Part shown: positions 1-64,000 of the stretch, piece after piece
Layout of the letters: every line of letters begins with the position of its first letter
Numbering within the stretch: the stretch's first letter is position 1
Assembly: GCA_037043015.1 (NCBI GenBank)
Contig: CM073325.1
Coordinates: 5,435,001-5,499,000 of the forward strand
Length of the DNA: 64,000 nt
Reading direction: 5' to 3'
DNA from: Bryum argenteum
Taxonomy: Eukaryota; Streptophyta; Bryopsida; Bryales; Bryaceae
Made by a program: the position numbers and the translations under genes
The notes under the pieces: model-generated
Seen by the model: the letters and a program-made list of their open reading frames with translations, nothing else
Told to the model about the DNA's origin: nothing
Databases searched by the model: none

Positions 1-912
1 TTGTAATGCTAATAACTCGATGCCCATCGAACAAAGGGAAATTGGAACATTACTACTTCTCCATTACCCATTTCGAGGATGGACACTATAACTAGTGTTA
101 GTTTTTAGTTAGTTATTAGTGCCTTGAAGATACTTGACATAGTATTATCCCAAGGGCTTTGAGGTACCCATACAACAAGGTCCAAGGGCCCCTACAATAG
201 TGGGGTGGACTATAGTAGAAAGCATCACGCCAGCATGGAGAATAGAACCCACAATCTCCTCATTGAGGGTCACGAGCCCCAACCATCAAGCCAAGGCATG
301 TCTTGCCTCTGAGGGCCACGCCAATTTTCCTTGCAGTCAACTGCATGAATTTTCTGCCCATATAGGGGTGAAGGCCAACCTCAACTTCCCAATATAATAA
401 GAGTATAACCGGGACCAATTTTCCTACATGTAAGGGCCTCCGGGCCAAGAAGCTAGGTCAATTCCATAAATCTAGAAAATTCAGCCTTCCTCACCCTTTT
501 AAGGTTTACTGCATAATCCTAAGGAACAAATTTGCTTAGAAAAAAACAAAAAAAATTAAATTTTAAATTTTAAAAAATCAAAAAAATAAAAAAATAAAAA
601 CGGTTATTAAGGTAAAAATTGACATTGGCTCGTAGGCCAAGGATTAGCCTTCCAATCACGGAAGAGGAATTCGGCCCTCTTACCCTACGAATTGGACCGG
701 CCCCTTGTTGTAAAGCGGCACTAAGACCGTTCAAATTTCATTGTAGCAAGATTATTGAGGAATGGCTAAGGAAATCATTCTCAATGAATGGCTCAATGGA
801 TACATATAGTGAAAGATTGATTACCAGAGTCCTCTTGTCCGGTGGGCATTAGGACACTGGCTTGACGAACAGACACTCTAATCACGCCGGCCCTGAAAAA
901 GGACTGGAGTTT

Positions 913-913
<1 letters not shown>

Positions 914-951
<38 letters not shown>

Positions 952-982
952 CCTATCTATCTACCTATCTATCTATCTATCT
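914..982. repeat. (TATC)n microsatellite
   Basis: About 17 tandem copies of a 4-bp unit (TATC/CTAT phase), with two T-to-C interruptions giving ACCT units. It is directly visible and has no coding potential. Confidence 0.95.
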
Positions 983-3900
983 GAAAGATTGATTTAACTC
1001 GTAATTTTTGAAGTTTTTCAAAATAGTCATGATTTTATTGAAGAAAAGGTAGTGCTTGTTTCCCATATCGTACTAGAGAACGGGCCACATGCGTTCTCAA
1101 GCGTTGAATGCACCGGAGGCTGATCTGTGTACAAATAATAAACCCCATCTCCATGTTTCTTAGTGTTTAGCACTCTAAATGCAGATTCTGAGGCAGATTC
1201 GGAACCAAGGAGGCAGAATTAGCAGTGAAGGCCAATTCGGACATTTCAATGTGCCTGGGAAACGTTCCAAATCAACCTCTGGTGCATTCAATGTCCATCC
1301 TAATAAGTAGCTCGTGGTTGAAAATGATACAAATAAAAGGTTCCACTTTCCTACCTATTTCGACTTTGGATAAGGATTCAATGTGTATGGCTTATGGTAA
1401 TAATGAGTTTGAAGTGACTACAACCACTCTGTTCTAGTCCCATTATTTGCTTGGTTGGGTGTTTTGTGTCAAACTTTTACAAATATCTTTGAATTTAGCA
1501 ATAAAAAAGCTAATTTTATATACACATCAAGCCTAAACTCCTTGAATTTTTTCTTTAACAACCCTTTTAGCTACCCTATCTCTCATATGATTTGTCGTTG
1601 TCCCTCAACCTTACATGAAGATCTTTATTTTGGGTCCAAAATAAATATTTTGATATTTTTTTTAATAAACAATTTTGGGTTTGAAAATCTTACCACGGAA
1701 TATTCTTTCTACTGTAGAACACCATAAAACAAATAAGGGGAAATAAGTGTATTATGTTGGCTACCTAGAATTCACACAATCGGTTATATTCTATTGATGT
1801 GAAGAGTATTATGTTGTCTAAAGTTTACATGTAATATGATTTAATCAATTCAAATTTTGAGGGTCGCATGCACAGGCTTTTTGGGATTTAAGTATGTAGG
1901 TTGTGTAGGTTTTTCTATTACTAACAATACTTTCTACTCTAAAAGAATTGGCTTCTCTATTTAGAAGACAACAATGATGTCCGGGAATCCTCAAGTCTGA
2001 ATGTAAAGGCTTACGTTACTAATGAATGAATTCTGAGAGTTATATATTAAATGTGAAACGACATATAAACTTATCTTTGTAAGAGATAACACTTAGGATT
2101 GATATATTTTGTTGAGTTATTGTGATCTGTTTTACAAGGCGGATAGTTTTTCTGTTTTTTTTTTGCACCAATATGATCTCGAGAACCACTGGTTGGTTTA
2201 AGCAGCATGAGGTGTCTTTGGAAGCGGGAAATTCTTGTAGGGATGGGGGATAGACGATTGTGGATTGGGCGGGCGGATTCAATGATATTGAGTTCCAAAG
2301 TGTTTACAAGTACTATTGGAAATTACAGAAAATAACCTAATTTTAGTTGGAGCTGAGAAACAAGAAGAATCCAATCGTGCAAGAATCACGTCGTTTGAAG
2401 CCCCATATAATTGACCAAAGATACATAGGCATACAAGCATAGAATTTATGTATTTTCCTATTTTCCTTTACGGTAGCGGGGACGAGCATGGTCAAAGTAT
2501 TTATGTAGGCATGGTAATGCTTTGCACACACACCACTAATCATGTAGGACCAATCAATGTAGCACTTGCTATTTAGACTTAGCTTACTTTATCCTTCAAG
2601 TGATTGTTTGCATTGGATTTAATGTTTTCTAATGAACTCCCTTGAATAAGGTTCTTTTCACAATTCTCTCACCGTACTTGTACACTATTGGTCACTGAGG
2701 CTATCTACTAGTGTAAGGAACTACCTTAATAGTTAGTGACTACAAAAGTCTTAGGGGTTTGGCCTTTAAAGACAATGCATAAAATCAAAAAGTTATATGA
2801 AACATAATAATCCAAACATGGTTGAACCATAAACACTGCTTATGGAGCTTGATAAAGAAACATAGAAGATAAAGAAAATAAATTTACTTACTCAAGAAGC
2901 TCCGGATCAAGAAACGCTTCTACAGAAATCGACTGTAGAAGAAAACAAGGTAACTAATCGATTACATTCACCACTTCCTTTACCGAAAAATAAGTCTCTT
3001 ACATTAGAGGGACGGTACAATGTTGTGTTCTCCAAGGTCCTTCAAATAGGAAAAAATACACAACACCATTTAATTACCTTCTTTGGAGTCCATGTTGTTC
3101 TAACTCCAAAGATTCAACCCACTAAAAAAAATACATCAATCCTTCGCTTGCAAATAAAAACTTTACAATATTACACAAGTAGATATATAGTTCAAATGCA
3201 AGCACACAACCGGTCACGACACAACCGAAAGAGAAAAACAACTGAAAACATTAAGAAAACCTACTATCTTTTTCATTATTGAAGCCTTTCTTAAACTAAT
3301 ATGTCTTATATCAATGTCTTAGAACACAATTGTATAACTTCAAGAAATCAAAGAAAAAATCAATAACTCAAACCAAGAGATGCGAGTGACTGCAATAGGA
3401 AAACATTGCGATATGAGTGAGTGCAATAGGAAAACATTGCGATATATGTAACCTGCACTTAAGTTTCACCAATTTTACAAAATCATGAACAATTTTATTG
3501 AAAAAAATATCACAGACGTGCCTCGTAAGAATTGAATGTAAAAGTTGAGCTATAGACAATTCCATTGAAAAAATATCATAAACCTACCAGGTAAGAATTG
3601 AATGTAAAAGTCGAGCTTACAAGCTCCTAAACCGCATTCAGAAGAAAAGGATTGTCAAGTTACACCTACTTCCTTAATTCTCACGATAAAGGAGAGATTG
3701 TGAGAACTCAATTCGAATCGATTAGAATAAGTATGACACACACTTAGCCTAAAATGCATGGTCTTTACAAAACTACCCTCTCTTGCTACCTTAACAAACC
3801 TTCTCAAAATACTTTACAAGGATATTTTCACCCTTTTTGGGACAAATCTCCCATTAGCCCAATTGAGAGATTTTGAGAAGTTTTCTATCTTTGCCAAACT

Positions 3901-4049
3901 TTTATTAACTAAAAGGTTATTCAACCTTTTAGTTGAGAACCGATTAGTTTCTGTACTAAATCTCCAACCCTATACATGGCTACGGTAAATCAAAGATTTG
4001 CACGAGTTAAGGCATTTCGATTATGTACATGTTTAACCCTTAAACGTCC

Positions 4050-4850
4050 ACGATGTCGAGAAACGACATTGTGGATGTACATCCAGAAACTTTGAAGAGC
4101 CATATCTTCTTCATCCGAGATCCGTTTCGAATGAAATCACTTGGGTTAGGTTCCAAATCAAGTCTAGTTTGTGTTGTGAAATTTGCAAGCCCATACAATA
4201 AAGTATGAATTAATAGAATGCACTTTAGTGAAGACAACTCTTGTTTTTGGGATTCCAAGCATGGGGCATGTATTACCATTGCAAGCCAATTATGTGAAAT
4301 TAAAAATAGTTTTTCTTGATTTTTTTTTTCATGGTCATGATCTTAAGGTGATTCTTAACAACTTTGTAGTGAGAAGTTTTTTGATCCAAATGATTTTGCT
4401 ATTGGATTTGCAATGATGTTTTGTCAACAGAAAAAGTGAGAAAATGGATGATATTTGAGGAGCTATATCTCCCTCATCCACCGTTGGATTTCAACTTAAT
4501 TTTTTGGGATGGCGTCCAATTAGAGTCTAGTCTAAGTAGTAGAAACCTTAACAAGATCGAAGATGTTTTGAAGATAAGGCATGAAATTGAATGCAAAGGG
4601 TCTAGTTTTGGACTATTTCTCCTTTGTAAAATGTTCGGTAGTTTTTACCATTGCATGGCTTTTATTTGAGCCAAGAAATATTTTTGATGAATTTTTGTTG
4701 GGTAAAGGACTTATTAAGATGAAGGTGAACATCTTTCTAGTTGGTGATTTTTTCATTGCAATAGGTATATTGGTAGCATTTCCACCTCAAAGTGAAAATG
4801 ATGAAATTTTGCAGTTTGTTTTTGATATTAATATGTTATGATCTCCCGAT
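4050..4850. repeat. dispersed repeat family R, copy 1
   Basis: This stretch reappears in diverged form at about 37425-37870 (matching the part around 4090-4480) and at 58556-58985 (matching about 4318-4760). Shared landmarks are CATGATCTTAAG, GGAGCTATATCTCC and CCATTGCA. A short remnant also sits near 29620-29690. It is non-coding in every copy. Its transposon class is not recognisable from what is here. Confidence 0.7.
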
Positions 4851-5879
4851 CTATAAGGCCTCATGACTCAAATTTTGGTACACATGATCTTCGATAAGTC
4901 TATTACAAGTTTGTACGGTTAAGATCTTAATAGCTTCTCTTTATTTTCATCTATGACGATTTCTAAGGAAATGTGCTTTTCTGCTAAAAATAGGCTCGGG
5001 TGTTTAGGGGTTAAGAAGATTCGGAAGAGCCTCATCTTTGACAATATTTTTAGATGCTTGACATGGTCCTTACTTCGATCGACTATTTCTTTAATCAATC
5101 TTTTTGTAAACATCCGTATTTTCCATTACCTTATCCCAACATATTGAGAAAGTAGGATGATCATGGACAACTGTCTTGGTTTTGATGATGTGATTGTATT
5201 CCCAAATGGTGCCACTTTGCCAGGCATCTAAATTAGAAGAATTCATGTAAGAAAATAGTATTCATTAGTAAGGAAAGCCTATAGAACAACAATGAACGAA
5301 GAAAAAGAACAAACAAAAAGACATGTATCTTTTGGAATGTTATGCATTTCTAATATATATTACTGTTGAAAGGGTCGTCTATCTTGAAATTTTATGGTAG
5401 TGCACTTCCTCATAACACTATGCGAAAGGACAATTTTGCGTTGCTTACTTGACTAAAAGAATATCAAATTGTTGAACTATTACTAGTGAAAATGTATGTT
5501 GTTTTCATTAAGCTTGTGACTGGTATTTCCACCAATAATATCTCATTCCAAAATTCCAAGTGGACGGAATAACTTCAACTTGGTGGAAGGTACACACTTT
5601 TCCACTAGTCTCTAACTTATCTTCAACATTATCCCCCACAATACTTGCTTGGTCAATAACAACATTGCCAAGCTCTATTGTTGCATTGACTAGCCCAACC
5701 TTCACATGGGCGACTAAAATCAAGGGCCTTAGAAACTCCACCTTACAGTTTCTCACCTCATGTAAAAATTACCTCAAAGTGATTACTTCAAAGAAGTACA
5801 AAAGGGATGTGGAGGTCATTCCTTCTAAATAAGGGTGGGAGAACAAGACCCATCCGATATGCTATAGTCATATTTAATT

Positions 5880-6606
5880 GAACGGATGAGATCAAACGAT
5901 GCGCACATCCAGTGGGGAACTGGGAAGGGCGCCCTTGAAGCGCGGCAATGGTTAAGTAAGGCGGCGTTCTCCGGCCGAGGGAGGACTTCCGTAACCAAAG
6001 GGCAGGCCCTCACTCGCAATGGCACACAGAAGAACGTGCCGACGGGAACGCTGTCAGCGCCTTTGCTTGCCGGGAAAATCACACCCCTCCCGACCACCGG
6101 ACCCTGCCTCCCCCCGGCCAGCCTCTCTTACGATGTTCTCCCGACCGTCGGTTGCTTGCTCTCCGTCCTCTGTTCCTCTGCACCAGCAGCACTTGCCTGC
6201 ACTCTGCCTCCGCGCTTCCACTTCGCTTAGCTTCCCTCGCTCTCTCTCGTTTCATCATGGTGGTATTGGCACTTTAATGCATCCCTTGGGCTCTTGCGAT
6301 TCGTAACATATATTTTGGTCCCGGGATGGTCCAGGACGGGGACGATGAGGGGTTAAGCGGGCCGTGTGAACCAGATCAATTGAACCGTGACGTCCAACAA
6401 GTGATTTCGATGCCGCTGTGTGATTTATAGCTCGCTTCGCGATGAGTATGGGACCTGCATTGGTTCGTGCAATGGCACGATCCATGGCGTGACGGGGCAA
6501 GGTTCAGTGCTTTTGTCCCAGCGGTTGAAAGTGGGGATCTTAACACTTGAAGAGAGTTGTGTAGAGTGCAGTGACTTTTTGTGCCCTATTCGTACTTAGG
6601 AAGAAT
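5880..6606 (+). promoter_or_regulatory. GC-rich 5' region of the kinesin gene
   Basis: Base composition changes sharply from AT-rich to GC-rich about 700 bp before the kinesin start codon and contains CT-rich stretches typical of plant 5' leaders. Several short frames are open on both strands, but none resembles a known protein, and they are probably a by-product of the GC content. I read it as promoter plus 5' UTR. No precise transcription start can be called. Confidence 0.45.
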
Positions 6607-9600
6607 ATGGCGTCGAGTGCTTCAAAGCCGCGCACTAGCTCTCCGTTCCGGTTTCGAAAAGCGCCCTCAGTGAATGGGAGTAAGACATCGCCGTCGTCGT
6701 CGGGCTCTCAGACTCCTACTTCCGCTTATAAGACGATTGGAATATCTTTGACGCCCGGCAAAGGAAGGAGCAGCATTCCGACACCTCCTTCCAGTGTAAC
6801 ACCTCCACCGAAATTCCGACATAGCTCTGCCTCTTCCGCATCAGCTGGCAGCCCTCGCACTCCAACTTCCTCCAGAGAAGATTTTTTAAACCGTGCCAAG
6901 GAAAATGTTTCTGTTACCGTCCGATTTCGTCCTCTCAGGTACTTCGCAGCTTCCCCTACAGCACTCTTTGTTTTGACCTTCTCACGAATAATGCACGATG
7001 ATCAAGTCGACAACATTCAGTCGTATCTTGAAGGTTTATTTTTCAGCTTTATTTGCCCTCAACTAGGCATTCTGTAATTTCTCGGCAGGTGATACGGTAG
7101 CTCGTGGTGACAACATGGCTTACACGGTCCTGAACTTTCTGTAGCTCAAGACTCTGTATGAATTCAAACATGTCGTTCTACGCTCTATGATTGAACTTTC
7201 CTGATCGCAAGCCGAGTAGCAGGCCATCCTCTGTCACAAATAGCTGCATTACATTGGTCTTCACTGTCAATAGTCATTCGATTGAAAACAGCAGCTTGTG
7301 TTAGGATCTCTCACCATCTGTTAACAAGCCAATGTAATGCTGTGGCTGTGGCTGTGGCTGTAGTTTTGAACTCAAAATTCAACTCTTCCCAGATGAGACT
7401 GACGATGCAGCCCTCTGCTCGGTCTTGCCGGATGCACATGATTACGTGATCATTAATGACGTTTATGAACTCAGCCTTGAGTGTATGTTTAAGAGTACTT
7501 GTCATATTCTTCTTAGTGATTATAATCGAATTGTTGATATTTGTAACTATGGGCGTAGGATTAGAACCTCCTTCTCATCCGCATTGTTAGTTCTCTTACT
7601 TCGTTCGAGCTGTGCAGAATATTGTGCATATGTATTGATGAGTCCTTTTCACTCCGTAAACTGTGTCAGCTCGGAGACTTTTACTCCAGGCTTGAGCTAT
7701 CATACTTTTTATGATCCTAAAAATTCCCTCTTGTGCCACTCACAAAGTGGATGTTCATCTCAGCAACATGTGTCCGCGGGTATTGAAACCTTGAGCGATA
7801 TTTTTGTATGTGCAGTCAAAGGGAAATCCAAAGGGGTGATGAGGTCGCCTGGTATGCAGACGGGGATGGGACAGTGCGAAGCGAATTGAATCCAACAACT
7901 GGATACGCCTTTGGTATCGACACTAAACTCAATGGAGCCACGATGCCGTACTGGCCGCGAAATGTCTTTTGATAGTTGTCATGGTCACTGCCTTTGGCGT
8001 GACTTTCTACATGGTGTTAGTCATAATCTCGAATCATAGAGTTAAGCTGAAGTTACGTCAGCCGTCCAGCTGAGCAGCCTTCATATCGATAGTCTTGCCT
8101 GTGACCGAATGCAACGAATAAGAGAGCGTTTCTGTTCTAGACTCCATTGTTCCGAGCTACCCTTGTTCATACGACCCTCTTTTCAGTTCGAGGGTGCGTT
8201 TAACCTTTCATTGACTTCTTGTTTGGTACTGGGAGAACAGATCGGGTATTTGGGCCGGCAACTACTACTCGGGGCGTGTATGACGCCGCCGCTCAACATG
8301 TCGTCAGTGGGGCTATGGAGGGTGTCAATGGTACCTTCTCATTTCTCACTCTATATGTGCATTAGCGTGCCAACATAGGTACACATAAAGTGTTAGTATT
8401 GTGACTAATGAAGTAGTTTTCTGACGAATGAAGTTTCGTTTTTCTTGACGTCGCAATAGCAGCTGCAGATGTGATCATACATTTCAGTTCAACATGGTAG
8501 TTTTTGTCAGAAAGACAGTTTTTTAGCAAGAATTCTGTAGCTTCCGAAATGATGTGAGCCAAAGTTCATCATTTCGCTTTTGCACTGTTAGCTTTTACAG
8601 TTCCCAGTTCTAGGGGTTCAAGCATATAGCTTTCTATTCACCATACGGAGTGACGTTGTTGGGTTGCGGTGCAGGAACTGTGTTTGCATATGGTGTTACT
8701 AGTAGTGGAAAGACTCATACAATGCATGTAAGTCTGACTTTAAGTTCGAGTTTCTATTTTTCGAATTTTGACTTCATAATATGTTCGGTACTTGTCTTGA
8801 GGGTGTCGCGTTACTTGCCTTCATTTATTGTTTTCGACGTTCGTGATGTAATGTTACGTTCAATATGTACTATACTGTTCAATACTGTTGAGGTTTATCA
8901 CCTTTGTTTACGGATCTATGCTGAATTCCTGTACTTGCACCTTATTTCTCGTCTGCTTGTTGTAATGACAGGGTGATCAAAAGTCTCCAGGAATCATTCC
9001 TCTGGCTGTTAAAGACGTGTTTAGCATCATTCAAGAGGTGAGAAGTTTAATATCCTGGGGTGTTTCTCCACTCGTACTTTTCCAGGTCCATGCTGTGCTG
9101 ATAGAGCCAGTTGTCGTGAAGCTGATTTTCTCTTGGTATATAGTATCTCAAATGTATGTTATGACTGTGTACCTCTAGGCGTCACACCAACTTCACCTAT
9201 CTCAAACTAAAGCATGTGTACATGTTGCTTTTCAACAGACTCCGAGTCGAGAGTTCCTTCTGCGAGTTTCCTACCTTGAGATCTATAACGAGGTGGACAT
9301 ACAACTCAAAGAGTACTTTTTCGTTGGTTTATGTGTCATCAGTAGTATATCTTATAGCATCTGAAACTCTGCAGTTTGCTGTCTATTCTGGGTTAAATTT
9401 CAATGATGCGAGGATACTCCTTTCTTGTGCACGCCTAGTTAGGTTCTCCTATTTCAGATTACGACAGGAGATATTCCTGTGGCCTCAAACGGTAGTCGTG
9501 CTTTGGTGTAGGTTATTAATGATCTGCTTGATCCTATCGGTCAAAATCTTCGTGTGAGAGAAGATAGCCAGGTATGTGATGCTTTATACCTCATGTGTTA

Positions 9601-12600
9601 CTTCTTTGGTGTTGGTGATATTCGTATACGAGTTATTCATTTATCTGTATCATGGTGCAATGACAGTCAGGCACCTATGTGGAGGGCATAAAGGAGGAAG
9701 TGGTGTTGTCACCTGCTCATGCTTTATCCCTCATTGCTGCTGGTGAAGGTAATTTGTGCTCTAAAACCTGTTTATTAGCAACTGATGTCTTGTCCCTGGT
9801 TCTCACCTTGAACTGGTATTCTCCTCATAACGTACCAGAGACGAAGAGAGGGACATACAATCAGACTATAATTTGGTCTTCGAGTCATGTGTTGCTCTCA
9901 AATATTCACAGGGCATTATCGTATTTAGCACATGATGTGTGTATTTTTCTTTCCACAAGGAAGTATAATTTTTTTCTTCACGAACACATTTTCAATGGCA
10001 ATGTCTACTTATTGAAAGCTGCTATAATTTGTCATAGTTTCTTGTCAACCATTAATCTAACACTCTGTTTTGATGTACAGAACATCGTCACGTTGGTTCA
10101 AACAATTTTAACCTTCTCAGCAGCAGGAGTCATACCATCTTCACAATGGTGTGGTTTTGTGCAATTTATCATTTTTGTTGAGCAGCATCCCGCTTTGTTG
10201 TTCTTCTGTTGCTTGCTTCATTTGCTCCTTTGCGCTTTGCCCTTTTCATTTTTCTTTTGCAAAACTTGTACATCGCTTGAGGGCGTAATGCCAGGATTTA
10301 CTTTCAGCACTGACATGGTTTACAACGTTTTGTAATCTCTGGTTTAATTGTTGTTTTACTTAGGATGTTTGCACTTTGTTACATACGCAGACAGTAGAAA
10401 GCAGTCCGCGAGGTGAAGGCTATACAGACGACGACGTCACACTCTCCCAGCTTGTACGTTCGCACGCTTATCTTTTCAATTTGTTTAGGAATCGGTCTTC
10501 TAGGTTTGAGTTCTTGAAAACGCCTGGAACGTCCTGCATGTGGAGTAAAAATGTGATGATCAACATAATGTGGTATATATTGGTCTAATATGAGACACTT
10601 GTTGAATCTGCAGAATCTAATTGATCTTGCAGGTTCAGAGAGCTCTAAGACAGAAACGACTGGTTTGCGCAGGAAAGAGGGGTCATATATCAATAAGAGC
10701 CTGTTAACTCTTGGCACTGTAAGATTAACCTTCCTTGTCATTGGCTTTTCGATGATAGATAAGCTTTCAATTGAGGCCTTGGAAATCTGAAGATGGCCAC
10801 GGGTGTCGTGTGACGTATATTGTAATTTTCTGTCAAGGTTCACAGCAAGGGCTGCCTTTTGATTTTCACTGAGCTGAGCCACCACTGTACGCTATCTGCT
10901 GTAAATTCACCTAATCTGTGGCAGTTTCATTAATATCAGGTCATTTCGAAGTTGAGTGATGGAAAAGCATCTCACATTCCTTATCGAGATTCCAAATTAA
11001 CCAGACTCTTGCAATCCTCCCTAAGTGGCCATGGCCGAATATCGGTGAGAATCCTTTCCTCTTTGTCGATTTTGGCTTGAAGCAGAGATGTCGAATGTCT
11101 ATCATCTCGCTCTGCTTCAGGCTTCCTCTCTTCGAGGGAAGCTCATTAATCACTGTTTCGATTTTCTGCAGTTGATATGTACTATCACCCCAGCAACTAG
11201 TAACAATGAGGAGACGCACAATACACTCAAATTTGCACACAGAGCTAAGCGGATCGAAATTCATGCTGCTTCAAACAGGGTATGCAACCATTTAGACACC
11301 CCCTTCTTTTTATCTGGATACTGTCAACGAGTATCAATATCTTTGTATTTGTTTTCGTCATTGATCTGTAAGCATGTCATGTATTGGTCATCAACCTTGA
11401 GCTGCTCTATGTCCGACTTGCAGCCTATTTTTGGGATGAGCGTACTTGTTGAAGTCATTTGACTGGATTGAACTCTTTGCAGATTCTTGATGAAAAATCA
11501 CTGATAAAGAAATATCAGAAAGAAATTACTAGCTTGAAAACAGAGCTCGAACAACTTAGGCGGGGCATTATGGGGCAGCCTTTCCCTGCAAAAGAAAACA
11601 GCGAAGACCTGGCTCATCTGCGCAAACAGGTATTGAACTGCATTCTGAAATCAGATCTCAATAGCTGATTGAGGTTGACCGATGTGTTCTGCAGTTCTGT
11701 ATCTTTGCGAGTTAGTCAGTATTAATACTAAGCGTCATATGGGTTACAGCTGGAAGCTGGACAAGTGAAAATGCAGTCACGTCTTGAAGAAGAAGAACAA
11801 GCAAAGGCAGCCTTGATGGGTAGAATCCAACGACTTACAAAGCTTATATTGGTCTCGACAAAGAATACCATCCCACCTGTTGCGATTCCTGAGAAATCCA
11901 ATCACAGGCGAAGGCATTCATTCGGCGATGATGAGGTAAAGTTAATTCCTCATTCTATTGGAGATAGTCCTGTTTTACCTACGATGTGGAACTAAATACT
12001 CAGATACTATGTTCTGCAGTACCTCGAACCTTGCTTCCATCTACTTCTCCTTGTTCCGGTTGGCAGCTTATAAGTCTTATTTGAAAGTACATCGTGCTGG
12101 AAGTGGTGCTATCACTGACTTCGTAATACTGTTGGCAGTTGGCGTATTTACCTGACAAGCGTAGAGATTTAACACTTGAAGATGATGACGAGGGAGGTCA
12201 AGGCGATAGTATGGAGGGAAGAGGAGAAGGACGGGATAGTTCTGGGGCAGACGACGGCTGTAAGGATGAAAAGAAGGCTATCAAGAAGCGTGGCATGCTC
12301 GCTTGGTTCAAGCTTCGGGTATGTCTGTGGATTTTGTTCCAGATTATATAGTAGAGAGCTTGGCTGCTTGACAAAATTTGGGATCTTTGCTGGTCCTTAC
12401 GCTTGATGCTTTTCATGTGTGAGATCATCTTGTTTCTGTAATCTGATGCTGTGTTTTGTTTTTATCAGAAAAATGATTCTCTTACTCCAAGTTCCTCGGG
12501 GAGCTTTGATACAGATAATCTGCCGAATGGGAATGCAGGTGCTATTGTCTCTTACGATTCTGTGATGGACAATGGTACACGCAGACAATCATTCAGTCGC

Positions 12601-15600
12601 AGAAATGACGACCTTTCTGGCATTGACACTTTTCCTGAGGCCACTCAAGCAGGGGATCTCTTTAGTGCTACTGTCCGAGGTCGAAGGCCACCTCCGGTTA
12701 GTACTGATGATTATGAATATTATCCAATTTGTCAACCTTGATAGATACTATAGCTTTTTACTATCATAATGTAAGTTTGAAACAGTCTATTTGGGGACGT
12801 TTTGGAATGTCTTGCTAGTGTATATACTTATTGTATATACTGCTTGGGGTCAGGCCATGTTAATAGTAAATTTGCGCTTGGTGAAACTTCAAATCTTCAC
12901 CTTTGTTATGTCGTTATGGGTTTCAATTTCTTGTGACGATTCAAATCGGCTGCAGACAGGGACAACTGTGGCCGATCAGATGGACCTGCAGAGGGAGCAG
13001 GCTAAGATGCTTGCTGGAGAGGTCGCCTTTTGTACAAGTTCGTTGAAGCGTCTAACGGAACAACTGACCAATAATCCTGATGACGCACAACTTCAAGTAA
13101 GTTTGGGAAGGCTTGTATGCTAATCAGAGGAGACATGATCTAGGTTTCTATTGCCATGTTCTGCGAGGTTGTTATTTGTCATGGTACCAGTATCAGATCC
13201 TCGTTTATCTATTGTCGATCTGTTATGGAGGACAGAAGGGTGCCAGTAGGAGTGAATTTCACAAAGTAAATATTCTGAGCCTACTTCTTGATTCTTTCTA
13301 GGCTCAAGTTGAGAAAGCTAAAGAGGAAATAAGTGAAAAGAAGCGGCAGATTCGAATGCTTGAGCAGAGGATTAAAGCTGCGGCCGCCTCCCAGCCTATT
13401 GCGAATGCTTTCGAGATGTCACAGGTGCACTCCAAATTCCACTTTATAAAGTTTGTGTTAGAAAGACCATAATAAGACTCTAGAGTTTGAGTGCTTTAAC
13501 ATCTATCCGGAATGTCTTGAATGTTGAGACTTCATAGTTGGTCGAATGTAGGCTCCTTATTCTTTGTTCTATGTGATCGCAGCAAATTGCCATGCTAACG
13601 TCGCAGCTCAATGAAAAAGCCTGTGATCTTGAGGTATGTCAACTCCATGTATTACCTAACTTTCTCGTCATCTTCAAACAAACACCACTTCGTGTGATAT
13701 TTAGAGACGTTAGTCTGCACAAACTTCTAATTTGTGAAATTTGTGCAGATTCAAAGTGCTGATAACCGCATATTGCAAGAGCAGTTAGAATCCAAGGTTG
13801 GTGACATTATCATCGCTCTTTCGTGGATTGATTTACAACGCTTGGGTTTATTTCGTTGTTTTCTGTTGACGCTGTACAATCTGTGCACTCTTTTTCTCAT
13901 CTTGCTTTAGTGACTACATCTGCGACTCATGATCTAGTTTGAGAGGATTCGTCGAAACATTCGTCATGCTTAGACTCTAGTTGTTAAGCATTCAGAATTT
14001 CAAGTTACTCTAGTGTTAGATTCTGGCTCTCTGAATGGTTGATTTAATCAGGATAGTAATTCGGCCATGTGTTATGCATATTGGTAGACTGCGGAAATCA
14101 ACGAGCTTCGCGAGACAGTGGGTTCGCTGCAACAACAGCTCCAAATGGCAATGGTGGAGGGCAACGTCGGTCGACATAAGCAACTCAATACCATTCTTGA
14201 CAATCCGGACGATATGGGGGGTTGGCTGAACACTCGTAGTTTGTCTGGGGAGCTTCGGTATATTGAATCAAACGGGTCTGAGAGTGACAAATTTGACCGG
14301 AACTCACAAGCCACTTCTAAGGATATAGAAGACGGGGATGGAGTTTTGCAGTCGCAGATCCTTTTGCTGGTACAAATTCCTGTAACTGAATCTCTCTTTA
14401 CTTAGGTTTGTCCATTCTTGAAGAAGTACTTTCTAGCTTGTTCGTTTATCGATTAAGTTTTAGCTTGATGCTTACAAATATGGTCTAGTGAGGTAGCTAA
14501 TCCGAAAATTGGATCTTTGATAAATGATGTCTCATATATATGAAGGTTTATCGAACTGGCTTTTGCAGTCTGCTGAGATTGAAAATCTCAAACAAGAAAA
14601 AGAGAAGCTGAAAGCTGCCAAAGAGAAGCTTAGGCAAGACAATCAACGTCTAGCGGAGGAGAAGGATAGCCTCTGGGGTCGGAATGAGAAATTGGCAGAA
14701 GAGTCAGCGTACGCAAAAGAGCTTGCTTCCCACGCTGCTATCGAACTCAAGAATCTTGCCGAGGAAGTGACAAAGCTTTCGTTTCAAAACTCGAATTTGC
14801 AAAATGATTTGATACAGGCTCAGGAAGTCACTTTTCAAAATGCGAAACTGCAAGCTGAGTTGGTCAAGCTGCAAGCTGAACTTAAGAAGTCTCAGGAAAC
14901 GGCCTTCGCTCTGGCTTCCATGAAGTCACCTAATAACAACGTTGGGCGATCAAAAGCTTATGCCAATGGGGATACCCACCTCGATGGCGACAACACAGTA
15001 TCTGGTCGAGCCCGATCAAATGGTAGAGGATCAAGTAATGGAGCACGAAAGTCTGTCAGCAACGGTCATCACGTGGATGAGATAGACGAGGCAGCTATTG
15101 ATGTACTGAAGAGAGAGGCTGAGGCAGCCAAAGAGAAGGTAGCGGCAATGGCTGAGAAGGAGTCATCACTTCAAACAAAACTGGAAGAAGCCAAGCAACG
15201 AGAAGCAAATCTAGAGAATGATCTTGCAAGTATGTGGGTGCTTGTCGCGAAGTTGAAGAAAGAAAAAGAAGCAGCCACGAAGCAGGCAGAGTCTTTACCT
15301 CAGGATTTTCTGATCAATGCCAGAATAAATGAGGGAGTTCTAGATACAGACAAAAACAAGCCTGCCAGCAGCAGAGACGTAGATGCATTAGGCGAGCAGT
15401 TGGCGAAAACAGAGCTGTATGAATCAACTTTTTGGAGCGGTGCAGGTGATACTATATCATCAGAGCAAGGGGGGCTATTTCCTTATTCAAGCACTGGATT
15501 TCCATCAACGAGTTTTGATCATCAATCGGCTGACGGTGCAGCACTTGACCAGTCAAATCCATTTGCCGAAAGACATGAAACAACTGGTGGCTCAGGTCCA

Positions 15601-15825
15601 AAAGGAGGACAGCGGTCACTTGAAGAACTGAAGTTTTTCATGGAAGAACGGAGGAGAGGTTCAGAACTCGGTACCTTAGTGTCTCAGATGAAGGCAAGCT
15701 CCGTGACCACCACTGCATCTACCAACCCGTTCTTAAGCCATCAAAACGGCTCACCACATGCTGGTGGTGATAGTGAAGGAAATTTGTGGGCCTCCTTTGA
15801 GAGCAACTCCTATTACAAGTCATGA
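6607..15825 (+). CDS. kinesin-7 family motor protein (KIN-7, MKRP/CENP-E-like plant clade), 23 exons
   Basis: Microtubule motor that hydrolyses ATP. Exons: 6607-6938, 7816-7913, 8241-8330, 8675-8727, 8972-9037, 9239-9292, 9512-9571, 9667-9748, 10081-10148, 10391-10453, 10614-10718, 10940-11044, 11172-11279, 11483-11629, 11750-11935, 12139-12318, 12469-12696, 12956-13096, 13302-13424, 13583-13633, 13749-13796, 14088-14369, 14569-15825. All introns are GT-AG, phases close, and the total is 3927 nt (1308 aa). Residues 1-105 are Ser/Pro/basic-rich, as in plant kinesin-7 proteins that carry an organellar-type leader; targeting is only possible. The motor starts at VTVRFRPL. P-loop [10 protein letters not shown] lies near 180-189, switch I NLLSSRSH near 289-296 and switch [10 protein letters not shown] near 324-331. 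The motor ends at [13 protein letters not shown] long, discontinuous coiled-coil tail follows. No C-terminal RING finger is seen, although some plant relatives have one. The ATG at 6607 is chosen because MASSASKP fits the family N-terminus. Confidence 0.95.
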
Positions 15826-18174
15826 CTCATGAACTTGTTGGAGAAGTGGAGCTTGCCGTGTCCTCCAGGTTATTTAGTTATCCAACGGAAGGCCTGTTTA
15901 TCACATGCCTATAGCACTTTGAATGCCAGGATGTTTGATGTCGGCTCAGGTCGCTTGTTCATATGTGTAGTGCCCCATTTTTTGTTAGGTAGTAAGCCAT
16001 TGTTTACAGATTTCTCCTCATGCGAGGACGAATTCAGAATTTTCTTGATCCATTTCATCAAAGGCTACGCTCTTTGTTTTAGAGCTTCCGTACAATCTTT
16101 TCTTATTTTTGCATTCCTGTCTGCTGATTTCGCTCATACGCAATCATGTGTTCCCCTCTAAAACTTAAAATCCTTCAATTTCTTTCTTACGTTTGTTAAA
16201 ATTAAGCTGGACAGGGAGGTGCCAACAGAGAGCCACTGAAAATCTCGAACTTCCAACTTGATAACGACTCTGGTTCCTGATAGATGAAGAAAAGCAGCGG
16301 CATCTTCGAGACTTCGATTCTGATGCATCTTTAGATCTCGAGGTAGACTTGATCAATCGATCCTCCTAATTTTTATATCACTTTACTTTGAAGTGTTTCA
16401 AAACCGTACAAATGAATTGTCGGTAGCTCGATGAGTAACATACCCACTGTTGCCGAACTATTTCTAGTTTCACGAGATCGTCACTGGAGTATCGTTATGC
16501 TTTGTCGAATCAATTTCAGCTTCCAACTGTGGAAGAGAACTCAGATTCTATACTACTGTCAGATACTATACAATACTGCTAATTTTATGACTATGCAGGT
16601 CAACTGGCAGAGACTCCGGCAAGCTTTGAACCTGCGGTGCTGATTTTTACTCCATAGAGTGGTCTACTCTCTACCCCTCTATATTTGCCATCCTTTTCAG
16701 TGCTCCATCAGCTGGGGCCCAGGAATATTTTGGAACATATTAGCGCAATAAGTAACAATTATGTTAGGATGGTCACATCAGGAGTCATCAATCATGATTT
16801 GTATATGTGCACATTATGAAGAGAAAGTGTGGCATACCAAGAGGTGATCACATCTGTGATCAGCCCTTTGCGTGTTGGTGTTGAACACAAATCTCGTAAG
16901 CTCATGAATCCTTTTTATTCAGAGTAGGTCCCTAGTACAGGAGCCTCATACGCATGATGGGAAAGTACAAGGGGGTGAGAGAGGACACATGGAGGAACCC
17001 AGGAAAGGCTGCCATCAAGTCCAACCAATCTGAAAGCAATGGTGATGGAGCTGTGCAATACGGAGGTCCCAACATCATTGCTGGAACCCTCTCAAGATGA
17101 AATTTCTCCAGGGAGCTCCAGGTAACTTTACTTCACTTTCATATGTGGTGTCCTCTCTCATTTTAGACGAGGGGGAGAGAGAGAGAGAGGTTGTTTTAGA
17201 GATGATATCATTTTGCAAGTCAAAATCTGCAGATATTATCATGTGTTATACTGTCTTTGATCTGGTTGATCACAATGAAACTTACGGTAAGCAAGCTTAG
17301 AGCGGCTTTGAGCTGTCCTTTGCATTACTGATCAAATCTGGCCGGATTGTGTTAGGTTATGATCCAAGTACCACCCTTGTCTACTGGGGAGGGTCAGGTA
17401 TGACAGGTGCTGTACATGTCAATCCTACACACCCTTGCAAACCAACAAGAATTTTCGGTTGACATGTATTGCTGAGAAATATTCAGTGTCTCGAAAATTA
17501 TCATAATGAGTGCTCTTGCATGGAAAATATTGGAAGTGAGCACTTTCTCCCCCTAGAGTGAGTAATTGTCCCCTAAAGCCGAATGGCCAATGGGCTCAAA
17601 GCCGCCAAAGTCCCTCAAAACTCAAGAAATTAAAATGCATTAAAATTAAAATTACCTTTGATGCAAGGTGTAGATTTTCAATTTTTAACATAATATGAGG
17701 TATGAAAACCATAGAATTTAGTACCTAACATGTACATGTAGGCCAGTTCTTAAATTTAATTTTCTTGGCATTTGTGAGATTATGATGCTGAAAGTGGTAT
17801 AAAAAGTTTTTTTCACTTGTTGCAATAAGGATTTGAAGAATTTTGTGAGCCAAAAAAATTAAAAAAAATAAAAATAATTGAACTTAAAATCAAATCAATT
17901 TCAAAAGTGAATTTGACTTAAGGCTCTTCAAATTCTTGTTCCTAAGTTAGTCAATTATAAGTTTGTATAAGATTTACTCTCATGAGACCTACAAACCCCT
18001 ACAAACCCCTACAAACCTATAGAAATTCTTGATTATCCACATGGAAATATGCTGAAATATTACAAATGCGGTCGTTGACTATAGAGTCTTACAATGGTAT
18101 TTGGCATATGAAGTATTATTAAAATAGAAAATCTGAACAATGAGGTCATGCTTGAGAACCTTACAAAAAATTTA

Positions 18175-18275
18175 AAAAAAAAATTTAAAAAAAAAAAAAA
18201 AAAAAAGAAAGAAAGAAAGAAAGAGAAAGAAAAAGAAAAAGAAAGAAAGAAGAAAAAAGAAAAAAGAAAAAAGAA
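18175..18275. repeat. A-rich / (AAAG)n microsatellite
   Basis: A purine-only tract with a poly-A run followed by imperfect AAAG and AAAAAG units. The reverse strand reads as a long Phe/Leu/Ser open frame, which is an artefact of the repeat. Confidence 0.9.
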
Positions 18276-19257
18276 GGTATAATCCCAATTTTTGAAGTTT
18301 TTGGGGTTGAATTGATTTTTGGCAGATTTTGAAAATACATGAGCATTTGGTGTAATTTTGGGAACATTTGAGCATGCCCCATAAGTGTTTCAATAATTTG
18401 AACGTGAATATCTCCTAAAGTTTTAATGAGCACTTTTGATGCATGAATGGTCTTTTTGGAAAGGTTTGGAAAGAGCCTGCAGTGTTTAAAAGGTTTTAAC
18501 TCCATGTGATTCAAGTTTGGTAAATAAGACGCTAACCAGAGTCAAATCAATCCATCTTGGGTTTCATTCAGCTTTAGGGGCTAATAGTAGTATTTTAAAG
18601 GGCAATGGTAAGCTTGGGGTATCACTTTTTGGACACACTAATTAGGTTATTTTTATTGAAAGCCTCCAAGGTTTGTCTAATTTGTCCATTTTAATCAAGT
18701 AAAAAGACCCTAAAATGGAAAATGAAATATCATGCACCTCAATGAAATCAAAGTTTATATGCCTATAGAGTTTCTCTTAGATTTTTTCCTTTTTTTTGGA
18801 TCCATTCATAGATGAGGGAAAAAATGTTGAATTTGGGATTTGGAGGCATTATAGTGCACAATGAATTAATTTGTTTAAATTAAATAAATTATTTTGTATT
18901 CTATACAAGAAGATGTAGGTCATATTCACAAAATATATTAAAATAAAAATGGTTGATATTCCATTTGCTTGATTCTATGGATTCTAGGTTAGTGAGACAT
19001 AACTTACTTTTACAACTAAAAAATCAAATAAAATTACTTCAATTTTTTAATTTTTTTTTAAATTTTAAATTTTTTTCTTGATAAATTATAAGTATAGACA
19101 ACTAAAACCTTATCTTATGAAGTCTTACTATATTACAGTTTAAAAATGGATATGTTTGACACACCAGTATAGAGTGCAATTGTTCATGAGACAACCTTTT
19201 TGGGTACCCCAACCATACCATCACTCTAAAGCCATTTTTTTACATTTGTACCTTCTC

Positions 19258-19523
19258 TTAACCCCTAACTCTTCTTAAAACCCGAATCGGGTTTTGGAGG
19301 TTCTCGCAGGAGAAAAACTCAGCCCACTTTGACCATTATAATCTCACAAATGAGAAAGAATGAACGGTTCAAATTTAGTATGTGAGAAGAATGTCAAGTG
19401 AACATTGAGATCTTACGATTGAATATTTTGAATAATGCTTAGATTGAGTTTTTGAGCTTATTCTAAAGGAAGGTCAAATTTTGAGACTAAAACCGTTTTG
19501 CAACAAGAAGATTTAGGGGTTAA
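19258..19523. mobile_element. TTAA-flanked MITE, complete copy (258 bp between TTAAs)
   Basis: TTAA (19258-19261) is followed by CCCCTAACTCTTCTT, and the right end reads AAGAAGATTTAGGGG followed by TTAA (19520-19523). The ends are inverted repeats. The interior carries the family signature: a hairpin around AACCCGAATCGGGTT, and ACTTTGACCATTATAATCTCACAAATGAG. There is no coding capacity. TTAA target duplication with C-rich terminal repeats is characteristic of the piggyBac superfamily, so a piggyBac-type MITE is inferred. Confidence 0.75.
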
Positions 19524-21292
19524 AGTAATTGATTAGTTTTTTTTGTTTTAGTTGGAGTTATGTATTTTATAATTGAATGAGTTTCAAAATTCACAGTATA
19601 ACTCTTGACAAGAAAAAACATCCTTTTGAGGTTGTTGTGAATAGAATGTCTATTACACCTATCTTTGGATGTATGCCCATGGGTCATAACACCAATGGTG
19701 AGACTACTTATCCCTCTTGCGGTGAACACGATACTAGTTCTTCTCTAAACACTTGTGCTTATGAGATAATCAATATTTCATCCTCAAAGAATTTTGAGGT
19801 ATTCATACACCAAGGTCCAAAAACTCCAACACCATAGTTGGTACACGAAGGTGGTGAGTATTATGCCAGCACAAGGATTGGCATATCGTAACGTATCAAT
19901 ACTCAAAACTAATACTTTAGATTCATCACTTTTACTTTGGAATTACCAAACCTAAGATTGGTTTGGTAGATTGGTTGAAATTTCCAACTAGAGATATCAA
20001 CCCTTGTCTTGCAAAGGACCCCGTAAAAATAATGAATAAATTCCATAAGTTAGTCTTGCAATAGTAAAAATTGCGAAGTAAAATGGAGTTTGAAATTACC
20101 ATTACTTGCACTAACGCATGTGCCACATCATTATAATGTCTTTGATTATGCAAAGATAATCACCATAAGAACTAGAACCATGAAAAAAAATAATCTAGAA
20201 ACACCATTGCAAACATTCTGCCAAATCAATTACTAAACCTATCTCTAGACTTACAACTAGAAGGTTGTTAATCATTTTTTAGAGTCGATGTACTGCTAGA
20301 AAAACGTCTAAAGAAAATGCTTTATCTATGTCATTGCAATGGTAAAAACTCTTTTTTTTGTTTCACAAAAAGAAAATATAAACCTCAAAGAACATGTACC
20401 TAACTCGCCAAGAAACAAGATTTCAAAGAACCTCATACCAAATTTACTACTAAACTACTTTTTTGGGGGGCTCCACACCACTTATTTCCTTCTCTACAAC
20501 AAACCAGAAAAACTTTCATTTCAACTTTGAACATTATAATCTCACAAACAATGAAGTATTTCAATTTGAGATTTGGTGCATATGATCATGAACAAGATCC
20601 TACAATTCCAATCCTCAAACTATAAAACAAAAGTGAAAAATCCTAGCTTGCATTGAAAGCGGGCCTTTTCCGAAATCAAGCCTTGTAGCTTTAGGAATTA
20701 ATTTACACTTTTTTAGTCAACCCACCTCAATACAAACCTCAACAACCAAATTAATCAAAAAAATAATTTCATAAAAATAAATGCACCAATAGATTTCAAA
20801 AGTAATATCCATTGTAGGCACACCTAATATTAAAAAGACCCCATTTTTTAAAGATTAAAAATGGCAGGCAAGGTTTATCTGGATAAAACTATCCAGCCTG
20901 GGACATGGTCAATATAGGAAAACCTAAACTTAGCCCTAAAAGTATTTAACTGAATATCCATTCCTTCCTATTTCTATTATTATCCACCTTGTTGACAGAT
21001 GTGCTAGTATCTTTTCAAATATGCTATTTCTTACCCAACACTAATTTGCCAAGTGGGCTATCTATCTTGCAGATTCATATCCTTTTATAACCTTTATCCT
21101 TTTATGACTTTATCTTAATCGGTAAAGATTCCTCTCGTGTTTAAAAAAACAAAACAATCCTTTAGTGCTATTGGATTGGATGTGCTATAGTTTTTTTAAC
21201 CCTTTAATGTAATAATCAATTAGTGGATGTGCTTTAGTTTTTTATAAGCCATTAATGTATTAATGAACTAATGGATGTCCTTTAGGATGATC

Positions 21293-21294
<2 letters not shown>

Positions 21295-21326
<32 letters not shown>
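21295..21326. repeat. poly-T tract (32 T)
   Basis: An uninterrupted run of 32 thymines, directly visible. It could be the A-tail of a retroposed sequence on the minus strand, but no LINE or SINE body is recognisable beside it. Confidence 0.9.
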
Positions 21327-21330
<4 letters not shown>

Positions 21331-21825
21331 ATTTTAGTGATTAGGGTTGTGGGTACGTCACACTATTTGGAAGGTGAATCTTACATCATCGTCATGATTA
21401 TTTATGATTGGCAAGATGGAATTTCTATATAACATGATATTGATTGAAGGTTTTTTTTTCCTTTGAGAACTATTATGTGCTTTTTGGTGGATATATGATT
21501 TGATCTTTTGATTGGGGGAGGAGGTTCTAGTTTATTTGCAAGGTGAATTATACGATATAATAGAGTGTAATAGAGATTTCGTTGATTTGAAATTTACCAT
21601 ATTTTAGTCAGGATGGTGTAGACTTTTATTATTCTCTTCTCACTCAAAAAAACAGGTGGTGGGGGGTGAGGAACTTGATAGTTTTGTTGTGTTTGAATTT
21701 TATTTATTAATGTTAAGATTTGTAAGCTACTATCATAGGTCACAATTGGCAATGGATGTGTAAAGGAAGTTCAAAAAAATCTCATATTCAAGTAGTCGAT
21801 AAAAATCTAAAAAGATACCGTACAG

Positions 21826-22597
21826 GTCAAGCTTGCGTCTTGGAACTAGGCTACGGCGATGCACTCTATACCCTTCGAAAGAATTCATGAAAATAGAGGA
21901 GACCAAAACTTTATAGACACATCCTTTTTGTGTGTGAATATATTCAATTTTTTTTTTTTCATTTGATTTATTATAAACTTTTAGTTTATATCTAAAAATG
22001 ATCGACACAAGTCAAGCTTGCGTCTTCGCACTAGCCCTACGGCGGTGCAATCTATATCCTTCATGTATACACAAGAATGATTGGGAGATGAAACCGTGCG
22101 CCTACATTCTTCTCTCATGTGAATATATTGAATCCTTTATTTCTCTCTTTTGTTAATCAACAAATTTCGGTTCATATTTTAAAATTATTGACAAATGTCA
22201 AGCTTCTGTCTTGGCAATAAACAATAGGGCTACGGCCGTGCAATCTGTACCTTTCATGTATTCACGGAAGTGATTGGGAGATGAAACCGTATGCCTACAT
22301 TCTTTTCTTGTGTAAATATATTGAATCCTTTCTTTTCATGAACAAATTTCGGTTCATATTTAAAAAATGCTTGACACATGGACTACGGCGGTGCAAGTCT
22401 ATAACCATTTAGATATTCATAAATAGAAAGCGGAGGGCAACAAAACTATACAATCCACAAAATCTAACATCGTATTCTCGTGTGAATATATTCTTTATAT
22501 TTGGTCCATTTTGCGCATCATAAAATCTAACATCGCATTCTCGTGTGAATATATACCATTTCTTTCTTTACATTTGGTCCATTTTGCGCATCATAAA
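21826..22597. repeat. satellite-like tandem array, ~185-bp unit
   Basis: About four diverged tandem copies begin near 21826, 22009, 22196 and 22378. Landmarks are GTCAAGCTT(G)CGTCTT, CTACGGCGGTGCAATCTATA, GATTGGGAGATGAAACCGT and GTGTGAATATATTGAATCC. A trailing 75-bp subrepeat (ATCTAACATCG ... TTTGGTCCATTTTGCGCATCA) occurs twice, at about 22460-22520 and 22520-22597. There is no conserved open frame. Confidence 0.8.
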
Positions 22598-24096
22598 GAA
22601 AAAAAACATGCACGGATCAATGATCATTTTCATTTTTTTTATTTTGTTGCTTTTGTGTTGTTACAAACCATAAAGGGGTTGCTATTTGACCACAATAGAA
22701 TCCAGTCTTTCTAGATTGTGCCTACCAATTGAATGCAAGTCTGACCATTACCATCCTTATTCAAAGTTGGTCACCCTCACAGTACAACCATCTCATGTTG
22801 GTTGAGCACTTTCAAAAAAAGGGGAGAAAAAGGGGATAAACAGGAAAAACAAACAAGCAAAACAAGTCAAGGACCCAGATTTCTAACATAAATGAAGGAA
22901 ATGATTGTATTTGGTCAACAATGTACCAACTTGTTTTGTTTGGTGATACCAAATGCAGTTTCAGCAACTTAATTTAATATGGCATTTTGGGTAACTGAAT
23001 ATTGGATTTTTCTCAATAAATGTGTTATAAATTATAAGATTAATATGTTTTTAAGATTTTATTTAACTTTTATGTTTATAGAATGGAGTACGTTTTGTAT
23101 TGGAGCTTTGTATTCATTTCTCTTGTTTTTTTATAACAGAATGGAGTTTTTATTTTTTAATTTTTTTTTAATTTTTTTTTAAAATAATTTGTGATGTGTA
23201 AGAGAATTAAATTGTACTTTTCTATGCATGGAAATCTCATGGCTCTTGACCAAGAGCTGTGATCATGATAAATCAAAAATGAATTTTTGAGTGGCTTGGT
23301 CACTCTTGTAGTGTAAAGTGGATTTGGACCGGGACGAGTTTAAGCTCAATACTCTAATGTCCTCATCATTCTCTCTTTTACCCTCCATTTTCCCCCTTCT
23401 TCTCTATTTAAATAATTGAACACTAGCCAATCAATGGTTTTTAAGCCTCATGGTCTCCTTGATTGTAGTTAAGTTGAGGCATTTGCTTCGACTTAATTAT
23501 GATCAAGGAGAGCATGAAACATCATCTATTGTGGAAAATTTAGCATACTTTGGAGACCTCAAAATTAGTGGTCATTCTCCTTTTTCCAAGGTAGTGTAAA
23601 GTCAAATGGGACTAAGAGCACTTTACTCTCCAATCACAAGAATTAAGAGGGCGTGGTTAATCTTTATGGTCCATAGTGTAAAGCAACCCTTATTCTTCAA
23701 TGTTGATGCCCACATGACACACCACCTATTAACCCCTTAGCGGCTTGCCATCCATGGTCTAAATGACTGACATATAACAATCACACTTGCATAAGAGAAT
23801 TAATTCACTCCCATAAATTTTTCCCATGCAAACCCTACCCCGTACTTGAACACAACCGTTTCCCAATTACTATGAGAACGACAAACTTGCTATTGAACAA
23901 CAAACGTGTTGATGCCACACAACTATAACAAAATCGCAAGAAGAGGGATTCAACAACCGACGGGATTACACTTAATAAAGGAATTTGAGCTATTGTAGCT
24001 CGGAAGAGACATCACGACACGAAGGGCGACATGAAGGTGACTAGTGGCCTTTCCTTTCGATCAACAAGACACACAACTTTTGCGTTCGGGGAGCTT

Positions 24097-24363
24097 TTAA
24101 CCCCTAAAGGTCCTTGATACAAAATTGTTTAAATTATCAAAAAGAACCTTTTTTTACTTCAGGTGCAAAGAAACTCAATCTAAGCATTGATTAGAAGATC
24201 CAACCGTGAGATCTTGAAGTTAACTTGACCCTTTTCTTGAATGTCAAATTTGAACCGTTAATTTTTCTTCAATTTTGAGATCATAAGGTCAAAGTTGGCT
24301 GAATTTTCTCCATGCGGAAATTCCAAAAAGCGATTTCCACTTTCTTGGACCTTTAGGTGTTAA
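24097..24363. mobile_element. TTAA-flanked MITE, complete copy (259 bp)
   Basis: TTAA (24097-24100) precedes CCCCTAAAGGTCC. The right end is GGACCTTTAGGTG before TTAA (24360-24363), one base off a perfect inverted repeat. The interior shares the family's CAACCGTGAGATCTTGAAGTTAACTTGACC block and the TGAGATCATAAGGTCAAAGTTGGCTGAATTTT block. It is non-coding and the same size class as the copies at 19.3 and 59.6 kb. Confidence 0.75.
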
Positions 24364-24684
24364 GGTTACCGATGACACTCTTTCTACACAAAAAAAATAC
24401 TATATTGTGAACATATCATCCTCGAAAGACTTTGAGGATATCCACACACCAATGTTCATAGACCTCAAGACTAGATAGGAAAATTTTAAAGCATAGTAAA
24501 TCAAATTAAGGCAAAATTGGCACTCACTCAAAATTACCCGCACTAAAAAAAAAAAATGAAGAAGACACATAGGGTTAAAATAATGATTTTTCAAAAATAA
24601 TAAAATTGGGTGACCAAAGCAAATAAACTGCGTCATGTGAAATTCTCCGGCGCCAAAAGTAAATAATTTTCTAACCCCCCGAGA

Positions 24685-24707
24685 TCGTAGATTTCGGAAA
24701 TCTACGA
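24685..24707. promoter_or_regulatory. 23-bp palindrome upstream of the GOST-like gene
   Basis: An 11-bp arm TCGTAGATTTC, a single central G, then the exact reverse complement GAAATCTACGA. It sits about 375 bp upstream of the ATG at 25081, in a locally GC-rich promoter-like segment. It may be a dimeric transcription-factor site or a small hairpin; the function is unknown. Confidence 0.4.
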
Positions 24708-25080
24708 AAAAGCAGGTCAGGCAGGCAAGCTCGGCCTGCTCGGACGGAGGCAAAGCGGCACGACCAAACCTCCGATCGCGAGGAAAAAGGCGCATGATCG
24801 AGACCGCAGTAATAAACAGTAAACAGCTTCCACATTTTTCTACTTCCTTGATTGCCATTCGAAAGGATTAAATGGAGGCAGTAGAAAAAGAATCATTCAT
24901 CAATCCGACCAAACCAACACCAACACCAACATGGCCCCAACTCTGATCAATACCCCCCATTCCACTCTCACACACCACTGCTGCTCCCTCACTCACTCTT
25001 CCAGAATTGCTTGCTATGCCAATCGCTAGTGTAATGGATTCTTAGCGGAGATTGCTTGCTCGCTCTTGTTGGGTGTAGCC

Positions 25081-27714
25081 ATGGATGCGGCCATTGAGCA
25101 TGTGCAGCCCGTGATTCTCACCAGCCCTAGCGAGTGGGAAGAGTCGTACCGGCCGCTTCCTTTTCTTTTCTTCGCGCTCTTGATCACGTGGTTGCTGCTC
25201 GTCTTCTTGTGGACGCTCAACACTTGGAGCAAACGGCGATGGCAGGTATACTACCTGGATAATTTCAGAGTAGCCCCCTTCCCGGATGATTTGAGAGTGA
25301 AAGCAACTTCAAAATCAAGACTCCCCGCGCGAGATTTGAATTCTTGAGCGATTCTTGATTACCCTATTACTGATTCTCATTCTTTTTGTGTTGGAGTATG
25401 CAGACTAGTCAATTGCAGTGGATATTGACGGCTGTTCCGATACTCAAGGCGCTTGTTCTTGGTCTCTCCTTCGTATTCTGGTACTGTCTGTGTGATTTTG
25501 GAAGTGATAGATTGAGAAACTTTTAGTACTGGATTTTGATTTGATTCTTCGTATTCTGGTACTGTCGGTGATCTTGGAATTACAAACAAGCGATTCTTGG
25601 ATAGATTGGTTAGTTTTTCAGTGGTGGGTTTTGATTAGTGTTGGTTGCGTGGTGCAGGTATTCGTGTTTGAATTTGAGTACATGTTCATTCTGGGTAGCC
25701 TTCGGAGTGTTCGTTTCTCGAATCTTCTTCGAGACGACGTGCTTCATCGCCTTTCTGTTGATTGCGCATGGCTATTGTATCATGCACGAGCAACTGTCGG
25801 TGTCGGAGCGGCGTTCCATCGCTGGTCTTGCTTCGCTCTTGTACTTAACCCTCACGGGTTACAAGGCTGCCGTCCCGCAATTCGCCGTGAGCCTCTTTTC
25901 ACAACCCTGATTTTGCAATCAACAAAAATCCCACTCTAAAATCAATCAATTGATTCATTTTGTTTTTGTGCAGATTCTGGTTGTATTCGTTTACGGGCTG
26001 TTACTGTACGTCATTATGTTGCACATTGCACGCAACCTCGTCTCGTTACGTGAGCAGTTGCAGCAGATTCAAGACGAAGGCGTGCACATTATGCACACTG
26101 CGGTTTACACCAAGTACCTTATGTTCAAGTAAGCTTTCTCCTTAATATCAGTTTCTAGAGCTTTTTTGTTTCTTGTTCTGAAGGATGAATTCTGAATCGT
26201 TCCTTCCTTCGTTGCTGCAGGAAGTTCCAACGTGCAATGTTTATGATGGTTGTTGCTGAAATTTTGGTAAGCTATCTCTTAAAGGCTTTCATGAAATGTC
26301 TTTGAAAGTCAAATAAATCTCTGCCACTTGATCATGATCATTTTGAATAGGGTTAGTAAATGGTGCAGTACCAGGGGCACCCACAAGTTTAATTTCAAAA
26401 CTTGATAACAAAATTCAGATGGGTCCAAAAATTATTGTGATTTGAGTATGTCCAGCCTTCTACATACTTTGCCTATACTTTGTCCATGCTCACAAATTGC
26501 TTGTATAGCAAAGTTCACTACTGAAATTGGAGCCAGGTTCTCTTGATGTACGAGGGTTTTTGACGTTTATTTGCTTGTTTTGTTTGTCTGTTGTGGGCAG
26601 ATGCATGCACGGACGGATGGATTAGCGAATGAGTATTGGATGCGTCTTCTTGTCCGAGAGTTCACAGAGATTGGCATCTTCTTCTACATTGGGTTAGTAC
26701 TCAAAAACCTTCAGATTCAGTTACTCGAAATTGTTGTATGCTAGTACTTGTATTGATGACCTCACTTTGTGTTTGCAGATGGACGTTCAGATCGAGAGAG
26801 CTCACTCCATTTTTCACCGTCATTCCAGCTCTACAACAACCCTCCGGGCAACGCATCTTGCCACCAATTTATAGTGTGGTAAGTGAACGCCTGGCAATCA
26901 CTTGAACTCTTCCCACCCAAGTGGATAGTGCACACCATTCTGACATCTCTGTCGGGACCGTGGCAGGAAATCAATGAGAAGCAGTTCAACAACCTGGACC
27001 ATAAAGACTGGCACATTGGAGTGGTAAGCTCTCCATCATGCTTCATCACTTAAAAAGCGTGGTCCACCAGTGCTCGGATTCGCGATCCAGCTTCCCATAT
27101 TATATTGACTTTCTTTTGATGAACTTTCGTATTTGGAGCGACAGAATTTCTAAAATACCAATTGCTACAACCTCCTGCGGTCACTTGATCGGGTAGATCC
27201 GGTTGTAGATCAGCTAAATGAAGTTGCCAGATTACTGATATGGTTTGGGAAAGTTAGGACATAATGCAAAGAACACCCAAGTATCACATGAGTATTACCC
27301 CGAGTTTCGGTATCTTAGAACGATTACCAAAAGGTCTTGGGAATAAGGCGATGATAGCTAGATTGTGTCAAAAACTTCCCGAATGTTGCCTTCGTTTGCT
27401 CGCACTATTTTTGATGGTTATTGTGTCTTGTTTTGCAGCCAACATCAATCTCCAGTAACGGAGGTACACAGAGGCCGATGTTAGTGATAGTGCAGAACCC
27501 AGGCATGGCCGACTTCGACGATTTTGTCAAGGAACCGAACAAGGTGTTCAACATATCCTCCACCTTCGAGCAGCCCTCGGAGAAGAAGAGCCGGAGAGAG
27601 AAGAGAGAAGAAAGCATGGTGTTCATGAATGAAGTTGTGGTAGACGTGAAGACGACGCTCAAGAGCTACTCGTTCCTTCAGTTTGAGAATAGATCAACTT
27701 CAAGCCTTGTATGA
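25081..27714 (+). CDS. seven-transmembrane GOST-like / lung-7TM-related membrane protein, 9 exons
   Basis: Exons: 25081-25245, 25404-25480, 25658-25886, 25974-26128, 26221-26266, 26601-26692, 26779-26878, 26967-27023, 27439-27714. All are GT-AG, phases close, and the product is 398 aa. About seven hydrophobic segments are seen, roughly at residues 26-46, 60-82, 91-116, 133-148, 154-176, 211-225 and 240-256. A basic loop (NTWSKRRWQ) follows segment 1, and a cytosolic-looking motif (LSVSERRSIAG) lies between segments 3 and 4. The hydrophilic C-tail has Lys/Arg/Glu-rich runs. The order of segments resembles the GOST/GPR107/lung-7TM fold, whose members act in Golgi and endosome trafficking. It lacks the N-terminal luminal domain of canonical members, so the family call is moderate. 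Two decayed copies lie downstream. The ATG at 25081 is chosen because it opens a coherent first exon; a GC-rich promoter precedes it. Confidence 0.8.
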
Positions 27715-27759
27715 TCCCCCCACCCCTTTTTGCGATTGTCGTGTACACTAATTAAGTTT

Positions 27760-28440
27760 TCCAATAAGTAGATGTACATATGTAGCATAGCATAGCCCGA
27801 CTTCGTCCAGGAGACAACATTTGTTCAGTACATCTGTCATAGAAACCACACAATCATGCCATCATCCTGTTCCTGGCTATTCTGCCACTCTGAACAGTTG
27901 TACTATATCACATGCATACAAAGTATGCATTGCAGATCAATCTCAGTACTTCGCTGACTACACCATCGTGCTTCTTACCTCTTGAAACTCGTAAGCTTGC
28001 AGTGTGTGCTCCATGTCTGCAGGCTATTGTTTTCAAGGTACCATCCCATGACTTCATGATTGTTTGATACAACATGTATACAAAGTTAATCAATCTCCGT
28101 GCACTGACCACTACGTTTACTGCATCATTATGCTTCTTACCTCTTATACAAAATAACTTACAGCCCGTGCTCCATGTCCGCTGGAGCTATTGTTCTGAGG
28201 TATCATTCCTGGGCTTAATAATTGATTAACAGGAGCTACCACATGGAGGGAGTATGATTGTCGGTAAGGAGGGGCGTTGGATGATTGAGTGACAGGCATT
28301 GTTGGCTGGCACGGAGGCATGAGCGTGTTATCCGATGTCAGAGAGAGCGAGGAGAGAACATGCTCTTTTGGCAGGAACTGCTACTCCACTGCACCTCAGC
28401 TGCTCCATCATCACATTCTCTTCTCTCTGGATATGGCTCT
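27760..28440. repeat. 3' flank of the GOST-like gene, duplicated
   Basis: This non-coding flank recurs at about 31090-31400 and 39340-40010. Shared landmarks are CCCGACTTCGTCCAGGAGAC, AACCACACAATCATGCCATC and GGCATTGTTGGCTGGCACGG. Its presence beside both decayed gene copies shows that they arose by segmental DNA duplication, not retroposition. No gene is seen in it. Confidence 0.8.
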
Positions 28441-28636
28441 TACTTGTCACGTTTCTACTCTCCTTTCACTCATTTTTTATTTTTTTGTTGAACCAACCAA
28501 TCAATTTTATCAGTTACATTGAACCAAGGCAAAACAACTGCACTGTTGATGGATGAATGGTGGAGGAGTAGAATAGAAGGTGGGAGAGTCTAAAGCTTTG
28601 ATTTCAAGAAAAGTGAGCTATCTGGGGTTGGGCTAA

Positions 28637-28726
28637 GATGTAGTATCGGTGACCTTCCATGTATTATTTCGTGCAGAATGTAGCAAGCGGGTACATTTGC
28701 CGAGGTGAGGTCGCCGATACTACATG
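28637..28726. repeat. inverted repeat, 20-bp arms
   Basis: GATGTAGTATCGGTGACCTT (28637-28656) faces AGGTCGCCGATACTACATG (28708-28726). The arms are complementary with one or two mismatches and a loop of about 50 bases. It could be a small transposon remnant or a transcribed hairpin. No other copy was noticed in the window. Confidence 0.6.
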
Positions 28727-29149
28727 TGTCCCCTAGGGTTGAGTATGGTGCCACTCAAGGGAGAGTTCGACTCTAATAACAAAATTTTATGCTCTATTGG
28801 TTGGCAACCATTTGTATTTTACTCATCATGTATGTGTAAGAGAGATTAAATGATCAAAGTAAAAAATGAAAGAGGTGTTAAGATTTTCTCTACTTATGGA
28901 TGTCTAAATAATAGTATTGGTAAAGTCTTTGTAACTATGTGTGTATCTTTAAGTAATAGAAGGTGACATTATTTAAATTAAAATATCACCTAAATTAAAA
29001 TTTCACTTAAAAAGTAAAAATCTTGAAGAAGTTCCACTTGGAGATATGGAGTGAAGTGACTCACAACAAACTCATATTCTTGTAGCAATTCTGGTATGAA
29101 CCATCATCTAACGTTTGTCTAGAATGTAATCCGCTATAGCCTATGAGCA

Positions 29150-29257
29150 CCAACATCACCCTTCACACTCCAACAAAATGATTAAAAGCTCAACTTGTCT
29201 TCTACTATCACTATTGATTAACCTCACCCTTGAACAAAGTTTGAGGTGCACCACACT
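29150..29257 (-). pseudogene. fragment matching the 3' end of the S-protein-homologue gene
   Basis: The stretch ATTGATTAAC(C/T)(T/C)CACCCTTGAACAAAGTTTGAG(G/T)TGCACCA at 29212-29257 matches the end of the S-protein-homologue gene and its 3' flank at 49725-49771. Weaker similarity extends about 60 bp into the flank. Only the last few codons are represented, so this is a truncated duplicate. Confidence 0.5.
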
Positions 29258-29574
29258 ACTAGAAAATGTTTCCTATATCAACAAAAATCAACTGTTTTTT
29301 GTTGACATGGGTATTGCAATGACCATTGCAACAAAAATTTAAAATTTTAGTGATTGGACACAATCCCTTCTATTATATTTGTACTATCAACTATGGACTG
29401 TACTTTTTCCGCTACAAATTTAGTGAGCCTATAGATTTAATTATGCTCATGTGGCAATTTATAGGAAGCATATGTTTTTCTAGAATTTACTCTTACGAGA
29501 GGTCTTTGTGGAGTTTATATAATGATGCATATTTACTTTCTTACAAAGTTTCCATATGTAACTTTATGTACAGT

Positions 29575-29620
29575 ATAGCCTGCTTCTCTCCCGATGGTCA
29601 CACTCGACAAGCAAATTTGG
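29575..29620 (-). pseudogene. remnant of a TIR-NBS-LRR 5' upstream region
   Basis: About 45 bp (GCCTGCTTCTCTCCC.ATGGTCACACTC) match the far 5' flank of both TIR-NBS-LRR genes (about 36768-36812 and 46794-46840). Its position just before a decayed GOST-like copy mirrors the order seen at 36.8-37.9 kb. This suggests that a third TIR-NBS-LRR unit once lay here and was deleted. Confidence 0.5.
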
Positions 29621-29759
29621 CGCATGTTTTACCATTGCAAACCAATTTTGTAAAATGCAATCTCTCACACAAATCGTGCTTGAAAAGCTGTTTGTGAGGG
29701 TTCAATTAAACATTCGGAATCATGTAGAATAGAGTATGACTGAAACAATTGCTAAAGAA

Positions 29760-31033
29760 TTGGAATTTTTAACGTTTGTCTATTTTGTTGTCCACAGATA
29801 GATGGATTAGCGAACGAGTATCGGATGCGTCTTCTTGTTGGAGAGTTCACACAGATTGGCATCTTCTTCTACATTGGGTTAGTACTCAAAAGTCACCGAA
29901 GACAGGTCTATATCTCTGACTCAAAACTGTGGTCAATGCTAGGAAGTTAACATGCCTAGAAACCAAGCACATTTTATCATTTGAACAAGTTTTCAGGCAG
30001 TGATCGATTGACGTAATTTTCTAGGAGAATGTGCAAACTTTGTAGGGAAGCAGCGATGAAGATATAAAAAATTTCTAACACTTTCCTTTTCTAGTTATGG
30101 AAGGTGATGACCTATGTGTTTCTTTGATCGATGAAGGTGTGATGTACAGTTGAGGATGAACTTGAAAACTAGAATCTTCCTCTTGTGGGGAAGATTTCTG
30201 CGCGGTACAATGCTTGGGTTTTGATCAGGTTCCCTTAGTACTTTTATGATGTCGATCGGTTTTTGGAACACTTTGTGTTTACAGATTGGACGTTCAGATC
30301 GAGAGAGCTCACCCCATTTTCACTGTCATTCAGCCTTACAACAACCCACCGGGCAACGCATCCTGCCACCAGAACGAAGACTACTATGGCATATTGAGCG
30401 TCGCAGCTCTATGTCGGCGAAGCGCTCATTTGAGAATTACAACGTCTTGCGGTCAATGATCGGAGAGATCCGGCATTTTAGTTGTAAATCAGCTTAATGA
30501 AGTTGTTAATTTCTGATTTGATTTGGGAGAGCTAGGAAATTGTGCTGACTCACTATGTAATGATCACCTCAGTATCACCTGAGTATTATCCAAGTATCTT
30601 ACAACATTTACCGGATGCTCTTGGGGAAAATAAAGATAATAGCTAGATTGTGTCAAAATACTACCTGATTGTTGCATTTGCTTGTTCGCAGTGTTTTTAA
30701 TTGTACCGCTCTGGTGGAAATTTTGCAGCCAACATCAATCACCACTAATGGAGGTTCACATGAAGAGGCCGATGTTAGTGATAGTGCAGAACCTAGGCAT
30801 GACCGACTTTGCATTCGAAGACGATGATTATGTCAAGGAATCGAATAAGGTCTTCAATCAACATTCTTTTAATCCTAGCTCTACAGAAAGCCTTCAGAGA
30901 AGAAGAGCCTTTAGAGAAAGGAGGAGAGAGCAGGATGGTGTTCATGGATGAGGTAGAGGTAGACATGAAGACGACGCTCAAGAGCTACTTACTTCCTCAA
31001 TTTGGGAACAGATCAAATTCAAGCATTGTATGA
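29760..31033 (+). pseudogene. decayed copy a of the GOST-like gene (exons 6, 7, 9)
   Basis: Exon 6 remnant about 29799-29877, with TGG changed to CGG in the NEYWMR motif. Exon 7 remnant about 30285-30380, with an extra T after the splice site, a lost T in the TTTTT run and a lost C in ATTCCAG, so the frame is broken. Exon 9 remnant about 30729-31033. Exons 1-5 are absent and exon 8 is not recognisable. The intron after exon 6 is about 400 bp, against 86 bp in the intact gene. No functional product is expected. Confidence 0.85.
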
Positions 31034-31614
31034 TCCTCCTATTTTGCGATTGTCGTGTACACTAAGCATCTACTTCCAAGAATTAAATGTACATATGTAG
31101 CATACCATATTGTAGCCCGACTTCGTCCAGGAGACAACATGTGTTCAATACCTCTGTCATAGAAACCACACAATCATGCCATCATCCTCTTTCTGGCTAT
31201 TTTGCCACTCTTAACAGTTGTACAATGCCACATGCATTGCAAATCAAGCTCAGTACTGACAACACCATTGTGCATCTTAACTCTTGAAACCAGTAAGCTT
31301 GCAGGCATTGTGGATCTATTGTTTCAAGGTATCATTCATTGACTTCATAATTGTTTCATTGGTTGTATTATACAAAGTATGCATTGTTAATCAATCTGCG
31401 TGCAATGATTAAGTTAGATTTGAGAATTTCATAGGAATTTAAAATAAGTTCAATTTGAGAATTTCATTAGATTGGCAAATGCAAATACTTAACTGCGTCC
31501 AATTGCTAGAAATGTTTAATTCAAGTCAACGAGCTAAAGCTTTTGAAGCTTTCTATTGCCATCATCCTAGAATTCAATAATCTGCCTTGAGTTTGTATTC
31601 TACTCCTTATTGCA

Positions 31615-31814
31615 ATCATTAAAAAGCTTGAGAACTAATTGTGACCACTCCCACCGTAAGATCTCAAAGATAACTTGACAAACTACTTGCATTCCAAATC
31701 TAATCCGTGGATTCTACTTTGTTTGTGAGATTGTAAATGTCAAAGTTTGCTGAATTTTTTTCTTGCGCAAACCCTCAAAACATGTTCCGGGATTTAAAGA
31801 TCTCTAGGGGTTAA
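31615..31814. mobile_element. TTAA-type MITE fragment (left end lost)
   Basis: The right end GATCTCTAGGGG precedes TTAA (31811-31814). The interior has CACCGTAAGATCTCAAAGATAACTTGACA and TTTGTGAGATTGTAAATGTCAAAG, as in the complete copy at 59.6 kb. No left terminus is recognisable. The orthologous fragment in the second duplicated block lies at about 41630-41819, so insertion predates the duplication. Confidence 0.6.
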
Positions 31815-31953
31815 AAACAAAAGGCTCACTACTCAACTACTTATGAGATTGAGGCATTGAATTACACAAAACCATTTGAGGTACATGTTCATTTAGAGAC
31901 ATCATGCACCGATGAATTGCATAATCCTCCATTGAGCATTCTAATAAATCCTC

Positions 31954-34900
31954 CTATAATTTGAGTCTCACAATCGGTATAAACAAGGATCTACACACTA
32001 AACAATACTTATACTTGCACCCTCGTGGATAAAATTTGAAATGCCTGCAGATGGTGCACTCCACTTGACATACTACACCGGATCTCCTATCAGTCCTATG
32101 TCGATCTGTACAAACTTTGCACCAGTTCGAATTGCAGAAGGGTGGTGAATGATGGCACTGCACAATTTTAAACAATCATCACATGCAATCTTAGTCATAT
32201 ACAACACTCTCAAAGCACTCAAATCTAATGATGTTTTGGAATTGATCTGCACAACTCTAATGTGTTGATACCAAACTAGACTTTTGGAAATTAGTTAATC
32301 ACCTAACTTATTTGCACTGTCTTAGTATATTCAACCTCATAAGCATAATCAATCAATATTGCTTTTGTTAACTTGATTGCAATTTTCACCCGATGGATCT
32401 TGAGTGAAAGTAACTATTCAAAGTACAAGCATAACTACTACAAAATAACATCTCAACAACACTATTATGAAAACATTACTTCATACACTTCAAACAACCA
32501 ACATTAATTGGGAAATTGTAATAGTTTGGAAAGAGTGATTGACTGGAAGAACCTCCAATCACTTCTAATTACAACTTTCTCAATAACAAACATTTTGATT
32601 TATATGCTTTTGAGGAATGGAAATGTATTCATTCAAGTAAAATTAAAATGTGAATATATCACCATACATACCTGGTGGTACCTGTGAGTGTCATGCTTGA
32701 TTTCTTTATAATTCTTCCAAGGACATGTAGAATCTTTAAGCGAGCAACAGCCATGGACACACACCTCTTGTAAATTTGGCATCTCGCTAAGGTTGGGTAG
32801 CGGGCAAAGATTTGTGCAGTTGCTCAAGTCTAGTGAAGTCAATTTTAATAATTGATCCACACCTTGAATTGTAAAATTCTGACATTCTAATTTCAGTGTC
32901 ATTAATCCTGACAGCTTGCCTAGTCCTTGTACCTCAATGGAGTTACGTATACACAGGTTGAGGGCAGACAACTCGCGCAATCTTCCAAGTGGACTTACAT
33001 CAACTCTTTGAGTGATACACAAGTTATCGTCAAGATCTCCTTCCATTTTGATGCACAAAGTCTTAAGATATTGCAAGTTTGAGGCACATTTCAACAATCC
33101 TTCCAAAGGCATCTTGCTTCGTAATCCAATACCAATGTCAAGACATAGTTCTTCTAGTGCCTTCAGTTTCTCAAATATCTCTGATTGAATCTCAATATAA
33201 TCCACCAACTCCTCCCATAGCTTTATCCTTAAGGATTTGAGATTGCAACACTCTTAAAAATGGAATCTGCTTCAAACCAACCCCCCATAACTCAACAAAC
33301 CAAAGATCTGGAAGACACCCATTCTCATCGTCCCCACTTGAATTACAAACAATCTCCACCAAGCCTTCTACGCGCAAGATCAACACACGCAGGCTCTTCA
33401 AGCACCCCAAATCAAGAGTGGAATTCTCTGCCACACCTTCATGAATCATGAGGCATTCCAACTTCCTACATTGCAGCAACTGTTTGGGATTGATAGAGAT
33501 CTTCGTAAAAAAAGATCCCACACCTCCCACACAAAATCTCCTCACCGAACCAACGTTTATTCCACCACGCCAATTCAACGAGTGCACCCACCACTCACTT
33601 TCTTTGCTACCTTCTTTCATAACCAATGATTGTGCAAACTCTATATACAAGTCATGTAATTTAAGAGTAGGGCTTCCCTCATAAATAAGAGACTTCCGTT
33701 GCAAGTCCTTCACCTGCTCCAGAATTAGCATCAAGAAATCATTAGATATTACCTACATCTATTTTTCAAAAAGTAGATACAAAGAAAAAATACAAGTCGC
33801 ATGCCTTGATATCAATCTACATTGGAATGTTCAATTCCCACCTTTCTTTCTGCAATGACAGGAGAAATGCCATGCAATTTGGCAATTAATGACACTCGCG
33901 ATTCGTAATTCGACGGCTCTCGGAGGATCCATTCGCTCCAATAAGTATAGTTCAACAATAAGGCCACATCTAAGAAGACCAATTTCCCCATGTCTGACAA
34001 TGTTGAGTAGTTCATACCCACAATATAGTTCACTCTCTTCGATTCTCTACATTCTTGTAGTTTGTCCTTAAACGAAATATGCTCCTTCCACTTCATGATA
34101 TTTTCCTTGTCAACGTCGTGGAAATAAGTCCCCAATGCTCTTATAACAAGTGGATGGTATTGTTGATTTATATATCCATCTTCTTCAAATCGGCATTGCT
34201 TAAGACATGCTTCCACAATCTCATCCTCACAAGGCTGCAGCCTGCATATTAATTTCTTTGGAGCAGCCACTGAGAGAAACAACTCTCTTGCTTCATGCTT
34301 TTCCAACCTTGAGATGGGCTTACAATACTTTTCCTCCCCAAGTATGGAATCCAAAATTGCTCGACTCCGCGATGTGACCATCACCTTGCTACCACTTGCA
34401 ACTACAGTCTTCACCAAACCACGTGCTTCCTCTCGAGAGGACTCAAGGTCCCCAACATTATCCACAGCTAAAAACATTGATGGTTGGCATTCCAATCGCC
34501 TTCGTAAACAATCCAGTCCCTACACAGCAAGCAAACCACTCTCAAATATCCCATGAGTCATATTCTCGTATCAGCCAAAAATATCACAAGTTCCAATACA
34601 GAGTCCTTACAAGGATGAAAAAGTATCCACAAGAAGCACCCATCAACTACGACCACCACTAGATGTCCAATTACTAACCTGCCACTCTGAATCGATGCTG
34701 TCAACAATCCTCGTGTCCAAACCACTCAATCCTCGAAGTATAGATTTTATCCTTGAAACCCGACCCTTTTCAGCACTCTGCTCCTCCCCACCGCTTGGCA
34801 GCTCCACGTAACATACCCGCGGACCATACTCCTCCTGAAAATAACTGCACATAGCTCTGCACAACGTGGATTTCCCCACCCCACCAAGCCCGTATAATCC

Positions 34901-35903
34901 TAGATAATAACATCCTTCTCTGCAAATAATCCCCTCATATGTCCCCCCCTCAGATGTCCCGTCCTCGAACATCCTTGATGTTATCTGGAAGGATTCCAAC
35001 ATGCATCAAGCTTAAGTTGCAGCTCAAGTTTGCACATTGTCATTTCAAGGTTTCCAAAACAGTTATACTACTCTCTGCCATGTACACGCCTTCCACATAC
35101 CTCACAAAGGCGCTTGTATCCTCGGATGTCATCAATCTTATACTTCATCACTGGAGGCACTTTGTTGCAAATCTCCTCCACCACGGCATTCCTATACGTC
35201 ACTTCTGAAGTCCCATACTTGCCAAACTCCACGCCGTTGTATGCCCGTAACTCTCGCACAGCATCATCCCACGAGGCAATCTCCTCTCCCGAAACCGCAC
35301 CCTCCTGCACCATTTTCATCCACGACTCCCTCCACTGTGTCTCCACTCTCTCTGCAGAAATGTCACTCGGCGACAGCTTATAGAACACAGGGAACAGTTT
35401 CAGATTTGGATTTGCCCCCTTCATGGACTTCACAAAGGTGCTCAGCTCCAGCATGGGCCATTTCGATCTCAAATAGCCTTCTGACAACACCACCACCGCC
35501 AACAAGCATTTTTCTGCCGCTGAGAGAATCGTAGGAGGGAACTTGTCTCCCTTTGGTAAACTGTCGCGATCTTGGTCGAAGAAAGGATTTTGGTTCATCC
35601 GTTTTAGATCCTCGTGGAGTTGCTCAACAAAGTCTTTCTCATTCCCGCTGTGACTTAAAAATATGGTGTGCTTCGGAGTGGGCTGAGGAAGACGTCTGCA
35701 GAAATCAACACCACACATTACTCCACGCAGACAATCAAATCACATTCCTCACCAGCCAGTGTCTTGACATTTGGGGAGAAACTCGAAACCAAATAAAAAC
35801 TCAAAGGGCCAAAGTATCTTCAACTTAAGCATGAGCCCTGGCGTAATTAGAAATGATGAACATACCGCCTCTTCGCTGATGGCTCTGTTTCATGCTCTGC
35901 CAT
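31954..35903 (-). CDS. TIR-NBS-LRR immune receptor gene 1, frameshifted in the LRR part
   Basis: Intracellular NLR-type receptor. Minus-strand exons: 35866-35903, 35101-35695 (TIR), 34679-34984 (P-loop), 33842-34519 (rest of NBS), 32672-33713 (LHD motif and LRR) and 31954-32157 (Cys-rich tail). TIR domain spans about residues 21-190 (HTIFLSHSG; putative catalytic Glu96 in KWPMLELST). P-loop GLGGVGKST near 243-251. Kinase-2-like FLAVDNV near 329-335. RNBS-B KVMVTSRSR, GLPL-like HPLVIRALG, MHD-like LKLHDL. LRRs follow. Exon 5 is 2 nt short of copy 2: around 33240-33265, TTTTTAAGAGTGTTGC stands where copy 2 has two more bases. The first frame therefore stops at 33192 and the downstream LRR frame is open from 33208. 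The product is probably truncated unless the site is spliced out. The ATG at 35903 gives MAEHETEP, conserved in copy 2. The last exon is inferred from matching splice sites and phase in both copies. Confidence 0.85.
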
Positions 35904-36205
35904 GACAGCCTTCGATGGACTTTACACACATTCAGCAACTAAATGTCAGCTCGACAACACTGGTCCAAGAATACTTTCAGCAACAAATCCTAAATTGTTA
36001 CGGGAAAGTGAGGAGGCCTTAAGCTTCAAAGAGTGCCAAGAGCTAAGCGGTTACATGCGTGATACTCTTGCACGAAACGAGGTTGATAAATGGCTTGAGG
36101 TTGTGTCGCACAACTCAACTAGAAGATCGAGCGTACAGCATCCCCAGCTTGCGAATGAATGGTCACTGCAAAAGTACACCGATAACATCTGATCACACTG
36201 AAAAC

Positions 36206-36523
36206 TCAAACCCTTTCATCACAAACTGACCTAACTTTACTAGGCTGCAGGCCAAGCGACTTGTTCCAGAAGTCGAGAATGATTAAGGAGAAAACAGAGT
36301 TCCTGAAGGCGAGCAAGGTTGTAAGTGGTACCTGCAGATCAAACTTCAGAGACGTTAGAAGCGCCACCAAGTTGACAATGAGTGCGGTAACGAGTCCAAC
36401 GAGCGCCGGTAAAGGAGAGACTAAACGACAGAAATACTTCACTTCGAGCTGAACTGAAATCCCTAAAACAATGGACAGTCTAGTGGTTCTAACGATGTTT
36501 GCTGCTTCGGCCACACCGTTCAC
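36206..36523 (-). other. open frame upstream of TIR-NBS-LRR gene 1, hydrophobic, uncertain
   Basis: A 105-codon frame without an ATG at its start, with two hydrophobic stretches (around LVGLVTALIVNLVALL and VFSLIILDFW). The equivalent stretch in copy 2 (46240-46545) keeps the C-terminal part (ILDFW.KS.GLQPSK) but is out of frame in its middle. The similarity is explained by the segmental duplication alone. I cannot claim a gene; it may be a 5' UTR or promoter. Confidence 0.2.
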
Positions 36524-37424
36524 GACGGCTTGTTAATGTGTTCCATACGAAAGGAAATGGTTACCGAGGTTTCGTATGCATGCAAAACCTGGTACCCTGG
36601 AAACAATCGATATAATCTGCAATCGACTTTACTATTAAAATCAGAACGAATTCACAAGTTTGACGGCTTCTCTCAGGGCGAATCGCATACAGGATATGAC
36701 TGAAGGAGATCGTCACCTACATAAACCTCCGATCAAGGCTGACGGTAAAAGCGAAACCCTTGTACAGTAAGCCTGCTTCTCTCCCAATGGTCACACTCCA
36801 TAAGCAAATGAAATGAAAGCTGAACCTGAACCCGAACCCAGCAGAAGTGAGTAAGAAGACACTCGATCAACGTAGCACCGTCCGCCCTTAAACCTTGCTA
36901 CGAACCGCAAATGACTCTTCGAGGTGAGTCTCCGGGGATATTTCATAATTACTGTAGCGAGCCTTGATGGAACAGTAAAGTCATCTTGATCAAGTGAATT
37001 TGTCACAATTCTCGGGATGAGCTTCTAGTCCACCCAGATCAAAGTTCTGGTTCCCACATTCTCTGAAGCATCACTGAATTGGCATTCGAGTTGCAGAACA
37101 AAATCATGAGTGAAAGCTGGAGTGAAGAGATCGTGGTGATAGCATTTGAAACATGCATTGCAAGTGAGCGAGCATCACTTGAAGCTCTGCTTTTCGGAAG
37201 TGAAGTGTGGGATGACTCTTCAACTGCAGCAACATTCTTCCTTGGAGCACTTCTATGAGCAATGTGACACTTGGAATTTGGATTTCCAAGCACAACAACA
37301 AAATGATGTATTTAATATGTTAAAAGAGGATTTCATTACGCCCCTAAATGCGCTGAATGTCGAAAGAAACTACATTTTGAAATTTTGAAGTGCCTTCACT
37401 TTAAAGTTTGAAGTGCCATAATTT

Positions 37425-37870
37425 TAAAGCTTTAAACTTTAAAGTGCCATTACTTCTTCATTGGGAGTTTATTTTTGGCAAAATCATTTGGATTGGGTCT
37501 CATTTCAAGTCTTGTTTGTATTGTAAGATTCAAGACTCACGCAAGAATGTATGAACTTAGGATATGCATTTTCATGAAGACAACTCATTTTTTTTGAGTT
37601 TTTGAACTTGGAACATGTGCAACACTACAAAATATTTATGTAAAATCCAATCTTTTTTCTCCTAAGTTTCTTTTACATAGATATGACCATGAGATGAAAT
37701 CCAACAACTTAATTGTAAAACAAATTCTTCAAAGTTTTGGATATTGTAGGTATGGATGAGCAGTAATGTTTTTACATTGGAAATACCGTAAAAATAGATG
37801 GTAATTGAGGAGTTGTTCCTCCTTTATCTGCCGCCAAGTTTCAACTATACTTATTGGTTCGATTAAAATT
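37425..37870. repeat. dispersed repeat family R, copy 2
   Basis: Diverged copy of 4090-4480, sharing TTGGATTGGGTCTCATTTCAAGTC-type sequence, GAAGACAACTC and the GACCATGA..TGAAATCCAACAACTT region. It lies between the 5' flank of TIR-NBS-LRR gene 1 and decayed GOST-like copy b. This is the same relative place as the R remnant at 29620-29690. Confidence 0.6.
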
Positions 37871-37937
37871 TTGGTTTACTTTTCGTGGCAAAAACTTGGT
37901 TAATTTTCAGTACCGAACTTTGATATGCGAGTGTTGT

Positions 37938-39293
37938 ACTGTATTCTACTGTTGGTGATTTTGGAAGTGATTATTGGTTAGTTTTTAGAAGTCGATTTTG
38001 ATGGTTGTGTGGTGCACGTATTCGTGTTTGAATTTGAGAACATGTTGATTCTGGATAATCTTCGGAGTGTTCGTTTCCTGAATCTTCTTTGAGATGATGT
38101 GCTTCATCGCCTTTCTGTTGATTGCGCATGGCTATTATATTATGCACGAGCAACTGTCGGTGTTGGAGCGGCATTCTATCACTGGTCTTGCTTTGCTTCT
38201 GTAGTGAAATCCTCACGAGGGTAGAAGGCTGCCGTCCATCAATTTGTTGTTAGTTCTACAACCCTGTTTGCTGCACTCAGCAAAAACTCACTCTAAAATC
38301 AACTCCCAATTTATTGTACCAATTGGTTCACCTTCAGTTAGTACTCTAAAGTCACGAAAGTCAGGTTTACATTTGTAACTCAAAATTGTGGTCAATGCTA
38401 GGAAGTTAGCATGCCTAGAAACCAAGCAGATTTTATTATTTGAACAAGTTCTCAGGGAGTGATCGATTGTCGGAATTTTCTAGGAGAGTGTGCAAACTTT
38501 GTGGGAAAGCAGTGATGAAGATGTACAAATTTTCTAACTTTTTCTTTTTTTGGTTATAGAAGGTGATGTCATATGTGTATCTTTTATTGATGAAGGTGTA
38601 ATGTACAATTGAGGATGAACTTGAAAAACTAGAATCTTCCTAAAATCTTCCTCTGGTGGGGAAATCTTCTTCTCCTATTATATCAAATTGTAGTCGTTTT
38701 CTGTTCATGAACCTCAAAATATTAAGAGCGCTAAAAAAGTCTAAAATACTAACAAGACCAGAATTACTACAACGTCTTGCGGTCAATGATCCGGCATTTA
38801 GTTGTGAAGCAACTTAATTAATCACTGATTTGATTTGGGAGAGTTAGTATATTGTGTTGACTCATAATATAATGCTCACCTAAGTATTACCCAAGTATCC
38901 TACAACGATTACCGGATGCTCTTGGGATAAAGAAGAAGAAAGAGAAAATATTTGTTCATAGTGTTTTTGATGGTATTGTCATGGTGGAAATTTTGGAGCC
39001 AACATCAATCATCACTAACGGATGTTCACAAAGACCGATGTTAGTGATAGTGCAGAACGCAGGCATCACCGACTTTGCTTCCGAAGACGATGACCATGTC
39101 AAGGGACCGAACAAGGTCTTCAACATTCACATATAACTCTACTGACCGAGAGCCTTTGGATAAAAAGAGCCAGAACAAGATATTTGAGAAGAGAACAAGA
39201 TGGTGTTCATTGATGAGGTTGTGCTAAACGACTCTCAAGTGCTACTCGTTCCTTCAGTTTGAGAACAAATCAAATTCAAGCCTTGTATGACCC
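37938..39293 (+). pseudogene. decayed copy b of the GOST-like gene (exons 3 and 9)
   Basis: Exon 3 with its upstream intron is recognisable at about 37938-38260, with frame-breaking changes (for example TTTCTCG to TTTCCTG, and a TAG in the CTTCTGTAGTGAAATCC stretch). From about 38338 the sequence resumes inside the enlarged intron 6 shared with copy a. The last exon remnant is about 38998-39293, with indels. Exons 4-8 are missing. Its 3' flank to about 40010 matches the flank of the intact gene. It is non-functional. Confidence 0.85.
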
Positions 39294-40499
39294 CATTTTG
39301 CGATTATCGTGTACACTAACCATCTTCTTCCAATAAGTAGATGTACATATGTAGCATAGCATAGCCTAGCCCGACTTCGTCCAGGAGACAACATTTGTCC
39401 GATCACTACATCTGTCATAGAAACCACACAATCATGCCATCATCTGTTCCTGGCTATTCTGCCGCTCTAAACAGTTGTACAATACCACATGCATTGCAAT
39501 TCAATCTCAATACTTCGATCGCTGACTACACCATTGTGCTTCTTACCTCTTGAAACTCGTAAGTTTGCAGGCATTGTGGAGCTACTGTTTCAAGGTATCA
39601 TCCCTTGACTTCATAATAAGTTGTATCGTACAAAGTATGCACTGTTGATCAATCTCCGTGCACTGACCACTACGTTTACTACATCATTATGCTTCTTACC
39701 TCTTATACAAAATAACTTACAGTTTGTGCTCAATGTCCGCTGGAGCTATTGTTTTGAGGTATCATTGCTGGGCTTAATAACTGATTAATCGGAGCTACCA
39801 CATGGAGGGAGTATGATCGGTTGTCGGTAAGGAGGGGCGTTGGATGATTGAGTGACAGGCATTGTTGGCTGGCACGGAGGCATGAGCGTGTTATTCGATG
39901 TCAGAGAGAGCGTGGAGAGAATATGCTCTTTCGGCAGAATCTGCTACTCCACTGCACCTCAGCTGCTCCATCATCACATTCTCTTCTTTTCTGGCTATGG
40001 CTCTGACTTGTCACGTGGTTTCTATCCTCATTGCAGTCTTTTCTTCTGGATACATTTTTCAAGTCACTGGTCTATTTTGTTGGATTTGTCTCAAGTGGAA
40101 CATGTCTTTCTTCCGTGATATGTTTTCATACGGAAGAATACACCTAAAACTGGCGAAGTACGAGAAATGTCCCACTGGTATGAACTTAGAGGGTTTAGAC
40201 TGCCCCATTTGAGACGAGAACACCTACAAGACCGACAAACACTAATTCTATCATACATGGTTTTTTCACAAAAAAACATGTACAAGTAAACATGGGTGCA
40301 CTTAAAAGATCCGTATTAAACTTGTAAGTAAGTATGCTCAATAAGGTGAATTCTTTCTATCAAAGTAGAGGATATAAGGGAGATCAAATTAGCGAAGTAA
40401 AAATGGCATGAGTGGTTTGATAAGGTTTTGGACTTGTATGCATGTCTCAAACTATAGAGGATCGGTAGACTTTACCCGTATGATCTTGCGCGTAAGACT

Positions 40500-40640
40500 A
40501 TTCTTAATTACTATTCCAAAACTCAATTGTTTGATGTTTACCGTTTGAGAGATTGTAACATCCAATGTCTATCTCCCAAGTTTTTGTGGGCAATGTGAAG
40601 TTTATTTTCAAAAGTTTTGGAGGCTGGTAAAAATTTCAAC
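40500..40640. mobile_element. TTAA-type MITE internal fragment
   Basis: The block TTGTTTGATGTTTACCGTTTGAGAG, TTGTAACATCCAATGTCTATCTCCC and TTTTGGAGGCTGG matches the interior of the fold-back element at about 54680-54785. No terminal CCCCTAA/TTAA end is visible, so this is a degraded fragment. Confidence 0.45.
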
Positions 40641-40756
40641 ATAGGACACTTGGGAATGTAAGGGAAATTCTTTAGTTGTGAACATATTCTCCAAAACAAA
40701 TTTATTTTATATTTTTCAAAAAAAATTTAGAACTAATATTAAACCGCCCCATTCAT

Positions 40757-40840
40757 GTGGCGACTTGCTATGGAGGTCAAAGTCATTTTCAGTCAATTGC
40801 AATCCGAAGAAAACGGATCCCTGTCCTCATCGCCTCCTAG
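40757..40840. repeat. short duplicated segment (pair with 50893-50975)
   Basis: GCAATCCGAAGAAAACGGAT and CCCTGTCCTCATCGCCTCCTA are shared exactly with 50893-50975, and the preceding 40 bp are near-identical. The segment is non-coding. It is another sign of local shuffling across 40-51 kb. Confidence 0.75.
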
Positions 40841-41907
40841 AAAGGAAGAAGGTTGTTGTGAGCAAAATCGAAAAATGTTGAGTCTCGTTTGTAGAAGTAC
40901 AGTAAGGGACAAGTGAATATTGGTGCTGTGTATGCCAAAGTGTTAGAATAAGGACATTACATTATCTTGATGTTTAAATGGGATGGGAGTTTTTCCATAC
41001 TTGATTTAGGTGGTTAGACCAACGCAGTTTGGTGGATATAGGTTGCTTTATTTTGAGTTTATTGATCCACTAAGATCTTTGATAGCTTAAATGGAATTTT
41101 GCAATTTTGGCTTTTGGTAAATTTTGCATCAATTCTATATCTCATGATCTCACAATTTAGACACTTCCTATGGTTGAAATTAATTATGGCACTTGAGGTA
41201 GTAATTACCTTCAAGAATGAAAGCAACAAAGACTTTAAATAAGATTTTGACCTTAACGGTTGCATGTTACATTTTTTGGTTTTTGAACTCCAAAACACAC
41301 AAAGATTTTCAATTTCATGGTTTTGCATCAAACTACAAATGGTCTTTTGGCTTCAAGGTGTTGATTAGAAAAATGGCAAAATAAACGTCTTTGGATTGAG
41401 GTAGGAATTCGAACAAGTTATATTTAAGAATTTAATTGGAATTTAAAATAAGTTTAATTTGAGAAATTCATTACATTGAAAAATGCAAATACTTAACTGC
41501 ATCCAATTGCTAGGAATGTTTAATTCAATTCAACAAGCTATAGCTTTTAAAGCTTTTTATTGCCACCATCCTAGAACTCAAAAGTTTGTCTTGAGTTTGT
41601 ATTGTACCGCCTATTGCAATCGTTAAAAAGCTTGAGAACTAATTGTCATCACTCCCACCGTCAGATCTCAAAGATAACTTGACATACTACTTGCATGCCA
41701 AATTTGAACTGTCAATTCTGCATTGATTGTGAGATTGTAATTGTCGAAGTTGGATGAATTTTGTTCTTGCGCAAACCCTCAAAACCTGTTTTGGGATTTT
41801 AAGGATCTCTAGGGGTTAAAATCAAAGGACTCACTACTCAACTACTTATGAGATTGAGGCATTGAATTTACACAAAACCATTTGAGGTACACGTTCATTT
41901 AGAGACA

Positions 41908-44900
41908 TCATATGAATTGCCTCAATATCGGTTCAAACAAGGATTTACACACAAAACAATTCTCTCCCTTGCACCTTCCTGGATAAAGTTCAAAATGCTC
42001 GCAGATTTCGCACTCCTGTTGACATATTACACCGAATCTCAAATGTCGATGAATGCAAACTAAGCAATTGTCAAAATTGCAAACGGGATGATGGCACTGC
42101 ACAATTTCAAACCATCATCACATGCAATCTTAGTCATATACAACACTCTCAAAGCACTCAAATCTCATGCTATTTTGGAATTGATTTGTACAACTCTAGT
42201 GTGTTGATACCAAACTAGACTTTTGGAAAATAATTAATCACCTACCTTATTTGCAATGTCATAGTATTTTCAACCTCAGAAGCATTATCAATCAATATTG
42301 CTTCTGTTAACTTGATTGCAATTCCCAATGGACCTTGTGTGAAAGTACCTATTCGCAGTACAAGCTTAACTACTACAAAATAATATCTCAACATCACTAT
42401 TATGAAAACATTACTTCATACACTTCAAAAACAACAAACAGTTATTGGAAAATAGTAATAGTTTGAAAAAAGTCATTTCTAATGACAACTTTCTCAAATA
42501 CAAACATTTGTATTCATATACTTTTGAGGAATGGAAAGGTTTTCATTCAAGTGAAATTAAAATGTGAATATATCACCATACATACCTGGTGGTGGTGGTA
42601 TCTGTGAGTGCCATGCTTGATTTCTTTATAATTCTTCCAAGGACACGTAGAATCTTCAAGCGAACAACACTCATGGACACAAACCTCTTGTAAATTAGGC
42701 ATCTCGCTAAGGTTCGGTAGTAGGCAAAGATTTTTGCACTCGCTCAAGTCTAGTGAAGTCAATTTTGATAATTGATCCATACCTTCGATTGTAGAATTCT
42801 TACATCATAATTTCAATGTCATTAATCCTGATAGCTTGCGAAGTCCTTGTACCTCCCTTGTGTAGTTGCATAGGGAAAGGTTGAGGGCAGACAACTCTCG
42901 CAAGCCTCCAAGTGGACTTACATCAACTCTTTGAGTGTTACACACGTCGTGGTCATCAATGTCCTCAATATCCAAAATCTTGAGGGATTGCAAGTTTGAG
43001 GCACAACTCAAAAATCCTTCAAAAGGCATCTCACTTTGAGATGCATTAGAGTACAGAAGATATATTTCTTCTAATGCCTTTAATTTCTCAAATATTTGGG
43101 GTTTGGTCTCAATTCCATCCACCAACTCCAAGCACCATGGATTTATCCATAACCTTTTGAGATTGTAACATTCTGCTATAAATGAAATCCGCTCCACATC
43201 TCTCCCACACAACTGAAAAAACTCAAGCTTTGGAAGACACCCTTCATTACCATCCCCTTTCGTACTACAAACAATCTCCACCAAGCCCTCTACATCCAAG
43301 ATCAACACACGCAGGCTCTTCATGCACCCCAAATCAAGAATGGAATTCTTTACAACCTGAGCTTCATATATGATAAGGCACTCTAACATCTCACATTGTT
43401 GCAGTTGTTTAGGATTAATGATGATCTTCGATTTACCTTCCACACAAAATCTCCTCACTAAACCAACATTTATTCCACATGGCGAATTCACCGAGTGCAC
43501 CCACCACTCCCTTTCTCTGCTACCTTCTTTCATAACCAATGATTGTGCAAACTCTATATACAAGTCATGTAATTTAAGAGTAGGGCTTCCCTCATAGATT
43601 AGAGACTTCCGCTGCAAGTCCTTCACCTGCTCAAAAATCAGCACCATAGAATCATTAGATTTTACTAACATCTATCTTTCCAAAAGAAGATGAGAAGAAA
43701 ACATACAAGACGCATGCCTAGAATATCAACAATCTACAATGGAGTGATAAATTCCCACCTTTCTCTCTGCCATAATTGGAGAAATGCCATGCAATGCCGC
43801 AATAAATGACACTTGCCTTTCGTAATCCAACGTATCCAGAGTAAAGATGCAACAATCGCTCCAAAAAGTATAACTCAACAATAAGGCCACATCTAAGAAG
43901 ACCAATTTCCCCATGTCTGACAATGTAAAGTAGTTCAGACCCACAATATCGTTCACTCGCTTCGATTCTCTACACTCTTGTAGTTTGTTCTCAACCAAAA
44001 TATGCTCCTTCCACTTCATGATATTTTCTTTGTCGACGTCGTGGAAATAACTCCCCAATGCTCTTATAACAAGTGGATGGTATTGTTGCTTTGCATATCC
44101 ATCCTCAGCAAATTGACATTGTCCAAGACATGCTTCCACTATCTCATCTTCATATAGTTGTAACTTGCTTAATGATTTTTTTGGAGCAGCCACAGAGAGA
44201 AGCAACTCTCTTGCTTCATGCTTTTCCAACCTTGATATGGGTTTAGAATACTTTTCCTCCCCAAATATGGAATCCAAAATTGCTCGACTCCGTGATGTGA
44301 CCATCACCTTGCTAGCAGTTGCAACTACAGTCTTCACCAAACCACGCGCTTCCTCTCGAGAGGACTCAACGTCCCCAACATTATCCACAGCAAGAAACAC
44401 TGCTGGTTGACCTTCCAATCGCCTTCGTAAGCATTCCAGTCCCTACACACCAAGCAACAAATCTCAAGTAGCCAATGAGTCTTATTCTCGTATCAGCCTA
44501 CATTATCACAAGTTCCAATACAAAGTCCGGACATGGCTGAATACGTATCCACAAGAAGCACCCATCAACCACGACCACGACCAGGATGCCCTAGTTCTTA
44601 CCTGCGACTCTGAATCGATGCTGTCAACAATCCTCGTGTCCAAACCACTCAATCCTCGAAGTATAGTTTTTATCCTTGAAACCCGACCCTTTTTAGCACT
44701 CTGCTCACTCTGGTCCTCCGCATCGCTTGGCAGCTCCACGTAACATACCCGCGGACCATACTCCTCCTGAAAATAACTGCACATAGCTTTGCACAGCGTG
44801 GATTTTCCCACCCCACCAAGCCCGTATAATCCTAGATAATAACATCCTTTTCTACAAATAATCTCCTCAGATGTCCCCTCCTCAGATGTCCCCTCCTCAA

Positions 44901-45888
44901 ACATCCTTGATGTTATCTGTAAGGATTCCAACATGCATCAAGCTTAGAGGCGTTTGCACCTCAAGTATGCACATTGTCATTTCAAGGTTTAAAATTGCAA
45001 CTCAAGTTTGCACATTGTCATTTCATGGTTTCCAAACCAGTTATACTACTCTCTGCCATATAGACGCCTTCCACATACCTCACAAAGGCGTCCATATCCT
45101 CGGATGTCATCAGTCTTATACTTCAGCACTGGAGGCACTTTGTTGCATATCTCCTCCACCACGGCTTTCCTATACTTCACTTCTGAAGTCCCATACTTGC
45201 CAAACTCCACGCCGTTGTATGCCCGTAACTCTCGCACAGCATCACTCCACGAGGCAATCTCCTCTGCCGATATCGCACCCTCCTGCACCAATTTCTTCCA
45301 CGACTCCCTCCACTGTATCTCCACTCTCTCTGCAGAAATGTAACTCGGCGACAGCTTATAGAACACGGGAAACAGTTTCAGATTCGGATTTGCCCCCTTC
45401 ATGGCCTTCACAAAGGTGCTCAGCACCAGCATGGGCCATTTCGATCTCAAATAGCCTTCTGACAGCACCACCACTGCCAACAAGCATTGTTCTGCCGCTG
45501 AGAGAATCCTAGGAGGGAACTTGTCTCCCTTCGGTAAACTGTCGGGATCTTGGTCGAAGAAAGGATTATGATCCATCCGTTTTAGATCCTCGTGGAGTTG
45601 CTCAACAAAGTCTTTCTCATCCCCGCTGTGACTTAGAAATATGGTGTGCTTGGAAGTGGGCTGAGGAAGACATCTGCAGACATCAACACCACACGAAGAA
45701 TGTAAGCAGACATTCAAATCTCAATCCTCAGCAGCTAGTGACTTGACATTCTGGCAGAAACTCGGAACCAAAGAGGTCCAAAACTTCAAGGCACTGGAGT
45801 ATATGAACTATGAGGATGAGCTCTGTCGTCATTAAAATTGACATACATACCGCCTTTTGGGTGCTGGCTCTGATTCATGCTCTGCCAT
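41908..45888 (-). CDS. TIR-NBS-LRR immune receptor gene 2, in-frame TGA in the LRR part
   Basis: Same architecture as gene 1. Minus-strand exons: 45851-45888, 45079-45673, 44602-44916, 43759-44442, 42586-43626 and 41908-42096. Phases close for 953 codons plus stop if one internal TGA is ignored. That TGA (42805-42807) stands where gene 1 has GAA, after SGLMTLKL, and removes the last LRRs and the Cys-rich exon. TIR domain about residues 21-190; position 96, Glu in gene 1 and the usual TIR NADase glutamate, is Val here (KWPMLVLST). P-loop GLGGVGKST, kinase-2-like FLAVDNV, KVMVTSRSR and LKLHDL are intact. The splice acceptor before exon 3 differs by two bases from gene 1 (TTACAG against TTCCAG) but still works. 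The start gives MAEHESEP. The gene may encode a truncated TIR-NBS protein or be decaying. Confidence 0.85.
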
Positions 45889-46239
45889 GACGGCCTTCGA
45901 TGGATTTTACCCAACTGTCTGCTCGATAACACTGGTCTAACAACAGTGCTTTCAGCAACAGATCCTAAATTGCTCCGGGAAAGTGACAAGGGCCTGGGCT
46001 TCAGAGACTGTCGATAGCTAAACCATCACATGACGAGACTATGGGTACTGCTTTTGTACAAAACAAGCCTCGGAGTGGCTCGGATTTGTGTCGCACAACA
46101 ACCTCGGTCTTTCTATTCGATTCTCAGCATCCCCCAGCTTGCATATAAATTGTCACTGCAAAAGTACACCGGAAACATCTGATCACTGATAGGAGTAATT
46201 TCATACTATAACCTCAAACCCTTCCATCACAGACTGACC

Positions 46240-46545
46240 TCAATTTGCTAGGCTGCAGGCCGAATGACTTTTCCCAGAAGTCGAGAATGAATAAAAAGAG
46301 AACAGGGATCCTGAAAGAGAGCAAGGCTGTGAGTGACACTTACAGTCACGTTCGTTTGAGTTCGACGCCTCACCAAGTTGACATTGAGTGAGGTAACCAG
46401 TCCAACGAGCGCGGGTGGAGGAGAGGCTAACTACGGAAATAAGCAAGAAACAACGAACGAGGCTTCTACGAACACCAGAGATTTCGATATCCCAGAACAG
46501 TGGACAGTCTAGTGGTTCTCATGATCTTTGCGGGTTCGGCCACAC
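46240..46545 (-). other. 5' flank of TIR-NBS-LRR gene 2, counterpart of 36206-36523
   Basis: Matches the hydrophobic open frame upstream of gene 1, but a 1-nt shift around 46330 breaks that frame. This argues against a conserved protein and favours non-coding leader or promoter sequence. Confidence 0.3.
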
Positions 46546-47867
46546 CGTTGACGAGGCTCGTCGATGTGTTCCATACGAGAAGAAATGGGCACCGGTGTTC
46601 CGTATGAATGCAAACCCTAGAAACAAGCGTTCTCATCTGCAATCGAGTTGAGTATCGAAATCAGAACACTCCACAAAATTAGCGGGTACTCTGAGGACGA
46701 ATTGTATAAAGTATGTGATTAAAGAGAGGCGTCACGTACATAAACCTCCGGTCAAGGCTGTCGGTAAAGCGAAACCCTTCTAGCCCACCAAGTCCAGCCT
46801 GCTACCCTCCCAATGGCCACTCTCGATGAGCAAACGAAATGGAATGTGGCCGTGAGCCCAGCAGAAGAAGTGAGTGATTAGCCAACCCCTCAGCGTAGCA
46901 CCGTCCGCCCTTGAGCCCTCGCTTCGATCTGCAAATGACTCGTCGGGGTGTGTCTCCAGGGGACTTTGCAAAAAAACTGAAGCGTGCGTTTGATGGAACA
47001 ATAAAGTCATCTTGATCAAGTCACCTTTGTCACAGTCATCGACATATGTACATGTATCTTATATCTTCAATTTGCATTTTACAGCATTTGTGAGATCGTT
47101 ATGTTTAAAGTTCAAGATTAGTTATTTTCTTCTTTGTAAAGTGGGAACTTAGTCTGTTGGGGGCCGAGATGACCATTATTGGGAGATGATTCCACCTGGA
47201 GCTTTTCGTAGTCGGTACATGTCTACACAATTCAACCCTCTTTCTTAGAACCCTGAACCCTAAACCTTGAATTTTCACATGGAGGTGATTATGCTAAAAT
47301 TCAAATTCAATTACAAATTTATAACAACAAAAAGGGCCTGTAAAATAGTATCAGATTGGGAATCCACACAGTCCTTAGTAACTCCTGTGATTCAGCACGC
47401 TGCAAAAGTATCAATACAAGTTTTCTAATTTTATCCCTTGATAACTTAGGACTCAATAAATCCTTCATACCCCTACATTGACGTATTTCATAAGAATATT
47501 TAAGAGTGATACCTCAAGAAGGTACCAGGGTAGAAGCATCTATATTTGGATGCCCCCCTTTCATCGAACAACCTTTAGAATTGCTTACCTGGTTCTTAGA
47601 TTAGCACATCCTTGCATGTACTCCATACATACATATTTACAGTATTTGGTTATAGGTAAGGCTATACTAGGCTTTTCTAAATTTGCGTTTAATTATCTAA
47701 GTGCCACAAAAATACCACAAAAATGTTGAAGAATTGTCTTTTCTATTAGCTAATGATTGAAAATGAGCAAATCACACATGTCATGACTTCAAATATGATG
47801 AATGGCCCAAGGGTATGATAATATGTGTTTTTACCCTATTTGAGTGTAAGCCAAATAACGGAGAGGA

Positions 47868-48130
47868 TCTAGGAACAAAGAACAAAGGATAGTAGCAGAT
47901 AACAAGAACTAGAAATGAATGATGGGAACCAGGAACAAAAGATGAGAATCGGAAGCAAATGATGGAAACCAATAAGGAAAGTTGGGAAAATGGGGAACTA
48001 TGAATAAAAGATAGGAATCATGAACGAGTTTGGAGGTAGAGAATCAATAAGAAAAAATGGAGAATGGGGAACCATAATAGAGGATGGGGAACTTGAAACA
48101 ATGAAACGAGGGAACGGAGAATGTCCATGC
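47868..48130. repeat. purine-rich degenerate minisatellite, copy 1
   Basis: Degenerate GGAACAAAGGATAGGA-like units repeated across the stretch. The stretch is itself duplicated at about 48595-48865 with the same order of sub-units (ATGATGGAAACCA, TATGAA.A.AAGATGGAA, GAATGGAGAATGGGGAA). No coding capacity. The surrounding 47.05-49.7 kb holds no gene I can recognise. Confidence 0.65.
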
Positions 48131-48594
48131 TACAAATTTTGAAGAACAGAGAAAATTGAGAAGCATGGAACTTGCATATTGATTGCATATCTCAAAATAT
48201 CAACATGACCAAAAACCTCTAACTTTGTATTTTTTTGATACCTAGGTCTAGATTTTGTATACATTATATAAATTTCAATATGACGTTTTTGATGTCCATG
48301 TTCGGAGGACACGGGTAATGACTTGTCTATATATAAAAATATTAAGACCGTCCTTGGTGATTCATACATGCATGGTCATGGTCATAGTCACTATCATCAT
48401 TTGGTCATGTTTACGCGGCATAAAAAGCTTTAAAGATTTTGAAGGGTTTTAGTAAGTGGTATCTCATTGTTATTAAGAGTTATTTAGATGCCAATAATAT
48501 AACAAGGAGTCAAAAGGACAAGACATATGGAAAATGAAAATGGAAGCAAAGAAAGAGATAGTGAACCGGAGATCAAGGGAACATCGGAGCGGAA

Positions 48595-48865
48595 CAAGGA
48601 TTTGGGAACAAAGGATAGGAACTGTGGAACAGAGGATAGAAATGAAGAACAAATAATGAAAACGAGGAAAGATTGATGTAAACTACGAATGAATGATGGA
48701 AACCACAAGGGGGAGTTGGAGGACTAGGAACTGGAAAGAAAAGATGGAAACTATGAACATAAGTTTGGAGATAGGAAATCATCAACAAAAGAATGGAGAA
48801 TGGGGAATTAGAATAAATGATGGGTAATTGGGAACAAGGGAAATAGGGAACGGGGAACATGCTTC
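48595..48865. repeat. purine-rich degenerate minisatellite, copy 2
   Basis: Direct duplicate of 47868-48130, about 730 bp downstream. Both end in a GGGAACGG(G)GAA..ATGC stretch. Confidence 0.65.
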
Positions 48866-49731
48866 AAATCTTAAAACGAAAGGGGGCCATCAACGAGGGA
48901 ACCGCCGGGCGTAGACATTAGTTTTTGAAGAGCACCATATAAAGAGCTCAAATCCGGCCAACCTTCCATCGGGCCCTAGACTTCATGTAAACCAGGCCTT
49001 ATTACATTGCTAAGATATTACTGTAACGATTGCTTTGCGTAGACAACAGAGAAAATTGATGAGATAATAGTTAGTAGGAGAGGAATACATCACTTTACAT
49101 TAAACAACAAAATAAGAAACTCATGGAACTTCATGTAAAGACATTTTTACACTAATCTACAGTATTTGGAAACAATTCAAGAGGTCAAAACTCCCATCTA
49201 ACAAAAAAATAAAAAATAAATGAAAACTTACTCATCTAAAAACTTCCAAAAGATATATTTTTATTCATTTTTATTATTTTTATTCATTTTATCTTTATTA
49301 TGCACATGAGAGCTTGAGATGATTATTGTGTAAGTGGACTCCATTCGTTGAACCTTATTCTGTGGTATAGAACGTGTTACCTCACAATTTGCACAAACTG
49401 TAGCAGATGTATGCTTCCATGTCTTACATTAAGACCAAATCACAATTATACAATCGTATACTTAAAAAGCTCAACATATATGAAGGGAACAGAGCTTGCA
49501 AGCAATAATATTACCAATTTATTAATCAACATTAAGATTGTGCAACTTGCTGCTTGTTATCACAAAACTTCAAACAATTTTGTGAGCTTTGATCAAAGTT
49601 GGAATCCTACCAACACAAATAATGCAATTTGAGAAAGTTCAAAAACTACTTCATTTATCTATCAACCATACTTCCAAAACTTACGAACACACTAATTGAG
49701 CTCAATACTTGTCCCACGCTATAGTTATTGA

Positions 49732-50133
49732 TTAACCCCACCCTTGAACAAAGTTTGAGTTGCACCAAAAGCCTTCATTCAACGCTTGCCAAAAGCACAA
49801 GCCTACTCCATTGCAATTACAAGGAGGTAGGCTATATGCATAGCCCATGAACGCATTGATGGTGGTGGTGGGCTTGCCAGGTGAGGAAAATGTGCAAGTG
49901 TAGATGTCATTGCTTAAAAAACTTGTGGTGAAGGTCCAAGAGTATCGATTGAACGGCATCAATGTCATGGGGCCGAAGTCCTTGCCCTTGTTCGTCCGAC
50001 AATGGAAGTCGAGCTTTTGACCCACTGTCACGGATTCATTTTCAATGGTCAATTTGACTCCCTCCACACCTTTTACAATACTTTGCACCATGATCAACAC
50101 CAAAAGACAAGTCCACACCTTCAGAAACGCCAT
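49732..50133 (-). CDS. S-protein homologue (plant self-incompatibility S1 family), secreted
   Basis: Small secreted protein of 133 aa in one exon. Residues 1-25 form a signal peptide ([20 protein letters not shown]). The mature part shows the S1-family order: a beta-strand start (VKLTIENES), [14 protein letters not shown], a tryptophan core [10 protein letters not shown], then YTCTFSS. Six cysteines lie in the mature part (near 45, 80, 105, 107, 113, 124), consistent with disulphides. The family is named for the poppy pistil determinant, but most members in other plants have no known role, so no self-incompatibility function is implied. The start is set at MAFLKV, because the ten codons upstream make a poor signal peptide. 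Downstream, a fragment of its 3' end was copied to 29.2 kb. Confidence 0.8.
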
Positions 50134-53066
50134 CTGTGAAACCTGCACAACAACGAATCTCACTAATCAACAATCCTCCTCAAAACTCTCTCCACCTCTT
50201 CAACCAACAATGCGCATAGCCAACCATTGATACTACAAGTAAGCATAAGAGAAATTAGAAGCAATCTGCGACAAACTCGTCTGTACAAAGCCACATCCAA
50301 ATGTAAAATGCAAAAGGTGCAACCCGCCATGCATTATGGAACCATTCAACGATTATTTGCCTTCATACAATTGCAGTAGATGGATCCCAAAGGAGACTTC
50401 CCAATCACTTCTCTGAATCGCTCAGTTCGTTCATAGAAGATGAAACCTGAACCTGATAACAGTGGAAATCGGAAAACATGCTCTGGAGTGATGCAAGCAG
50501 AAGGGGGTGCAGCAAGAGCAGCCAAAGAAGAGGTTCGTAAGCACTTACAAGTAAAGCCTGCTCGGCAGCCCAGAAGCCACAAGTGAAGCCAATGCTGGAC
50601 CGCTCTCCTATTTATTCGGCTTTGATTGAAGTCCCCTGACGAACAGACTTCATTTGAAGAACATGAAGCATGCAATTGCGTAAATTGATCCCCAAGGACT
50701 TCATTCAGTCACTTCGAGACTTAATTTCATGGTGAGCTTGATGATGAGCAAGAGCCGAGAGATGCACGACCTTGTGCAGGAATCAGATCTTTTGTTCTGG
50801 AAAGCAAGCAATTGAGAGTGATTGACAGGAGCATATCCGCCGGATTTGTGTTTATGTTATGAGGTACTGTCTGGGAGTTGAAGGATCCATCATGTGGCAA
50901 CTTGCCATGGAGGCCCATGTCATCCTCAGTCCATTGCAATCCGAAGAAAACGGATCCCTGTCCTCATCGCCTCCTAATCTCCTCTAACACGAAGACCTTG
51001 TTTTTGGATTTGAGATTTTGGAAAAGCACCAAAACTCACCATGTTGATGTAGAGTAATGCAAGTGATAAGGGAACCTATTCAATGATGGCTTCAATTTTC
51101 ATTATGACAATAAAGTTAGTAGTGTATGTTATTTGTGTGTACGAACAAAGTCAGTAGAAGTTTGGACATACTAAAATTGTTACTTTTTAAACCCTTGTAG
51201 GATATTGTTTTGAAGTTGAAATTAGAGGTATTATTAACTAGCAAAGTCTAAAATGTTTATGGTGAGTACATTGGATATCATCCTTCAAACTTAAGCTATT
51301 ATGTACTCCATGCAAAGTTTAGTCTAGTAGGTCAATTTTAGTGTTGTGCAGATTTTGAGCATTCTATCTCAGGGCCCATCACTTCTAAAATCTGAAAACT
51401 GCATGAATATTGGTAACTATCACCCTGCAACCATAATTCAAGTGAGTCGAAAGAAAAATAGTGGAGTCTATATTTGTTGGTAGGAAAACACCATTGGGAC
51501 AATCACTTAGTCTATATGGAGCACGACTACAAGTACTTAGTCTCGTACGAAAATGTCGAATTGTAAGAGATTATAAGTTATTTCTCCCATTAATGAAATT
51601 GTCCTCTTGCACCAAAATGGAGGAAGAAGGCCAATTTTATTGAGTTGGAAATGTCGAGTCTCATTTCGTAATAAAGCTTCGTAAGCCTGGACAAGTGAAT
51701 ATTGATACTCTCGACGAGCTAGAGTATGAATTTAGGGAATTTAGAACCTTTGACTTTCAATGTACCATGAAGGCGTAGAACCAAACTTGCCTTTCCCGCA
51801 AGCTCGAATTAATGGAAAAGCGGAAGTGGACTCTTATGGCGGAGGGGAGAAGACGCAAGAGTGACCTATACATCAAAACTCCTAACGAGAGGTTACCATT
51901 ATATCTAGGGTTTGTACAATAGGCTCTCGAATCTGCACGGCCTACGCATTTGCGGATCGTCACGAGCGCACTAATGCATACATATTCAAAAGGATTTAAG
52001 ACATGCTAGTGGACAATAGATTGAAGTGATTTTTACCAATTTTCTTCTTCTGTACAAAAACACAAAAACAAGATAGGATGCGGCCGATATTTTCATAGTT
52101 TCTAACTTTGGACTAGGCTTTCCAATACGCCTCACAAGATATTTTCATTTACGAAGGAGTCACAATACGGTGAGCGCTAGTTCCTTGTGGCCTGGGTTAG
52201 AAGGGGGTGTTTGCTTGCAAGTGCTACTTTAGAGGGAACTGCCGATGGAAATCCGGGCGTATTCGAATGGCCGCGATTGTACGGTCCCAGTGGAACCATC
52301 ACAAAAACTTACGAGGGAAAACCCAGTTGGTTCGGCGATGGATAGAACTGAGAATCAGGAAAGTCCTGCTTCTCCTACCCGAGTTCAGGCTGGGGGCCTG
52401 CGGCCGATCGAACTCGGAAGTGTACGATTAAGGATGTTGTTAAAGTTGATGAGCTGCGTTGTCCAACAAAAGGTTAACATGGAGGTGGCAAATGTTGTAA
52501 CGTGACGCCGGACTCTCGTGAGGTTGTGGCTGTTGAAGTCTGGGCTGAACTCAGAAGTGGCCGCCGACGTTGCCTGTGCTCCACCTCCGCTATGCTCGAG
52601 GCCAAAGCACTCTATCTCCGGCTTTAGGTACTCGCGCTTCTTCGCACCTTCCGCCCTCAGCCTCTTCCGAACGCGCTTCTGTAGGCTGCGTGCCTCGCAT
52701 GCAGTGCCATCTCTTCGTCAATCGTCTTTCGCTTCTTCGAGATGCATCCCACCCTATCGCCACCACATACCATCACTCGTCACTACTCCATGAATACGAG
52801 ATCAGTAGCAACAACGCATGTATCTCCTTGTATGAAACATTACATTTGCATTTTTCAAGATGAGTTAAAGTGCGGATGGATTCTTTCTACTTATCAGCTT
52901 GCTTCTACTTTTTCGACTCATGATCTCGATCACACGACTGGGTCGAAGCAAGTCCAACACATTCCATAATTCTCGGTGCATGACACGGTTCGATGAAAAC
53001 GATTCACGTATTTACAGAAGAGATGCATGATCTACCTCTGGTTTGATCAAATGAATGAAAGGCGAC
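50134..53066. other. intergenic, no gene recognised
   Basis: Short open frames only. Contains the 50893-50975 duplicate segment and a GC-richer stretch at about 52190-52800. That stretch has several overlapping open frames but no recognisable motif. It could hold downstream exons of the minus-strand PLATZ gene, which I could not place. Confidence 0.4.
50893..50975. repeat. short duplicated segment (pair with 40757-40840)
   Basis: Carries the same GCAATCCGAAGAAAACGGAT and CCCTGTCCTCATCGCCTCCTA landmarks as 40757-40840. Non-coding. Confidence 0.75.
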
Positions 53067-53537
53067 TTACCCAGTGGAGGATGCGGCTTGCTGAGCGATT
53101 CTCTGCCTTGCACGATTAGAGCGCAGCAAGCATTCGATGGAGCAGAAAGTCACGTCTGGGTTCATCGAGGTAATGGTGCCCTGGCAGCTCCCGCACACGC
53201 GTAGCTCCGCAGCACGAGACTCCCGCAGCGGCCGCGAGCGTAGCGCATACGCGGCGCAACCATTCGAGATATACGGCTGCAGACGGTTTGTATCGACGAA
53301 GTTGCTTATGGCGTCAAAGCTCACGACGTGGGTTCTGAATGTGTGCTTCAGCACTTGCAAGTTGGGATGACTGGCATGCCCTCCTCCATCTTCGAATTCG
53401 GATGCTTTCAATGGCCCCTCCGTGCACCGAATGCAAAAGAAGTTTCGAATGTATGGAGCCTGCAGAGAGTATTCTGCTGCGATGAAGCGCTCCAGCAGAA
53501 GCTGGGTGCTGGCTGTGGCGATTCCGGGGCTCTCCAT
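53067..53537 (-). CDS. divergent PLATZ-type zinc-dependent DNA-binding protein (exon)
   Basis: PLATZ proteins are plant-specific zinc-binding transcription factors. The frame encodes 156 residues with the family order: LLLERFIAAEYS (cf. WL..LL..KFF), FFCIRC (Cys35, Cys38), a His pair in HASHPN (54, 57), VLKHTFRTHVVSFDAI (cf. IRRY..HDV...D), RLQPYISNGCAAYALRSRPL (cf. VQ.Y.INSAKVVFL..RP), then CGSC (115, 118) and FCSIEC (132, 136). All zinc-ligand positions I expect are present, but the residues between diverge from typical members. The first CPHC-type pair is not seen and is apparently replaced by the KASEFEDGGG stretch. The frame ends 2 nt after a strong donor (GTAAGT at 53070), so the transcript may splice to a further 3' exon. 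An acceptor-like CTTAG just upstream (about 53573) suggests a 5' exon too. Confidence 0.7.
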   Translation of the reverse strand: MESPGIATASTQLLLERFIAAEYSLQAPYIRNFFCIRCTEGPLKASEFEDGGGHASHPNLQVLKHTFRTHVVSFDAISNFVDTNRLQPYISNGCAAYALRSRPLRESRAAELRVCGSCQGTITSMNPDVTFCSIECLLRSNRARQRIAQQAASSTG

Positions 53538-54206
53538 ATCCTCCTGTCCGAGGCTGGTTTCTTTCTGCTAAGCACAAGGTTGGTCACCGTTAGTTCATTG
53601 AAAAGCTCCAAGAGCGGAAAATAGTCAGAAGAGAAGTCACTACAATTACCAAACATACACGGGGCAAGATAAGCAATTATAAAATTGATGGTTCTTCAGG
53701 ACTCCACAAAGAAGTAAGTACCTACAATGAAATCTTGATGTATCTTATCTAGAATCTTGGGACTAGATGAGTACGTAGTAATTGCCTCTTCATAATATTG
53801 GTGAATGGTTATGAACAACATGTGATTGACGTATACGTGGCCGATGGCACACACTTACAATGTTAAATGTGTCGATTGTGGGTGATAGCCAATTAGCGAC
53901 ATGTGGGTAATGAATCAAAAGCCTACACGTTGTTCATGGCCAAGTCACAATGTCACACATGGCTCATGACGAACTTATAGCATTTTATGTGGTTAGTAGC
54001 GTGTCATGATTTGCATGGCTACTAATCTTTTTCAAATGGAGGTATAAATAGGAAATCATATTGTGAACCAACATGTGTTTGCACCATTCTCCTACGGTGA
54101 GTTTTGTGCATTTGCACAAAATTGGTTGGCAATATTGCAACAAGGAAGTATTCCTCACGATAATATTTTCACCTACTACCAAGTGCTCAAGAACAACATG
54201 CATGCC

Positions 54207-55099
54207 TTAACCCCTAACTTTCCTTGAAGCCCGAAACGGGCTTTTGCAATTCCGGGCAGCCTAGATGAAGGGGTTAAAAGTAATATTTTTGCCTAAAAAT
54301 TTTATCGAGTCCTCCTTATACTGCAAAGTGTATGTGGTAAAATTTTCAAAGTCAAATTCCAACTTTCGAGTCTTCTAGGACGATCCTTGGGTTGCGAGCC
54401 GAGATGGGGCAGCTCAAAAAAGTGACTTTTTTGAATTTTTTTTTTTGAAACATGATCATTACTAAATCACTACTCAAATTTCAAAGTGACTCAAGTCAAA
54501 AAGTTTACCAATTTTACAAGGGCAGCCTCCAAAAAAAATTTAAACCAATCTTCCCAATACCCAAAAAAACTCTACCTCTAAGCACTCGTGGGGGTGCAAA
54601 CCGATTTCTATACTTTTTTTAAAACTTCCAACCGTAAGATCTTGTACCTAAGAATATGCCTGATTACTCTTCAAAAAATCGACCGTTGGATGTTTACCAT
54701 TTGAGAGATCATAACATCCAAAGTTTGTCTCCCAAGTTTTTTTGGGTATTCCGAAGATTGGTTCTAAAGTTTTTTGGAGGCTGCCCTTGTAAAATTGGTA
54801 AGCTTTTTGACTTGAGTCACTTTGAAGTTCGAGTAGTGATTTAGTAATGATCATGTTTCAAAAAAAAAAATTCAAAAAAGTCACTTTTTTGAGCTGCCCC
54901 ATCTCGGCTCGCAACCCAAGGATCGTCCTAGAAGACTCGAAAGTTGGAATTTGAATTTGCAAATTTTACCACATACACTTTGTAGTATAAGGAGGACTCG
55001 ATAAAATTTTTAGGCAAAAATATTACTTTTAACCCCTTCATCTAGGCTGCCCGGAATTGCAAAAGCCCGTTTCGGGCTTCAAGGAAAGTTAGGGGTTAA
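54207..55099. mobile_element. fold-back TTAA element, 361-bp inverted arms
   Basis: TTAA (54207-54210) is followed by CCCCTAACTTTCCTTGAAGC, and its inverse ends at TTAA (55096-55099). The left arm 54211-54571 and right arm 54735-55095 are near-perfect inverted repeats of equal length (361 bp) around a 163-bp loop. The loop carries the blocks seen in the small MITEs (AACCGTAAGATCTTG, CCGTTGGATGTTTACCATTTGAGAG). There is no open frame for a transposase. It lies between the PLATZ exon and the 55.4-55.9 kb frame, perhaps inside an intron. Confidence 0.85.
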
Positions 55100-55432
55100 G
55101 TTATATAGTTTGAAATGGTGTTGAGACTTATCACTTACTCTATAAAAATAATTAACACTCAAATGTGGGTGAATGTTGGTGAGAACAAGTGTCGGTTGAT
55201 CTCTTGCAGAGTCATATTAAGTGGTTCCGAGCATTCACTTTAAAGTCTTCTCAACTCTTGGCCCTAAGCACGAATTGTTTTTGTGTAAGCTGAGCCATTA
55301 ATCCTTCTTCATTCAATATCTCACTCGGACCATAAATTTCGCACTACTTAACTAGTAAATTTCAAGTACCCACCAATTTCCCCTTTCTCAGCGCCATATT
55401 CCTCAATAAACCTCAACTCAACGAAGTAGAGG

Positions 55433-55858
55433 TTAACGAAGAGTGCTAGCTTGCTTCCTCAGAAACAACATCCATAGCCAATGCCTTTCCAGCTCCAAGA
55501 TACGAGAGCATTCTGTCCTAGATTCCAGAAGTCGCTGTTCGCATTTCCAAAGGTCCCGCATTCGCGACATCGCTTCGATCGTCTCCCTCTCGCACCACAT
55601 GCATGTCAACAATTCAGAATGGAAATCTCCCGGGAGGCTTGATCGATGATAGATTGAATGAAAGAGAGTGTGTGTATACTCAGAGTCATCACTAGTTCGA
55701 TGTAGCGAATTGAGCAGCTTCGTGATGAGTCCCAAGTCTATAAATTCCGAGCTACATGAGCGAGTTGATATTTCATCCTTGGGGCTGCATTCAATCTGTA
55801 TGGATTTGCGATGATGCGAAGTAGGATGATTGGATTCGGGCCGAGAGATTGAACGCAA
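55433..55858 (-). CDS. hypothetical protein exon, head-to-head with the SHIPPO gene
   Basis: A 141-codon frame, GC-richer than the flanks, whose C-terminal half looks helical and charged (MSRMRDLWKCEQRLLE, ECSRILELERHW) with a CMWC pair. It lacks an ATG at its 5' limit, so a start or splice acceptor must lie inside or just upstream. I do not recognise a family. It could be a 5' exon of the PLATZ gene, with the fold-back element in the intervening intron, or a separate gene sharing a short promoter with the SHIPPO gene. No clear donor near 55433 supports the first option. Confidence 0.3.
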   Translation of the reverse strand: MRSISRPESNHPTSHHRKSIQIECSPKDEISTRSCSSEFIDLGLITKLLNSLHRTSDDSEYTHTLFHSIYHRSSLPGDFHSELLTCMWCERETIEAMSRMRDLWKCEQRLLESRTECSRILELERHWLWMLFLRKQASTLR

Positions 55859-55923
55859 TGCAGAGATTCGTAAGCATGATGGGTGGATGGGCAGTGGACA
55901 GGTTGTAGGTGGATCGCGAGGCT

Positions 55924-57223
55924 ATGGATGAGATATGCAATGACAATCCAGGGCCAGGCGCGTACTGCACACGAGACAGATACACAACGCGCGCTGCGCC
56001 CATCTACTCCATCGGGCAGAAGTTCCGAGGTCCATGCAATGCAGATCAGCCAGGGCCGGGAGCGTATGAGCCAAGGCTGGGGCGGTGTGGCCCGTCGTAT
56101 ACCATCCCGGCGCGATTCGGCCCGCGCTCTAAGGACCAGTTTCCGGGCCCCGGCGCGTACTGCTCCGAGGTAGGATACACGAAGCAGTGCCCGCCTTCGT
56201 ACAGCATTGCCAGTAAGTTCGCGGGTTGCGCAGGCGACAGGGTTCCCGGCCCCGGCAGCTACGAGGCTCGCTCAGGCTTAAGCGGCCCTGCGTACTCGCT
56301 CGCGGCCCGCATGCGCGGCGCGTCCAAGCCCTCCACGCCAGGGCCCGGCGCGTACACCAGCCGGTTCGCCTCCGGCGCTCCCTCGTACAGCATCGCCCTC
56401 CGGCCCCAGAGCGCTAGAGGGGAGCACGTCCCCGGCCCCGGCTCGTACGACCCGAATCCTCAATCGTGCATGCCTGCCTACAGCCTCGCAAAACGGTGCG
56501 GCACCGCGCCCACGGACCCAAACCCAGGCCCGGGCTCCTATAATCCAGACAGGGGCGACCGGGGCGTTTCGTACTCAATCTCACGAAGGTTCGGTGACGG
56601 ATCTCGCGATTGTGTCCCAGGACCCGGCGAGTACGACCCACTTCGACGATCTGGTAAGCAACTCACCCAACTCACCAAAAAGGAATGTCGCATCTTTCCA
56701 TTGGCTGCAAAGAGTCAGTGCAAATTGTGATATTGGAGCTTGGGGTTTGGCAGGGGCTCCGGCATATAGTCTCGCGGCGAAGCCAGGGAGTAGGACGCGC
56801 GACAACTACCCAGGACCCGGGAGTTACAGTCACGGGCTAAGCGCGGGTCCATCATACAGCATAGCGAGCCGATTTGCAAGCGGATGCGGGGACAGGGTAC
56901 CAGGACCCGGGAGTTACGAGCCGCGCCTGCGGAGTGACGCCCCAAGCTACAGCTTGGCGACGCGAACGAAGAAGCGTTGCGGGGATGTAAACCCGGGACC
57001 TGGCTCTTACGACCCCAACTTGGGTGGCTGCATTCCGGCATTCAGCATTGCCAAGAGACTGGGGCCCGGGACTGGTGATAATGTTCCAGGACCCGGGAGT
57101 TATCACGTCAAGCCCCGCAATGACGGCCCCGCGTACAGCATCCAGGGTCGTCACCCCCGCAAGTGCCAGGACCAGCACAAACGGGGAGGGGATAACTCGT
57201 ACCGCGACTGCGGCCAATACTGA
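55924..57223 (+). CDS. SHIPPO-repeat (PGPGxY, STPGR-type) axonemal protein
   Basis: Exons 55924-56653 and 56754-57223 join in phase (CGA TCT G|GG GCT) to give 399 aa. The protein is almost entirely about twelve repeats of roughly 32 residues: PGPG(A/S/E)Y, a variable spacer, P-x-Y-S-(I/L)-A-x-(R/K)-F, then a Gly/basic linker and a ring of Asp/Pro residues before the next PGPG. This is the SHIPPO repeat of ODF3 and CIMAP proteins, which in animals and algae associate with flagellar microtubules, partly in the doublet lumen. In a land plant this implies a role in motile sperm; that is inference from the family. High GC and the repeats explain the long shadow frames on the opposite strand. The ATG at 55924 is the first in frame; an in-frame GTG lies 15 nt upstream. 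Confidence 0.9.
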
Positions 57224-57654
57224 TGAGGTTTTCGGTCTTTGCCAATAAGTAGCCACAACCAATTTCCTATCATCCTTGAGTTTTTGCGCAACATGACACA
57301 ATTCGAAGGACGAAATCAAACAAGAGCGGCTTCCAGAGTAGGAAGATTTAGGAGTGACATTATTCTAGTTTGTGAAGCTTATGTCAAGAGCGAGTAAGTA
57401 GCTGAGATTGGCACATAAGCGCGGAGCAGGTTTCATTTGAGCAAGTTCCTTGTGGAATGGTCAAAGGATTTACTTTTTGTGAGGTTTGTGGGTGAGCAAT
57501 GATGAAAGAATCATACATTTTGGACATTCCTTCTATTGGTTACGAATTTTGGGAGGTCATGTTAAGGTTTTTTTTTCTTTTCAACTTATTAAGGTACAAT
57601 TGAGAATGGTCTTGAATCTTCCTCATGGGAAAATAAGTGTATCGATTGATTGGT

Positions 57655-58311
57655 TTTTGGTGTTGCTCGGATGCTCAGCAAATTTCCTAATGCTAAGAGT
57701 GAGTAAGTGGTTGAGATTTGGCACATTTGGTTACGAGCACAACCAACTTCACTCTATACTAAAATGAAATGACATTGTACGAAGGAAGAAAAGTTGGTGA
57801 ATTTTGCAATAGAACGGGAGCACATGGAGGAGAAGTGTTATTGTTTATGTAGCTCATGTCACGAGTTTGAACTTCTGAGATTTAATTCAGAAATACTTTT
57901 CACCAATTCCACTCTATATATCATATGAGGTCTTCATTTGTGAAAAATGATCTCTTTTATAGTTCTGAGTCAATTGAGGTTGTTTGTGATTTTCCTGCCT
58001 AGTAGCATGAAGCTTACATTCTCAAAAAGATTTAAAGTTCAATAGAATGTGCAATATTCTCTGCTTGCAAAAATAAAAGCTAGAGCAAGAGCACAGACAT
58101 CAAGAGTGCCTACTTGCTAGGTTTTGTTGATTGATTTCTACAATTCAGAGATTGTGGAAAAGTAACAACATCCATGCAAAATCGTGCAAAATCATGATGT
58201 CGAATGAATTTAGGAAATTTTGATGAGATTTTTCTTGGCATTTTGATTTTAATGCATCGAAGATGTTTGGAAAAACTTTGCTAAAAGTTATGTGGGCTTC
58301 AGCTTACATTC
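57655..58311. repeat. long direct repeat, copy 1
   Basis: Near-identical to 63351-64000, in the same orientation, 5.7 kb apart. The match begins at TTTGGTGTTG and runs through ACGAAGGAAGAAAAGTTGG and AATGCATCGAAGATGTTTGG. Copy 2 runs off the window, so the true end is unknown. The pair could be LTRs of a large non-autonomous retroelement or simply a dispersed repeat. No primer-binding site or coding region was seen between them. Confidence 0.85.
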
Positions 58312-58555
58312 TAGTGAAGAGTGTTCTTCACAAAAATCATCATCAATGATAGGGCATAGAAGATGAACAATACTTTTGTTCTCCTTTAAATTGATCAAAC
58401 AACATCAATGTGCAACTACAAAGGTGTTGGTAATAAGTGGGAAATATTGCTTCATGAACGCTTGATAGAGTGTCATCTTGAGCTAATTCTGTACAAAAAT
58501 AAATAAATAAATAAATCAGAACCATAAGCAATCATGGAAAATCAAAGATAGTGTT

Positions 58556-58985
58556 TTTAATTTTTTTTATAGTCATGATCTTAAGATGAAGGGTAACAAA
58601 ATCATAGTAGGAAGATTTTTGATTCAAATGATTTTGGTATTGAATTTGCAATGATGTTTCTACAATGAAGAGCACAGAAATAATGAATGATGTTTGAGGA
58701 ACTATATCTCCTTCATCCACGGTTGAATTTTTAATTTGTTTTTTGGGATGGGTTCCAATTTGAGTCTAGCTCATCTGCAGAAACCTTGACAAAATCGAGG
58801 TTGAATCAGATATAAGGCGTGGATTTAAGTGCAAAGGTTTGAATTTTGGGCTATTTTTTCTATGTTAAAGTTTTGATACTTTTCACCATTGCAAGGCCAT
58901 TATTTGTGCAAAGAAATTTTTCTCATGAATATTTTTTTGCTCAAGGGTTTTATTGAGATGAAGTTAAACATCTTTTAAATTGGTG
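58556..58985. repeat. dispersed repeat family R, copy 3
   Basis: Aligns with 4318-4760: CATGATCTTAAGATG, TTGATTCAAATGATTTTG, GAGGAACTATATCTCC and TTTTTTGGGATGG. It directly follows direct-repeat copy 1, so both may belong to one larger element. Confidence 0.7.
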
Positions 58986-59589
58986 GTTTGGTTTGATTTT
59001 GTTTAGTTCATCACCCTATATGTATATGTTTATGAAGTATATGTATCACGCCCAAGAAAAACATTTCTTGTTTTTTCCATAAATCTTATCTTAGTAATCG
59101 ATGCCCTTAGAGTTATTATAAAACTAAAGTTTGTATGAGTTATGTAACTCCTTGTCAGGTTTATAATCCGACAAACACCTTGTTTGAAGTTGATTACAAT
59201 CAAACTATTGTTATTTGCACTACTTGCTTTCTAAGTTATTCTAAGTTATTACATTTTCAAAATGTCCACCGTCACAACTAAAAGAAAGTATAAAGACAAA
59301 TTTATAAAATTATTGTAGTCATCAATTGCCTTGTATATCCTTATTAACGAGTTAGTATTAGAGAGTTTATACCTTGAAAAACGTACTTCAATGTCTAGTT
59401 GTTAGTAACTAAGTTTTTTGGTGTTGTCGTTATCAACTATTCTATGCAAGATTTATCAAATGGTAGACAACTAAAGGCATAGTTACAGGGGACGTGTTCA
59501 AGAATTAATCATGTAAGGTAACATGCTCAAAAACCCATGATTAGAACCTGCACAATACGGACATTCATCCACTAGGTACATTACAGCTT

Positions 59590-59857
59590 TTAACCCCTAA
59601 ATTTCCTTGTGGCAAAACGGTCTAAGTTAAAAAAATTGACCTGCCTTTAGATTAAGCTCAAAAAATCTCAATTTAAGAATATGTTAAAAGATTCAACCGT
59701 AAGATCTCAAAGTTCACTTGACATGCTTCTCGCATACCAAATTTGAACCGTTCATTCTATATCATTTGTGAGATTATAATGGTCAAAGTTGGCTGAGTTT
59801 TTCTCTTGCGGGAACCTCCAAAACCCGTTTCGGGTTTTAAGGAAAGTTAGGGGTTAA
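59590..59857. mobile_element. TTAA-flanked MITE, complete copy (260 bp)
   Basis: TTAA (59590-59593) then CCCCTAAATTTCC. The right end GGAAAGTTAGGGG is before TTAA (59854-59857). Near the right end, AACCCGTTTCGGGTT is a short palindrome shared with the copies at 19.3 and 54.2 kb. Interior blocks are AACCGTAAGATCTCAAAG and GAGATTATAATGGTCAAAGT. Non-coding. Confidence 0.8.
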
Positions 59858-60126
59858 CTCTCATTACAAGTGTAGCCCATTGTGTTCATATCAAAGTGTT
59901 TAGTTGTAGATACACTTGTGGCTCTCACTTTCAAAATACATGATTAAATATAAGTTCAAAAATAATGATTTAATCCAAATATTCCAATCTCCCACAAACT
60001 TTGCACTACAACATCTCCCATCAACATCTCACATTATCCATCCATCCACTGAAACTTGCCTGTTGGGGCATTAATTCATTAGAGGCCTGGGGTTCAAGGA
60101 GGGCAAGTGGCCTGCACGGCTTGGGG

Positions 60127-60312
60127 TCATGGGTCATGGTGATGGTATGGCATGGTGATGATATGGCATGGTATTGGCATGGCATAGTGATGGTATGGCA
60201 TGGTGATGATATGGCATAATGATAGTATGACATAGTGATGGTATGGCATGGTGATGATATGGCATAATGATAGTATGACATAGTGATGGTATGGCATGGT
60301 GAAGGTATGGCA
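60127..60312. repeat. minisatellite, 12-bp units in a 48-bp higher-order repeat
   Basis: Units of the type TGGTATGGCATGG / TGATGATATGGC. A 48-bp block starting ATAGTGATGGTATGGCATGG recurs. Because the period is a multiple of three, all minus-strand frames stay open and read as His/Thr/Met/Pro/Cys repeats. I treat these as artefacts. Confidence 0.9.
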
Positions 60313-60325
60313 TTGGGGAGTTATT

Positions 60326-60545
60326 CCATAACGTTTGCATCTCCTCACCTCCCCTAAAAATTACATGAGGCGAGGGGGGAGAGTAGGAAAAAAACTCACC
60401 CTCCTTCCTTCAGCAAAAGAAATGGTGCACAAATTGAAATGCGGACTGAATGGGGTCTTGGGGGAGAGAGTCTTGGAGGGATTTATCCCATACTGTTTGG
60501 AGCCGCTTCCTCCCCCTAAAAAGTATAAGAGGGCTGGGGGCAGGA
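60326..60545. repeat. 60-bp direct repeat pair, 160 bp apart
   Basis: Approximately 60326-60385 and 60488-60545 share the pattern (C)CATA.(C/T)GTTTG..(G/T)C, CTCC(C)CCTAAAAA(T/G)TA.A(T/A)GAG and a closing G-rich run. It may be the relic of a small element. Non-coding. Confidence 0.5.
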
Positions 60546-61063
60546 CCAGACAAAATGATATTTTAATTTTAAATACCCCTCAGGTCCATGTGGCAAGACA
60601 GGCCCCCACAAGCTTCATCTTGTTAATGAATTAATTCAAAAATATAGCCAGTGACACTATACACCTCACCTTAAGTGCCTATTACATAATATACAAAGTT
60701 CTACTAAGTGAGTGCCTCCACCCATGATGCTAGAATTCATAATTACATGGGCGTGGAATTACAATTGACCGTTGTTGGTAAGGTAAGGGTATGTGGGGAG
60801 AGTGATATCTTGGGGGCTAAGCGTTCTTAGCAGCTACCAAGGAGGATGGGAAAGGGATAAAGGAGCCCCCTATTTTTTAATGTATTGGTTCAAATTGCCC
60901 GGGAGTATGCTCCAAGAGTAATTTGGGCCCGCAAACCCCATTTTTGAATTCAAAATCATCAAAAATGGTCTTGAAAGGGTCTCCACGGATTCTAGGGTGC
61001 CTCCTTGGTAGCTCCCACGAACCATTGCTCTATCTTAGGCAGAAATTCTCTCGTACAAAGTGT

Positions 61064-61306
61064 GCAGGTGTCATGGGCCAAGGCCTCGTTGATAAGCTCG
61101 GATGTTCACTCGCTATTAATTTTATAAATAGAACTTCGGCAGTAGAGCTAAAGTATAGCCTCGGCAGTAGAGCTAAAGTATAGCCTCGGCAGTTGAGCCA
61201 AGAGATTAGTATATAAGGGACTCTTATTCAAGTAAACCTAAGTCTTGGATCAATATATTTCTTTTGTAGTTTTTGCTTGTTTTGACAGCTAGACTCTTAC
61301 AGCAGG
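61064..61306 (+). mobile_element. solo LTR (61069-61301) with 5-bp target-site duplication
   Basis: The sequence from TGTCATGGG (61069) to CTTACA (61301) is 233 bp, begins TG and ends CA (TGT...ACA), and is flanked by GCAGG on both sides (61064-61068 and 61302-61306). A TATA-like box AGTATATAAGGG lies near 61209. Upstream of it are about two and a half 25-bp tandem repeats (61132-61198, unit CGGCAGTAGAGCTAAAGTAT...). This is what remains when LTR-LTR recombination removes a retrotransposon's interior. Confidence 0.8.
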
Positions 61307-61788
61307 GGGCAATATGGGGGAGCGCTGTCATGCACTTAAAGCCCACAAAAAGTCATGCACACCATAAAAACTACTAGCGGACGTGGGTAAAACTTCCAAA
61401 ACAGACTTTTAGCATCTCTATATCTCTTGTCAAGATGATGAGCTTGCAACTCAAACAATGCCCACAAGTTTTAAGTCGAGTAAATCTTACTTGTGTAATG
61501 ATTTGGGCGATGCATATCTTGCTCTTTCATCTTCTTCTATACAAAAAGTATTGTGTCTTGAGAAAGGATACTAGTAAGGCATTCAATTTTGCAACAACCA
61601 TTTCCTAGTCTTATAGGCTAAGTATGTCAATACTACGTCTAGTTTTGAGTGGGCTTGTATTAAATATTGACTCAAGTGGAACAAGATTGTACCAAGCAAA
61701 GTCAATTTGAGGCTTGATTTGGTTCCCAATTCATAGGTCTACTCTACAATTAGGTGCATTTGGTTCTACTTTGAAGAGGTTACTCGGT

Positions 61789-61995
61789 TATTGACCCTAA
61801 AGATTCTTCATACAAAATTGCCTAAATTATCACAAAGGACCCTCTTCTACTTGAGGCCCAGAAAAAACTCAATCTAAGCATTACTTAGAAGATTTGACCG
61901 TAGGATATGAAGTTAACTTGACCCTTTACTCATAGGATGAATTCGAACCGTTAATTTTTCTCGGATCTTGAGATTATAATGGTCAAAATTGCAGT
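61789..61995. mobile_element. TTAA-type MITE fragment
   Basis: TTGACCCTAAAGATTCTTCATACAAAATTG resembles the left end of the copy at 24.1 kb, with the TTAA mutated to TTGA. The block ACTTGACCCTTTACTCATAGGATG...GAACCGTTAATTTTTC follows. The right end is missing after AATGGTCAAAATTG. Confidence 0.55.
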
Positions 61996-62057
61996 CATGT
62001 ACATCAGTACATGTATGTGAAACCTAAGTTTTACATTTTTGAGGTGAATAGCAAAAA

Positions 62058-62372
62058 TCCTCCTCTCAGTTTACCACATGGACTGATGGGTTTCTAATAT
62101 TTGGCACTACCTTTTTTACATGCTGTGAAAATTTGAGCCTTTGGCGCGCAAACTTGAGTACTTGAGCAAATCAAGAACTGTTGGTGACAACCAGTTTTTT
62201 TCATGCATAAAAAATCTTCTTCCCAGTTTATCACAGACTGATGGATTTCAATCTGATTGATGCGCAATTTTTGGCTCCATACCCTTTCACGATCATGCTA
62301 TGACAATTTGAGCCTTTGGCGCGCAAACTTGTGTACGGGAACAAATTAAAGAACCGTTATTGAAAACCAGTT
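62058..62372. repeat. diverged tandem duplication, ~155-bp unit
   Basis: Two copies (about 62058-62205 and 62215-62372) share CAGTTTA(C/T)CACA, GACTGATGG(G/A)TTTC, AATTTGAGCCTTTGGCGCGC AAACTTG and AACCAGTTT. Non-coding. Confidence 0.7.
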
Positions 62373-62673
62373 TCATGTATACGGTCTCTCACGCGTGTAG
62401 GCCCATAAGACGAAAAGACTGAATCACGCGAAATAAGAATTAACAGATTCAGGTGTAGTAAAACCTTATGGAGCCCCGGCCCGTACACTGTAAGAAAAGA
62501 AAGCAAAATAAAGGTTACTCCAGGGTGCAAGAAAAACGTTGTGCATGCACCCATTAAAATTGAAAAAACCTCTCGAGCAAGACTCTCTGTCCAAAAAAAA
62601 AATAAAATTAAATAAAATTAAGCACCACATTCATACTGCCAAAATAATCAATTTAAGCGCCACGTTCATATTG

Positions 62674-63355
62674 TTAACCCCTAAAAATCCCGGCGTTTCC
62701 TCGACCTCCATAACCAAAAACTGGCATTTTCCACCTTCGTTGGGAAATGGGGAAATGGAGAAACTTTTTTTTTCTCGTTTTAGACTTTGAACCGTAAGAT
62801 CTTGCACCTAACTTTTATACAAAGAACTAGTAAACATTTCAACCGTTGGATGTTTGTCATTTGTGAGATCGTAACAATCAAACTTTGACCAACACTTTTT
62901 TTTGCCGCTGTGTGAGAGACATTGTCTACATGGTGCCAAGGGCAACTTGATGATTGTTACCCCAAATATTTTTCCCTCATTTCTTTTCATGTAGCTAATC
63001 AAGTTGGGTAGGCTTATGCAAAATTTTAGAGACCAATTCCACTTTTTGACCTTAATGTAAAATATTTTATGAAAGAAGGTCTAGAAACAACCATATAGTA
63101 AAACAAGCACCACATATGATAAATTTAAATTGAGAAAAATCTGGACGGTGAGTAGGTGAATTTATGATCATGTGAATTTTGAAATAAAAAAATCTTGGAA
63201 AAAATCCAAAATCTCAAATTTTGGCAATTTTTGAAAGAAAAAATTGTAAAATTACCTGAAATTGTGAAGATTGTTTTTGAAAGTTATGGAGGTTGCCCTT
63301 GTGAAAGTAGTAGACTTTTTGACTTTGGATACTTTGGAATTTGAATAGTAATTTG
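62674..63355. mobile_element. degraded TTAA-type element related to the fold-back copy
   Basis: Left end TTAA (62674-62677) CCCCTAAAAATCCCGG. The loop-type blocks AACCGTAAGATCTTGCACCTA and CAACCGTTGGATGTTTGTCATTTG follow. Near 63275-63355, GTTATGGAGGTTGCCCTTGTGAAA and GACTTTTTGACTTTGGATACTTTGGA match the inner right arm of the 54.2-kb element. No right terminus is found before the direct repeat that begins at 63351. Confidence 0.5.
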
Positions 63356-64000
63356 GTGTTGTTCCGATGTTGAGCAAATTTTCTAATGCTAAGAGTGAGT
63401 AAGTGGTTGAGATTTGGCACATTTGGTTACGAGCACAACCAACTTCACTCTATACTAAAATGAAATGACATTGTACGAAGGAAGAAAAGTTGGTGAATTT
63501 TGCAATAGAACGGGAGCACATGGAGGAGAAGTGTTATTGTTTATGTAGCTCATGTCACGAGTTTGAACTTCTGAGATTCAACTCAGAAATACTTTTCACC
63601 AATTCCACTCTACATATCATATGAGGTCTTCATTTGTGAAAAATGATCTCTTTTATAGTTCTGAGTCAATTGAGGTTGTTTGTGATTTTCCTGCCTAGTA
63701 GCATGAAGCTTACATTCTCAAAAGGACTTGAAGTTGAATAGAATGTGCAATATTCTCTACTTGCAAAAACAAAAGCTAGAAAAGGAGCACGTACATCAAG
63801 AGTGCCTGCTTGCTTGGTTTTGTTGATTGATTTCTACAATTCAGAGATCGTGGAAAAGTAACCCGTGCAAAATCGTGCAAAATCGTTATGTCGAATGAAT
63901 TTGAGAAATTTTGATGACATTTCTCTTGGCATTTTGATTTTAATGCATCGAAGATGTTTGGAAAAACTTTGCTAAAAGTTATGTGGGCTTTAACTTACAT
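63351..64000. repeat. long direct repeat, copy 2 (runs off the window)
   Basis: Same orientation and near-identical to 57655-58311, with scattered substitutions and one gap near 63861. It starts immediately after a degraded TTAA-type element. Confidence 0.85.

Follow-up and report, generated by a model that had tools for sequence, protein, structure and literature searches.

A candidate ten-cysteine tail exon behind the leucine-rich repeats of a small TNL clade in the moss Bryum argenteum

Plant TIR-NB-LRR receptors (TNLs) can carry further domains behind the LRR. In Arabidopsis, CHS3 is a TIR-NB-LRR-LIM protein that is regulated by its C-terminal LIM domain, and the substitution C1340Y near this domain leads to autoimmunity (PMC9204091). 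In RPP1 and ROQ1 of flowering plants, the C-JID follows the LRR and contacts the effector jointly with it (PMC8813719). For mosses, PMC11218826 describes NLR-IDs with C- or N-terminal added domains that include zinc fingers, with expansion in Ceratodon and Sphagnum. Here, exon models of three loci of Bryum argenteum show a predicted gene structure in which a phase-0 intron behind the LRR is followed by a Cys-rich tail exon.

The window, that is, the whole stretch of 64,000 nucleotides that was analyzed, contains two tandem TNL copies (unit of copy 1, 31411-37007; unit of copy 2, 41415-47034), which are 81.4% identical. Each has six exons, in the order ATG exon, TIR, P-loop part, second NB-ARC part, LRR and Cys exon; all junctions are GT-AG, and those past exon 2 are in phase 0, except for the lesion in the LRR of copy 1. 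A TIR at the N-terminal end, an NB-ARC with P-loop and an LRR are all present. In Pfam, LRR_4 exceeded the cut-off for exon 5 of copy 2; the LRR matches of copy 1 were weaker and stayed under it. The features are as follows.

35866-35903, minus strand: copy 1, exon 1 with ATG, ending in phase 2
35101-35695, minus strand: copy 1, exon 2, TIR domain (PF01582, E 2.3e-15)
34679-34984, minus strand: copy 1, exon 3, P-loop GLGGVGKST
33842-34519, minus strand: copy 1, exon 4, second part of NB-ARC (PF00931, E 9.6e-06, over cut-off)
32672-33713, minus strand: copy 1, exon 5, LRR; 2 bp missing near 33254 relative to copy 2, stop at 33192
32158-32671, minus strand: copy 1, intron 5, 514 bp, GTATGT...TTGTGCAG, phase 0
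31954-32157, minus strand: copy 1, exon 6 (predicted Cys exon), 67 aa and TAG, 10 Cys, His kept at 3 places
45851-45888, minus strand: copy 2, exon 1 with ATG
45079-45673, minus strand: copy 2, exon 2, TIR; SKWPMLVL where copy 1 has SKWPMLEL
44602-44916, minus strand: copy 2, exon 3, P-loop
43759-44442, minus strand: copy 2, exon 4, NB-ARC
42586-43626, minus strand: copy 2, LRR exon; in-frame TGA at 42805-42807
42097-42585, minus strand: copy 2, intron 5, 489 bp, phase 0
41908-42096, minus strand: copy 2, predicted Cys exon, 62 aa and TGA, 10 Cys

The LRR exon of copy 1 ends with ..TACCACCAG at 32672, followed by the donor GTATGT and, across the intron, the acceptor AAAATTGTGCAG; in copy 2, the donor follows 42586 and the acceptor reads GAAATTGTGCAG; both copies share TGTGCAG. 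The original prediction had placed donor and acceptor at 32672/32157 and 42586/42096, both in phase 0, and had read-through past the donor of copy 1 end at a TGA at 32633; the exon models bear out each of these points. Behind the TNL copies lie further repeat blocks that are 74-82% identical (27166-28478, 30438-31408 and 38768-40045), so the duplication extends beyond the gene itself, and part of a third unit is present. Elsewhere in the window are pieces of a sperm-tail PG-rich repeat (SHIPPO) gene (55912-57220, plus strand), which fit a plant with swimming sperm, and open frames of the PLATZ type (53070-53567, minus strand) and the self-incompatibility S1 type (49735-50166, minus strand). 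The LEAFY-type protein of this genome reads KMRDYVHCYALH; Asp at that place is the form of mosses, which agrees with a moss as the source.

The genome (258.8 Mb, 25 contigs, with the window at C5:5435001-5499000) was searched for relatives. Exon 4 gave 111 matches genome-wide, the nearest at C2:33.58 and C2:33.59 Mb (L016 and L017; 67%) and C2:10.95 Mb (L018; 59%), followed by three on C9 (44-47%) and the remainder at 36% and less. In a 20-row tree built on TIR plus NB-ARC, with some long rows and a midpoint root only, the two window copies and L016, L017 and L018 formed a clade of five with support of 100/99. The LRR exon of L017 ends with ..TACCATGAG/GTATGTGT (slashes mark splice junctions), and a 520-bp intron leads to the acceptor GAATTTGTGCAG/TGCCATCAA and a tail exon of 73 aa that has the ten Cys and one extra. 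Thus, both window copies and L017 have the donor at the same place, phase 0, the acceptor TTGTGCAG/TGCCATCA and introns of 514, 489 and 520 bp. With L016 included, intron 5 varies little in length (489-527 bp); its sequence is mostly unalignable when the window copies are compared with the C2 genes, apart from part of the last ∼110 bases. L016 retains both splice sites of this intron, lacks the first Cys and has stops thereafter, and its LRR frame is split too; the tail profile, built without the L016 row, matches this locus at 1.3e-9. In L018, the tail is reduced to a remnant reading CILELHCRICNHTN, stop, YPFDC, which the L017 tail retrieved at E 0.043 and the profile scan at 0.23, below its inclusion threshold. 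The original prediction had also looked to Cys losses in other copies as a sign against selection; such losses occur in these two decayed relatives, whereas L017 keeps the ten Cys. With the L017 tail, five places in the genome were hit at E up to 10, all adjoining genes of the one clade. No stand-alone relative of the tail was found in the genome with either window tail or that of L017, which retrieved only clade loci and one match on C1. The latter (E 0.89, partial) has Trp in place of the last Cys and lies in 3.1 kb without similarity to TNLs, and was left as a chance match.

The Cys spacings of the predicted exon are exactly as first read from the window, namely 6, 4, 2, 13, 3, 2, 9, 4, 2 in copy 1 and 4, 4, 2, 10, 3, 2, 9, 4, 2 in copy 2. 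All ten Cys are kept, which supports the proposed selected Cys scaffold: the ten are among the 35 identical of the 62 aligned positions in the window pair (hypergeometric P 0.0017), and among the 21/62 positions invariant in the three open tails (both copies and L017; P 3.3e-6). Gaps in the alignment of the two window tails are whole codons, and the three open tails contain neither stops nor frameshifts. Conserved sets of potential ligands are present, with ten Cys in three copies and His at 3 places. No Met occurs in the tail frame of either window copy. A phase-0 acceptor followed by Cys-x(6,12)-Cys-x2-Cys was found five times in the 2.5-kb post-LRR regions (0.21 expected from shuffles; 20 TNL loci, with the broken fragments L022 and L023 left out), although the pattern was defined after examples had been seen and the five matches (copy 1, copy 2, L017, L024 and L026) contain two pairs of close paralogs. 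It was absent from five more distant TNLs, whose 3.4 kb may in some cases stop before the LRR end. Judged by splice sites, frames and spacings, the predicted terminal spliced Cys exon behind the LRR is real, and we read it as one whose scaffold is kept and whose loops change fast.

Among the coding exons of the window pair, the Cys exon has diverged furthest (76.7% identity, next to 91.0% in intron 5 and 89.3% in the 3′ flank); identity in intron 1 and in the region upstream is equally low or lower. Within the pair, dN is 0.324 and dS 0.285 (dN/dS 1.14), as against Jukes-Cantor (JC) distances of 0.096 for intron 5 and 0.116 for the 3′ flank, so that dN is about three times the distance of the flanking intron. 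Compared with the intron rate, non-synonymous changes are in excess (Fisher P 1.6e-7), and so are synonymous ones (P 0.016), both tests being on rounded counts. The dS of the LRR exon is equally high (0.31-0.40). The synonymous excess implies a contribution from gene conversion in the flanking sequence or from long-retained alleles of the exon, and such conversion could account for part of the excess in the Cys exon. Against L017, the two window copies give dS values of 1.68 and 1.07 and dN values of 0.56 and 0.64, with dS near saturation. On a dN/dS near 1, which the original prediction regarded as speaking against selection on the exon, the result is therefore mixed: the ratio is 1.14 in the window pair and about 0.3-0.6 against L017, the latter with dS near saturation. 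These estimates show an apparent longer-term constraint on the Cys exon, combined with rapid divergence of the inter-Cys residues of the two window copies.

The receptors themselves are damaged. As originally described, an LRR frame runs up to the donor; the splice sites hold, but the frame is interrupted in both copies, and neither has an uninterrupted frame from the TIR to the LRR end. Copy 1 has lost 2 bp near 33254 in comparison with copy 2, which shifts the LRR frame into a stop at 33192; in copy 2, the in-frame TGA at 42805-42807 lies in the LRR exon. As assembled, therefore, neither yields a full-length TNL with tail. In addition, the TIR of copy 2 (45421-45435, minus strand) has Val at the place of the Glu found in copy 1 and 15 other TIRs (17 of the 20 loci were compared, and the 16 besides copy 2 have Glu); the replaced residue is presumably the catalytic (NADase) residue of the TIR. 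Both window genes are probably truncated receptors or pseudogenes of recent origin, in which case the working form, if any, is elsewhere in the genome, and their lesions could be recent or be assembly errors. The exons of L017 are individually open, ATG exon included, with the exception that its intron 3 has the donor CAG/AT instead of GT; an in-frame AAG/GT lies 18 nt upstream, and L016 and L018 have GT at this donor. A defect or suspect site is thus found in all five clade genes (copy 1, copy 2, L016, L017 and L018), and the clade may be decaying.

What kind of domain the tail might form was addressed by profile and structure searches. None of the tails matched a Pfam family below E 1, and Pfam showed no C-JID in the LRR pieces of the window, the LRR exons of L017 and L018, or the tails, which agrees with the initial statement that the tail is not that of a standard TNL. 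The candidates IBR_2 (E 1.2), PilI (1.3) and Zn_Tnp_IS91 (4.4) were rejected as chance level. Among PDB sequences, the tail of copy 1 matched only RnfD (E 0.91), and the tail of copy 2 and a four-row profile matched nothing. AlphaFold on the two-row tail alignment reached a pLDDT of 52.7, so the model was set aside for fold search and no fold is claimed. Identity with zf-TAZ was rejected as well: no tail had a TAZ match in Pfam, a genome search with zf-TAZ led to four other places only, and a comparison of profiles with three of the genome's TAZ stretches gave a probability of 0.7%. TNLs are regarded as cytosolic, which makes it more likely that the ten Cys hold zinc than that they form disulfides, and the Cys-rich tail would then probably bind zinc, although no family match speaks for this metal. 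The tail was not described in the open-license PMC text (without supplementary tables) searched for TNL tails, zinc and moss NLRs.

The reading that we rank first, and to which we give an even chance, is that of a clade-specific zinc-type sensor or regulatory tail of 60-73 residues behind the LRR of one small moss TNL clade. The tail would fold round zinc, its ten Cys and three kept His providing up to three four-ligand sites, and would occupy the post-LRR place held by the C-JID in angiosperm TNLs, where it could be part of a ligand-recognition or latch surface. A ligand touching the loops might then release the NB-ARC switch and thereby TIR signaling; retention of intron 5 would lead to a stop about 10-14 codons past the donor and hence to a tail-less form. 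Recognition or latching is placed first because of the position of the C-JID, the zinc fingers integrated in moss NLRs and the regulation of CHS3 by LIM; the defect or suspect site in every one of the five genes stands against it.

That same observation, together with the dN/dS of 1.14 of the Cys exon in the window pair, speaks for a tail that worked in the ancestor of the clade and is now seen in slow decay in pseudogenized descendants. We consider such a relic possible, if somewhat unlikely, as the tails of both copies and L017 lack stops and frameshifts, gaps are whole codons, ten Cys are kept at 35/62 identity, and the damage might be of recent date or an artifact of assembly. The Cys exon might also never be joined to the LRR, the transcripts reading through and the Cys frame being 3′ UTR or intron, and in both copies and L017 a read-through stop indeed follows soon past the donor; yet Cys frame, splice sites and phase are kept relative to L017 and dS exceeds dN in an exon next to a mostly unalignable intron, which makes this improbable. 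Many plant defense peptides are short and Cys-rich, so that a separate gene for a small secreted peptide behind each TNL comes to mind. Without a Met in the frame of either window copy, however, no free ATG-started peptide is possible there; neither is there a signal-peptide-like start, and the frame opens only a few codons ahead of the acceptor, leaving this explanation with very little credit. Hardly any weight, finally, falls to a TAZ-type zinc finger joined to the TNL: by eye, the three H..C-x(3,4)-C-x2-C repeats are TAZ-like, but Pfam, the genome search and the profile comparison were all negative, and the spacing differs.

Beyond the clade, two further loci on C5, L024 (18.08 Mb) and L026 (18.42 Mb), have NB-ARC domains 35-36% identical to that of copy 1. 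In both, a phase-0 acceptor ATACAG precedes an exon that starts with CLLPSDEAGICKVC or CLCPSNESGICKAC and continues into a GTPase (MMR_HSR1/AIG1-like; MMR_HSR1 E 2.6e-08 and 2.2e-07); a donor at the LRR end is seen in L026. Its start, C1-x9-C11-x2-C14, is spaced as in copy 2 and L017. The apparent order in L026 (4161-6503, plus strand) and L024 (1695-3971, minus strand) is TNL, phase-0 intron, Cys module, GTPase and a further Cys/His stretch; what follows the TNL could also be a separate gene ∼200 bp downstream. The five-gene tail clade and that of L024 and L026 fall into one 11-row group (100/99) with the C9 TNLs and L033. The post-LRR pattern scan showed no Cys exon start in the C9 TNLs or L033, and profile and pattern scans found no tail in the C9 group (L019, L020 and L021; exons were listed for L019 and L021). 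L019 and L021 have GAG/GTATGTTG at the corresponding end of the LRR exon, with no Cys exon found downstream. Common descent of the L024/L026 exon start and the tail exon is possible and would rest on three Cys. Rather doubtful, and offered tentatively, is the wider proposal that moss TNLs had an ancestral post-LRR phase-0 exon slot starting with C-x9-C-x2-C, which in one clade would have become a free, fast-changing zinc tail of three modules, in L024 and L026 a fusion to an AIG1-like GTPase, and in others would have been lost; in mosses, the slot might then correspond to the angiosperm C-JID, as a recognition head that changes quickly and is spliced alternatively.

The tail TNLs are best read as a variant of NLRs with C-terminal added domains, the tail itself being without a catalogued relative. 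The moss NLR-IDs were found by known domain models (PMC11218826), and such a screen would miss a ten-Cys tail; since NLR surveys rely on such models, they overlook an orphan tail that follows an intron. Should the tail prove to be expressed and zinc-binding, mosses would have a TNL sensor or latch part from no catalogued domain, with a conserved scaffold and fast loops, and it would become testable how TNLs outside flowering plants, reportedly without C-JID, recognize ligands. Within the same genome, L024 and L026 share with the tail genes the donor place and a phase-0 exon starting with Cys, in the C-x9-C-x2-C spacing of copy 2 and L017, but their exon continues into a GTPase and lacks the ten-Cys tail. 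With zf-TAZ, the tail shares three Cys/His modules, although no profile match is significant and the placing of His and the linker lengths are unlike. The C-JID corresponds to the moss tail in its position straight behind the LRR and differs in being a β-sandwich of about 150 aa, found in flowering plants according to PMC8813719, whereas the tail has 62-73 aa, is Cys-rich and has no C-JID match. The LIM domain of CHS3 belongs to a known family, in contrast to the moss tail with its other Cys spacing and no Pfam match; what the two share is the architecture of a TNL with a C-terminal domain of the zinc-binding type, zinc being predicted from sequence in the moss tail.

Follow-up and report, generated by a model that had tools for sequence, protein, structure and literature searches.

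Two tandem TIR-NBS-LRR (TNL) genes, copies A and B, lie ~10 kb apart on the minus strand of the window (the whole stretch of 64,000 nucleotides analyzed, C5:5435001-5499000 of its own genome), and behind the LRR of each is a predicted exon encoding a tail with ten cysteines. The favoured interpretation, held with somewhat better than even confidence, is that this is the terminal exon, as predicted, in a small and likely moss-restricted TNL subfamily, and that it would encode a compact, probably zinc-stabilized post-LRR module in pathogen recognition. The observation of this exon in an earlier note on the DNA was confirmed as a whole, and the interpretation given there was partly supported.

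The six predicted coding exons of both copies follow the order short first exon, TIR, P-loop, NB-ARC, MHD-like/LRR and cysteine exon, separated by predicted GT-AG introns (Table 1). The N-terminal TIR was recognized by Pfam in copy A, and TIR chains of L6 and RUN1 match both copies by sequence. The presence of an NB-ARC with P-loop was established by a Pfam match above the cut-off in copy A and by the GLGGVGKS motif in A and B. Matches to Pfam LRR families were all sub-threshold in copy A and in the closest homologue, the Ceratodon purpureus TNL M758_5G174500 (P0001); a Foldseek search with a low-confidence model of P0001 returned RPP1 as the best match, at low TM-scores (0.30/0.26). A dispersed repeat of ~160-270 bp closely follows each TNL copy (31653-31814 and 41657-41819) and also occurs at 59696-59857 and 19258-19524. 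Elsewhere the window contains an inverted repeat (54206-54571 / 54735-55100) with arms of ~366 bp that are 97% identical around a short centre, and a direct repeat (57656-58309 / 63352-64000), 94% identical over 654 columns and reaching the window end, that perhaps represents the paired ends of a mobile element. A SHIPPO sperm-tail repeat protein is encoded at 55909-56730 on the plus strand (7.9e-27) and a PLATZ transcription-factor exon at 53067-53567 on the minus strand (5.8e-9).

Table 1. Positions of the two TNL copies in the window and of the further tail exons in the same genome.
Feature	Position	Strand	Remarks
Copy A gene	35903-31954	minus	six predicted coding exons
Copy A first coding exon	35866..35903	minus	begins MAEHETEPSAKR..; agrees with start of Ceratodon P0001
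Copy A TIR exon	35101..35695	minus	Pfam TIR 2.3e-15; L6/RUN1 TIR structures by sequence
Copy A NB exon	34679..34984	minus	P-loop GLGGVGKS
Copy A NB-ARC exon (second part)	33842..34519	minus	Pfam NB-ARC 9.6e-6
Copy A MHD-like/LRR exon	32672..33713	minus	net loss of 2 nt compared with copy B
Copy A intron, LRR exon to tail exon	32158..32671	minus	GTATGT...GTGCAG, 514 bp
Copy A ten-cysteine tail exon	31957..32157	minus	67 codons; stop 31954-31956; homologous to P0001 C-terminus
Copy B gene	45888-41908	minus	six predicted coding exons
Copy B first coding exon	45851..45888	minus	
Copy B TIR exon	45079..45673	minus	WPMLVL, valine codon 45424-45426
Copy B NB exon	44602..44916	minus	P-loop
Copy B NB-ARC exon (second part)	43759..44442	minus	180/226 residues identical to copy A
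Copy B MHD-like/LRR exon	42586..43626	minus	in-frame TGA 42805-42807
Copy B intron, LRR exon to tail exon	42097..42585	minus	489 bp
Copy B ten-cysteine tail exon	41911..42096	minus	62 codons; stop 41908-41910
L042	C2:33.59 Mb	minus	complete tail, ten Cys plus one more
L043	C2:33.58 Mb	plus	truncated tail without C1 and C8-C10, ends after C7
L044	C2:10.95 Mb	plus	open LRR exon, decayed tail

The last intron has the boundaries that the earlier note had claimed. The donor CAG/GTATGT was found at 32672/32671 in copy A and 42586/42585 in copy B, the acceptor TTGTGCAG/TGC at 32158/32157 and 42097/42096, and the local reading frame in both copies agrees with phase 0 at donor and acceptor. The ten Cys occur at the claimed spacings in both tails, of 67 aa in A and 62 aa in B. 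All ten were spared while 27 of the 62 aligned codons differ in amino acid, in agreement with the claim that Cys are kept among diverged residues. The tail indels are of 6 and 9 nt, both multiples of three. The predicted splice into the tail, which the earlier note had deduced from these signals, is supported in that the annotated Ceratodon TNL runs from LRR directly into the tail and the last intron has GT-AG boundaries in all five copies found in the genome. Acceptors of these five introns end in TTGTGCAG and their lengths are 489-527 bp. The last intron of copy A is 91% identical to that of copy B over aligned bases; in the four other pairs tested only short parts of the intron bodies were alignable.

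The position of the exon, ~500 bp behind the LRR and with its own stop, is what would be expected of an independent small cysteine-rich gene behind the TNL and unspliced to it. Since neither copy has an ATG between the preceding in-frame stop and the acceptor and the tail encodes no Met, the exon cannot by itself form an ATG-started gene, and this candidate was rejected. The Ceratodon protein moreover is a fusion of receptor and tail, and an independent gene is considered highly improbable.

The statement of the earlier note that the receptors end in the ten-Cys exon does not hold for the copies as assembled, in which frame lesions precede the tail; both lesions had been missed there. In the LRR exon, two bases of copy B are absent from copy A (between 33255 and 33254), and the shifted frame stops at 33192. 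The LRR exon of copy B has an in-frame TGA. With the frameshift in A and the stop in B, neither copy as assembled is therefore readable from TIR/NB-ARC through to the tail. The copies also differ in the TIR, where A keeps WPMLEL, with Glu at the catalytic position, and B has Val at that position. The Val aligns with the mutated residue of RUN1 chain 7s2z_A, an E100A mutant by title, and the Glu-containing motif was matched in 41 of 43 homologues, the pattern being unmatched in the remaining two. The replacement is a second sign that copy B would lack NADase signalling. Since the lesions of A and B lie before the tail and the TIR of B has lost the catalytic Glu, the two copies are expected to give at most tail-less products now. 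The results are a warning that a convincing exon may sit behind a broken receptor frame.

Homologues were identified with the spliced protein of copy B as query, with X at the stop, which yielded 43 proteins at E <= 0.001 among 7990 candidates scored. The best match, P0001, has 63% identity across 99% of the query length. P0001 shares with the window copies the TIR-NB-ARC-LRR architecture and a homologous ten-Cys tail, ending ..KHQ-CHQPFCNQTGCKVCLDRHRRSGVTCEMQVFCEICDHLKNNPAGCMWYHDYWGCIVCELML with ten of ten Cys present. It differs from them in being annotated as an unbroken 953-aa protein, in its short end after C10, and in tail spacing, the C5-C6 interval being x5 and the C8-C9 interval x8 where the window copies have x3 and x4. 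Searching the protein database with tail A alone returned no candidate, and with the tail region of P0001 only P0001 itself; this search needs shared exact words, so that absence from it is weak evidence. Restriction of the tail to mosses, as judged from such word-dependent searches, is likely.

The C-termini of a second group of Ceratodon TNLs were also compared. A motif C-L-x-P-[YH] near the C-terminus, which resembles the tail start C-H-[QH]-P-[FV]-C, was present in six of the ten proteins P0002-P0011 (P0004, P0005 and P0008-P0011), and apart from those six only in P0001 among the 43 homologues. The six differ from the tail in that few Cys follow the motif (three more in P0008). Matches of the tail profile to these Ceratodon TNL ends were not significant (P0044 and P0045, the translations of L042 and L043, were also among the targets and are left out of account), and the end of P0008, when searched in the window's own genome, had no counterpart there (best E 2.1). 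The C-termini of the second group are possibly shortened relatives of the tail.

The window's own genome (258,844,377 bases, 25 contigs) was searched with tail queries up to E 10, the match counts being lower bounds. Tail B gave at least three matches, namely both window exons and a weak hit (E 0.62) on the tail of L042 on C2. The tail of L042 gave at least five, which included all the five tail exons at E 9e-48 to 0.044. The Ceratodon tail gave at least five as well, corresponding to four of the five tail exons and one place on C6; the latter (E 0.34) contains three stops, appears unrelated and was taken as chance. In a TIR search with more than 150 matches, the five exons that scored highest are those followed by the five tail places. 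Among the more distant TNLs of this genome, four were read in the 3' direction for 2.3 kb each (L045-L048) and contained no ten-Cys tail, and the tail therefore looks dispensable for TNLs in general. Behind the LRR of the distant TNL at L047 (~1130-2300, minus-strand reading) is a 390-aa open frame with the motif GETGVGKSTFINALC, which we take to be a GTPase-like P-loop motif; the frame is possibly a fusion or a neighbour.

The state of the five genomic copies is uneven. L042, taken together with L016, is open from ATG to tail, encodes 1015 aa without a stop and shares 59.8% identity with P0001 across 1000 columns. The third intron of L042 starts with AT in place of GT, and an in-frame GT lies 18 bases upstream; L042 either would use a cryptic donor or is itself damaged. 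The L042 tail is identical to that of A at 32 of 61 residues and to that of B at 23 of 60, with the ten Cys kept. The LRR of L043 has an apparent frame change, and Cys have been lost in two of the five genomic tails (L043 and L044). The receptor-plus-tail frame is not intact in four of the five copies, the fifth being L042 with its AT donor. A continuous frame from TIR to C-terminus, absent in A and B, is present in annotated P0001 and, with the one AT donor, in L042. All ten Cys are kept in each of the four complete tails (A, B, L042 and P0001), which come from two species.

The divergence between A and B was determined exon by exon and intron by intron. No other exon diverges as much as the tail, in which 48 of 186 aligned bases differ (25.8%), compared with 177 of 1024 (17.3%) in the LRR exon and 37 of 595 (6.2%) in the TIR exon. 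Differences amounted to 44 of 487 (9.0%) in intron 5 and 54 of 494 (10.9%) in the 3' flank. Fisher tests of tail divergence gave 7e-8 against intron 5, 4e-6 against the 3' flank and 0.008 against the LRR exon. The values for the other introns are 24.7% (intron 1), 6.0% (intron 2), 15.8% (intron 3) and 19.5% (intron 4). Along the gene the differences range from 2 to 29 per 100 aligned bases, with maxima of 29 in intron 1, 28 in the LRR and 26 in the tail. Since introns 1, 3 and 4 and a single LRR stretch are also divergent, it may be intron 5 that is exceptionally similar between the copies, and not the tail that is exceptionally divergent.

The NG86 estimates for the tail were dN 0.326 and dS 0.275, a dN/dS of ~1.2 that is not separable from 1. 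Positive selection on the tail was sought and not demonstrated (bootstrap P(dN>dS) = 0.71). The probability of sparing ten of ten Cys with 27 of 62 residues differing was 0.0017 by the hypergeometric distribution and 0.0005 by simulation of random substitution, values that are not strict tests in that the Cys were chosen after the fact. According to the earlier note, dN/dS near 1 across the exon with Cys losses in other copies would refute its claim. This applies in part, through the ratio just given and the losses in L043 and L044; against a full refutation, the complete tails retain every one of the ten Cys.

In the tail, dS (~0.27) exceeds the intron 5 distance (0.096) about threefold, an indication that conversion or separate exon lineages played a part. 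Recombination is expected between tandem TNL duplicates. It is conceivable, at a probability appreciably below even, that the tails of A and B derive from different older receptor lineages and that intron 5 and the flank were homogenized, in which case no selection on the tail surface would be needed. Gene conversion or unequal crossing-over fits the excess of tail dS over the intron 5 distance, and the uneven divergence along the gene, including introns that range from 6.0% to 24.7%, is consistent with such a mosaic. Alone it does not explain the spared Cys, although it is combinable with the interpretation of the tail as a recognition module.

A second explanation of the divergence is decay. 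The tail would have been a working exon in an ancestor, the subfamily would now be disappearing from this genome, and relaxed constraint in dying genes would be the source of the divergence between the A and B tails. The frameshift of A, the stop and catalytic Glu loss of B, the truncated tail and apparent frame change of L043 and the decayed tail of L044 are all in agreement with loss, as are the dN/dS ratio and a tail divergence that approaches that of intron 1, as under neutral drift. Against decay are the sparing of ten of ten Cys and the restriction of both tail indels to multiples of three, an adjacent intron and 3' flank that are far less divergent than the tail, and the ten Cys intact in L042 and in Ceratodon P0001. 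On this evidence decay as the main explanation is rather unlikely.

The alignments were read as one leading Cys followed by three units C-x(3-10)-C-x-[VILA]-C, and in the four complete tails a His follows the first two units (R-H after C4, x-H after C7). For the recognition module favoured here, the following steps are proposed. Splicing would join the LRR exon to the tail exon through the phase-0 intron. The Cys, with the His after C4 and C7, may bind zinc in three C-x(3-10)-C-x-hydrophobic-C units, each of which would lead into a short helix. The module may work beside the LRR as C-JID does in RPP1 and ROQ1, with a ligand surface that would vary on a Cys scaffold that is kept. The ten Cys kept in the four complete tails are no more than suggestive of zinc binding.

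Structure predictions were of low confidence. AlphaFold gave a mean pLDDT of 54.6 and pTM 0.39 for tail A with four sequences, and a mean of 61.8 and pTM 0.40 for full-length P0001 with 15 rows, in which the tail blocks were about 33-58. Three short helices were predicted in the tail in both runs, and the first Cys of a C-x2-C, or the residue that follows it, is where each helix begins; the two runs had different lead sequences and four tail rows in common, and confidence was low in each. Foldseek against the PDB with the tail model returned nothing up to E 10.

The ligand order of RING fingers is C3HC4 or C3H2C3, with a His needed between C5 and C6. The tail shares C-x2-C pairs with a RING finger such as that of TRIM5 (2ecv), but is unlike it in having ten Cys and no invariant His between C5 and C6. 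A PDB sequence search with the tail revealed no significant relative, and a profile of the five tails had the TRIM5 RING as its sole PDB match up to E 10, at a non-significant E = 0.16; neither the ligand order nor the profile match of a RING was thus found in the tail. None of the four complete tails matched a Pfam family, with a limit of E 1 for A and B and of E 10 for P0001 and L042. Homology to a known non-NLR family, by which an integrated (decoy) domain is recognized, was not found for the tail in Pfam or, at significance, in the PDB. The possibility was considered that the tail is nevertheless a RING-like or other known zinc finger, with an E3 or nucleic-acid function, carried by the TNL as an integrated domain. 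In addition to the TRIM5 match, zinc fingers are among the integrated domains of non-flowering-plant NLRs, according to the available part of PMC11218826. In view of the non-significant E value, the lack of Pfam matches in the complete tails and the missing C5-C6 His, this possibility is improbable.

To our knowledge, little has been described of what takes the place of C-JID in bryophyte TNLs, and a Pfam search of P0001 up to E 10 did not return C-JID, the jelly-roll/Ig domain PF20160. A literature search recognized no paper, from title or abstract start, as describing a ten-Cys tail of this kind. The available text of PMC11218826 reports that TIR-NLRs have expanded in mosses and that some non-flowering-plant NLRs have zinc-finger integrated domains; the word 'cysteine' is absent from its main text. 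A lineage-restricted domain in which the Cys scaffold is conserved and the surface varies would be a clear candidate for a recognition module. In its most specific form, which is put forward tentatively and as rather doubtful, the interpretation would be that of a post-LRR TNL module evolved in mosses, a new threefold Cys/His metal-knuckle with a frozen Cys scaffold and a surface that conversion and selection have diversified, in the role that C-JID has in flowering plants.

The nearest known systems for comparison are C-JID, or the post-LRR (PL) domain, of eudicot TNLs such as RPP1 and ROQ1 and the PL exons of peach, which according to the available parts of PMC4851768 and PMC9153377 occupy the same position as the tail, directly after the LRR and often in an exon of their own. 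In the portion of PMC4851768 consulted, 55% of peach TNLs (108/195) have TIR-NB-NLL-LRR-PL exons; since such exons are common in peach TNL genes, a separate post-LRR exon is not unusual as such. The tail differs in size and composition, with 60-73 aa and ten Cys compared with peach PL exons that average 578 bp (PMC4851768, same portion). The post-LRR sequence of such TNLs matches C-JID. According to the available part of PMC9153377, C-JID makes the binding of effectors by RPP1 and ROQ1 stronger; what the moss tail has in common with it is the position directly behind the LRR.
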